Origin: Blastocystis sp. Blastoise
Lineage: Eukaryota; Sar; Bigyra; Opalinata; Blastocystidae
Direction of reading: 5' to 3'
DNA length: 64,000 nt
Assembly: GCA_039096225.1 (NCBI GenBank)
Contig: JBBPEB010000029.1
Span: 186,001 to 250,000, forward strand
Below the pieces are notes generated by a model that saw only the letters and a program-made list of their open reading frames with translations, made no database searches and had not been told where the DNA came from. Shown here in pieces: positions 1-64,000 of the stretch. Position numbers and translations under genes: made by a program. The number at the start of each line of letters is the position of its first letter. Position 1 is the first letter of the stretch.

Positions 1-861
1 TATATATATATATATATATATTATTTATCAATTCAATTATTATTCTATATATCTACGTGAACATCTATTATTTATATATATATTTATATATATATATTTA
101 TTTATATATTTTTAAGTGATTTTTTTATATCATTTATTTATTGACTTTTTCTCTTGTACATACATATATATATATACATATATATACATGTTTTTCTATA
201 TTTTCATTTGTGTTGTTTATATATATTTTTTATATATTATATTATTTCTAGATAGATTTCTTATATATTATATTTACAGTAATCTTAGAATCTATTATTT
301 TCATGAAATTTTTATCTGTTTACGTTATTATTCTTAATATATTTATATATACATTTTTTAATAATAAACAGGTTTCTTTTTAACAGTATGTTTTTACTGT
401 ATATATTTGTATTCACTTATATATATATATTATAATCATATGATGAATGGTTTTGTTTATAAATATTTATATATATATATATTAATTATTCATTTTTTTT
501 TAAAGAACTATATCATTCCTATTATTATTAAACTTATTAGCTATTATTATTATTATTTTCATGTTACAAATAGACTTTAATTATAGGATGATTCTAATCA
601 AATGTAAAAAAATGTTTATTTGTTGTATATATATATATATTGAATAAATCAACTAGTTCAAAATTAAAGTTTTATATATAATTATGAATTATGTGAAATA
701 AAAGAAATATTTAAAAAGAAGAAAAAAAACACCAATAATTCTATAAGGAAATATAAATAAATACTTATGAATTCTATATAATAATAATTGATATAAAGTT
801 ATATATAATTTAATATTTATAGCATTTTATATATTTATAATCAATATGTTATATATATATA
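1..861. other. AT-rich non-coding stretch
   Basis: The stretch is made of TA microsatellites and T-rich sequence. The only open frame is low-complexity Ile/Tyr/Phe and has no coding character. It lies 3' of the WDR44-like gene, so it may hold that gene's 3' flank. I see no exon with a credible reading frame. Confidence 0.6.
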
Positions 862-3512
862 TTATATTTTTTTTGGTTCTCCAAAACTAGCAAATACTTG
901 AATGGTTCCATTAGTAGATCCCGTGACAATCATAAATCCAGAATGAGGGGTTTGTGTACTATTATTGTTCGCTATGGCTTCGCGGGCTGCTTTGGCGGCA
1001 ATATTGTACTGGCCCGGACGACACATCTCAATTACCTATATATATATATATAAATATATATATATATATTATTATGAATAATAGTGTTTAGTTATATAAT
1101 TTTATTCTATTTTATAAAAATACATTAAATAATAATAAATAATAATAAACGATATATATATATAAACCTTATTAGAAGCAAATATAGCTGTAGTTAGACT
1201 TTCGTTCTCTACAGTAGCCTTAAAATATTCATAAGAATCTGATTTATCTGCATAATTCCCCATCATTGACTTCTTATATAGATCATCTGCTGTTCTCCAT
1301 ATATAACTATGGATATAATAGTATATATGTATTATATATTATGTTGTATATATTATATATTATATACTATATAAACTTAGTAAACATAGATATAAAAATA
1401 AAATGAAATAAATAAAGAATAGAATAAATATATATAATAGAAATTCATTTATATATATATATAAACGTAACCATCATCAGATGGTGAAATTATATGTTCA
1501 AAATCACTACTATATATAAATAATTATTATTATTTATTATATAATTCTATATATATATATATATACCTAAATGTAGCTTTCAATTGAGCATTTCTATTGG
1601 TTAATCCTTTGTACTTATGAAGTACGGAGAAGTTTTCCATGCCAATTAATCGAAGACGACTATCATTTGTACTTACTAATACTCGATTCCCCGCGGGACT
1701 ATTCATAAATGATAAACCACATACTTTTCGACCATTTCGATCTTTTCCGTGATGGTTACGACATTCTATTTGAGTAAAATATCGTAGACCATCGGTATAA
1801 TAAAATATTACTGTACCGTCTACAAGTCCTGCTGAACATAATCTACCTAAATATATATATATTAATAATATGAAAAAAACTAAATATATATAAATTAATA
1901 ATAATAAGAATAATACTATATATATATATTAATAATATAAATAAAACAATATATATATATATATATAAATACCTCCAGGAATAAAAGAAGCGGCAGTAAT
2001 AATGGCGGGAGTTTGGATCCATCGTACAACTTTTCCCTCCACAATATTCCAAATACGTAACTTACTGTCCATACATCCTGTTAAGAAGTAACTGTCTTCA
2101 TTGGGATGAAAATCAACACTTGTTACCATATCACTATATATATATATATATATATTATATATAATATATATAATAAATATTAAATAATAATATATTCTAT
2201 ATATAATAAACAATAATAAATAATATATTATATATAATAAATATTAAATAATAATGTATTCTATATATACTAAACAATAATAAATAATGTATTCTATATA
2301 TAAGACAAGAATAATAAATAATTCAATATATATACTATACTAATATTTCTAGTATAATTATAATATAGTATAACTATATACCTGTGTTGAAATATACATA
2401 GACATTCTGGTTTTGATATATGCCACAATCGTACGGTCATATCGAGTGACGCAGAGAGAAGAAATAGTGAAGAGGACCAAGATAAATCAACCACATGTGA
2501 CTATATACATATATATATATAATCATATGAATGAATTCTTAATTAGTGAATAATAAGAATAATGGTATTCTATTATTTGTTATATAATACTTTTAAATAG
2601 AATATAATAGAATATATAAATAATTATCATAAAAATTAAAACAATCATAATAATTAAAAAAAATCATAATAAGTATAATCATAATAATAATCATAATAAT
2701 AATAATCATAATCATCATCATAATCATAATAATCATAATAATCATAATAATCATAATAATCATAATAATCATAATCATCATAATAATCATAATCATCATC
2801 ATAATCATAATAATAATAATATACCTTATGTCCCGTGAATATCTTATAGGGTTCGTCATCAAATACTCGTTGATCCGGATATAACTCCCATTGACTCGCG
2901 TCACATTTATGTACTTTCCATATATATATTATACCCTCATCACCTATATATATATATATACATATAAATATTATTATTATAATAAAAACAAGATAATATA
3001 ATAAACATATATATATAAACGTACCTGCTGCAGCTAAATATTGATGGTCAGGACTAAATTTCATACACCAAATAGAACCAGTATGCATTTTAAGTGTTTG
3101 ACAGACATGGAGATTGGATAATTCTTGCCAACATTTCTTAACGCAAGTGGACTTTATTATATTCACTGGATAACTTACAATTCTCTAAAAAACATATAAA
3201 ATAAGCAATAATTCTTAAAATAAATATATAGAATTTATTATTTAAATATGATAGTATTTATCAACAAATAAAGTAACATACAGGAGTATAATTTCCTTGT
3301 GAAACACTATAAAAAGTATATAGATACAAAGCTCATACATATTGAAGCATGCATTATATTATAGATAAACGAAATATCATACTATCGACTGTCTTTCACA
3401 GTTTGATCACCATCGGATGACATAGTTTTTTTTATATTTTTACTGAACGACTTATTTGATAATTTATATTCTTCGAATTCAACTTCTTGAGGATATTTTA
3501 TAATAAAAAGAA
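862..3512 (-). CDS. WDR44-like WD40-repeat protein, about ten exons
   Basis: The protein is a WD40 beta-propeller of the WDR44 type; the animal homologue binds Rab11 and acts in endosome recycling. Exons read 5' to 3' on the minus strand: about 3512-3383, 3306-3282, 3184-3025, 2943-2825, 2500-2382, 2133-1973, 1846-1567, about 1509-1470, 1306-1168, 1035-862. Family landmarks are an early HTGSIWCMKFSPD blade, LLSASLDMTVRLWHI, FLTGCMDSKLRIWNI, the RWIQTPAIITAASF segment, FYYTDGLRYFTQIECRN, and LVSTNDSRLRL. The stop is TAA at 864-862. Splice phases fit at almost every junction. One junction (about 1470 to 1306) does not fit: keeping GYVYIW in frame needs GGTTACGT retained, leaving an intron that starts TT, or a 1-nt indel. 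The 5' end is unresolved: the first exon I can read has no in-frame ATG, and the long N-terminal region of animal WDR44 is not visible. Family assignment is firm; exact ends are not. Confidence 0.88.
2660..2822. repeat. TAATCA-type microsatellite in a WDR44 intron
   Basis: This is a degenerate repeat of ATAATCATAATC units filling most of the intron between the exons ending at 2825 and starting at 2500. It produces an artificial Met/Ile open frame on the minus strand. Confidence 0.85.
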
Positions 3513-4502
3513 CTTGAAATGATGATAGTATCCAAGAACAATAAAAAATATATTATGAAAATAATTCCTATGGAAAATTCTATTGTTTTCAGTGTATCTA
3601 TTCGTTTTTCCCAGATAGATAAATCTTTTTTTGTTTTTATTTTAAATTAATACAAATATGTTATTTATTTTAACAACTAAACAATTGTATCATCTTAGGC
3701 ATAAGATATAGATTCAGTCTAAATCAATTATGTATCATTATAAGGAAACATCATTTGTGTTTTCATTTATTTCATTCTATCTAAGCGCTTATTCATCTTC
3801 TTATTTCGTAATTCATATTCGATAGGTTAATTTAAATAAGAAATCATTCATTTAATAATCAAAATGCTTATTCTAATCCATTATTTTCAAATTATTCTTC
3901 GTTATTGATGTATTCAATAATATCAGAATAATATATAATGTGTTCTGAAATATTTTACATCAAGAAAATTAAAAAAAGTCTATTTTTTTAATCATTATTC
4001 ATTTCATTTATAGCATTGATATATACATAATAAACTTTTTTTATTTCAACTTTTATTTATATTAGATTTTATAAACAACAAACAATTTTTTCTTATTTTA
4101 TAAAAATCAAATCGTCAATTACTGTTGTCTATAATAATTTACAACACAGTTTCTTTTTTCTTTTCATAATATGCTTTTTCTTTTAAATTATTATATTTTG
4201 ATTCTAGTTACATATTCTTTTTATCCTTACATTCTTTATTTGTTTTCTTCTATATATAGAACTCAAAATTGACTTGATTTACGCATAGAATTATTTTTAT
4301 TTTGAATATATAATTTTTTTATCAATTAAATATTTTTAAAATAAAAAGAGTATACAATTTATAGTCATTTATCTATCAATAAATGCTGAAACTACAAATA
4401 GAAAAACAATAATTAGTATGCATTATTAATAAAACAAATACAACTATCATTCTTAGCCCATAAACAATATTTTTTCAATATTAAATCTATCGATAAGCAA
4501 GT
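3513..4502. other. Gene-free, low-TA AT-rich region
   Basis: The composition differs from the intron-bearing parts: there are few TA runs and more mixed A/T sequence. It may contain missing 5' exons of the minus-strand WDR44-like gene, but I found none I can support. Confidence 0.4.
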
Positions 4503-4862
4503 ATGATGATATATATTAAAACTGACCTCAAAAAATGGTTAAAAAAAACTGTTCATTGGGCTGCTCTAATAATTCATGATTCCTTAATTACGCCGACATT
4601 TGTATTTGAAACACGACTTTATCATACATTGGTTGAATTAAAAATTCAAGTTTATTTACACAAGACATTCTTTACTGTTGATCATAAGATAACAAAATCA
4701 TTCATATTTAAGTCTCTAATAGGCATAGAAAATGATAATAAAGATTTTAGTATATATATGGGAACAACTGACGAACTTCAAAAAAGGGATCTGACAAGGA
4801 CAAAAAAGCAAATGATTTTTCTGAAAGAAAAGATAACCGTGGGAATACGGCGAAGCTATTAA
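4503..4862 (+). CDS. Small ORF of unknown function, doubtful
   Basis: This is a 119-codon open frame starting MMIYIKTDLKKWLKKTVHWA and ending with a TAA codon at 4860. Composition is mixed (His, Thr, Leu, Lys) and less repetitive than the spurious frames nearby, so it could be a small gene or the remains of a mobile-element protein. I recognise no domain. It lies 184 bp upstream of the BTB-TLDc gene on the same strand. Confidence 0.25.
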   Translation: MMIYIKTDLKKWLKKTVHWAALIIHDSLITPTFVFETRLYHTLVELKIQVYLHKTFFTVDHKITKSFIFKSLIGIENDNKDFSIYMGTTDELQKRDLTRTKKQMIFLKEKITVGIRRSY

Positions 4863-5046
4863 AGAAATGCAGAATAATCATAAAATAAAAAAACACGACA
4901 GATATAGAACAGAGTCAAAGGCGTTTCTGAGATGGAAAAAAACCAAGTATTCATTTGTATTAAGAATTCAATTGTTAGTTACTGCGGTACATAAATTGTA
5001 AGATAATTTAAATATTATAATTTAGTAAAATATCTATAGATTAAGA

Positions 5047-6720
5047 ATGAATGAAGATATCAAACCTAGGCAAGATTCAATGACAGGTTCTGTTGCCGAT
5101 CAATTCAAGGAGATATATTCATCATTTCGTGATGAGTACGATTCCTTGTTTATGCAAAAAGAAACATTACTTCGTCAACCTTCTGGTACAAAAAATGAAT
5201 CCATGTTTATTCATAAATTGAATAAATTATTTGAGCGTTATCGTAATGAATTTGATTATTTTGAAAGAAAATCAGTATATCGATTTGGATCTTTCCATTC
5301 AGCTGGAATTGACGATCGTTTTTCTCGTTCAAATGATAGTTCTCCAGAAGCTAAAGATATGAATATGGCACCTACACCGATGAGTTGCGCTGTTAGTAAA
5401 TCTACTGATTTTCCTTTTGAATTATATGGATATGATCAACAAGATGCAAATACAAAAACCTTTTATACTCAGCCTATAGTCCTTATTAAAGTAGGTCAAT
5501 ACAATATAGCTGTTCCTAAGAAATGTTTTAATAAATATCCTGATTCTTATTTATGTGAAATTATTATGAAACATTATAATTATCAAGATGGTGTTTATCA
5601 TTTAATAGATGATCCTCATCCTATATATTTTAAAGAAATAATACATTACTTATTAACGAATGAAATGCTATCTGTATCGTATACTGAAGAAGAAAAGGAA
5701 TTTCTTATTGAAGAATTTTCACATTATGAAATTCCCTTGTCAGATTTCTTAATAAAATATTTATGGAAAAAAAGAAGACATATGTTATATAAGCATTATC
5801 ATGCTGGAATCCCTTTATATTTTCGTGTTCATGATACAGTCTATAGTTTAACAGAAGAACAAGCTATGAAATATGATAATGAATATTTTGTTGATTATTT
5901 ATTAAGAAATAAAAATCAAGAAGTTGATGAATATAATCATATTTTATTAGATCCTGAATGTAATTATTATATATATATATTTGAATATTTACAAACAGGA
6001 AATATTACTTTAGAACAAACAGATAATGAAAAAATTAGTCAAATTCAAGAAGAATTCTTTAAATTTCATATATCTGTTCCTTTAGATTTATGGAAAAGTA
6101 TATATACACGAATAAAGGAACATACTCCTTCTTCTTTATTTCCTGATAGTGCTTTATTATCTGATGTTTCTTCTTCTTCTATACATTTATTATCTTTATG
6201 GTTAGGGGCTTCTAAACAATGGAAAAATATATATAGAGTAAGTAGTGATGGTATACATATGTCAAATGTACATCAATTAATAGATGGTATGAAAGATATA
6301 TTATATATAATAAGAGGGAATCATGGATATATATTTGGTGCTTATACACATATTGGATTTAAATGTAGTTCATTTAATGAATTTGTTGAAGATCCTTATG
6401 CGTTTTTATTTACTTTAAAAAATCCATCAAATCATCCAAAACGATTTATTTGTCAAAAACCAGAAATTGCCTTATTACATCATAATAATCCTGATTATTT
6501 CGGTATTTTTGGTTCTTCTGAATTTGTAATCAAACGATTTAATGATGATTTAGTTGTAGGAAATATTAATATCGATGGAAATAAATGTTATATAGATGAT
6601 ACTAAATTATTAAAGAATGATATAAATGATTATTATACATATATACTTGGTGATTCTGAAGAAATGCTCGATTTTAATTTTATTGTTGATGATATGGAAA
6701 TATTTACGGTCACCGAATAA
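5047..6720 (+). CDS. BTB-BTB-TLDc domain protein
   Basis: The 557-residue protein has three parts. Residues 1-140 are charged, possibly coiled-coil, and low in recognisable domains. Residues about 143-310 carry two consecutive BTB/KCTD-like folds: VLIKVGQYNIAVPKKCF starts the first and PLYFRVHDTVYSLTEEQ the second. Residues about 375-555 form a TLDc domain: a LLSLWLGASKQWKNIYR start, an SDGIH...IIRGNHGYIFGAYTH core, FLFTL, and an acidic C-terminus DMEIFTV. TLDc proteins in animals (OXR1, NCOA7, TLDC2) bind V-ATPase and are linked to oxidative stress; BTB-TLDc proteins are common in protists. Function here is inferred from domains only. The gene has no introns, unlike nearly all its neighbours, which could reflect retroposition or intron loss. 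It is followed by a T-rich 3' flank. A decayed relative lies at 52.2-53.4 kb. Confidence 0.85.
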   Translation: MNEDIKPRQDSMTGSVADQFKEIYSSFRDEYDSLFMQKETLLRQPSGTKNESMFIHKLNKLFERYRNEFDYFERKSVYRFGSFHSAGIDDRFSRSNDSSPEAKDMNMAPTPMSCAVSKSTDFPFELYGYDQQDANTKTFYTQPIVLIKVGQYNIAVPKKCFNKYPDSYLCEIIMKHYNYQDGVYHLIDDPHPIYFKEIIHYLLTNEMLSVSYTEEEKEFLIEEFSHYEIPLSDFLIKYLWKKRRHMLYKHYHAGIPLYFRVHDTVYSLTEEQAMKYDNEYFVDYLLRNKNQEVDEYNHILLDPECNYYIYIFEYLQTGNITLEQTDNEKISQIQEEFFKFHISVPLDLWKSIYTRIKEHTPSSLFPDSALLSDVSSSSIHLLSLWLGASKQWKNIYRVSSDGIHMSNVHQLIDGMKDILYIIRGNHGYIFGAYTHIGFKCSSFNEFVEDPYAFLFTLKNPSNHPKRFICQKPEIALLHHNNPDYFGIFGSSEFVIKRFNDDLVVGNINIDGNKCYIDDTKLLKNDINDYYTYILGDSEEMLDFNFIVDDMEIFTVTE

Positions 6721-7337
6721 TATATTCTATACAACCATTATTTATAAAGTTATATTTATATACATTTTTGTTCTAATTTTTCTATTTTCTTTTTTATTGT
6801 TATAACTTCAATACATTTATTCTTTTTTTTTCTTTCTCTATTTATATATAGAACAATCACTTTCATTATTCTCTATATCAGTATTTATTTTCATATCGTT
6901 CTCTATATATTTATCATTTTGTTTTATAAATAGATTTTTTTTTTTATATTTTTTATTTACTTTATTTTTATGATTTCTATTCTTTCCCCTACTTTTTAGT
7001 TTTCCTTTTTTTCTTTTATATATTGTTTACACTATTACGTATCATTCGTTTTTCTATTCTTTTAAACTTTGTTTATTTTTTCTATATCTATAAATATAAA
7101 TTTTCAATTTTTATAAACATATATTTGCTATTTGTCTAATTCTGTTTTTATATAGACATTTTTTTTCTTCTTCTGTAACATTAGGTTTTACATTGTTTTT
7201 ATTATCATCATATTCATCATATATATATTTGTTTCTATATTCATTATATATATATACATTCATTATTTTTTTTATTATATTATTTGCATTTTACTATTCA
7301 ATATTATATTTTACATAAAAATATTTTATATATTTTT

Positions 7338-7376
<39 letters not shown>

Positions 7377-7989
7377 TAAGCTTCTTTTTGATGATGTCAT
7401 AATACGTTTTTGAGCACAATAATTCTTTATATATAATGTTTTCATTATGTAAATAATTCTTAATTTATTTATGATTTTTTTTTATCTTGGTAAAGCTAAT
7501 TACTCTTTATAAATAAGAATATTGTATTTTCTTATTTGAAAGAATGAGAATAATATATATATATTTTTAATTATATGTTCGTTATGCTCTATTTATCTAA
7601 TTGATATATATATTCATATCTTTCTTTTGTTTTCTATATATAAAATAAACTCTATTTTCTTTTGAATTATTTTTTTCATTATATGTATTTCTATTCGTTA
7701 CAGTTTTTTTCTATAATCTATTTCTATTTGTTTCTTGTCATATTATATATTTTAAAATTATTTATTTGCTTTTTATTTGTTTTTTTGTTGTATTCTTTTT
7801 GTTTTTCTTTTTTATACTTATTCAACATATTTATTCTTTCTCTATTACATAATTCATGCTTTTTTTTCTCTTCTGAAGCAGATTATTATTATTCTTATTT
7901 TTGTTTGAAATAAATAAAACATTGTATACACTCTAGAGATAACCAACAACATTTCTATTCATTTTAAATGAATAATCACTACTGTCGTT
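6721..7989. other. T-rich 3' flank and TA microsatellite, no gene
   Basis: Long T/TTC-rich sequence follows the BTB-TLDc stop codon. A perfect TA run lies at about 7340-7373. The open frame at 7662-7913 is pure Phe/Leu/Tyr and I treat it as noise. Confidence 0.6.
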
Positions 7990-8030
7990 TTGCTTTTTTT
8001 CTTGATATTTCCCCGTGAGAGAGAGAGTAA

Positions 8031-8217
8031 AATGACTCAAGTTTTTTTATCAAAAATGGTTAGGCCTAAACTCGTAAACAGTTTTCCCGCCAGACAACCT
8101 GAGGACTCTGAATTTCTCGGTTCAAAAATGAAACTTGAACAAAGAGCATTTATATTTGACCATGGTTTACCATCAATATGTGATTTTATTTTAATAAGAG
8201 ATTATGTGTGTGTTTAG
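8031..8217 (+). CDS. Possible 61-residue ORF, unknown
   Basis: The frame starts MTQVFLSKMVRPKLVNSFPA and has a richer amino-acid mix than the surrounding noise (Pro, Arg, Glu, Gly present). A GAGAGAGAGAG stretch precedes the ATG. No recognisable family and no splice partners were found. It may be a fragment of a mobile element. Confidence 0.2.
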
Positions 8218-9313
8218 GGCATAGTATTTGACATGAAAGTCATATTCAAAACTCTAAATAACTAATTTTGAGAAAGATCGTAATTATGTCGTGATATAAT
8301 AAGAGATGAGTCTTTTAATTCACATATCTAATATTAAAGCTCTATACGCATGTCTACGTCAAATAACAACTGATTTCCTCACTAGTCGCGATTCACTGAT
8401 AATGGAGTAAAGGCAGTTTTTTCTAGAGATAGTTTTACTGTATTATTAATGGTTAAAAAGAATGTATTCTTAAATATAAACATTAAAGAAATAAGTAAAA
8501 ATGATATTTTAAAAAATGACAAGAAAAAGTTACACGCAATATTCGTGTATTTGACCCAAAATATACTGTTTTCTTTTGCCTGTCAATAGCATAAACAGGG
8601 CATTCACGGTATTTACATAAAATTTTTCTGAGAAATTCTCGTTTTTTTTCGAGAAACAAAAAATGCTGAAAAAATTAAATGTTGTCTGATTAACTTGAGA
8701 AAAGTTCTTAAAGTACAATTTTCTTCAAGTTAAATGTTTTTTCATTTTATACTTAGATATTGATCATATTGTCGATTATTATACATGAATACATGGTTTG
8801 TGAGAAAGAAATAATGTTTATGAATCCAGGTTATCACTTTCTAAAACTTGATTTTAAAAGTGGCTTTTAAAACATATATAGAATTATAAATATGCTTATG
8901 AAATGGTATATACTAACTCATGAACTATAAATAGCATTATTTTTTAGACACATTATGATTTTACATTTTGAATTCTGTTGTTTTATGGTACAATTCTTGT
9001 TATTTGAATAGTATTATATGATAATAATCATTAGTAGTAAGAAATAAAACAAAAGTACTTTATTATTTTTTTAATTTAGCTGAAATTCTTAGTTGTACTT
9101 GAATTTACTTCATGCTTTTTTAGATCTATTATGATCATTATGACTATTATACAATTTAATAAAGAAATAAAGAAATTGATACAATAATATTGACACAAAA
9201 TTAGAATTATAAATAAAACAAAATAGAAATAAAAAAGAGTTAATATGATATATAAATTTATATATAATAGATTTTAATCAGAAATGAATCAGATAGATAT
9301 CATAACAAATCGA
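8218..9313. other. Gene-free low-TA region
   Basis: Mixed AT-rich sequence without TA microsatellites and without credible exons. The 62-codon minus-strand frame at 8530-8718 is Phe/Asn-rich and unsupported. Together with the segments at 9.6 and 33.3 kb it may belong to an older insertion. Confidence 0.4.
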
Positions 9314-9562
9314 TTAAATAAAAAGGTTAAACATAAATAATTTTTCTTCATTACTAAAAATATCTTCATTATTTTTATACTTAATGATTTTTGTTTTTGT
9401 ATCATTCAATATAATTTCTGATACATATAAGTAATCAGGGATTGTATCAATGCTCTTAACTGTTGATTTACAGAATTCATTTAAAAAGCTATTAAATTCA
9501 TCATCATCAGAAATTGTTAATACATCCTCTGTGCCTTTAATTATAGATACGTATGTATTCAT
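9314..9562 (-). CDS. Small acidic protein of unknown function
   Basis: The 82-residue frame starts MNTYVSIIKGTEDVLTISDD. It has a balanced, coding-like composition with acidic patches and no low-complexity runs. It lies 98 bp downstream of the last exon of the split gene on the same strand, so the two may be cotranscribed or belong to one older element. No family recognised. Confidence 0.4.
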   Translation of the reverse strand: MNTYVSIIKGTEDVLTISDDDEFNSFLNEFCKSTVKSIDTIPDYLYVSEIILNDTKTKIIKYKNNEDIFSNEEKLFMFNLFI

Positions 9563-9660
9563 TTTATTTTTATTTGTTGATAAATAAGTAAGGAAATTAT
9601 TCTATAATCATAAATAAAAACAAAAAAATAATTATAAACAAAAATAAACTATTATATATA

Positions 9661-9782
9661 TTATACTATTATATAATTCTTTTGTGGTTGACCATCTAAT
9701 ATTGGCAAATCCCTTAGACCAAGTTGATCATTACAGAAACGATTGATTTTTTGAAAAAGCGATATAGGTAATGTTGGATCCC
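9661..9782 (-). CDS. Last exon of the split small gene (unknown function)
   Basis: The minus strand carries an acceptor (CACTTTAG) followed by an exon reading DPTLPISLFQKINRFCNDQL and on to a TAA stop at 9663-9661, giving about 39 residues. The exon starts with two bases (GG) that complete a codon whose first base is the last base of the exon at 33254, giving Trp. This phase match across about 23.5 kb of DNA identifies it as the 3' end of the gene starting at 33607. The protein family is not recognised. Confidence 0.65.
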
Positions 9783-10068
9783 CTAAAGTGTAATATATAT
9801 ATATATATATATATATATTATTATTATTATTATATATTATTATTATTATTATATATTATTATCATTAGTATTATTATTAGTATTATTATTAGTATTATTA
9901 TAGAAATTAACAGAAAGTGGAAAATAGAAACACTCATAAATATGATAAAGCATGAAAATACAACACAAACATAAATGCATTAATTTAAAAAAAATATATA
10001 TATAATAATAATAAAAAATTGTACAAATATAAAACACGTAAAATATAAAAGAATATAATTTACACATA

Positions 10069-10077
10069 AAAGTAGTA
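10069..10077. repeat. Left 9-bp target-site duplication of the giant MULE
   Basis: AAAGTAGTA lies directly outside the left terminus and recurs exactly at 33227-33235 outside the right terminus. Nine base pairs is the usual duplication size for Mutator-like elements. Confidence 0.75.
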
Positions 10078-10225
10078 GAGGCATTGTTAGAAATACCCAA
10101 AAAATACCATAATTATTTTAACCTACCCAAAAAAAAAACGAATTGTTAGAAATACCCAAAAATATTCAAAATTTTTGTTAAAATACCCAAAAATTTTACA
10201 AAATTGTTAGAAATACCCAAAACTT
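10078..10225 (+). repeat. Left subterminal repeats of the giant MULE
   Basis: Three copies of TTGTTAGAAATACCCAAAA start at about 10084, 10143 and 10203, spaced by about 60 bp, with two diverged copies between them (ACCTACCCAAAA and GTTAAAATACCCAAAA). Such clusters are typical of transposase-binding sites at element ends. Confidence 0.8.
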
Positions 10226-10787
10226 TTTCAAGACTCTAAACGATTGGTACTTTGAAAACACAAATTTCTTAATAACCAATTAAAATTCTTTTTCTTTATT
10301 TTGTTAGAATTAGAAAAAAAACTCCAGAATATTTTTATATTTGATTTATTATATTTCACAAGTGAAGCTTATACTATGTAAGACATTAAAAAAATTTAAT
10401 AAATTCTCATAATAATGAAGAAAAATAACTATCTAAGTTAAAACCAGCATTTCATTTTACATATTTTATATAATTGCTAGAATTTTTAAACTAAATATAA
10501 TATAAATATTTCAGATACTTTTATCAATTGACTGGAGTCATTTATAATGTAATAATATATAGTACTGCTCTCAAATAAAGCATTTAGAAAACAACAATGC
10601 TAATTTTCCTGATTTTTTGGTGATTTTCCTCTATAAAAATAATATTTGCAGTTATAAATCACCAAAAAATACATTTATTTATTTTTCACTATATCTACAC
10701 GACTAAAAAGTTAATTACTACAAATTGTCGGCAACTATGTCTGTATATAGACGAAAAACACATTTTCATTATTATTTTTTAATAATT
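10226..10787. other. Region between left MULE end and transposase gene
   Basis: AT-rich, few TA runs. It should contain the transposase promoter and any first exon; I see no certain exon. An acceptor-like TTAATAATTAG ends at 10789, just before the first clear coding exon. Confidence 0.4.
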
Positions 10788-10789
10788 AG

Positions 10790-11761
10790 ACAATTGATTC
10801 AAGTCAGCCACAAGAAGATGTGGAAAATCGTTTTTGTATGAATAAGGTTGATTACAGTGACTTCAAAAATAGTGAAGAAATTAAGAAATTTGAAAATGAA
10901 GAAACATATGGAGTACAAATTATGTACGAAAATAAGTCTAAACTCAAAAGTGATGTCTCAATTCAAATGCAAAAGCTAGGATATCCAATTAAGGTTCAAA
11001 AATCAGAAAAAGGAAGAATTATTTACAAATGTTGTGTTTCCGATTGCCCGTTTATGCTTCATTTCCAAGGTGACGACGTTTCTGGATGGATAATGAAAAG
11101 ATACTGTCATCATGACTCAACTGTATGTTATTTAATTAATTATTATAGTTTATACTTATTATTAATATAGAAATGCAATCGTTTTAATATGATTTACATT
11201 AAGCTTAACAAACAAAATAAAATAGATTATCAAATTATTAAGACAAGTAACTAAATATAAATATAATATATAATGTATATAATATTCTATTATATACAGT
11301 GATAAAAAATCGAATTAAAAATCATCAATTTAATATAAGGTATATATATATATCAATATATAAATTGTGAGAGAGAAATCTATACATTGAATAAAGAAGG
11401 AAAAAGAGGAAAATAAATATATAGAGAGAAAAAAATGAAATACAGTAGTATATGTATGTGAAAAGTGTTATATATTAATTCAATGTATGAGAGTAATAGA
11501 AGAAATATCCACCTATATATATAGAGAAAGGAAGATTATATAATATATACAGAGAGAAAGAAAGAAAGAAAAATTCTATTATATATATAGTAAGAATGAA
11601 AGAAAGAAACATTTATGAATATATAAAGAGAGAACGACAGATATATATATATAGAGAGAGAGAGAGAAAGAGAGAGAAAAAAATATATAATATATATATA
11701 TATATAGAGAGAGTAAGAGATGGAAGAGATAGAGAGAGATACATAGAAAGAAAAAAAGAAA

Positions 11762-11819
<58 letters not shown>

Positions 11820-14091
11820 TAAGTCTTAATCCAATGATTCTATCAAAAGATGCTAGTAATAGTAATGATCAAAATCATGAAGATGAAGCTGAGATACATG
11901 AAACTATCAATTTTACACACAATTCTCGGAGCTCAGATGCTAATTCTAATCCTACAAATACCCAAACTCTTCCTATCTTAGAAGATCCATTCATATCTAG
12001 TAAAAATTCTGAAATGGTCATAGAAGATATAAATAAATCAAAGGATAATAATCATGAAGATGAAGAAAGTAGAACAATTGATATAGAATTGAATATTGAA
12101 GATACATCAATAGATAATGTGTTTTCTTATGAAGAACAAAATGAAGGAATTACAGAAGATAGATTTAATAATATATTTAAAGATATTTCTGATAAATGTA
12201 TATTTATTCAATATAAGTCACATAAATACAATCAAGATATAAGCTCAAATGATGTTGTGAGTTATTTAAAGGAAAATAATCTAGCCAAGTATTTCAAATC
12301 AATATCTCAGTTAAAACAATTCCTGGAGAAGAAGAATATCAGTGTTTCATATGAAATAGCAAGAAACGCCTTAAGAGAATTAGGTATTAAGTCAACTAAT
12401 GACTATAGTAAAATACCATGTATTATAAAAAGTATAATAAGCAAAGAAAATTATGCTATATATGGTTGCCTCCCTCCAGGATATACATATAAGAATATTA
12501 ATGCTTATCCTTCTTCTTCTTATATTCAATCTAATATAGATGAGAATATAGTAGATAATCATTTAGAACAAGATGAAACTTTCAGAGTAAACTTGGAAGA
12601 TAGTGTTCTGAATTATTCTGAAAATGATTCAGTTTGTAGTGGAAATAATTCCAATATGAATATACATGAAGAAATAAACATGGATAGAGAATTAAACAAA
12701 GCAGTAGGGAATAATAAAGTAATAAGTCATGAGTTTCTATATTCTTTTGTATCTATTAAATCAAATATAGCATTATATAAGAAGGGAAATAAAGCAGTAA
12801 TCTTTATGGATGGAACTCATATGTATATGAATGATCATATCATATTAACTGCTATATCCATTACTATTAATAGACAAATACTTCTTCTTGCTTATGGTAT
12901 ATATGCTGTAGAGTGTTTAGCTACCTGGAGTGATTTCCAAACTAATCTGAAAAAAGCACTTGAACTCATGTCATGTAAAACTACAAACATAACATTTTTC
13001 TCAGATATGGACAAAGGTCTCAAAGGAAGCCTAGGAGTAGTCTTTCCTGAATGCACATATATATCATGTGCATTTCATATTCTAAAGAAGATGACAAATG
13101 TGAATTCAAGAATAATAGGACTAATATCACAACTCATTCTAATTGATGATGAAGAAGAATTCTATAAGCTTATTAATGATTCTTCAATAACAGAGAACCA
13201 GAAGAAGCAAATACTCTCACAAAGGGGAAAGAATATGTATAATATAGATCTACCACCTCATGTATCCAGATATGGATACATTGCCTCAAGTTTGGCCGAG
13301 TCATTTAATAATCTTATTAGTGACATAAGAGGAATGTCTATACAGAAGGTATTGTTTGAAATCTATAATCATGCAATTAATTATCAACTGAAAATAAAAG
13401 AGGCACCTCATATATCATTCTTTCTTCCTTACTTTCAAAAAGAGTTTGATATGGCTGATATATTTGTTTCTAATGTGATATCATATAAGAGTATAAATAA
13501 GGGTTTATATAGACTAGTAATGGAAGAAGAAAACCGTGAATACATAATTAATTTTGAACAGAATACATGTTCTTGTTCAATTTTTCAATACCAAGGTTAT
13601 CCTTGTATACATGCTATTCTTCTATATAAAAAGTATAATAGCAGTGTTTCGTATAATCAACAAGGAATTGACGATTTCAATACTATTGCCAAATACTTCA
13701 TTCCATATAAGAACCATATGAATACTTATTATAATTATTATGTAGATAGGTAATGATATATATAATACATATTATATAAATATTTTTTTTTGTTATATAT
13801 AGAAGAATAGATGATTCATGCTTGAAAGAAGAAAGTCACATAAATATTACAGGACCAAATAATCCAATTCGTAAATCAGGTCGACCATCTAAGTTTAACT
13901 ATTCTCATATAACATCTTATTATCTGAAAAATAAGTATTGGAAAATAAAGAACAGTATTCCAGCTTTGGAGTGTTTGAATGAGTGTGCAGTTGAAGCTGA
14001 AAAAGAGAAATATGAAGAAACTGATATTGCCTCAATTCCTACACTTGAAGATGTAGAATCATCAGAATATAGTTCGAAGAGAAGAAAGTAG
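10790..14091 (+). CDS. Mutator-like (MULE) transposase with SWIM zinc finger
   Basis: This is the transposase of the giant element. The first clear exon (to about 11126) holds a MuDR/FLYWCH-like zinc finger with CCVSDC and WIMKRYCHHD. A small middle exon (about 11301-11339, IKNRIKNHQF) and a junction near 11814 fit by phase but are less certain. The main exon (11834-13749) carries the catalytic domain: Asp in MDGTH (about residue 326 of that frame), Asp in SDMDKGL (about 391), the CAFH motif typical of MULEs, Glu in LAESFNN (about 489), and a SWIM finger TCSCSIFQYQGYPCIHA (about 577-594). A 53-bp intron (13750-13802) leads to the last exon with a basic GRPSK AT-hook-like motif and a TAG stop at 14091. 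No stops or frameshifts occur in the catalytic exon, so the protein may be active. An intron with GA and TA runs separates the DNA-binding and catalytic parts. Confidence 0.85.
11640..11813 (+). repeat. GA and TA microsatellites in a transposase intron
   Basis: A GAGAGA/GAAAGA run followed by a perfect TA run (about 11765-11812) ends at the acceptor TATAG. These produce an artificial Arg/Glu/Ile/Tyr open frame. Confidence 0.75.
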
Positions 14092-14389
14092 TATTTTTTA
14101 AATGATAAGTCTATGTATATACTTATTATAATCTATAATACATATTAATTTTTTTACATTCCTAATAATATAAAATATTTTTAATTAATCATATTTAATA
14201 TAAATGTCTTCTTATTTATAAGATCATTGTTTTGTTATTGATTCAAATATAATATCATATATGTCGTTGATATTGCAGATATTCATATTAAAGAGACTAA
14301 GACTAATAAAAAAGAATACTCATCAACGGATATAAATCCAAAATGAAACCAGCTAGAGTAATATGTATTACAAATTATTGCATATGCAA
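14092..14389 (+). other. 3' flank of the MULE transposase
   Basis: AT-rich sequence without an exon that I can support; it grades into the purine-rich tract. Confidence 0.5.
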
Positions 14390-16033
14390 ATAAATGAAAG
14401 AGGACAAGAATAAGAAGGAGAAGGAGAAGGACAAGGACAAGGACAAGGAGCAGAAGAAGAAGGATAGGATAAAGATAAGAAGAAGGATAAGGATAAGGAT
14501 AAGAAGAAGAAGTAGAAGGAGAAGGATAAAAAGGACAAAGATAAGGATAAGGATAGGAGAAAGAAATGACAAGAAGAACGATAAAAAAAGAGAATGGCAG
14601 AAATAAAAGAAAAAGAAGGAGAAGGAGAAGGAGAACAAGAAGGAAAATAAGAATAAACCAAGAATAAACATAATAAGGAAAACATCAATAGAAGGTAAGG
14701 ATAAGTAGAATGAGAATGATTAGAAGTAGAAGCATAAGAATAATAATACGAAGAAGACGGAGAAAGAGAAGCATATGTGGGAGTAGAAGAAAAAGCATGT
14801 GAATAAAAATGGAAAAAGAAGAAACTAAAAAGAGAATAGAAGGAGAGGATCAAAATATGAATAAGAAGGAGAAGGATAAGAAGGATAAGAATGACAAAGA
14901 GAAGGAGAATAAGAAAGAAAGAACGAGAAAGAGAAGAAGGAAAAAATAAACAGAAGAAGAAAGAGAAGGAGGAGAAGAATGAGAAGAAAAAGAATAGGAA
15001 GGAGAATGACAAAAAAAAACAAGAATGACAAGAATGGCAAAAGGAAAAAGGAGAAGAAGACAAATTATAGAAGGAGGAGAAGAAGAAAAATTATAGAAGA
15101 AGGAGAAGAAGAAAGATTAAGAAGAAGGAGAAGAAGGAAAAGGAGGAATCAAAAGAAGGAGAAGGAGGAAGGAGAAGAAGATGAAAAAATAAAATTATAA
15201 GAAGAAAAAGTAGAAGAAGAAAGAGAAAGAGAAGAACCACAAAGAAAAGGGGGAGAAGAAAGAAATTATAGAAGTAGAAGAAGGAAAAGAAAAGAGAAAA
15301 AGGAGAAAGAGAATAAGGACAAGAATAAGGTAAAAGTAAAAGTAAAAGAATCAATAGAAGAAAAAGTATGAGAAGAAGAATATTGAAAAGGAGATAGAGA
15401 AGTAGACGAATAAGTTGAGATAAAATGAGAAAGAAGAAGAAATAAAAGTATGGTAGTAGAAACAGAAGTAGAAATAGGTAGAAATAGATGGAAAAGGAAA
15501 ATGAGAATCAGTAGAAGAAGAAGAAGAAGAAGAAGAAAATGAGAAAGAGAAGAAGAAGAATGAGAAATAGAATATAGAAATGAAATAGAAGAAACAAGAA
15601 TGAAAGAAGTAGAAGAAGAAAAAATAATACTAATAATACGAATGTGAATGAGAATAAGAAGAAGAAATAGAAGAATAGCAATAATGGAATGAAAATGAAA
15701 AAAAAAAAGAAGAAGAAAGAGAAATAGAAAAAGAAGAACAAGAAGTAGTTGTAATAGAAATGGATGTAGAAGCATAAAAAAGTAGTAGAAGCAAAAGTAG
15801 GAGTAAGAGTTGAAGTTGGAGTACAAGCGAAGTAGAATAGAAATATAAGTAGAAATATAAGTAGAAGAATGAGAAGTAGTATTAGTAATAGTGTAGAAGT
15901 CGAAATGGAAGAAAAAAATAACAGTAAGTAGTAGTAGTAGAAATATGAGTAGAAGAACAAGTATAAATAGAAGAATAAAGGAAAGAAGGAAAGAAGCTGA
16001 AGTAGAAGAAGTATAAGGAAAAGAAGGTAAATA

Positions 16034-16066
<33 letters not shown>

Positions 16067-19000
16067 TAAGGAAAAGAAGGTAAATATAAGAATAATAATA
16101 ATAATAGTAAGGAGAAGTAGTAAAAAAGAAGAAACAGAAGAATAAGGAGGAAGAGGAAATGAGATGAATAAAGAAAAGTAAAAAGAAGTAAAATATTGAG
16201 AAATAGAACGAGAAGTAAAAGAATAATAAAAAACAAACTTTAATAAGTATGGATAGAAGAAAAAGAAAAAGAAAAATAATGAGAAATAGAATAAAGAGAT
16301 TGAAAATGATAAGAAAAAGGAAAGCATGAAAGATAATAGGAATGAGAATAAGAAGAATAAGTAGAAGTATAAGGAGGAGTATAAAGAAAATGGAGATAAG
16401 GAGTAGAAGCAGAAGGAGAAGCTAAGGTTGAAGAAAAATAGAAAGGATGATAATAAGAAAGATAAAAGAAATAGAAGGAAAACGAGAGTGTGAAGTAAAA
16501 TAAGAATAACAAAAATAAAAAGAAGCAGAAGGAAAACAAGAAGAACTAAATGAAAATGAGGAGAGGAAGAATTTGAAAAAGAAGAAATATAATAAGAAGA
16601 ATAAGAACAAGAAGAGGAATCACAAAAATAAAAAGAAAGATACTACAAATAAAAAGAATACTGAGGAAGACAAAATATAGAGTAAAAAATGATATAGAAG
16701 AAGCAGAAGATAGTGAATAAGGAGAAGAAGAAGATAAAGTAGAAGAAGAAGTAGATCGAGAAACAGAATAAAGGGAAATGAAAAGTAGAATGAAAATAAG
16801 TAAGAAAATAGGAATATATAAATAAGATGTAGAAGAAAAATTGAAGCAAAATGAGACGAATTTAGAATAAAACAGAATACGTTAAATTAGAAGAATATGA
16901 AGAATAAAAAATGAGAAGCATACAAGTAGAATAATGAGAAATAGACAAGCCTGTAGAAGAAAGGCAAAAAAAGAAGAATCTGGAAAAAACAAGAATAAGA
17001 ATAGAATAAGAATAAGAATAAGAATAAGAATGGAATAAAAACTGACTGAGAAAGTACTAGAAGTAGTAGAAGTAGTAGTAGTGTAAATAGACTTAGACTT
17101 AGACTTAGAAGCAGAAGGAGAAGCACAATTATGTATGTATAAATAGAAGAAACAAAGTATAAGTAAAATAGGAAAAAGAAAAGGCGAATAGATGAAGTAT
17201 AATTATAAATATAAATAGAAGAATGAGAAAGAGAATATGAATAAGAATAGATGAAGTATAATTATAAGTACAAATAGAAGAAGAAATAGAAGAAATAGAA
17301 GAAAAATATAATAGGAATAAGGAGTAGAATTAAAAGAGTCTAATATAAATAATAATAAAAAGAAGTTATACTAGTATAAGTAGATGTAAAATGATGAATA
17401 TAAGTTGATAAACAAGAAGTACTAGAAGTAGAAGAATAAGTAGAAGTAGAAGAAATCGAATTATAATAGAACTAAAATAAAAAGTAGACGAAAAAGAGTA
17501 GAAGTTCAAATTGAAGAATAAGAATTAATAGTAGTACGAGTACATGTAAAAGGAGAAGTGAACGTAGAAGGAGAAATAGTCATAAGTAGTGGTAGTAGAA
17601 GTAAAGAACAAGAAGAAGAAGAAGAAGGAAAACTAGAAAGTATAAGTAGAACTAGAAGTAGAAAAGAAAGTAGAAGTAGACGTGCATGTATAAATAAAAG
17701 TAAGAATAGAAGCACGAGTACAATGATAAGTAGAATTAGAATAAGAATAAATACTAGTAGAAAGAAATAGGAATAAGAATAATAACAAGTAGTAATAGAA
17801 CTAGTAGTAGTAGTAGAAATTGGAATAAGAATGAAAGTAAGTAATAATATAAGTACAAGTAAACAAAAAGTATAAGTACAAGTAGAAATAGAAGAATAAA
17901 GTAATGAATGAAAAAAAACTGAAGAAGACGAAGTATAAGGAATAGAATAAGAACAGAATAAAAAAGGAATGAAAATAATAATAATGATGTAAAAACGTGA
18001 AAAGAAGGAGAAGAATAAAGAAAAGGAAGAGAGACTATATAATTAGAAAGAGAATGAGAAGTAAAATAAGAAGAACAAGAACTAATATAAATAGAACGAT
18101 AATAAGAAATAGAAGGAGAAGGAGAATATCAAAAAGAGAGTGAGAATGAGAAGAAAAAGGAAAATATGAAAGATAATAGGAATAAGAATAAAAAGGATAA
18201 GTAGAAGTACAACGAAGAGAAAGGAAAATGAAGAGAAGAAGTAGAAGCAAAAGGAGATGATGATGTTGAAGAAAAACATGTTGGAGAATAATAATAAACC
18301 ACATAAGGAGAAACAAAAGGAAAAGAAGAATTTGATGTAAAATAATAAGTATATGAAAAAAGGAGAAGCAGAAGGAAAATGAGTAGACTTAAACTGAGAA
18401 TACATGACAGAGAATTTGAAAAAGAAGAAATAGGATGAGAATAGTAGGAAAAAGAGAGGAATGAGAATAAGAAATAGAATGACGATACAAATAAGAAGAA
18501 GAAAAAGAAAATATAGAGAAAAAAGATGATATAAAAGAATGAGAAGATAGGGAATAAGAAGAAGATAAAAAGTAGAAGAAGAAGAAGAAGAAGAAGAACC
18601 AAAGCTAGAACTAGAACAAAGAGAAGGAAAAGTAGAAGTTTAAAAAAGAAAGATAATAGGAGAAAAAGTAAGAATTAGAATAAGATATAGAAGGATAGTG
18701 AGAAGAATTTGGTGAAAATAGAATACGCAAAAGTAGAAGAATATATATAAATAAAAAGTGAGAAGTATACCAGCAGAGTAAGGAGAACTAGACAAGAAAG
18801 TAGATACAAGTAAAAGAAGAATTTGGAGAACAATAAGAATAAGAATATGACTAAGAGAGTAGTAGTAGAACCATAAGAGAAGTATGAATAGATGTAAAAG
18901 TATAAATGAAGTAGAAGGAGAACAATAAGTATGAGTAGAACCATATGTATAAGTATAATGAGAATAAGAATAAAATAAGAAAGATGACAATATGAAGTGT

Positions 19001-20755
19001 TAGTAGAAGGAAAATGAGATAAATAGTAGAATAAAAAGAAGAATATTAAGGAGAGAAAGTTTAGAAGTGGAAGGAGTACAATAAAAATAAGAATGAAGTG
19101 AATAAGAATAGGAATAAGAAGAATAAAAAGGAGAAATGAAAATAGAAGGAGAAGAAAGAAGATATAAAGGAGAATAATAATAAGTAGAAGGAGAAATAAA
19201 AAATAAGTTTAATAAGAATGAAAATAAGAATAATAGAATAAATTGAAGATAGAAAAGTATAAGAAAAGAAGGAAGAAGAAGGAAAGTGATAAGATGAAGA
19301 ATTAGAATAAATAATAAGAAAATGAAGAATACGAATAAGGAGTATGATAAGCAGAAGTGAATAAAAAGAATGAGAAATGGAAGGACAATACTAATAATAA
19401 TAATAAGAAAAAGAAGATACAAAAGGAGGAGGAGAAGAATGAAAAAAAGTTAAGGCTAACTAGAAGCAGAATAGTATAAAGATAATGATAATAAGATTGT
19501 AGAACAAGAAATAGAAGTAGAATAAGAAGAGAAATGATTAGGAAGTATAAGTAAAGTAAGAAGAGAAAGATATCATGAATAAGAAGAGAAAGATATCATG
19601 AATAAGAAGAGAAAGATATCATGAATAAGAATAAGAATAAAAAATGAAGTAGAAATACAAGCAGAAATAGAAGTAGAATAAGAGTGTAAAAATAAGGTGA
19701 ATAAGAATAAAATGTGGAAGATGAAGAAGTAGTAAAAGTTGAGTGAATAGTAAAGAGAAATGGAAAGTAGACACTAAGGCTTATGAAATGAAAACAAAGG
19801 AATAACACCAGAAATAAGAAGTAGAATTAGAATAAGAAGGAAATTAAGAATGAAATGCTGAAGTAGAAGAAGAATTAACAGGAGACAAGAATAAGTAGAA
19901 GGCGAAGCAGAACGAGAATAAGCGTAAAAATAATAATAATTAAAGAATAATATCAATTAAAAGAAGGAAAATAGGAATGAGAAGTAAAATAGAAATTACA
20001 ATAAAAAAAATAAGTAAAAGTAACTAGATAAGCAGAATGAAAATATGAATAGTATGATGAAGGGAAAGGAGAATGAGAAAGTCGCATATGAAGGAAAGCG
20101 AGAAGTAGCACGAGGATAGTAATAAAAATAAGAAAGAGAAATTAAAAAATAAGGAGACGTGGAATAAGAAGGAGAAAGTGAGATATATGGAAAAACTAAA
20201 TAAGAAACAAAATATTAAGTAAAATAAGAAGTAAAAAAAGAAGTAAAAAAAGAAGTAACAACAATATATGAAAAAGAAGAAGTTGAAGAAGTTGAAGAAG
20301 GAGAAGAAAAATAAGAATAAGAGAAATATATCTAAGAATAATAAAAAGAAGATGACAATAACAAGGAGAAGTAAATTTACAAGGAGAAAAAAAAAGAAAG
20401 GAAACATAAGTGAAGAAGGAGAATAAGGAGAAGTAGAATAAGATGTACAGGTGAAGAAGAATAAGTAGTAGACGTAAAGTAAGAAGAATAAGAATAAGAA
20501 TGAAAGGATAAGAAGAAGGATAAGAAGAAGAAGAAGAAGAATGAAAAGGAAAGGATAATTAGAAGTATAATAATAAAATATAATAGTAGAATTCGTGAAG
20601 AGGTAATAGTTATGAAAACAAATAAAGAAAAATTAATATCTATACAAAAAAGAAGAAAAAGATGTAGTAAGAAGTGTATTAGAATGAAGAATGAAGAATG
20701 AAGAATGAAGAATGAAGAATGAAGAATGAAGAATGAAATTTTGTAAACCAAAAAA
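14390..20755 (+). repeat. 6.4-kb C-depleted purine-rich tract
   Basis: For more than 6 kb the + strand is almost only A, G and some T, built from drifting units such as GAAGAAGAA, AAGGAGAAGG, AATAAGAATAAG and AAGTAGTAGAAG; C is rare. No unit is strictly periodic, so it is an old or continually drifting array. Because the minus strand lacks stop-forming combinations in some frames, it shows long Leu/Ser/Phe frames (up to 353 codons), which I regard as artefacts. It lies downstream of the MULE transposase. Long homopurine stretches can form triplex DNA or R-loops; that is general knowledge, not shown here. Confidence 0.9.
20682..20741 (+). repeat. GAATGAA heptamer array at the edge of the purine tract
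   Basis: About seven to eight near-perfect copies of GAATGAA mark the 3' border of the purine-rich tract. Unlike the tract it is strictly periodic and so probably a recent expansion. Confidence 0.85.
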
Positions 20756-20983
20756 TTTAATAAATAAAAGAATAATAAATTGCAACTTTCCTAATAGACT
20801 AATAATATTTGTAATCAATTTTTTGTTTTATAGAAGAAACAATAAAAATACCACTAGGTCTAAAGAATATATAATATTATAAAAATAGAATATTAATAAT
20901 TATAATATAAAGAAAAAAATAACATATATATTATTAATAGTCAGTTAAAACAAACTAACTATATTATTAAATACATATATACC

Positions 20984-21737
20984 TTAATAAAGACTTGAAT
21001 CATCGCAATCTGATTCCCAAGTTGTGCTTAAATACGCTAAGATTCTATAAATAAATACGTAGAATAAATTAATAAAATTAATTAAAGTATAAACATATTA
21101 GAAAAACAACAAGATAGAAAAATAGGAGCTAATTCAATTATAAAAAGTATAATATAAAATTAAAAAAAGATAGGGATGCTATTAGAATGATAGTGATGTA
21201 TTAATAGCATAGACAAGAAATAGATATAGCAAAAAATAAACAAAATGAGAAAAATGAAAAATATCTATATACCTTAGATTCATCAGTATTGTTTACCAAG
21301 ACCTTTTGAATTGATCTGAAACCAGATGAAGTTTGTTTTGAGCATATAAACAAGAAATAACCCATTGATCAACTGATTACTATATAAAATTAAATATTTG
21401 AAGAGAGTAAACTATATAATATATATATTTATAACTAGAAAACATACATAGATTCATTTTATATGCTTATAATGAAAATATATGAAATAAATCAATATTT
21501 GATTTTCAAGAAATAACCATTCTGAGGATGGAAACAGAGGAAAAACAGCCTAAATAGCGGAATTAATCTCTTCTATAGAAACTTTTTTGGGTTTCAGTGA
21601 ACAAGTTTTAAAAATAATTTCTAGAGATTCAAAGTATGGTATAAAAAGTCTTCTTTGATATGGTCCCTATTCTTGGAGTCTTTCAGAATCACTTAAATCT
21701 TTGGAAAACCGTATTCAGCTACGGCTTAAATGAACTC
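20984..21737 (-). pseudogene. Spliced coding relic A with many in-frame stops
   Basis: Three minus-strand exons join in phase: 21737-21448, 21379-21273 and 21044-20984, with introns of about 68 and 228 bp bounded by GT and AG. The single frame reads GPYQRRLFIPYFESLEIIFK, KVSIEEINSAI, then SVDQWVISCLYAQNKLHLV, then ILAYLSTTWESDCDDSSLY before a terminal TAA. It is broken by six stops (TGA, TAG, TAG, TGA, TAA, TAA). Amino-acid composition is coding-like, unlike the surroundings. I do not recognise the family. It is probably a captured host gene fragment, as in Pack-MULEs, or a gene present before the region decayed. Confidence 0.55.
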
Positions 21738-21830
21738 CTAAAAAAGAATATTTTTTAAATATTATTATATGGATTATTTGCTTATTTAGAAGGTTATTTT
21801 ATTATTTATATTTATATTATATTTTATTAG

Positions 21831-22899
21831 GTAGATTATTATAGATTAGGCTTGAAATGAATCCAGATAATAAACCAATTAGTGATTCATTCTTTCACGT
21901 ATATACTTATTTGATTTACCATTATTTATATAGGTTTAGAAACATGATTTAGAGAGCCCGGTGGAGTTGGCTACAATATTGGAAGAAAACGCAATGATCG
22001 GAATTTCCTCTTTAAGAATATTCTTTGGTGTATGTTCTAGTGGTATATTATTTTGTTTTTTGTTTGTATATTTAATTATTTATTTAGGAAATTCAAAAGA
22101 AAAAAGTAATTGGTCTCCATCTACTAAGAAAATTGATGTCTAGGTCCTTCTTTTGATTTTTATTATTTTATTTTTTTATCAGAAGTATATATTTATGTTA
22201 TTAATGCTATATTGTATCTAATTATATAGAAATGGCAAGTGATTATTGTTTTGGAATTTTTGTAACTTTTCGATTTCAGCACAATTATCGAGTCCTTAAA
22301 AGTATATAAATATATTAAATAATTATTTTTTTCTATAGATATATGGAGTAAATTGATATGGTTATATATACAAAAAAAAATACTAGAAGAATATGGCTAA
22401 AAAGTATATATTTTTTTATTTTTATATTATTAAAATTATATATATTTGTTTAATTAAATTTGTATATTGTAGTTATTTATTTTTGTTATAACTGAGGCTC
22501 TAACATTGATATATGGTTCAAATATATATATATATATTTTTATTATTTATAAATTCTTAATATTTTATTAATTTATTATATTATTTTTCTATATAGGACT
22601 ATTAATTATCATTCTTTTATTATAGTTTATATATATATATATGTATTATTTATTTTCGATATATTTTATTCTTATTCATATATATAGTATTATTAAGCTA
22701 TGTACTCATTAGCTTCTCTACATCAATACTATTATGTGACTAGGTATATTATATATATATTTAATTATTAGCATATTATTTTCTATTACTTCTTAATATA
22801 TATATATATATATTTATATATTAACTAGTATTTTTATATAGAGAATGTGACGTTTCCCTTATGTTATAAACTTCATGGTCATCAATTTTTATATCTAAG
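21831..22899 (+). pseudogene. Spliced coding relic B with in-frame stops
   Basis: A series of plus-strand exons is separated by short TA-rich introns. The exons are 21831-21898, 21934 to about 22027, about 22089-22143, 22230-22301, 22339-22403, from 22473, 22688-22743 and 22842-22899. Phases match at 21898/21934, 22301/22339 and 22403/22473. The frame reads IQIINQLVIHSF, RARWSWLQYWKKTQ, then SDYCFGIFVTFRFQHNYRVL, IWSKLIWLYIQKKILEEYG, LSYVLISFSTSILLCD and RFPYVINFMVIN, with TGA, TAG and TAA codons between. Some stretches look membrane-like. No family recognised. It lies divergent from relic A, 94 bp away. Confidence 0.45.
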
Positions 22900-23179
22900 G
22901 TATATAGTTTTTATATGTAAGTAATTGTTTTATTGTAGTATATTGTTTCACATTATTTTTATATATTATTCTATTTTCCGTACAATAATTTTTTATTTTT
23001 TTTATATAATTTATATTATGTACCTATAATTACTAATAATATCCTATTGTTTATATTTCTGTTATTCATGTCTCTATAGTTTTATTAGTTATATAAAAAT
23101 ATAACTAGTAAAACTGTAATTACATATATATATTATATAGGTGTTATATAAATATACGAATGTTGCTTTAGTTGAAGAA

Positions 23180-23262
<83 letters not shown>

Positions 23263-24148
23263 GTTATAGACTTTTATTGTATTCTTTTTATATTATTATT
23301 TTATACATTTTTCTCTCTATATAACATATTCACAGATATATTTACCAAATATATACTCTTTAGAAAATTGATATATGTTTTATTTTGGAAGTTGATAATA
23401 TATACTAGAATCAGTTCATATCAATTGTTTATTCTTAAACTTTATATATATATATATATATTATTTATCAAAGTCAAAGTTATATATAAATAGAATAATG
23501 AAGAATTATCTATATATAGTGGTCTTTAGTTCTATTACTACATTATTTTTATGTATTTAAGGTATATATAAATATATTATATATATACTTTTATATATAC
23601 TTATTATATAAATATAAACTTATAGACTTATATATAGTAATATATCAGTTATCCTTTTATTTTTCTCATGAGTTTTTAAGTATATAGTCTTTTTATCTTA
23701 TTATATATATAATACATTTTTTATAATTGACACAAAAGGTAATATTATTTGTATATATAATTTTATCTCAACTATTCTTCTATTTTATTCTTTTATATCA
23801 CTTTTTCTTTCTATAACTATATTATGTATTATCATTTTATAATATAATTTGTTTATAGTTAATTATGTATATATATGTAGTAACAGTAATAACTCTTCTT
23901 TTTATCTCTTTTGTTCAATTATACTAGTATATTTTCTATGATAATATATATACTTTGTATTTATCTCCTTTTATATATATTATCTATTTATTTTGATACT
24001 AATTATATATACACTTAGTGTTATGTATACTACATTTTCTTTTTGTTTATAATACTATACTAATATCATTTTTATTATATATAGGATTAAGGATATATAT
24101 AATTGTTTTGAATGATTTACTTTTGTATTATGTTAAACCTTATTTTCT

Positions 24149-24189
<41 letters not shown>

Positions 24190-24908
24190 TTTTCTTTATA
24201 TTTTCCAGCTTTCTTTTCTATTATATACATTTATACTCACTATAGTGTACTATTATTAATATATATAGTTTGTGAAGATATTAAATAGATTCTACGTAAA
24301 GAGTATGTATTTTAATTGTTTTAATACATATACATAATATGTTCCTATGTTATATTTAAATATATATATTTTTTACTTTATATATATATTTTTCTCATAA
24401 TTACATATATGTATATATTCATATATATATATATATAGACTTGGTATTCCCTTAATTAATTCATGCCGTCTTATTCATTCATTTTATATATATAGTCTAT
24501 AATCAGCTTTTATGAATTATTACAAATAATGTATACAATCCTTTTGTATGTATTTTATTTATATTTATATAGCTTGCTATGTAGTATTTTCTATTATAAC
24601 AATATAATGTGTTTATTTTATTTATATATATATTAATTTTTTTTTTAATCTATATATAGAACGTATCTTTAGCTTATCTTCTATGTTCGTATACAACTTA
24701 ATATAGATAGTATATATTGTATATATTTATTATATATATTGTTTGCTAATATTCTATTTTTAACTTTATTCTTAATTACATTATATTCTATTGTATATTG
24801 AAATAATCTTTTTATTCTACATGTTTTTATTATTTAGGTTAGTATTAATAGGTGTAATAGAGTATATATATATATAATTACAATATTTTTATAGTCTCTT
24901 TTCTTCAA

Positions 24909-24941
<33 letters not shown>

Positions 24942-24960
24942 TATTCATATAATTAATATT
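22900..24960. other. TA-microsatellite-rich region
   Basis: TATATA runs alternate with short T-rich segments that could be decayed mini-exons of relic B; an 80-bp TA run lies at about 23182-23262. I cannot support individual exons here. Confidence 0.5.
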
Positions 24961-25028
24961 CCTTAGACTGAATATGGTCAGTAGCAATCATTAATAGATT
25001 GCTATCAGGTTCAATTCCTGATCTAAGG
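24961..25028 (+). tRNA. tRNA-like element with intact T-arm (probably a degenerate tRNA)
   Basis: A 7-bp acceptor (CCTTAGA with TCTAAGG), a CTGA/TCAG D-stem-like pair, a 7-bp anticodon-type stem (AGCAATC with GATTGCT) with 7-nt loop ATTAATA, and a T-arm TCAGG-TTCAATT-CCTGA all fold. The B box GGTTCAATTCC is near-consensus, and a T6 run follows about 12 nt downstream. Oddities: no linker between acceptor and D-stem and a one-base variable region, giving only 68 nt. If functional the anticodon would read TAA (Leu). It could instead be a tRNA-derived Pol III element. Confidence 0.4.
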
Positions 25029-26033
25029 TTGTATACTATATTTTTTATAAAAAAATTTAAATGTTTTTTCCCTATAGGTATTCTCATTCATTAGAACCAA
25101 TATGAATAAATACATTGAGTTTCATGCAATTGAATCAACTCTATACGTCGTTAGTCGCTCTTTTATAATAATTTTAGATACCTTTACTTAAAACCAAACA
25201 CATTCACAATTACAATCACCCAAAATTATCTAGTCATTATTTTGTTGAGTTATGTATCCTATTCATCAATTTTACACACAAATAAAAAATAAATATTCAT
25301 CAATAATATCTTGAAGTCTATAAACACGCAATACATTATTTGTTTATACTCTTAAAAGGCATTTCTACTGTTTATATTAATATGATTGACACTAAGAATC
25401 ATTTCTAACCAACTTTAAAAACTTTTGAAGAACCTTAACAAATTTACATTACCTAAAAAACTATTATAATCAACTTTGGCTTATACGAGTCATGATTAAA
25501 TTTAAATTATTAATAGAAATTCATAATAAAGGCATTCTATCTCAACATATCACCAAGAGAAATCAATTATGTTTGTAACTTCCCTAAAATTAAATTAATT
25601 ACTAAAAGACGTATTTTAATTAATGTAGAATTCAAATTCAAACACACATAAACTCATCATTTCTGACAATTTTACACATTTAGACAATCTAGTGAGTATC
25701 ACATAATCAACTAATTCTTGTTGTCTTCATCAAGTCTAACGATTTCCTTATGACAAGAAGCATCAATTTTATTTTATTCAACACTCTATAAATAATTAAT
25801 CAATTAACTAATTTTATTTACTTAAATACATACTCCAATAACAACAACAAGACATCAGGAGTGAGAATAACTGATTAAACTATTTAAATAAAATAATTAA
25901 TAATAAAAAGTAGAAATATTAGGATTTTAATAATTTTTAATAAGTTAATTTATAGTGAAGTTTCAATAATCATATAAAAAATATGATTAATTTAGCTTTT
26001 GTATGTTCTAAGCATATATCTATCTATATATAG
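25029..26033. other. Low-TA, gene-free region inside the MULE
   Basis: Mixed AT sequence with no TA runs and no exon I can support. The composition switches abruptly after the tRNA-like element. Confidence 0.45.
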
Positions 26034-26380
26034 TCCCTAGGAGTATATTAGAGTACCTTCCAGTCTCCATTGGCAGATTGATCTAAACTGGTATGTTCTC
26101 TTTCTCTATTATGAGCTAATCTAGGTGATGTAAAGTGGTTGTACTAGATGGTCAGCTATTGTGTCGTGGTTATAAATGGGATGATGTGACGTCACCATAT
26201 AAAACTATTTCTTTAGGTTTTATCAATGAGTGGGAAATGCTTGGCTATGTTAACTGAGCGTTGCTTGAAACTTTCAAAAAATCAATTGGTCAAATGTCTA
26301 AACAGATTTGTCTTGAATCATACAGAATCATGATCTATTCACATAATCACTACATCTACAATTCAAATATTCATATTTGA
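26034..26380 (+). pseudogene. Spliced coding relic C with in-frame stops
   Basis: Exon 26034-26090 reads PRSILEYLPVSIGRLI then TAA; a 34-bp GTATGT...CTAG intron follows. The next exon (from 26125) reads in matching phase DVKWLY, a TAG, MVSYCVVVINGMM and a TGA. After a second short GT-AG interval the sequence from about 26217 reads FINEWEMLGYVN, a TGA, then ALLETFKKSIGQMSKQICLE and on to a terminal TGA near 26379. Composition is coding-like and GC is higher than the surroundings. Family unknown. It ends about 200 bp before the nested 2.8-kb element. Confidence 0.45.
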
Positions 26381-26549
26381 AGTTACTTGGTTTAACTCAT
26401 ATTCTGATTCTAGATGTATATATTTTCTACATTTTTTTTATATAAATATAATTATATAATTATATTAATGTTTATATAGGTTGTTATATAGCTATTAAAT
26501 CTAGTTCTTGCTTTTCTTGTCACTAAATTCTTGGTTCTTCTCTTTTATG

Positions 26550-26574
<25 letters not shown>

Positions 26575-26580
<6 letters not shown>

Positions 26581-29376
26581 TATCTGTCAAACGCGTATTG
26601 TTTTTTTCTCAAACGCGTATTTTCTCAAGATTATTTTCTAAAATAAAAGAATAACTGTGATATTTTTTTCTTAGCTATATAACTTTTTATGTCAAGCTTC
26701 AGTGCTATTACACACAACATATGATTAAATATTTCATTAGTGCCTTATGAAGAAGAAAAATAAGAGTCAAATTGTATTCATTTCAAGGGTGTACTCTGTC
26801 AAACTTTGTTAGGTCATTCTGATTTCGTAAATACACATAGAGAATGAGTTCTGACATAATCTTGTCGACAAATAAGTCTTTGAAACTGTCTTCTAGGTCG
26901 TGATACTGAACTTCATATTCTTTGTTTGTTTTAATTTATTATGATTTACTTTCTACAGAGTACTTTAAATATATTGTAATGACTTAAAAGCTAAATATAT
27001 GAGATAAAATTTTGAATGGGTTGAAATCCCTATTATAAATAATCAGATTCTTCTCAAATTGATTTCAACTATTGTACTATGATTAAATGATTGAACTAAT
27101 TAATAAAATAAATAAAACAATAAATATATTTGTCATGTCATAATTCTATTTTTCAGGTTTCTGTCTTTTATTTCAGACAGTCATATTTTTATTTTTAGGT
27201 TGCATATGACGTGAATATTTTTCATAATAATTTTTGTAGATTATAAAATATTTTATAATTATTAGAATTGTAAATGATTAACTTCCAATATCATCAAACT
27301 AAAAATAATTATATTTTCTTGAGTACCAAATACTTTTGACTACAACAATAAGCAAAAAACATAAAAATTAGTTCTTCATAGTTTATTAACACTAAACAGA
27401 AAATTTGATTTATTATGGATTTGCAAGCGTCTAGTTTCACCAAATTGATTTATTTATAATTTTAATTTATAGTTATAAGATATATGTTATGTGAACTTTA
27501 ATATTATGTTAATAAATATCTTTTTAATATTTTCCTTATGGAGAAAAATAATCATTTTCAATTGACGTTAAAGTGTTTTTCTAAAAAAGGGTTGTTACAC
27601 TTAGTGATAGTTCTTGATAATTATTGAATTAAAAACAAAAAAAATATATTCTTATATATTTAACACTCTCTTATATAAATATTCAAATGATATTTTAAAA
27701 AACAAATAATTCTTACTGGTATAAAGAAAGCTGCTAAAAGAAAGAAAAAGCCAAAAAAAAAATGATTTTTTTCTGTTATTAATTAATGTCAGGTTACCTA
27801 TCTCTTCATGTAGATTGGGAACAGTTTATATATATTAAATTAGTACAATGTTAAGTATCTCTATTTAGTAAAATATAGATTTATATATAAATATTTTAAT
27901 ATTTATTAACACAAAAGAAATTATATGTATATGGCTTTTTGAGTTTTTTACACTTTTTTCTTTTTTCCCATATTGAAAAATAGAAATTCAAAAGTATGTG
28001 CAGTTTCAAACTGTTTATATGCTTGCTATTACATTATGATAGTGAAAATTCTAGAATCAATACATTATGATACAACACAATGAAATGCATTTTTTTCATA
28101 CTTTTTGACAATAAAGTAATATAAATTATAAATAAATTTCAGAATTTTAAATTATTTAAAAATGATAGATATTCGACTATAGTTGCAAAAAATATAATAA
28201 AGAGAAATAAACACATAAAGAAAACATATATATATTTGACATAATATACATTTTTTAAAAACTCGTTTTAGGGTATTGTTATCATGCCCTTGAATCAATA
28301 AATATTTCATTAATTGTTTTCAAGGTTTATATATATAATATAGATTGATAGATGCATAATATACCAAAATTTCAATACTCTGTGACTTATTATTAACCGT
28401 CAAAATATCATAGTTAGTTAGTGTTTTTATGAAAAACAATAAAAAATGTAAAAAAAAATAAAATCCTCTTTTTGAAACACTAAATTTAATTTCAAATATT
28501 TTAATATAAATAATATAAATAAGCACGGCTTATATTTTATACATATATAAAAATAGAAACTAGTTAATCATTCTATGAACTTCAGTAATCAGGAATATTC
28601 ATGGAGTAAAGGAATGAGTGTGAAATTTTTTGTTGTCTTTTTCATTATTCTTAATTTTTATTATATGTTTATACATAGATATTATTTTATAAATAACTTG
28701 ACATATTATTTCTTTAACTAATTTATTTTATGAGTAGGATTGTTAACTCAATATATAAAACTATAAAAAACAGTTGTTAATTGTGTGTCTAAAGGTAGTG
28801 TATTTCTTAATGTTAAGTGATTATTTTATCATTTATATTAGTCTTGATTTAGGGTTGATTATAATATCCAACAAATAATGATTTTTAATGATAATAATAT
28901 GAGAATTAGCACTAAATTATTGATAAGATATTACTAATTTTTAAGATAGATACGTTAACAATAATTGCAGACGATATAGACCTCATTTATGTTGTAATAG
29001 ACTAATTTTGAAAGAACATTATTCAAGTGATACTTGCTCAAACTCATTTGAGTGAAAATTATTTGTATATTCTTGAAGATAAACATATTCTTATATATTT
29101 TTTAGATTAACTCTTTTTAATAAGTCGCTCTTGTCATTAAAAAAGTTGGTACTATAAAATAAGACGAGCAACTTTGTGTACTGATTTTTCATTGTGTATT
29201 ATGTGTATACACTTCATATTTATGAAGTAGTCTCTGATAGATTAGAAAAGAGTTTATGCAAAAAATTATTTAAAAAAAATAAATATCAACTGAGTTCAAC
29301 CAAAAACAAAATATACACAAAAACATAAAAATACGCGTTTGAGAAAAAAACGATACGCGTTTGACAGATATTATTA
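26575..29376. mobile_element. Nested 2.8-kb DNA element with 43-bp TIRs
   Basis: TIRs at 26580-26622 and 29329-29371 match in inverted orientation at 42 of 43 positions. Each contains CAAACGCGTAT twice, so the ends have an internal direct repeat. The terminus is ATATCTGTCAAACGCG. The 5-bp sequence TATTA flanks both sides (26575-26579 and 29372-29376), but in this AT-rich context that could be chance. The 2.7-kb interior has no ORF longer than about 70 codons and no recognisable transposase, so it is non-autonomous or decayed. The superfamily is unclear. It sits inside the giant MULE and therefore inserted later, or was carried with it. Confidence 0.8.
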
Positions 29377-29522
29377 ACTTCTTATGTTTTGATTTTATAA
29401 TATAAATTTCTTAATTTTTGAAAATTATTTCTATTTATACATATTATTAGTTTCTTCTATGTACTTATTTGAAGTTTTTATTAATATTAATTTATGCACT
29501 TTTTTCTTTTTTTTAATTATAT

Positions 29523-29559
<37 letters not shown>

Positions 29560-29649
29560 CTATTTCTATATATATTTGGTTTTCTTTTTGTCTATATTTG
29601 CCTTCTTTTCCATTTTATTCTTATTAATTTCTTTGTTATACTTTATATT

Positions 29650-31560
29650 TTTCTTATAGTCATCGTGTTGATTCGGGTAATTGTTACTACTATTAATACT
29701 ACTCAATATCACATTTCATTATATAATATACCTTTTTTCTTTAGTTCTTACTTATCATTCTCCTTACATTCTTCTTATCTTTCCTTTTTGTGTTCTCCTT
29801 CTATAATTACATCTTCTCTTCATTTCCACCTCTATATCTTAATCTTCTTGTTCTTCTTCATTTTCTTCTTATGTCATTACTTCCTTTTCATATCTTTCCA
29901 CTTCTACTTTTCTATTCGCTATTCCTTTTAATTCTTCATCTAGACGTTCTTTCTATATTCCTTTTTCTTTTATATATCCTTATTCCCCTTCTCCTTTTCT
30001 GTCTCCAATATTCTTTTCCTACTCGTTCTTCTTCATCTATTTATCCTTATGCTTCTATATCTTGTATATACCATTCTTTTGCTTCTCAATCTCAATCTCC
30101 TTCTCTCAATCTCTTCTGTATCTCTTCTTCTTCCTCTTCTTCTATATATCCTTATTCCCCTTCTATATCTTATATATATCTTTATTCTTCTTCTATATCT
30201 TATATATATCCTTCATCTTCTATATATCCTTCGTCTTTATATTCTTTTTCTCTCTATATATCCTTCGTATATATATTCTTTTTCTCTCTATATATCCTTC
30301 CTCTGCATTCCTTCTTCTATTTGCCATTATTCTTCTTATACATTTTATCTATATCATTCTCCTCCTATGTTTTCTATTTTTTCTATATATCCTTATTCTT
30401 ATCTTTCCTCTTCTATATATCGTTTTTCTTCTATATATCTTATTTTTGCTTCTTCTTCTATATATCTTTCTTCTTCTTCTATTTATTGTTCTTATTCTTC
30501 TGTATCCTCTATTTATCATTATTTTCCATAGTATTCTTCTACTGTATCTTCTTCTTGTCTCTTTCTTCTTCTTAAATATCTCCTTCTTCTCCTTCTTTTC
30601 TTCTATATCTTCAATATACCTTTCTTTATCTATATATTTTGATGTTCATTATTTCTCTATATATCTTTATTCTCCATATTCTTCCGTATCTTCTTCTTCT
30701 TTTTATGCTTCTCTTTATTCTCCTTCTATATATCTTTCTTTTCCTTCTTTTCCTTCTCAGTCTCCTTCTCTTCATTTTATCATTCTCTTTCTCTCTATCT
30801 CTATCTCTTTCTATTTCTATATCTTCTATATGTACTTTTTCTTCTTCTTCTTCTATATATCATTATTTTCCTCCTCCTCCTACTCTTCCTTCTTCTTTTA
30901 TCATCATTCTTCTACTTCTTCTATCATTTCCTTCTTCGATTTCGATATCTCTATATATCATTTTTCTCCTTCGTCTTCTCCTTCTTTACTCTTTATATTA
31001 TTCTAATTTTATTCCTTTTCATCTATTTCCTCTTTATCTCAATATTCTCTCGATTTATTACACATAATATCAATTATATATATATATATATATAATCTTT
31101 TATACTCTTTTTCTTTCATCATATACTATCTTTTTTTCCTACATTTACACTTGTACTTCCTATGTGTACTCTACTTATATTTTTATTTCCTTCTTAATTT
31201 ATTCTCCCTTGTTCTTCTTCTAACTCTCTTCTCTATCTGTTTTCTCTTCTTCTCCTATACATGACTTTTTATTATCCATCTATCTTTCTTTTCTTCTTAC
31301 CTTCTTATCTTATTTTTTACTCGCTTCCTATTCTTATTCTTCTTCTTTATATATATGCTTTTTATTCTCTATCCTATTAACTAACTCCTCCTTCTTCTTC
31401 TTCTCATTTACTTAATATTTTTCTTTTTCCTAATTTATTTTCCTATATTCTTCATATTCATGTTTTCATTTTTTTATATTCAATTCCTATCTTTTATCAT
31501 CTTATATCTATATATATACTTCTCTCCATATTTAAACTATTTCTATCTACTATACTAATT
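29650..31560 (+). repeat. 1.9-kb pyrimidine-rich, G-depleted tract
   Basis: The + strand is almost only C and T plus A, with units such as TTCTTCTTCTTC and TCTATATATCCTTATTC. It mirrors the purine tract at 14.4-20.75 kb on the opposite strand. Plus-strand open frames of up to 314 codons (Ser/Phe/Leu/Ile/Tyr) arise from the lack of stops and are not genes. Confidence 0.85.
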
Positions 31561-31678
31561 AATATAGTATTTATTTTTATTAATAAAAAGATTTTATCCT
31601 TTTTATTTCTTATTTATACTTATTATTTTATATGTTTCTTGTTTATATATTTAATTTATATATTAAAATAATTTTTTC

Positions 31679-31722
<44 letters not shown>

Positions 31723-31855
31723 GCAACAGTAATATGTATTCTATTTGATAAATATATATGAAAGAGATAAGTATATATTTATATATCTATATTATTGATT
31801 CATCTTTTTTAGATATATATATTAAATATTGTATTTTATTATTATTTATTATTAC

Positions 31856-31923
31856 TCTTATGCTCTATAAGGTGAGAGGCTATCATAATTCGATAACAAT
31901 CAGGTTCAACTCCTGACATAAGT
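31856..31923 (+). tRNA. Second tRNA-like element (probably degenerate)
   Basis: A 6-bp acceptor (CTTATG with CATAAG), a CTCT/AGAG D-stem-like pair, a 4-bp stem around loop ATAATTC, and a T-arm TCAGG-TTCAACT-CCTGA with B box GGTTCAACTCC. The T-arm stem is the same as in the element at 24961, and again there is no linker before the D-stem. A T7 run follows downstream. Likely the same family as the first. Confidence 0.35.
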
Positions 31924-33139
31924 CATTCTATATATATATATATATATTTTTTTATTTAATAAACGTTTTAATTATATGTTCTTTTTACACTTATTAATGT
32001 ATTTATTAAATTATTTATAGCTCTTCATCCTTCAAAACTTCATAGTTTCTGAAATGAGTTGTAATCTGTTTTATTCTCAAAAGTGTAGCTTATTCAAAAT
32101 ATGTTTGAATTGAGTTAAATACAGTTTTAAAACTTAGATTCATTTTTTATTTTCAAAATATACTCAAATACAGAGTATATTCAGCAATCATTAATACTTT
32201 AACGACTGTAGTTTATTATTTTTAACTGAATTCTGGTCAGTATACTCAATACAAACAACTAAGTACAATACATACGTATTCATGATTTTTAAACAACATT
32301 TTCCATTTCGACATTTACTTGATCCATTATAAAACTATTTGTCCTTTTGATATAGTAAAGAAAAACGAATACCATATACCAAACAAAACGTTTTAACTTG
32401 AATCTCGTCATCTATTAAATATTTTTCTTAATCAATTCACAGTTCATACTCTTAAAACAGTTATTTAAGATTAATATTTATGTATTTGTCCTTATACAAT
32501 ATTTTCATGACACTGTAATAATATATATGAAAATTAAAAGAGTCAAGAAATCTGTTAATTATCAAAAAATAAGTTCTATTTACTAAAATCATATTTATAA
32601 GATTTATAAACTTATACCATATAAAAACATAGCTCTTATATAAAGTATTGGCTGAATTAGTTTATTTGTAAGTAAATTAAAAGTATGTTATATAACGTAA
32701 TTTTAGGTTACTCTTTTTAATCAGATTTATTTCATAGCTATTTATGGTTTATTTGTCTGTTAATCTTATTTTTTAAAACAATTACAGACAATTATATTAT
32801 GATCCTTGTCTATTAAGTTATTTTATTGAATTAATAGTATAAATAAAAGTTATATAACAAAATAAATGTATATATTGATTAAAATAAGGAATGAATATAA
32901 ATAAATAAAAATAGATAAAATTGCCAAAAAGCAAATTCTTAGAATTATATAGTACAATAGACGAACTTCTAATAGAAACTTAAAAATCGATTGATTGGAT
33001 CAAATAGTCAAATCCTAACGTCATAATATGAATTATTCTTTTCATTTTTTATTAATTTAAATTCTTGAAATACATCTAATAAACACGGTTATTATATAAA
33101 TTAATACGATTGGACAACGAAATCAAAATGTTAACAGAA
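31924..33139. other. Low-TA, gene-free right part of the MULE
   Basis: Mixed AT-rich sequence leading into the right subterminal repeats. No exon or ORF supported. Confidence 0.45.
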
Positions 33140-33226
33140 ATTTTTGGGTATTTCTAACAAATCATACAAAAAATTGGGTATGTATACAAATCAATAGGGA
33201 AATCTGGGTATTTCTAACATTTTTCC
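33140..33226 (-). repeat. Right subterminal repeats of the giant MULE
   Basis: Two copies of the same motif in inverted orientation (GGGTATTTCTAACA) lie at 33146-33159 and 33206-33219, about 60 bp apart, plus a diverged copy (TTGGGTATGTAT) at 33174. The spacing matches the left end. Confidence 0.8.
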
Positions 33227-33235
33227 AAAGTAGTA
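33227..33235. repeat. Right 9-bp target-site duplication of the giant MULE
   Basis: AAAGTAGTA is identical to positions 10069-10077. It lies in the second intron of the split minus-strand gene, 18 bp inside the donor site. Confidence 0.75.
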
Positions 33236-33253
33236 TGTATTAAAATAAAATAC

Positions 33254-33607
33254 ATGTATATTCTTGCTTTTTATGTAGATTAGAAATAACATCGATAATT
33301 CTTTTCATCTCATTCAGAACCGATTCACTTGTCAGACCAATTTGTTGCTCAAGTATTCTTCTATCATAGATATTATTATTGTCTAAACGGCTTGAGTATT
33401 TTTGATATCGTCTCTGATACTTCTAGGTATAATAAAATAGATTTTAACAAAATATACGTTTATCTTTTTGAATATATTCCTATTACTGCTTTTATCTAGT
33501 TTCTGCTTCGATGCTTTTGCTGATGTAATTTTGTTCAACACTGTATTTTTGCTTAAAATTAATTCATCTGATGATGAAGAAGAGGATGATGAATCAATAT
33601 CGCTCAT
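33254..33607 (-). CDS. First two exons of the split small gene (unknown function)
   Basis: Exon 1 (33607-33458, exactly 50 codons) begins MSDIDSSSSSSSSDELILS. A 35-bp GTATATTTTG...CCTAG intron (33457-33423) follows. Exon 2 (33422-33254) reads KYQRRYQKYSSRLDNNNIYD and on through ILEQQIGLTSESVLNEMKRI to a donor GTATTTTATT. The complete spliced protein would be about 146 residues: an acidic Ser-rich start, a basic middle and a helical part. The start lies 175 bp from the start of the divergent tnp2 transposase, so it could be a second gene of that transposon rather than a host gene. A 23-kb MULE now occupies its second intron; whether it is still spliced is unknown. Confidence 0.6.
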
Positions 33608-33782
33608 AGAGTTGGCTATAGAGAAATAGTAACGAAATATAGATCCTGAATTGTATGTATAAACGTATATACAAATAAAATCTTAATTTTTGTTTTCTAT
33701 GGTTATTTTTAAAATATTTATTTTTAGATTTTCTAGGATATACGGTATTGATCACTATTGTTTGTAAAAGAAAATTAAAATC
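33608..33782. promoter_or_regulatory. Divergent intergenic region, likely bidirectional promoter
   Basis: Only 175 bp separate the start codons of the minus-strand small gene (33607) and the plus-strand tnp2 gene (33783). Promoters for both must lie here or overlap the coding starts. No specific motif identified. Confidence 0.4.
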
Positions 33783-36700
33783 ATGCGTCCTTCTAAGCTA
33801 ACAATCAGAGAGAAAAGATCAAATAAAAAAAGTCACAAACATATTCAAAATGGATCAACAAGAATTGATACGATATCAAATGATAACGAAATATTACAAA
33901 TAGATGATATATTATTTACGGAAACTTGTCAGATTTCAGAAGGTATATATTTATATTGACTCATGATTATCTTCTTTTTATATAGATAGTTATATAAATT
34001 GTTTATTGAATTCCATTGAACAAAAACAAAATGTATATACATTCATATTTGTTGATAAATAAACTATTTAGAATGATGAAGTTCAAAATGATAGCAAAAA
34101 TAAGAGGTTTTTCATACGATTAATGAATCTTATTCATGAGAATTCAATGACAGAATCACAAATAGAAAACATGATTTTGTTTCTTAAAGAATGTCAAGAA
34201 GATGGTATAATCAATTTAAATAATATTACTTTGGAAGAAAATGGTAAAAAAATGTTAAGAAAAATGAAAAGAAAATACATGGATAATTATAAAAATAGAG
34301 CTACACTGTTTATATGTCAAAAATGCCAAAAGGTTATTCAATTCGATATTGGCCATCTTGAGCCGCGCTTATCTAAGGAATACAACAAGTGTTTATGTGG
34401 AACAGGTATATAAATATATATCTTTTTTATTTTTTTAATATAATAAATAATAAAGCAATTGTTATTAGCTTTTATATATAATTATTCAATATTATATTCT
34501 TTAGTTAATATTCAACACTATATATAGATAGTACTATTCAGAAAGTAATTATGTATCCACTGTGTTATAGAATTATTTCATTATTATCAGACGAAAAACA
34601 AATGCAAGAATTATCTTTCATAAAATCTACAGAAATATTGTCCTACCTAGAAACAAAAAGAATCCCTAATAATCATCATATCAATCCCTTATTTTATTCG
34701 GAACTTTTTTCTTCTTATGTTTCACCTATTTTAAAAACATGTGACTATGTTTTTACTTTTACCATGTCTGTTGATGGTGTAGCTCTCTATAATCACTCAA
34801 AAAATCCAGAAAATAAATCCACAACTCCTATATCGTTATTACTGTTAAATAATTCCTTAGAACAATGTTTAGATTCTAAAAGTCATTACTTTTATTCTGT
34901 TACTCAATCAGCTATTAATGAAGTTATTATGGAGTATTTACTCAAGGAATTCAAGTATCTTTACGAGAATGGTATTAAATTCTATGATAAAAATCAAAAT
35001 AAATATGTCACTGCTAAAGCCATCCTATTATGTAGTTGCTGCGATTTTCCTGAAGCTGCAAAACAAATTCATATGAATAATCAAGTAGGCAGTTTCTTCT
35101 GCAGATATTGTAAAGTAAGAAAGGAGGCAAGAACAAAGAATGGAATCAAAACATGTTTTTCTTCAGTTAATTCAGATAAAAGATCGTTTATGGTTAATAA
35201 ATCTCTTCCTATAATGTATTCATGTTCAAAAGAAGAAAAGAAACTTTCCAAAGAATCGTTATCTTCTAATATCAAGATTATATTAGATAAGCCAATTACT
35301 ATAAAAAAGGAATATGTACAACCAGATTTTTTCGATTCAATTGATATTGAAATAAGAAATGAAATAGACATAAAAAAAGATAGAAACATTGGTTCCTTTG
35401 GTCTGTCTCCAGTTGAGTCATTATATGAAAAGTATCTGAGCTACTATAGTATATTCAATAGTATGCCGTTAGACTGGATGCATTTATATGGTAATATTTG
35501 TGATACTTTAATTCAGATACTATTCCATCATAAGAAAGTAGTTGATAACAAAATCATAATGGATTCATTAGTTAAATTTTATAAAATTAAATCTGGTTTA
35601 ACTAAACAAGAAATATATAATAGTATTCCTCTATTTCTAAATGAAAATATTCTTTCTACGATGTATAATATAATTGGTAAAATAAATAGAATCAAAAAAT
35701 CTCCTATTGGATCGTATTCATATATGATCAATGAAATAGATTACTATTCATCTTCTATTTATAATAGAATATTTTTTTTCTGTAAAGTAATACCTCTGTT
35801 ATTAGAAGGATACTCTGAAAATGATTGTCTTCTTATTCCAGTTGTTTTCTTTTTGGCTTCTTTTATTAACAAAACACTTACAATACGTACAGAATACACA
35901 CAAGAAGAAATTAATATATTGAAAATGGAGGCAACAAAAATAGTCTTATATCTCGAGGTAACTCTTCCCTCAATACTCTTTAATACACAATTGCATTCTT
36001 TACTTCATATTCCACAGAATATTCAGAATTTAGGCAGTCTTAGATTATATTCTACATCCTCGTATGAACGTTCATATTCTATGATGAGGAGATTTCTTTT
36101 AAATAGAAGATATACTTGCACATCATTAATGAACAAATTAATTCTTTCAGAATTTGCATACCAACACAAGTCTGTAACCAATTTAACAAAACGAAATCAG
36201 AATAATAAAAATGCAAACTTTTCATTAGAATGGAAATATAATCTTCATAAGACGATGGTTATTAGTGAAGATGATATCAAAGTAATTTATGGATTTTGTT
36301 TAGAGAATCAAATAATGAATCTTCCGTTTTGTAACAACGATTTTAATATAAATACCAAAGAAAAAAGTAATCTACTTATAAGAAAACAAATATTTATGAT
36401 GCTAAAGAATGTATATAATACAAATGTTTTTATTGAATCTTCATTTAAGCCAGAAGTAATGAAAATTGACTGTAGTTTTCTTTGTTTTTATGAAAAAGGG
36501 AATATTAGATCTTCAGAAGCAATTTCAGTTTTACAAGTCCAGGAAATAATAAAGGTATGCGATAGTTTATTTATTATAGGTAAACACTTCAAAAATTTCA
36601 TGTTCTCTTGCAATAAATTATATGGAGTAATAACTAATCCGAATGATTTTGAATTAGATTATGTTATACCAATTGAATGGGTCATTCAATCAAATCTTTT

Positions 36701-37154
36701 AGTTGTTGATGATGCTGTTTATGTATATATATATTATGAATACTTAATTTTTATATATTTCCAAAATTTTTATTCTCTTTACTAAATTGTTTATTTATAT
36801 TTATATCATTAAATTATTTATTTATATTTATGAATATATATATATTTAAGTTTTTAGTCTCTTATTGATTTATTCTAATCTTATTAAAAATTTATGGTAT
36901 TCATAAATATTTTTGTATATATACATTTTTAAATAGTATTATTACAATATATATATTGATTAAAATTTATATATTATGTTCGTTTTTTTCAATAGTTTTC
37001 CTTTTAATACAAAAAATTATTTCTTTCTTTTTATATATAGGAGGATAATGAAGCTGCAAGCTATATATGTAGAACAATTGTAATATTCAATGATTTTATA
37101 ACAATTGTATGCAATAATTATCATCTTTGGTTATCTTATCTTATATCTCAATAG
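33783..37154 (+). CDS. tnp2-type (CACTA/EnSpm-like) transposase
   Basis: Five exons with matching phases: 33783-33942, 33986-34032, 34072-34405, 34528-36722 and 37041-37154. The N-terminal part (start MRPSKLTIREKRSNKK) carries a Cys motif, FICQKCQKVI...CLCGTG, likely a zinc ribbon. The large exon has the tnp2 features: FTFTMSVDGVALYNHSKNP with the first Asp, a KAILLCSCCDFPEAAKQIHM segment with the second Asp, SFFCRYCKVRKEAR, and SMPLDWMHLYGNICDTLIQI. The end reads EDNEAASYICRTIVIFND. There are no frameshifts or stops, so it may be intact. CACTA-type elements usually carry a second gene; the divergent Ser-rich small gene next to it is a candidate. I could not find this element's termini. Confidence 0.82.
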
Positions 37155-38160
37155 GATTAATACATTCATTTTTTTTCAAGTATTTTATATTACTATTCAT
37201 ATGCTAGTCTAATTATTCTCTAATAGAGATTTGCATCATTCAGAAAAATAGTATTTCTTACATATTATATATAATCATAATTCTATAATTATTGTATAGT
37301 ATACTCCAAAAATCTAAAATCTATGTGTATTCTCAAAAGTGATTAACTATTCATACTTTTATTCATTTCTTTTATAAATTTTCTTCCAAAAATGGATCTA
37401 ATTCTTCTAATAGTTGTATATCAAATATGGCGTTATTTACAAATCATGTAAATATATATAAAATATATGTTATTTATTTATATTATACTATAATACTTGA
37501 TATTTGACTAAAGAATTATATCAAATAGTATCAAATGTATTTATTAGTATTGTATTCAATTATATATTTTTCATTATTTATTTTATGTTATTCTATTACA
37601 AAAATTTTCTTAATGTATTATTACTTTCTTTTTATATATTCCTATTCATTTTTTTCCCCACGTTTATGAGATATCTCTATTGCTCATATGAGATATATGA
37701 CATTTACGTTTTGATCATCCTAAAAAACATTATTCTTTCATATATTAATATTATTTTTATTCATCATTATTTACTTATATTATTGTTTGTATATAGGCGA
37801 TTATTTTTTGTTAATAGATATTGTTGCTTGTTTTCATGTCTTATTATTGTATAAAATCTTAAAGCCTCACCTTCTCGTATTTCTTTATTCTTTTATTATA
37901 CAAGAATCGAAAATCACCTTTTAAACTGATTTATATATATCCTGGTAATTATATTATTTTTATTTATTTTTTATTGAGCCTTTTTTAATAGTATATACGT
38001 CAAATAATAGATATTAGCAGTGTTGTTATATTTCTTTAACCTATTACTAATCTCTTTATATATATAGTTTTAGTTAATCAAAACATTGTCTTCCATTTCA
38101 ACATTATTTTCATCATACTCTAATTTATCAAAAAATGACTATTTATTTGTGAATTTATAA
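37155..38160. other. AT-rich flank of the tnp2 gene
   Basis: T-rich and TA-rich sequence. The ORF at 37504-37854 is Ile/Phe/Leu/Tyr low-complexity and unsupported. A right terminus of a tnp2 element is expected in or beyond this stretch but I saw none. Confidence 0.45.
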
Positions 38161-38485
38161 AGAAATACAATATTTTATTTATATTTTATATTTTTTTATC
38201 TATTATATGTTTTTCTATTACCACATTTTTATTTATATTTTATATTTTTTTATCTATGATATGTTTTTCTATTACCACATTTTTATTTATATTTTATATT
38301 TTTTTATCTATGATATGTTTTTCTATTACCACATTTTTATTTATATTTTATATTTTTTTATCTATGATATGTTTTTCTATTACCACATTTTTATTTATAT
38401 TTTATATTTTTTTATCTATGATATGTTTTTCTATTACCACATTTTTATTTATATTTTATATTTTTTTATCTATTACATGTTTTTC
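38161..38485 (+). repeat. 54-bp tandem repeat, about six copies
   Basis: Near-identical units containing TCTATGATATGTTTTTCT follow each other with a 54-bp period; only the outer units differ slightly (TCTATTATATG, TCTATTACATG). Since 54 is a multiple of three, two overlapping repetitive open frames result (FSITTFLFIFYIFLSMIC units). I see no start, splice or domain evidence for translation. Confidence 0.9.
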
Positions 38486-38833
38486 TTATTATAAAAATGT
38501 TATATTTTGGGATACATTTTTCTATATGATTATGCTATCATTTATGTTTACAAGATATTACAATTTATTAGTATTTCTTCTTTACCAAATAATCAGACTT
38601 TTTAATCGTAATATATTTTGTTTTATTGATATACATCACTATTTCTTTGTTATTGTATTGATTTTTTAGATAATTAATCTTTTCGTATTTTATAGTTTTC
38701 TGATTCAAAAATTTTCCTTTCTCTTCTCATTCTTTTACGATATCTATTCAACTTCTTCAAATAATTATTGAAAGTATTCATTTTATTATTCTTTTATTTG
38801 GATACGATAATTGGTATATATATATATATATAG

Positions 38834-40026
38834 GTAGTATGTTAGATTGTGACCGTTGTCATCGTTGGTTTCATTGTGTGTGCGTTGGTTTAGATCCCTC
38901 TCTGTACACGTACTCGTCCATTCAAGATAAGCCGTGGTACTGCGAAGATTGTAAGATGGCTCTACAAGTATATATATATATATATAGATGGAGAATCGTG
39001 TGGAATGGAATCAATCGGATAACCAACAGGAAGGTATATATTTATTAATAATAATAATAATATATAGATATTCCTCCATCACGTGATCAGAAACAGCTTC
39101 TCCTCAATCACGTGACTTTTCTATTACTTTCAAGTTCTAAGAATTCCCAACAACCACAATCATCGAATTCCCTTGATAATTATACTCTTCCTTATTTAAA
39201 TATGAATAATCTCCATGGGAATGAAGAAAACAATGATATTTCATTATATCAATTTAATACATTTTATCATGCTCGACAAGTATATATATATATTAATTAT
39301 ATTCTTATTATTTCTAGTTCTATATATATACATGGCTCTCTCAAAAGCATACATGGGTTAAGAAACAAGAGCTAGTCCCGCGGTTATTTAAGAAACATAA
39401 AGTAAATTATATATATCTTTATGGAAATCTTCATTCATATATATATATATATATATAGATGCCTCTTCCCTCTCTTCCTTCCTTGTCTTCTCTCACTCTC
39501 TCTATTCTCTTTCTTTCTCCTCTATTCACATCACTCCCTCTCTATCTTAATAAACTCGTCGAATGTTCACAGTCCCACGGGATTCGAACACAAGCTGCCA
39601 TTTATACAGCTATAACCACGATTATTGAGTATAATCCTCAGGTTATTCGATATAAACCTGTGCTGGATATTCTGTGCAAAGGAATGAAAAGCCGATCTAT
39701 TATGATTCAAGAGAAAACGCTTCATGTGCTCTACACGTGCTCTAAGAAGGATCTTAAATATATATCTCTTTATCTGACTATTCTTCAATCTGCTATTTAA
39801 GATGACGGAGTCAGTGTACAAAAAGTCAGTTGCAAAATGTTAAATGAAATCCTCACCTATTGTGAAACAATGGAACACAAAGATAGTGTATTCTCCCTAT
39901 GTGTCTCTCGTTTATATAAAGAAACTGATGAGGTATGTGTCACTCTTTTGAACAACCTGATGATGTATATATATATATATATATATATTTCTATCTCTCT
40001 ATATATCTACTATCTATTTCTATATA

Positions 40027-40068
<42 letters not shown>

Positions 40069-40705
40069 CTTTATATAGTTGGTCACGTTATTAGGAAAAT
40101 ATTTACACATTATTTATCCTAAGAATACTCTAGAGGCACAATTCAACCAGGTCTCCAGTATTCTTAAATTGTGTTGTGAACAAAATCAAGATTTGAAAAT
40201 CTCATTGGGAAAAATGTTGGCATACGTTGTGGGGACTGGGGTATCATGTATTCTTGAAATAGAAGACAAACAGGAACAAGGAATACAATTAGTATTATAT
40301 ATATTAATAATAATAATTCTTCTATCATCTTAAATATATAGTGTTATTGCTTATTATTATTAGTAGTAGTTACTCCCTCTTCTCCTTCTTCTCTTCTTCC
40401 TTCTCTCCCCCTCCTTCATTCCTATCTCACCAACGATATCTGTGTCTCACCCGTGGAACAAGAGAGTATCCGAGACGTTCTTCAAGACATTATACAAAAG
40501 GTATATATATATATATAGAATAGTATAGTATTTATATATGAATCTATGAAATGTATATTGTTTATGATATTATATATATAGTTAGTTAAAAAGGAATGGT
40601 CAAGTTCCCTTTGTTCCTCGATCTGCTCTTCTCTCTATTCTATTATAGGCACGTGCCCTCAAATCAAACTAATCGATAAAACTGTCTCTACACTAGTCAC
40701 TATTG

Positions 40706-40740
<35 letters not shown>

Positions 40741-41355
40741 AGATCTCAACCCTTAATTTATCTCCAAAACCTCTCTGGACACTTCTCCAGGCCTATATAC
40801 AACCATTATATATACCTAAAGGAACTAGTATTTATATTATATATTATATTATATATTATATTATATATTATATTATATAGAGATAGTCGCAGTAGTTCTC
40901 AACTCACAATTTCCCACCAAACAGATGTGCGTCACGGTTGTTGGAGCACTTCTTATGTGTAATTCTAGTTATTCTCTCTCTATTCCTCCTCGCACTATTT
41001 CTCCCGCCAATCTCTATCCCGCCATATATTCCCTCCTTCTTCCTTATCTCTCGTCTCTCACCTCACCTCCTCTCTATCTAGCAACATTAAAAGAGATAAC
41101 CGCGGGAATGACCAGATGTCTTACCAAAATGACACCTCTTACAAAATAATATTCTTGAAATGAGCAGAACTCCAGTTTGTCTTCAGTATATAATTCTATT
41201 TCTGACTCTCTCTACCCTTGTGTCCTATCATCTGTATCTTCTCTTCGTTATCTCTCTCTCCTCCTCCTTCAACAACTCATCAACCGGGTATAGCATTATT
41301 ATTATTATTATTATTATTATTATGCTTATTATTAATATTTTTATTATATAGACTT
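38834..41355 (+). pseudogene. SCC2/NIPBL cohesin-loader relic (PHD half plus HEAT repeats)
   Basis: SCC2/NIPBL loads cohesin onto chromatin; plant SCC2 carries a PHD finger. Exon 1 encodes the second half of a PHD finger, MLDCDRCHRWFHCVCVGLDP then WYCEDCKM; the first Cys pair is missing upstream. Later exons encode HEAT repeats: GIRTQAAIYTAITTIIEYNP, SVQKVSCKMLNEILTYCE, LVTLLGKYLHIIYPKNTLEA. Junctions at 38969, 39033, 39282, 39402, 39933, 40289, 40500, 40705 and 40832 splice in phase. Three in-frame stops break it: TAA at 39798-39800 (inside a conserved HEAT repeat), TAA at 41147-41149 and TGA at 41156-41158. After these the frame continues as SSVYNSISDSLYPCVLSSVS and QQLINR to an early TAA. 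Only about 700 residues remain; SCC2 proteins normally exceed 1,500. Truncation at both ends plus three stops points to a duplicated, decaying copy. Confidence 0.7.
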
Positions 41356-42370
41356 TTGGATAATTGATTTAGATATTAAAATAATGATAAGTCTCCCATG
41401 TATATATATATTTATAATACTATATCAATATATATATATATATTAAATTATGGTTATTATTATAATCATGTATATATAGGATAGAAAGAAGTTTCATATA
41501 TATTCATATTATAATGATATATTACTATTTATATACTATATATTATCTTGTTTATTTATCTTGTACTGTGTTTTAATTACTTAAATATTACTCTTTTTGT
41601 TTTGTAGTATTTAGGAATAAAATTGTTTAGAATTCTTTTAGAATAATATGAAAAAGGAGTAAGTTTCAGTCTACTTTATATTTTAATAAATTACATTCTC
41701 TATTATGTCTTAAACAACTTGATAACCTTTTAAAAAGCCTCAGTTTATTCAGTCACTTATAATAATCGATAATTCGTCTTAATAAAACTTATAAAAAACA
41801 AAAGTCTATAAATTATGAATCATGTCTCTATAAGTAATTATACTAAATATATATTTTGATTCTTTAGGATCTTCATAGTATAAATTAAATATTATTATAT
41901 AAAATTAGCAGACAAATATATTTAATTCAAATTATACTTTTAAAAATAACGATTCTTTTGTTTTAATAAGTCTGGAAACATGTTATAATTAAATAATTTA
42001 GGTTCATAAGCACATAATACATTTATAAATCAATTTTACACTCAAATAGACTTATTAGAAGAGAAAAGGGAAAATTTTAAAAATGTTTTAACCCCTGGAA
42101 ACAACGATTTTCTACAGATTTTTATTGTATAAAAAAAATATAACTAGGGGGAATTTCTCTTTGTTTTTAAGATTCAATATTTTCACATATTTATTTTTAT
42201 TTTTATTTTTTTACAACTATATTTTGTATATTATAAAATGTATATATATATTTTTTTATTTATCTTATACTCTATAGGCTTACTGGTGTATCAAAATGAT
42301 TTCAAATAGGTCGCAATTGGTCTTCGTTTTTATAGGTATGTTTCCTTTTCATTTATTTCATTCTCTATAG
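41356..42370. other. Gap between two spliced relics
   Basis: AT-rich sequence with a composition change to low-TA at about 41580-42200. One possible exon lies near 42279-42310 but cannot be joined in phase without a stop. Confidence 0.4.
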
Positions 42371-42818
42371 TTAACTCATGACCTGCGGGATCCAGGTGAT
42401 CAGAAATCTGGTGTTATAAACGGTATATATTTTTAGCATTCTCTTTGTTATTATTATTATCATCTTCTATAGGTTTAGGTGTTGTTAGTTGTCTCCTTAG
42501 TCAGCAACTCACTGGTTCTGAAGGTATTTTATTATATTTTATTTTTTTGAAATTAACTATTTTTATTTTTATTTAGGTTTTAGGTCCTTCATGAGGTCTC
42601 TATTGGTCTAGTCTGTTTGGTGGTTGAAGGTATATTGCTATATTATATTTATTTTTTTACATTCTTTTTTTATAGTGTTTGTTCTTCATTATGGGGTGTT
42701 CTACAAGTGGTATATGAAGGTATTTATTGATCTATTATATCTATTCTATTATTTCTATCATTATATATATATAGTGATCCAAAATCCTTCTCAATTGACT
42801 CAAAATCAACAAAAATAA
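42371..42818 (+). pseudogene. Spliced coding relic D, mini-exons
   Basis: Exons 42371-42422, 42473-42523, 42577-42629, 42676-42719 and 42775-42818 are each 44-53 bp, most ending GAAG before GTAT. The first two join in phase as LTHDLRDPGDQKSGVING and LGVVSCLLSQQLTGSE. The third has a TAG in that frame and needs a frame change to join the fourth, which with the fifth reads CSSLWGVLQVVYE and VIQNPSQLTQNQQK before TAA. It may be the decayed 3' part of the SCC2 relic upstream, or another gene. Not recognised. Confidence 0.45.
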
Positions 42819-42839
42819 CTATTATATTTATTATTTTCT

Positions 42840-43520
42840 TATAGTTTTAATTTTTATCTTATTATTTATCGTCTTTTATTATTATATTGTTTATTATCAT
42901 TCACACAACGATTAAATAAATGAAAAAAATAATGAACGAATGAAAAGAAAGACCATATCCGACAAAATTAACCTATTTTTTGGCTACTCTTTTCGCCTAG
43001 CTGAAAAAATGCTTAAATTTTAACAAGCAAAATTTCTCATTAGAGGTATTTTTATATTCACGATTATACCTGACGGTGAATAGAGCTCTCGGTGGACTCT
43101 CGGCATTTTAGGGTGTGTCATCCTTATTCACTGTTTTCCCTGTCGCCAAAATCACGAAAACCTATTCCCATTTTTTCACGAAACAATTATTGGGGAAACC
43201 TCACTAAAACTTCAAACTACCTTTTCACTAAAAAAAAAAAACGACGGTAGTGAATGATAAAAAGGTTTTATGAAAATCAAATTAATTATAATTGATATGT
43301 AATCCTAAGCTCACTTTATTATTCTAGCAAATGACCAACACATAAAAAACATTGTTCAATTAGAATCTATACATTTTCCGCTATGTAATCATAAAAAATA
43401 AATATATCAAAATAATAATAATAATTGTGATTATTCGTGTTTTTTCTGGAGATTTTTTAAAATTGTATTTTTTTTCATACTTTATATAAAGAATATATAT
43501 TTTCTTTTAAAACGTTACTT
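42840..43520. other. Gap with a GC-richer, inverted-repeat island
   Basis: About 42955-43260 is richer in GC than its surroundings and contains ATTCACT (43118 region) facing AGTGAAT (43248 region) and repeats of CGGTGAATAG/CGGTAGTGAAT. It has no ORF. It could be a small decayed transposon or the promoter region of the gene at 43521. Confidence 0.35.
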
Positions 43521-46500
43521 ATGGACTTAATTGTCATTGCTGATGACTATGGGTAGATTAAATTCATAAAATATATCTATTTTGATGTTTAGTTATTCTC
43601 CAGAACGGGATATGGTAATCATTGATTCCTTTAAAAATGGTATTGTTCGTGGTTCATCGCTTCTAGTATATTTTATTATCATTCCAAGACTATTTTATAT
43701 TTAGGTGAATGGATATTCAGCAGAAATGTCGGTACCTAAAGCAAAAGAATGTGGTCTAGAACTTGGATTACATTTGAATTTTTCTGAAGGTATTCCTGTA
43801 TCACCAATCAATCAAGTTTCAAGTCTTGTCATTCAAAATGATCGAGGTCAACATGTCTTTCGTGGTAAACAAGGATTCCGTAATGCTGTAGATGATGGAA
43901 TAGTTTCTCTTGATGATATACAAACAGAAACTATAGCTCAAGTATGAATAATTCAAAATCTTAACTGATTTAATTCATAATACTTTTTTAAAATATAGGT
44001 TGAACGTTTTAAATTATTCTATGGTTCTTATCCAGTTTATTTTGATGGCCATCAACATATTCATATTATTCCACAATTAGTTCCATTACTAGCAAAAATA
44101 CTATCTAGTTATCATGTTCATTATACTCGTTTACCGTTAGATAACGATGAAGAATCTGGTTGGATAACGGATGAAACACAAAAGGAAGCGCACGTGAAAC
44201 ATTTTTATAATGTATAGAGATATTTTTTGTATATATTGTTATGTTTTTAATGATTTAGTTTTTTTATATTTTTAATGTTTATTTATTATATATATAAATA
44301 ATTATATTCTATATATTCTTTGTATATGTATATATACTTGTTTCTAGTCCTTAAAAGTTCGTCAAATATATAAAGAATATAATTTCTTGTGTCCTATTGG
44401 CTTAGGTATGTCTATTGGCGGGAAGAATATGTCCATTCAACGTATTAATAATATATTATTGAAATTCCCACGGGAAAAATCACAATATAATGTTTTTGAA
44501 ATGATGGTATTTAATAATAAGATTAATAATAATAATAATAAGATTAATAATAATAATAATAATAATAAGATTAATAATAATAATAATAATAATAAGATTA
44601 ATAATAATAATAATAAGATTAATAATAATAATAATATATATATATAGACCCATCCAGGTATTCCTTATAAAGATCGTACGAAAGGGGGATGTGGTGAGGG
44701 ATCTGACGATTTCTCCCAATCAGAAGATCGTGTTCATGAACATAATATCTTAACTAGTACCTATTTGAGAGATATATTAACTGAAAAAGGAGTTCGTTTT
44801 TGTTCTTATTCAGAAAGTAAATTAAATACAATGAAAAGTCGTATATATATACATATATTTTTTTACTATTTTTTAATATTTTTCTTTATAAATATGATAT
44901 ATATATATAGCAACAGATTTTACTACTTCGAAACGTCGTATTTTAATGCTTTCTTCTTTAAAAGAAGGAACAGGAAATACAATAACATGTTATAGAATCT
45001 ATAATTATTTCTTTTCTTTAAATTATTCTGTACATATATTTGATACAACTGATAATTGTACACAAGAAGCGTTTCAAGCCGTTTTAAGCCGTTGGAATCC
45101 GAATCTTATCGTTGCTATTCATGCATATCGATCTGGAAAATATGTAGTTAAGCAATCTATTCCCTATGTATTAGTACTTGGAGGTATATATATATAGTAT
45201 TCTATATTATATTATATTATATTATATTATATTATATTATATTATATTATATTATATTATATTATATTATATTATATTATATTATATTATATTATATTAT
45301 ATTATATTATTCTATATCACATTATTCTATACTATATTATTCTATACTATATTATTCTATACTATATTATTCTATACTATATTATTCTATACTATATTAT
45401 TCTATACTATATTATTCTATACTATATCAACCATTATATAAAAATTATACGATATATATTGTATCTTATAAAATAATATTTTCGTTTATAGGTACAGATA
45501 TTAATGTTGCCGTACAAGATCCATCAAAAAAAGATATTATTGCCAAAGTATTTACAAATGCACGTCACGTGATTGCATTTACAGATTCGATGTACGAAAG
45601 AGCACAATCATTTATTAAAGAAATGAAAATTAGCACTTCTGTACCTATCTCTATTATTCCTCAAGGATGTGTATTTTCTTCGTTCTCTTCTTCTTCCTCT
45701 CTTCGTGAATCTTTACATCTTTCTTCAACGGATAAACTTATTCTTCTCCCCGCGGGAATACGACCTGTATCTTTTAAAACTAGTATTCTATTTTATTAAC
45801 TTATTTGACTTCTTTTATTATATGGAATATATATATATATAGGTAAAGAATATATTATATTTATTTAAATGTATATATGAATGGTATAAACGTGATCCAT
45901 CAATTTATTTGTGTTTCTTAGGTCCTATTTTAGATAGAGACTATGCTAAAATTGTATATATATATAATATATATATATATAATTATTTTACATACTACTA
46001 TTTATTATATATATATATAAATAGGTATTTTCATATATTCCAAATGAAAATATTCATATAGAGTTATGTACATGTTCAAATGAGTTATTTATTGAAAAAC
46101 AAAAGGAATTATATACTAATATCCACTTTCATTGCCCACTCTCTCATGATCTTTTCTTAAAATGTCTGAAAGATGCTGATTTATGTATTAATTCATCAGA
46201 TTCTGAAGGACAAGCTGCTATTGTAAATATATATCTAATATTTATATATTTATTATTTATATATTTATTATACTTATTATTAAAAAGATTATTATTATTA
46301 TTATATATATATATAGATTGAAGAAGCTTGGTTATGTGAAACTGTAATGGTAGCACGTGACAATGAGGGTAATAGACACACAATTACTCCTAATTATAAC
46401 GGATTTTTATTTAATTCTTGTGAAGAGTTTATTCAACAATCTGAAACGATTTTAAACGACGCACGTGAATATAATACTATTTGCATGAATGCTATAAAGT

Positions 46501-46637
46501 ATATATATATATATTATTTTTTATATATTTTATATATATTCTTTTTATATTTTTCTATATATAGAACTTTAAATGATATTTATAATCCTGAAATTGAAAA
46601 ACAAAAATATAATGATATTATAAAGCAATATCTATAA
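43521..46637 (+). CDS. YdjC/ChbG-type deacetylase fused to GLT1D1-type glycosyltransferase
   Basis: Twelve exons join in phase with no stops: 43521-43552, 43593-43665, 43705-43941, 43999-44211, 44348-44506, 44648-44840, 44911-45183, 45492-45766, 45843-45953, 46025-46222, 46317-46498, 46565-46637. The first half (about 300 residues) is a YdjC/ChbG carbohydrate deacetylase: start MDLIVIADDYG with the metal-binding Asp pair, ELGLHLNFSEG, YFDGHQHIHIIP, then MTHPGIPY. The second half (about 370 residues) resembles GLT1D1, a GT-B glycosyltransferase: RRILMLSSLKEGTGNTITCY, IVAIHAYRSGK, LLPAGIRPVKN, and the donor-site motif ADLCINSSDSEGQAAI-EEAW. The pairing suggests de-N-acetylation and sugar transfer in one pathway. 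Substrates cannot be read from the sequence. Animals have both as separate genes; fusion is unusual to my knowledge. Confidence 0.88.
44507..44647 (+). repeat. AAT/AGATTAATAAT microsatellite intron
   Basis: The intron after exon 5 of the fusion gene is almost entirely AATAATAAT interrupted regularly by AAGATT. It is longer than most neighbours for this reason only. Confidence 0.8.
45184..45491 (+). repeat. Pentamer and 12-mer arrays in an intron of the fusion gene
   Basis: An ATATT pentamer run (about 45200-45310) is followed by about ten copies of the dodecamer TATTCTATACTA (about 45310-45425). Both lie in the intron between exons 7 and 8. The long Tyr/Ile frame they give is not coding. Confidence 0.9.
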
Positions 46638-47046
46638 TTTATATATATATATATTATTTAATAAAGAATATTTCTTTTTTCAATATTAATTCTATTCATA
46701 GTATTTAATACTAAAATATAACTGCTTTCCTAAATAACTACTTTATTGTTTTTTAATATATTATTATATATTTTATTATATGTTCACACAAAGTTTATAT
46801 CTTATATATATATATAATTTAATAGTTTATCATTTTAAAACAGTTTATACATTAAAAATAACAAATCATAAGAAAACTATTAACATAATAGTTAATAATA
46901 TATTTCATATACATACATAACAGTTTAGCAATTATAATTAAAAATAAGGATTAAGATTAGTATTCAACATATAAATATATTGTATAAAAACGATATAAAT
47001 ATTCAGTATATATAATATTTCATTCATGATTTATAAATCATATTGA
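46638..47046. other. Convergent intergenic region
   Basis: 409 bp between the stop codons of the fusion gene (plus) and the BTB-like family gene (minus). AT-rich; must contain both 3' ends. Confidence 0.6.
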
Positions 47047-47764
47047 TTATGCATTACATACTTTTACATTTAAATACGGAGAATAATCTCTTTTATATAT
47101 ATCAAGTAATTCCTTATATTTTGAATAATTATTATTATCTATATATATAAATATTTATTTATATAGTAACATATACTATAAATACAAATATTTATACTTA
47201 CCAAATGATGTTAATTGAATATATCTTAAACAAGGAACTGAATTATTTATAATTAAATGAATTACTTTTTCCATATATATCTCATCCTTTATACCTATAT
47301 ATATATATATATAGAATAGAAAATAATAATAATATATATATATACGTAAATTTAAACAAATAATATTTTTACAATAATCTTGTTTTAATTGATTATCTAT
47401 ATATTTATAATATAGATTATTATCTTTCGTTTTTTCGTTAAAACAACTATCTATAAGAATAGATGTAATTGGTTTATGGGCATAAAATGAAAATGAAGGA
47501 AAACACTCGAATACATTAAGCGAAATTGAATTATCTATATATATATATTTAATAATAATAATATATAAAACATCATGACAAAAAGAAATCAATGAATGAT
47601 AACTATTACTATTCTTTATAAATATAGATATTAAAAAAATTGAAATATTTATGTATACATTTATAAAAGATAATATTGAATGTATTCAGAAGAGGAAGAG
47701 ATAGAATAGAGTCTGTTTTAAAACATTCAATAAATTCAAGGAAATCTGATATATTAAAAGAATC

Positions 47765-47796
<32 letters not shown>

Positions 47797-48880
47797 AATT
47801 ATAAGAATAGAATCAAATAACTTACTACAATAATTAAATTCTAATGATTTTAATTTATTTAATTGTTTAGATTTAAAAAAACATATTAGGCTGTTTAATA
47901 TTTTGGTATTATTTTTATCATCTATATATATATATATATATCGTATGTATATAAAATATATACCTAAATCTAAAGATAATTGTTGAATATTTAACCAAAA
48001 AGGAAGTTTTATATATCTTTCGTTTAAAAATATAGAATTTCTAAAGAAATGACCTATATATATAGAAAGAATAATTTAAATAATAATACTATAAATAATA
48101 TAAAGAATATATAAATATATAGATAGCTAATATTTACCATTTAAAGTGAATTGTAACATATTATCCGAGAATAAAGAGAAAAAATGATAGATTTTGTCAT
48201 CTATTATATCCATATCAGTATCAATTAGTTTTTCTAGTTTGCTTTCAATCCTCTCATGAATATCTATATAATATATATATAGTTTAATATCTTAATTATA
48301 CATTTTATATTCAAACAATATTATTTAATATGATATATGTATAACATTAAATAAATATATAAATAAAATATATATAAATATACTAATATATAAATTTGAC
48401 ACATGTTCATAATTTCCATTGCATAGAAATGAAAAGTATTCATATATATATTCAAAAATATCATTTATATAAAGAAATTGAGTAACTAAGAAGATTCTAG
48501 TATAGTATATAATAATATAAATAAAATACATTCTATTGATAATGTTTTTAATTCAGAATAATTCATATTCTTATATATATTCTCTGTATTATGTAATGAA
48601 TCATAATGTGAACTTGAAATACCTAATATATATATTATAATATAAATATATATATATATACCTATTGTTAGTGATTGAAAAGGATATACACTCAAATCAA
48701 CTGATGAAACATCTTGAGTATAAACAAATATATCAGAAACTAGAGAATAAAAGAAATTTTAAAATGTAATAATACGATTATTTATATATAAATACAATCA
48801 TATTTAATATTTCCAATTGTTAAGAATCCATTATCATATAATTGTTTCCATCTTTGAGTAAATAAATAAACACATAAATC

Positions 48881-48921
<41 letters not shown>

Positions 48922-49483
48922 ACCTTTAATAGTGAAGTCATGTTGTTTCTTTGTCGTCCAAAGATTATTGTATATATATTCAACTACTGGAAGTGTATCA
49001 AAATAACCATTTTGTGAAGGTTGAATTGTATCAATTAAATATAATAAAGAACAAGGAATAAATACACTTATTTGAGATAACCCAGGATCAGAGAAAAAAT
49101 AAGTATTAAAAGTTTCTAAAATATATATATGCAATTTTGGAAAACGATCTCTTGTAATTAAGGATAACACGGTATTTAAATATCCAAAGTCAATTCCTTC
49201 CGTAGAATTCTCTAAAAATACAAGATCTATCTCTAATGTTGTTACATTTGGAAATACATGAGTTCGTATAATTTCTATAAATAATTGCAAATATTCAGGA
49301 TACATTCGTCTATTAATAACTATATATATAATAATAATAATAATAATAAATATAATATAATATAAATATAATATATATACATTTAGATATATTGAATATT
49401 TCTAAAGAAGAATATATTGAATCCTTTAATAATCTTAAGAATGGAGGGGTTTCAACTGTTAACAAGAATTCTGGTTGATTATC

Positions 49484-49516
<33 letters not shown>

Positions 49517-51021
49517 CAATAAAAAGTAAAGTATTTGATTTGTTTACATATAGATATATTTAATAGATAGGGTAGTACATCATTATAGTTACCATAATCT
49601 CTTCTATACATATATATATATATATATATATATGGAATATAATACAATAGTATATATATATACTCTAATATAGGATGTTGCTTATCAATTACTATAAAAA
49701 ATAATAATAATAAATAAATAAATATATATATATATATATATACTTCCATTACAATCAATAAATGAAAAAGCAAAACAATAATCAATTTTATGTTCTTGAA
49801 GAGATAAATGTTTATTTTCTTTTTCAATCATTTCTTCATTATATTCACGGGAATAATTAGATAAAGATAAAATATATAAATCTGGTTTCTCTTCTTCTTT
49901 TTCATTTCTTATTTCTTCATCAATATCTATATCTATATCTATAATTTCATGATGAATTTCTTCATCTTTTATCTTTTCAATACTCTCATTATTTTCAATA
50001 ATATTCTTAAGATATATATGGATTTGATCTTCTTTAAATATATTCTTCTCTATTTCTGGATGTTCATGCCTATATTCCCAATAAGATTCAGGATAATACT
50101 TTTCATAATATTGAAGTTTATATTCCTTATATAATAGTGTATAATGAATATCAGTTGGTTTTATTGGTATATATTTCTTTAAGGGATAATAAGAAGCTAT
50201 ATAATATATATATATATATAATAAATTATTATATACCTTTTATATTATAACGTTCCATCTTAGGGAATATCTCACATAAATTGGAGGGATATACATATTC
50301 ATAAGGAATTCTATCATCAAAACCATCTATTTTAAATAATAAAATGTGAATTAAATAAATATACATTGCAAATAAACCATTGTAACATTAAAATAGTCAA
50401 ATAAACACGAATATTTAAGAAATAATCGATTTCTTTCCTCAGTAAAAACATCTAAATAAAAAAAATATTACTTTAAACATTAATTAACAATAATACTTAC
50501 TATAAATAGTAATAGACAATGGCTTTTTTGAACCATAAAGATTATCATCATCTCTATATATTTAAACAAGTTTATTATTCATTTATATACAATATGCAAT
50601 TATTCTGTTCCATAAATATATGCAACGACTCAATAAAAATATCTTCTATTTTTACATGATACTCAATATAATCGTCCCTCAAGAAATATCTTATGGTTTT
50701 ATCTATTTCTATGAGTTCCTCAAAGGAAAAGGAATTCAAAGGAATAAAGTGGCACACAATTTCTATAAATGTATCTATACAGAATGGCGGAGAGTCTATG
50801 TAATATGCTTTTTCATCTTTCTGATAATTTTCAGAATTTTTATAGTTTAAGAATAATAAAGAATTTGGATATTTCTTCAAAAAAGACAATGGAATTTTTA
50901 TTCTCGTTTCATCTTGAAAGATAAAGTTTATTTCTGAGGCATCATTGTTATTAGCATCTATTAAGCTCAAATTTTCTTGTTTCTCAAGCATATCATGATT
51001 CTCTTCCCATTTTTCTGACAT
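47047..51021 (-). CDS. BTB/KCTD-like N-terminal family protein, many introns
   Basis: First exons (minus strand): 51021-50591, 50553-50501, 50451-50365, 50326-50237, 50196-49744, all in phase; more follow, including 49319-48924, down to a TAA at 47049-47047. Start chosen at MSEKWEENHDMLEKQ. Residues about 30-145 resemble a degenerate BTB/T1 domain (FIFQDETRIKIPLSFLKKYP, YYIDSPPFCIDTFIEIVCHF). The rest is a long repeat-like region with hydrophobic motifs (FPNVTTLEIDLVFLENS, FPKLHIYILETFNTYF) that recall irregular leucine-rich repeats. Exon 5 is acidic (IIDIDIDIDEEIRNEKEEE). The gene at 62425 shares exon layout, phase and motifs, so this is a family. Function unknown; BTB plus LRR would suggest a scaffold or ubiquitin-ligase adaptor, but that is inference. 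Middle exon boundaries below 48.9 kb were not all resolved. Confidence 0.7.
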
Positions 51022-52225
51022 TTCTTGCAACTTTAATAAAGAAAAATTAAACTTGAATATGTAAACAATATTAGAAATATGATTATTACTGTATCTTATT
51101 GTTAAGCAAGCCAATAATAAAAAAACAAAAAATAGTTTTCACAAAGAAAAATACTATAATAAAAAACTGGAATGTAAATGTGTCACTATTTATTCATGAT
51201 TATTTGAAGAATAAGAGTTTTCTAAAAAAATAATCGTGAAATATTCAAGACATATATATTCCTTTATAGTTAACGTTATTTTCATAATTAGCAGTTAAAA
51301 ATTGATGTCTCTATGTAAGAAATGAATAGAAAGCTATCAGTGATCCTTCTCCTCTTTTTAACAACAATTGATGCTTTGACATCATGACTGAATATCCTTG
51401 TTTTTTGTTTTTATAAGAAATATGAGATATAGAGAAGATAATATGATTATCTTGATTAATATTTTAATCATATTTTGGTGAATTGCTGTTTTTTCTAATT
51501 GAAATATATGTGAAACTAAGAATTGATAATCTCATTCAATATACAACAAACAAAGTCAGTACTAAAACATTTCCATTATAGCCTATTATTCAAATTATTC
51601 AACACTTCCATTTTATCTCAAAAATATAATCAATAAATCATAAATAAATAGCTCATATTTGTTAATATAGTTCTATAGATATCAAATATGTAAACTTATC
51701 TACTGAATAAATATTAAACCACAGTTTATTTTGACCATTTCAAAACTCATTCTAAAAGAATAGATCTTCAAGTAAATAATGAGTTAGTTTAAAACTTGGA
51801 ATAAGTATTAATATAATCAATGAAGTTGTAGTGTTTATTCTTAAAAAGAAATGTCACTTTTTAAAAAATTATTACTCAGTCTTGATAAAAGAAAATTATC
51901 ACTTCAGAAGGAATAAGCTCAAGTCATATATTTTATAAAATAATATATCATAACAATATATTTTGAAACAATGATTTTTATTTTTATCTTTTTTAGTCTC
52001 TTTTTTAAATAAATAAATGATATAAATAGAAAATGATGCAATTTAATATATTAAATTAATATATATATCTATTTAATTAGTTAAGAAACAAAACTAATTA
52101 AGAAATAATGAAATTATTAAAAAAACTGGCTTTTTACTAGAATTTCCTTCTTTATAAACTGGGTATACTTATGAAAAAGAAAACTAGATTCTTTCATTTT
52201 TATTTTATTTGCTATATTGTTGAAA
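51022..52225. other. Gene-free low-TA region between divergent genes
   Basis: Mixed AT-rich sequence between the minus-strand family gene and the plus-strand BTB-TLDc relic. No ORF above 60 codons and no TIR seen. Confidence 0.5.
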
Positions 52226-53390
52226 ATGGAAAGTGATAGTAATTCTTTAAAAGTAACTGATGTTATTGATGATAATAGTACTGCTACTCAACTTGAAAGA
52301 GAGAAAAGTGATTTTATCAGTATCCTAAAAAATGAAATTACCGTTTCTACTCAATATAATGAATGCATTAAGATGCTAGTAAATGAATTAATAAAGGATC
52401 TCAAAGTAAATGATGATATAAATGAAGATGACAATCATGTAACTGTAGATGTGCCTATATATATCACCGAATCTGATGTAACTACAAAAATTGATAATGA
52501 TAATGGAATTGATTATATTCGATTCACGAATAATGGTGGAGTTTATTCTCTTCCTAAAAGAATAACAAATAGTTTAGTAGGAACATTTTTATATGAACAA
52601 TGTCAAGAGAATCAAAAAACTAATGATGGTAATATTTTTTTAGATTATCGTGGTGATGAAACACTTTTTCCTTTATTAATTGATTCTTTAATGAATGAGT
52701 CAATTAATGTTGATCAACTAGTGTTAAAAGATCAACTTGAATTATTAGATTCATTTAAATATTGTGAATTACTTATTCCTAAAGAATTAATGAAAGTTCA
52801 TTACTAAAGAGATCATAATATGAAACCATATAAAGAAAATGATAATGTTCTTCTTTATATAAGTGGAAAGAAAGATGAATTATTAAGAGATTATTTGAGA
52901 AAGACTGGCTTATGGAATAAGATTGTTGATGAATATGATGATGGATATGTAGATTATGAGAAAAGAAGGATGAAATATATATGAAGATGAATTATATATA
53001 TATTGATCATATTTATGAATATATTCAATATAATTGTATTTATATTTCTGAAGAGGAGATACAAAATATAAATAAAGAATTATTAGAGAATGAGCTGTAT
53101 AGTTTATTTGGTGATAAAGGAAGAAATAGTGTAAAGAATGGATGAAATATTAATGTTTCATTTCTTCATTCATATATAGTTGATCCTTCTACAAAAGTTT
53201 CTTTAATGAATTGGCTTGGTACAGAAAAGAGATGGAAATTATTATTTAGGTATATATTTTTTATATATTATATAATTATATATATAAAGCAAGTGAACAT
53301 AATTATTCAAAAGACGAATTTCATAAATATTGTGATAATAAAGGAGAAACAGTAACTATAATAAAACATATAGGTCATAATAATCATTAA
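52226..53390 (+). pseudogene. BTB-BTB-TLDc pseudogene
   Basis: The open part (start MESDSNSLKVTDVIDD, to TAA at 52805-52807) holds one BTB-like domain (IRFTNNGGVYSLPKRITNSL). The same frame continues past the TAA as HNMKPYKENDNVLLYISGKK, a second BTB-like domain, to a TGA near 52982. A one-base shift then opens EEEIQNINKELLENELYSLF, a TGA, and a TLDc start: SLMNWLGTEKRWKLL. A short GTATAT intron leads to SEHNYSKDEFHKYCDNKGET. The order matches the intact gene at 5047-6720. Premature TAA, one frameshift, a further TGA and a truncated TLDc make function as a full-length protein unlikely; the first 193 codons could still be expressed. Confidence 0.75.
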
Positions 53391-53399
53391 TATCCTTAA

Positions 53400-56100
53400 T
53401 TTAGCAGCCCAAAAGTACGGTGTCTCACACATTTTTCGTATTATTGACTTTGTTATTAACTTTTATAAAATAAAAATAACATCATAAAAACCGGAACACA
53501 ATTCTAAAAATGACTGTTAAATTTTTTTTTCGAAAACTCTAAATTTCTGGCTAAAAAACGCAAAAAACCATTTTCGCACAAAATTTTAACCAAAATTATT
53601 GGATTATTTTTATTTTATCCAATATTATTCATTTTTATAAAAACACTTATTTTTCCATTTTCATTTTTTATTGTTTTCTTATTTTTCCTATATCACTTCA
53701 CATACTCTATATTTATTTTTATAAAATTAACTTTTATTGACGGGTTGGTCTAATAAATAGTTTTGACGGGTAAATTTGTTTATATTTACAACTTGACAAC
53801 ATATCAATACACACATCACTAACTATAAACTCTAAAAACATTTCATATGTAATGATAATGACCTCAACTACTCTGAAACAACAATAATTCCTTTAAATAA
53901 CGACAAAAGACAAACTGATATCCAACACATTCCTTCTTTATAAACTTATTTGAGCTTTAATATATTTATCTAACCCTATATCCGTCATAAATATGTTTTA
54001 TATTTTTATAATATCAATTAAAAGAGAAACATTTGCTTTTAAAAATTTTTGTGTTTGACACCCAATTTTGTGATCATCAGATCTCAGTCGATATTAAACA
54101 TAAAATAAAAGTTAAAACATATTTGTAAACTAGACAACATAAATGTCATCCGTTTTTCATATTTTTGTTTAATATTGAATATTGACTGAGAAACATACAT
54201 TTATATGAAAAACATAAAAATGAAAAATTTCTAAAAAGGGTATATTTTGTGATCACTAGATCTCAGTCAATATTTTATAAAATAAAAAGGTTAAAGCTTA
54301 TTTAGATATAGGACAACCTAAATGTCATCCGCTTTTGTCACTTTTTCAAAATATTAAAAAATGAAGTCACAGGAGACAATAGTTGAACTCACTAAAAAAA
54401 TAACGTTCGAAATTTTTCTCAAAACTTTTTTATTTGTTTTTTGTCAATAATTTCATCATTAGCAATTTTATTTGACATTAGACTTTATATTTAAAAACTA
54501 TATATCAAAATAAACATATTTTATAATTTTTTATGGTTTTTAAAAGACTGTGACAACAGATCACCAGACAATGTTAACTCAATAAACTCTTAAAACGTTT
54601 TAATTAGTGTTTAGAATCATTCATGGACACTGAATATGATTTATTTGAAAAAGTTAGGACAACATGTTGAACTGATACAGACAATGTTTGTTTTAAAAAG
54701 TCAGTTATGAGTCATTATGAGTTGTAAATGTCATAAATATGCTTTAAATAAATAAATATGTTTTTAATTGTCTTTAATTAGTGAAATAAATCGTTTAAAA
54801 AAAGAAAACATTTTTGATACTATAGTTTATTTTGACAATTCCTCCATCAATATTAATTTATAAAAAATAAATAAAACTTATTTATAAACTAGACAACCTA
54901 TAGTTTATATATTTATAAAAATATTATCAAAATATAAAATAACTTTTGAGATAAAAAATTATATATGCAAAACATAAAAATTATTTTTTTTGAAAAAAGG
55001 GTATAGCTTATAACATTAATTTCTCAGTCAATATTTAATTATTTTATATATTTTTAACAAATAAATATAGAGAATAAACTATATTAACAATATAAATTTT
55101 AATATTTGAAATTAATAAAAAAATGAGTTCAGTAGAGTCAATAGTGTAACATGTTAAAAAACTGAAAATTGAAAAATCATTTTTCTAAAAATTTTCCAAA
55201 AGTTGACAAATCAAATTAATATTTTACAACTATTTTTTATATATTTGAAGACTAGGCCTTATATGTATTGCATATCTCAAAATAATAGTCAAAATTGGGT
55301 TAGACGAGTGTATGAGTATATGCACATGTTGACTCAAAATTTTATAAAAAGTAGTTCAATGTGTCCTAAACCACATATTAGGACAATTCTGAAAATACTA
55401 TCACTTTATAATGAGTTTAAAGGGTAAAATAGTTTTGAATTGTCTGTTTGACTGTCTTAAGTGAAGAGATTCAATACACTTTTTATAAAAATGAGTATTA
55501 GAGTGTTTAATGTTTATAATAATAAAAGAATTGTTTGAAATAAAGGTGGTTGTGTGTTTGACCAAAATGTTAAAATGAGTCTATTTTAAAAAAATGGTTG
55601 TAATAAGTATGTATAGAGTGTTTTATGAGTTTCTTCTATTAAAATTTACAATAAATAAACATTTTAAGTTGTTTAAAAAATTGATTCTTTATAATTACAA
55701 TAGTTAAGTTAAGAGATTCAAGTCACTTTTTATAAAAATAATAAATAGACGTATTATAGAATATAAAATATTAAAAATTAGTCTAATTAAATGTGGTTGA
55801 CTGTTTGATAGGAATGTTAAAATTGGTAAAAAGATTTTAATTGTTTCTAAAACAGTATAATACGTTTATTTTTGACTAAATACAAAACTATTATAGTTTA
55901 AAGAATGTTTTTTGTCTTTCAAAAGAACTAATTTTTTGTAATTGTGACTTTAAACAAAAGAGATTCAAGTTATTTTTTATAAATTAAAATAACAAATTAA
56001 ATATATATGTATATGAATATAAAATTAGTTAAAATAAAAGTGAGTATATGTATTTAAAAACTTTTAAATCTTTTAGAGTTTTTTTATAATAACTTATTTG
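53400..56100. repeat. Diverged tandem repeats (about 180-bp and 245-bp periods)
   Basis: Two copies of a unit with TTTTGTGATCA, AGATCTCAGTC and AAATGTCATCCG start at about 54066 and 54245; a weaker relative lies at about 54830-55035. Further on, AAGAGATTCAAGTCACTT-like units with TTTTTATAAAAAT recur at about 55459, 55704 and 55952, a spacing near 245 bp. All copies are strongly diverged. No gene supported. Confidence 0.6.
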
Positions 56101-57369
56101 TTTTATAAACTATATTTTATGTATAATAGGTAAAGTTTCCAAAGTATTTAAATCTATTTAGTTATGAAATGGAATGTAATTTTTGGTTTATATTTTAGTT
56201 TTTATTTCTTATTTCTAAAATGATTTTGATAACACTATAAAAATTGAATTAAACTTGAATTAATTAATTTAAAATAATGAAAAGATAATTTCTCTAAAAA
56301 TAATCTCTTTTACTTATAACGAATAAATTCTATTAATGATAAATATTAAAATAAGACTCTAATTTTTTTTGTTTATTATATAAAGTAATAAATATCTTTT
56401 AATTATTAAGAGTACTTTTGTATTAATAATTCAAACTAAAATAAGTATAATAAAAGAAAAATTATAATATTTATCAAATAATATCAAGATATGATTACTA
56501 TTTATATAATTAAACATTTATTAATTGAGAAAAGCTGTATAATAAAATTTCTAAAATATTTATATAATAGTATATATAAAAGGAAAGGATAAAATATAAA
56601 AAAACAAATAGATATCAAAATTATAATATTTTAAAAATAAAACAAAACAATATATGAAAAGAATATATAATGTTTTTTTTAGACAAGAGAATAAGCTATT
56701 TCTCACAATAATAATTATATAGACTAATTCAAATAAAACATAAATATTTAAAGGTAGGGTATAAGTGATAATAATATGTTTTAAAAGAAAAAGTATTTTA
56801 TAATCATATTGATATTATTTAAAATACTAAATATTTATAAAACTAAATGAATTGATAAAATACATAGAAAGTTATAAATGAAATAACAAAGAAAAGTGAA
56901 TTAATATTGAAAACTAAATAGAAATAGAAATAGAAATAGAAATAGAAATAGAAATAGAAATAGAAATAGAAATAGAAATAGAAATAGAAATATGAATAAG
57001 ATCAAAACTAAAACACAAGAGCTAATCAATTATCATTAATAAACAATAAATATATATAATCAATAATAAAAATAGCTAAAATAATACTAAATAAAAAAGG
57101 AAATAATACTCAAAAAATGTAATATAAAATGTTAAATAGGAATTATGAATAAATTGTGAATTAAATTATTTAGAATATACTAAACTAATAACTAAACAAT
57201 AGAAGATAACAACTAAAACAATTGAAATAATAATTTATAAAATATGAAATAGTCTTCATCCTAAAAATAAAAAAATAGAAATGAATAACAAAAACATAAA
57301 AATAAACATAATATTTAAAAAAAAATCAACATAAAATATAATAATTAAGAGATGACAACTATCAAAACT
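56101..57369. other. AT-rich desert with a GAAATA hexamer run
   Basis: Gene-free. A nearly perfect AAATAG/GAAATA array of about 13 units lies at 56916-56992. No exon seen. Confidence 0.7.
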
Positions 57370-57406
57370 CAAGCGTAGGCTGGCGTAGCCAGTCGTGAAA
57401 CGCTTG
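57370..57406. other. GC-rich nested hairpin in an AT desert
   Basis: An outer stem CAAGCG (57370-57375) pairs with CGCTTG (57401-57406); an inner stem CTGGC (57380-57384), loop GTA, pairs with GCCAG (57388-57392). Such a GC-rich palindrome stands out in a stretch of about 6 kb that is nearly all A and T. It may be a structured RNA, a protein-binding site or a fossil of an inserted sequence. Confidence 0.55.
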
Positions 57407-60400
57407 TATAAATAAATTTTGAGGATATACAGATTAAAGTTGCTATAATTCATATAGTATATATATAAATTTCATTTAATAGACTATTCAATATATATTT
57501 TATTGTTTGGAAATCGTTTTTAATAGAGCTTCTAATTTAAAACAACGAACATTGTATTCCTCAAACGAACTATGATTATACTAATAGTAATAAAAAAGTA
57601 GAATATGTTGTTATTTATATTATACTGATTATAGGAGTGATGATTAGAAATAGTAGAGGATTGTTATAGTAATATAAATTCTTCTTGTATTGCAAATCAT
57701 TCTTGTATTTCAAATACTAATAAAGAATACTCGTTATTTGTAAATATTGGCTGTTCATAGAAGGTGAATCATTTTATAATAGAAGATTATGAAATATAGG
57801 AAGAAATCATGTTTATATATTATGAATTATTATAACAATTTTATAACTATTATATTATATAAATAAGATTATTTTATTAATATGTTTTAGTATTTAAATT
57901 ATTTTATATATTTATTTACTATATTAATAATTAATAGATGATTGATTTCTATTGAATTTTGTTTATAAATAGTTTTTATAAAACTTAAATATATATATAA
58001 TTATTTTTTATGATATTCTACAAATTAAACAATATATGTCAGTATCATAGATTTAGCAGATGATACTATTTATTTTTTATACACTAATCGTTAATATATT
58101 TAATAGAAATATTTAAAGAAAATATTCATATAATAAAACTAGTTAAATATATATGTGATTAATTATTTAAATATATACATACATAATAATGCTATTAAAA
58201 AACAAATTGAGAAAAGTAAAAAGGCAATAAACTTATAGAATTATATATTTATTATTCAAAATTCACTAGTTATATAAAAAAAATATATAAATAAGAGTTA
58301 GGATAATATAAATGTCTAATCATATTTTAAATAGCTATTTATAATCTATGAAAGAATTCTATTTTTAAATATAGTTTTTAAATATAGTTTTCAACTATAT
58401 TAAATAATAGAGTATAAAACTATATAGAAAGTAAATAGTGTCTAAATTATTCTTTTAAAAAGATTTTATTACTACGAACTATTATTAATCTTTTCACATA
58501 TATATATTCTATTTAAAAAATGAACTATTTTACATTAAATGAAAAGAATTACTTCATTAAAAAACACTTTTTTTAAATAAATAATAGACAAATATATTAG
58601 AAAAGAACATAAAACTTATTATTTCTCACATAATTTACATGATATTTTTTATTTGAATATGACACTGTTTCCAATTATTTCAATGAAAATGTATTAACTA
58701 ATCAACTAAAGAAAACCATATCTTTTAACTACATTTTTACTCAATCATGTTATTCTTATCAAATGAATAATATTATTGTTATTTTAAAAATAAATGTATA
58801 GTTTTTTTTTCAATATATCTACTCATACTATGATATTATTTCTTTTAAGATATCTCTTTATTTATATTATATCTTTAATGCTTCTATTGTTATTTAGTTT
58901 TAATTATTTTAATATAATCCATAAATTACTCTTATATACTAGAATTTTATTTAACCTTTTATATATTACATTTTTTATCGTATGTATCTTCTGTACACAA
59001 TAGTTTTTGTATATAAAGTGAATAATAAACAATTATTATATAAAATATTTTATTATATATATATGTACACTTGCTTATAATTGTTCATCCTCTTAGTTCT
59101 ATTTCTTATTCTCTTTCATAATTTACTTTCTTTTGAAATAGAGATTTTATTACATTATTATTTTTATTCATTTTTTATTATTTTTTATGACTATATTTAT
59201 ATTACTTTATATCATATATAATTTTTCAAATCATTATCTAGTATTGTTATTATTATTTATATACATTAGAAACACTATATCATCATTAATACTATTATCA
59301 TAATTCTTTTTTTATTTCCAAATACTATAGACATATCTTTTTTTTCTTTCTTGATATATCTTCTGGTATTACTTAATATTTTTTATGTTTTCTATTCATA
59401 GATTTGTTGATATTGATACTAATCTTTATATATATATATTAAAATATATATATATATCTTTCCATTTCTATATAATTATCTATTCTTTTTACTATTCGAG
59501 ATTTAACTTTTATATTTTGTTTTGTTATTTTAGATTTATCTCATGTTATGATAGTTATATTTTATGAATAATTTAAGTGAAAGTAATAAGTATTAATATA
59601 TAAACTTAGGGATTTTTTTGTAAAATTTTCAAAATGCTCTATACTACAACCGTAATGATTATTTTATTAAAACTAAGATGCTACTATATATTATTTTTGT
59701 TAAAATAGTTAATAATGTGTTATAATATGTATTCTAATAAGATATTCAAAGACTTTATTCACTTTTATGACTATATTTTAGTATCACTTTCAGTTAAACT
59801 TATCTTTTATGAATAAGAAAAGATATAATCATATTACTAAACAACTTTTTTATATTATATTTTTTGATAATTGTAATAAAGCAAATCTTTACAGTGATAT
59901 GACAAGAAAATGATAAATAGTTTTGTTTAAGATAGTGTGGTTAGTTTTCTTTTTATATATAATAATTGTGTATATATTTTTTTATAGATTTATTAATATT
60001 AATTAAGAGAGTAAATATTCTATTTTCTTTTATTGTTAAAGTTAAAAATATATTTTATACATAGTAATAGTATTAATAGGTTATTTACATATATTAAAAA
60101 GTATCCAAATACATATTTTATTTATCATAGAGTTCATAGACAATTATTATAATAAATATAATATAAATATATGTTTTAAAATATTGTTAAAATATGTTTT
60201 TATGATTATACTTGATGGAAAGAACTAAATGAGTAGATTTTTAGAAATAAGCTAAATATAAAAAACTATGAATATCTGTATAATGATATAGAAAGAAATG
60301 TATTTCATAATATATGCATTAATAGCATAAATAATATCTATGTTTTTTAACGTATTTCATTTAATCTAAGGATTCAAGGAAGATAAGACTAATTAATAAG

Positions 60401-60813
60401 CTTGATTTTGATAAAGAAAAGAGTAGAGAATTTTGAATATAATAATAAAATTTGTTGAAGAAAGTAGAAATATTTAATGTGATTCCACTTCAGAATAGAT
60501 TAATGATGTTCTCCTGATAATCATTTCATATATAAGACTATGTTTCACATATTTATAGATATCTAAATAATATTTTAAGACAAATATTATTCATTTTTAT
60601 TGATCTGTTTTTAAAAAATATAATGTTTGAAAGAATGATTAATGATTTGATAACAGTAACATTTTTCTAGTTAATTCCAATAACCTAAACAAAGTATATA
60701 CTCCATTTCTTCAACTTGATTGACATAATTACAATTATCTTTCATTTTATTGAGAATAAATGTATTCTATACTATAATAGAAACATAAAGAGAATCTCAT
60801 TTTAAGTGAATAC
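57407..60813. other. Gene-free AT desert
   Basis: Very AT-rich. The frames at 58794-59003 and 59385-59567 are Phe/Ile/Leu/Tyr low-complexity. No exon, TIR or periodicity that I can support. Confidence 0.55.
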
Positions 60814-62127
60814 AGATAATATTAGAGATTTACAAAAAACCGTATATGAATATATCACCGGTTTTTTTTTGAGAAAACCGTATATACGGTTTTTTATTTT
60901 ACTTATATCTCTTTTAATGTTTTTTTTTTATTGTTTATTAATTATGTATATTCATAAGAATTATAGTTGTAATAGAAAGAAACTTAGAAAAAAAAGAAAC
61001 AATTCCATTTGTTGACATTGTTCACAAAGTATCTTCGAATTTATTGTTTACTATATTATGATAATGTTAATTATGTTATGTATATATGTAAAAATCTAAT
61101 ATTATTGTAATACTCATGATATAAGTACTATTTTATAAGCAATTAATTATTTAATTTGATATTTTTTATACTATAATATTTCTCCTTTACTATAAATGCT
61201 ATTTAATACACAATAAACTAATATAATCAACATTTGATGAGCTTTAAAAAACTACATATTCTGTGAAATGTTTTTAATATCTTTCAGATTAATGTGCTCT
61301 ATCATGTCAACATCTTCATAAATAATTACATATCATAAATGATAACTGATATTACATTTTCACTAATTGTACATTGATTCTATTTTTATTTGACTCATTA
61401 ATAGTAGTAATGATTCATTTATACTTTATATCTCTCTATATAAATATTTCATGCTTTTAATATAGCTATAACTAGTATTTAAGAGAATAAAAAACATCAT
61501 TCATTTTATGATAGATAAATTTCAATGAAATTATAATAATATTATAAAATACATTGAGAAGTGATGATATATATCATATTATGTAATTATTTATAATATA
61601 GAGTCAAATATAGCCGATAATGTAAAAAAATGTTATAGTCACGGATTCATTGTATTTCCAAAAGAAGTTACTTCATTTTTTATTGATAAACGCAGATTAG
61701 AGTATTGAATAAGAACAATTAACTGATTCAATCAAAATGGACAAAAAGTGATTACTATCAATAGAGTTTAATCTACCCATAACTTGCTTGAGATTATCAG
61801 AAACAGTTATTATATGTTTGTAATATGACTAGATTAAGCTTAAATCTCTTTATTGTCTATATAATCTAATTAATAATAAAATATTTCTAAAAGAATATCA
61901 AGAAATAACTTAAATATATGAATAAGCCTGATATAAAACTTATAAAACAAAAAACAACTTTAAAAAATTAATATTTGACTTTATATAAGTAAAATAAAAT
62001 TCATATACGGTTTTAAAACCGAATATGGAATTTTGACTGAGAAATGAAAAAACCGTATATACGGTTTTCTCAAAAAAAAACCGGTGATATATTCATATAC
62101 GGTTTTTTGTAAATCTCTAGATAATAT
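60814..62127. mobile_element. 1.3-kb non-autonomous MULE-type element with 72-bp TIRs
   Basis: TIRs at 60824-60895 and 62047-62118 are near-perfect inverted copies. Each contains the palindromic ACCGTATATACGGT, a second CCGTATATG half-site and ACCGG. The 9-bp AGATAATAT flanks both sides (60814-60822 and 62119-62127). Nine-base duplications and long TIRs fit a Mutator-like element. The interior of about 1.15 kb has no transposase; the only ORF (60806-61015) runs out of the left TIR. It inserted about 300 bp upstream of the family gene at 62425. Confidence 0.88.
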
Positions 62128-62424
62128 GCTTTAAAAAAGTGAATAATGTGTTGTTTCTGAAATTTAATATGAATCTCAAATAAGTTTATCTGAAAAAGAC
62201 TGAATAAAAACCGCGAAAGTTGATGTTCAATAGAGTAATTTTTACAAAATTCTCATTAGTTTTTTTCAAAGATTTTCCAAGTTTTATTCTTTCTTATTTC
62301 AATGTTTCATGATAATTAGACTATATTCAGCAACTTTAGGATATTTATTTATTGATTAAATCAAGGTATATCTTTTAAGAATAATAACATATTATCCTTC
62401 TGTAATTATAGTTGAATTCAAGTA

Positions 62425-63957
62425 ATGTCAACAACAGAATTTCAATTAACTGAAGAGAAATGTATTTGAATATTATTAATAATACCTTAATCTATTTTTA
62501 GATTTATTTACATTCCAAGATGAGACGCAATTGTGGATTCCAAAAGAATTTATTGAGAAGTATCCTCAATTTCCCTTTTATAATATTATTGAGCACTCTG
62601 AGAAATATGATGATGGAAGTTATTATATAGATATGCTTCCTTTTCATATTGAACAAGTGATTTCTTTTTTAATGGAAGAAAACATGGATATTGATTCATT
62701 AGATTTGAAAGAAAGTTATGATATATATAAAACACTTTTTGAATACTCAGTTACGATCGATAAAGAAATTCAAAGTGATTTATTATTTCATATAGAAGAA
62801 TTATTCTATAAATATTTGAAAAATAATAATTGTCATGTAGATAGATATCGTTATAACTATGTCAAATCATATATGCCTATGGATTTATTTGATTTCAATA
62901 GGACATCAGTATGTATAAGAGGTAATTCTATGATTATTATTTATAAATAATATTATATATATAGGATTATTTACCCCTCAACGAAAAGATGAATTATTAT
63001 ATTATTCTCTTCTTATTAAAATGATGAATATTACTCAAGTTAGTATTGAATGTAAATATATATAATAATATAATATAAATAATAATATATATATAGATGA
63101 TTATTCTTCGAATATTCCATTAGAATATATATGTCCATCATGTATTAAAGATATATTCCCTTCATTAGAAAAATTAGCAATTACTGGTATATATATAATT
63201 TTATAATAATAAATATACATATAGTAATTACACATTATAAGAAAACTGATGTATTGTTGAATCCGAATAGTGATGAATATATAATGGAATATATTCGGTT
63301 ATTAAGTGAAAATGATTATGAAATAGAGAATCCTGAAGAACATGAATATTATACTGAATCAGAAATGAATGAATATAATAAGATTTCTTCTTTAGACCTG
63401 AATAAATTATATTATTCTCAGAATATGATTGAATCCTATAATAAAAGAAGAGAAAAGAATCAATTACCTAAATTATATAAATATATCGTTAATGAAGCTA
63501 TATATACAGATGATTATTCAAGTGTAGAAACTAATGAAGAAGAAGATGAATACACATTAGATGATGAAGTCAGAATTGAATATGATTGTATATATAATAT
63601 AAGAATATTATTTAGTTTATTATTATTATATATAGATAAAACAAATGATAAAACTTTCTCGTAAATAATTATATTATTTTTATTATACATTTTATTCTGA
63701 TACATTAAATAGTATTTATCAAGTATCTACTGAACATGGTATATCTCAATTATTACTTCTTCCTTCCTATTTGTGTATTTCAAAAATTGTTTTTAATGAA
63801 TGTAAATAAATATATATAATAAATATATTAATTTATTTTAGATTGGGGTTTTTACTGTATTCCTATGTTTTGCATGAAAATATTTGAAGAAGGTGTTCTT
63901 GATTCTTTAACTACATTAAAAATTAAATCGAGTATTTTCTTTTTGAACTATTATTAA
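62425..63957 (+). CDS. BTB/KCTD-like family protein (short member)
   Basis: Eight exons join in phase: 62425-62461, 62502-62921, 62965-63051, 63097-63186, 63225-63587, 63636-63660, 63713-63801, 63842-63957. The first two encode MSTTEFQLTEEKY and a degenerate BTB/T1 domain (FTFQDETQLWIPKEFIEKYP, PFHIEQVISFLMEENMDIDS). Later parts match the minus-strand gene at 47047-51021: LFTPQRKDELLYYSLLIKMM and IPLEYICPSCIKDIFPSLEK correspond to its FTEERNRLFLKYSCLFDYF and IPYEYVYPSNLCEIFPKMER. The last exon ends SLTTLKIKSSIFFLNYY then TAA. It is much shorter than its relative, so it may be truncated at the 3' end by decay. Function unknown. Confidence 0.72.
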
Positions 63958-64000
63958 TATAATAATTCTGCATAGTTAAGAAATTAACAAATAAAATTGA

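Follow-up and report, generated by a model that had tools for sequence, protein, structure and literature searches.

A 20-kb Mutator-like element within the intron of a predicted gene of a CACTA-like transposon in Blastocystis sp. Blastoise

Introduction

Two exons of a small gene predicted in the stramenopile Blastocystis sp. Blastoise are separated by more than 23 kb of DNA, which raises the question of what the intervening block is, how it came to lie there and to what kind of gene the separated exons belong. The stretch analysed here (the window, 64,000 nucleotides, C19:186001-250000) was compared with the whole 33.3 Mb genome in 34 contigs. The original prediction was that the block is a Mutator-like element (MULE) of 23 kb lying inside the intron of a gene. 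According to the available part of PMC10741241, MULEs usually measure less than 5 kb and can surpass 8 kb, and the available part of PMC6431247 reports that DNA transposition becomes less efficient beyond a cargo of about 6 kb. A survey of eukaryotic MULEs (PMC6446971) makes no mention of Blastocystis in its main text. A literature search pairing Blastocystis with Mutator-like elements found, by titles and the first parts of abstracts, nothing about such elements, and a search for Blastocystis together with Blastoise found no paper.

Results

Extent and ends of the element

The block and its borders were mapped as follows.

10078..33226, plus strand: Mutator-like element, 23,149 bp with a 2.8-kb nested insert and about 20.36 kb without it, with end points common to seven copies
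10069..10077, no strand: left 9-bp target site duplication AAAGTAGTA, found once at each of two empty sites
33227..33235, no strand: right 9-bp target site duplication AAAGTAGTA, found once at each of two empty sites
10078..10219, plus strand: left end, GAGGCAT followed by three exact copies of TGTTAGAAATACCCA (offsets 8, 67 and 128) and a weaker copy at 98
33145..33226, minus strand: right end, reading inward GGAAAAA followed by two exact copies of TGTTAGAAATACCCA (offsets 8 and 68) with a weaker one between them at 38

It had been claimed that an inverted motif lies equally far from a perfect 9-bp direct repeat at both sites, and this was confirmed, with a gap between AAAGTAGTA and the outermost copy of the 15-mer TGTTAGAAATACCCA of exactly 7 bp on each side. 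Exact copies of the 15-mer start at 10085, 10144 and 10205 on the plus strand and at 33145 and 33205 on the minus strand, and the spacing, with the weaker copies included, is about 30 or 60 bp. When up to two mismatches were allowed, the window held five matches against 0.19 expected, and none of 100 shuffled sequences gave five. The 9-mer AAAGTAGTA itself was found four times against 1.66 expected, with four or more in 9 of 100 shuffles, and its count taken alone is weak evidence for an insertion. The inversion between the two ends is confined to the 15-bp motif, which begins 7 bp in from each tip. As the outermost 7 bp are unlike each other (GAGGCAT versus GGAAAAA) and only 69 of 178 ungapped positions match at offsets 23-200, the element has no classical long terminal inverted repeat. 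Terminal inverted repeats of MULEs are often long. Lineages without terminal repeats have been described in the available part of the survey cited above (PMC6446971).

The transposase

A transposase gene lies just inside the left end.

10737..14091, plus strand: transposase gene, annotated as an 853-aa protein, with Pfam MULE and SWIM domains

The pieces of the gene were mapped to 10790-11122, 11171-11245, 11302-11337, 11813-13633 and 13804-14088, with a start exon of two residues at 10737 that was placed by eye. The MULE domain (PF10551) was matched over model positions 1-99 of 99 with an E value of 2.3e-10 and 41.2 bits against a cut-off of 27.6, which bears out the claim of a MULE transposase near the left end. 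The zinc finger, which in many MULE lineages is of the SWIM type, was also above its Pfam cut-off (PF04434), and a match to the N-terminal DNA-binding domain PF03108 reached 16.5 bits, under the cut-off of 25 bits. By eye, candidate motifs that would hold the catalytic D, D and E residues were placed at positions 482, 546 and 644 of the protein. The window transposase is 100% identical to an annotated Blastocystis sp. Blastoise protein that is present on seven contigs, and its main exon is 100% identical and free of stops in all seven copies. Searched against the protein collection (7,997 candidates scored), the transposase had two matches, both from the same organism, and no solved structure matched it at E 0.01.

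Sister copies and empty sites

It had been proposed to search the genome for further copies with the same termini, and six more near-identical elements were found. The exact 15-mer TGTTAGAAATACCCA occurs 65 times genome-wide, versus none for a reversed control pattern; 35 of these lie in seven elements, 26 in nine relatives described below and four elsewhere. The seven near-identical copies are on C8, C13, C14, C19 (the window), C20, C23 and C31, and the six sisters measure about 20.37 kb each. In alignments longer than 400 bp that involved the C8 or the window copy, the C8 copy was 99.8-99.9% identical to every one of its six sisters along the entire element; two alignments of the window copy that extended into flanking DNA were 99.6% identical. 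All seven start with GAGGCAT and the 15-mer and finish with the inverted 15-mer and TTTTTCC. Each is bordered by a perfect 9-bp duplication, different in every copy (ATTATTATT, TATATATAT, TTTATATTA, TAAAAATTA, ATTATACAT, TAAAACAAT and, in the window, AAAGTAGTA), those of C8 and C13 being less informative because they sit in simple repeats. A duplication of 9 bp, found in all seven copies and in seven of the nine relatives, falls in the range of 8-11 bp of the MULE superfamily.

Outside the 16 elements, exact 15-mers were found at C28:256397, C28:365741, C28:365799 (this latter pair spanning 365741-365813) and C30:16094, and these four are possibly solitary ends or damaged copies. It was also noticed, post hoc, that the copies on C8, C13, C14 and C20 are less than 60 kb away from the end of their contig (21, 59, 47 and 53 kb, respectively), where a contig end does not by itself denote a telomere.

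Measured from the first 15-mer to the last, the six sisters are 20,348-20,356 bp long, against 23,135 bp for the window copy. The sisters do not have a 2.79 kb insert that the window copy carries, the ends and TA duplication of which were defined by comparison with the C8 copy, where the site is empty.

26583..29368, no strand: nested third transposon, 2,786 bp, with inverted TCTGTCAAACGCGTAT ends and a TA duplication

This nested transposon had 17 full-length matches in the genome at 99-100%, the window one included, and two partial ones. The claim of a 23-kb element with a nested transposon thus stands as far as the nesting is concerned, and its size has to be corrected, since 2,786 bp of the 23 kb are insert and the MULE proper is about 20.36 kb, which is still far longer than a usual MULE.

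An empty site with a single AAAGTAGTA had been proposed as a check, and two were found, on C5 and C23. C5 matches the right flank of the window MULE at 99.9% and the left flank at 97%, C23 matches them at 99.8% and 99%, respectively, and at both loci the flank matches overlap by 9 bases; both read straight through, with one AAAGTAGTA at the joint and no MULE. These are paralogous sites within one genome and not alleles. The lack of any empty site and of any second copy had been named as grounds against the insertion, and the genome holds two empty sites and six further copies. The empty sites together with the six near-identical sisters indicate that the MULE moved recently.

The interrupted gene and the outer transposon

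A small minus-strand gene with exons on both flanks of the MULE, their phases fitting exactly, had been proposed, and the predicted exons do join in frame (33254 to 9782) and run to a stop.

33458..33607, minus strand: small gene, predicted exon 1, 150 nt
33254..33422, minus strand: small gene, predicted exon 2, 169 nt
9661..9782, minus strand: small gene, predicted exon 3, 122 nt

In the window the predicted second intron (9783-33253) is 23,471 bp long; its counterparts in C5 and C23 have 341 and 309 bp, respectively. Joining the exons gives an open frame of 146 codons in each of the three copies, with no nucleotide difference between the window and C5 and two between the window and C23. A diverged homologue on C23 has 46% identity over residues 47-106 and 62% over residues 106-144, and its intron of about 70 bp lies at the same residue with splice sites like those of the window (donor T|GTATT, acceptor TAG|GGGATCC). 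Because the frame is open in three copies and the intron of the diverged homologue lies at the same residue with similar splice sites, the gene model and the argument from phase hold. The small protein had no match in the protein collection among 15 candidates scored. An AT-rich repeat of the interrupted intron (about 9790-9910) has many short matches across the genome and accounted for most of the 151 matches to a query containing it.

The matches to C5 and C23 extend well beyond the exons, starting at 7973-7977 on the left and ending at 43253-43255 on the right, and at these limits the window reads AAT-CACTACTGTCGTTTT ... AAAACGACGGTAGTG-AAT, that is, ends of the CACTA ... TAGTG type with a 3-bp AAT duplication, the latter read in the window copy.

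7977..43252, no strand: outer CACTA-like transposon, CACTACTGTCGTTTT ... AAAACGACGGTAGTG, AAT on both sides, three copies in the genome
34509..36785, plus strand: open frame of the CACTA-like element, predicted tnp2 transposase, Pfam Transposase_21 (PF02992), 29.5 bits, just above the cut-off of 28.6

The ends were located by eye and from the match limits; a comparison of exact 11-mers between 7900-8300 and 36000-47000 for inverted repeats gave one unrelated match and missed the true ends. The element spans about 12.1 kb in C23 and about 25.2 kb in C5, the latter copy containing other DNA as well. Its small gene, as judged from the sequence, is an accessory gene of the CACTA-like transposon, and since the interrupted gene belongs to that transposon, the locus is one transposon within another. 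The original prediction was therefore right about an insertion into an intron, and wrong in so far as the gene is not an ordinary host gene. From the nesting and from the absence of the small insert in six sisters, the order of events was the CACTA-like element, then the MULE, then the 2.8-kb TA-flanked element.

Intron-bearing gene-like pieces, by eye a PHD finger and a repeat protein, lie within the CACTA-like element at 38840-41300, and DNA related to them at 83-91% was found on C4, C17, C18 and C25; they are possibly captured host sequence. Just left of the CACTA-like element, a long open frame at 5029-6720 matches BTB and TLDc domains. Elsewhere in the window a 78-bp inverted repeat, 97% complementary, occurs at 60823-60900 and 62042-62119, 1.1 kb apart.

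Relatives without a transposase

When the right 1.38 kb of the MULE was used as a query, the seven copies were matched at 100%, nine further loci at 87-93% (one of them shortened at its end), one at 71%, and there were further partial matches. The nine relatives share the ends of the MULE and are about 15.6-23.8 kb long, and no transposase or MULE-domain match was found within any of their intervals. The relatives on C4 and C16, compared over nearly their whole length, align to the MULE left and right of a gap in which the catalytic exon is missing. Identity of the C4 relative to the MULE is mostly 60-80%, reaching about 90% or more near both ends as well as in blocks near window positions 20.9-21.9 and 25.3-26.1 kb. 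A perfect 9-bp duplication borders seven of the nine; none was found at the C4 relative, which lies in a microsatellite, or at a second one on C16 (C16b), the right end of which is cut. Because the same flanks border the relatives on C21 and C22, these two were taken as a single event, and at least six independent insertions are represented. CACTA-type ends were seen inside two transposase-less relatives (C16:944147-944897 and C28:208651-209240), from which it follows that the CACTA and MULE families nest in both directions.

Arms and tRNA-like sequences of the interior

Beyond the transposase gene, the interior of the MULE holds two tracts of biased composition and two tRNA-like sequences.

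14319..20568, plus strand: purine-rich arm, 0.73-0.90 purine per 250 bp, limits approximate and taken from the C8 copy
29607..31606, plus strand: pyrimidine-rich arm, 0.17-0.28 purine per 250 bp, limits approximate and taken from the C8 copy
24961..25028, plus strand: tRNA-like cloverleaf 1, in the MULE and two relatives, fold z -4.80
31854..31924, plus strand: tRNA-like sequence 2, in the MULE and two relatives, called by ARAGORN as tRNA-Ile (aat)

The purine-rich arm is about 6.2 kb long and the pyrimidine-rich arm about 2 kb, and the C4 and C16 relatives have the same arm layout. Coding was considered for the arms and rejected, as stop-free frames are expected on a pyrimidine-rich strand and the phase of G and A drifts along the tract; no coding phase was found in the purine tract and no extra open reading frame was supported in the MULE. 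Selection on arm purine content was not supported, since transversions per site between two relatives in the purine tract (0.0124) were not consistently lower than in the six other stretches compared (0.0052-0.0349).

The cloverleaf fold of the first tRNA-like sequence had a z score of -4.80 in the window, with none of 200 shuffles as good, and of -3.02 in a relative (3 of 200). For the second sequence the fold gave z -2.94 in a relative (1 of 200) and z -1.03 in the window (30 of 200), the window piece having a few extra flanking bases that make the two values not strictly comparable. The second sequence was compared over 15 places chosen because they match it; eight of these belong to the set of nine relatives, and seven are more distant. 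A GGTTCRANTCC motif, which we take to be B-box-like, was kept in all 15, and a stem that presumably corresponds to an anticodon arm forms in 11, with a paired change in one (L067) and a different stem sequence in another (L073); in the other four (L069-L072) this region folds differently. The pieces were rejected as ordinary tRNA genes, given that neither scores as a tRNA in Rfam, although ARAGORN does call the second a tRNA-Ile. Rfam gave no match at gathering score in the whole window, the tRNA models gave none up to E 5 in 20600-33240, and a single unrelated model gave a weak opposite-strand match at each of the two places. None of 63 tRNA places listed lay within a MULE element (63 of 1,493 genome candidates scored).

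Discussion

The transposase, the length of the duplication, the number of copies and the empty sites identify the block, on the sequence evidence, as a MULE, and it is unusual in its size, its scant terminal inverted repeat and its interior. We are highly confident that it is an autonomous element of about 20.36 kb that was inserted by its own transposase into the AT-rich intron of a small gene of the CACTA-like element, duplicating 9 bp of its target. Movement would proceed by cut-and-paste through a DDE-type reaction, with the transposase presumably binding the motif arrays, spaced at about 30 bp, at both ends. As the transposase-less relatives share these ends, they could be moved in trans, and copies may be gained through repair or replication after excision.

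An alternative is that the repeats arose by chance and that the block was produced by segmental duplication or by faulty assembly. The 9-mer alone is indeed not rare in the window, and duplicated blocks do occur in this genome, as the shared flanks of the C21 and C22 relatives attest. However, seven elements with identical end points, each in different surroundings and with a duplication of its own, together with the two empty sites, make this explanation extremely improbable. It could also be thought that two MULE ends enclose unrelated DNA and move with it as a compound element, given that the transposase gene takes up the smaller part of the 20 kb and that no role in transposition is evident for the low-complexity arms and the tRNA-like pieces. 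Such a compound is quite improbable in view of an interior that is the same in seven copies, of two transposase-less relatives that keep the order of arms, tRNA-like pieces and ends, and of the genome searches with the 15-mer and the transposase, from which no complete MULE is known at either end alone.

As for the gene that received the MULE, it might be an ordinary host gene captured by the CACTA-like element, which carries other gene-like pieces (about 38.8-41.3 kb) with related DNA elsewhere in the genome; that the small protein is unmatched in the protein collection also leans this way. Against capture, matches to the gene above E 0.4 all lie in the three element copies and at one diverged locus beside a diverged tnp2 match, and no free host version was found in the genome. 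We regard capture as unlikely and an accessory gene of the transposon as the preferred reading. Like CACTA (En/Spm) elements as described in the available parts of PMC10741241 and PMC6431247, the outer element has CACTA ends, a 3-bp duplication, a tnp2 match and a length of more than 10 kb; it is unlike them in its small gene, for which no relatives were found outside the genome (15 candidates).

Among known MULEs, Muta1 of Aedes aegypti, as presented in the available part of PMC5225508, likewise combines a MULE transposase, a 9-bp duplication, near-identical copies and transposase-less relatives with the same ends, and it too has a short motif repeated subterminally at both ends. Unlike Muta1, which is 3,198 bp long with terminal inverted repeats of 145 bp, the present element measures about 20.36 kb and has only a 15-bp motif inverted. 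Barley Abermu is also larger than a usual MULE and moved recently, according to the part of PMC9168764 at hand, but it is given there as more than 8 kb with two extra open reading frames, whereas the 20.36 kb here are mostly of low complexity and hold no supported extra frame. In its position behind the transposase gene, the purine-rich arm recalls the minisatellite that is listed for some Phantom and Rehavkus MULEs as following that gene or lying at its end (PMC6446971, available part); the arm here is about 6 kb long and has a pyrimidine-rich partner on the opposite side.

It is conceivable, if rather doubtful, that this MULE lineage moves units of 16-24 kb as a rule and that the cloverleafs and opposed arms act as functional modules, perhaps as polymerase III promoters, chromatin boundaries or replication elements, a role that would explain why even the transposase-less partners have retained them. 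A 20-kb MULE that has recently multiplied, with intact copies, empty sites and equally large partners that have no transposase, makes the size limit of transposition testable in a natural system.
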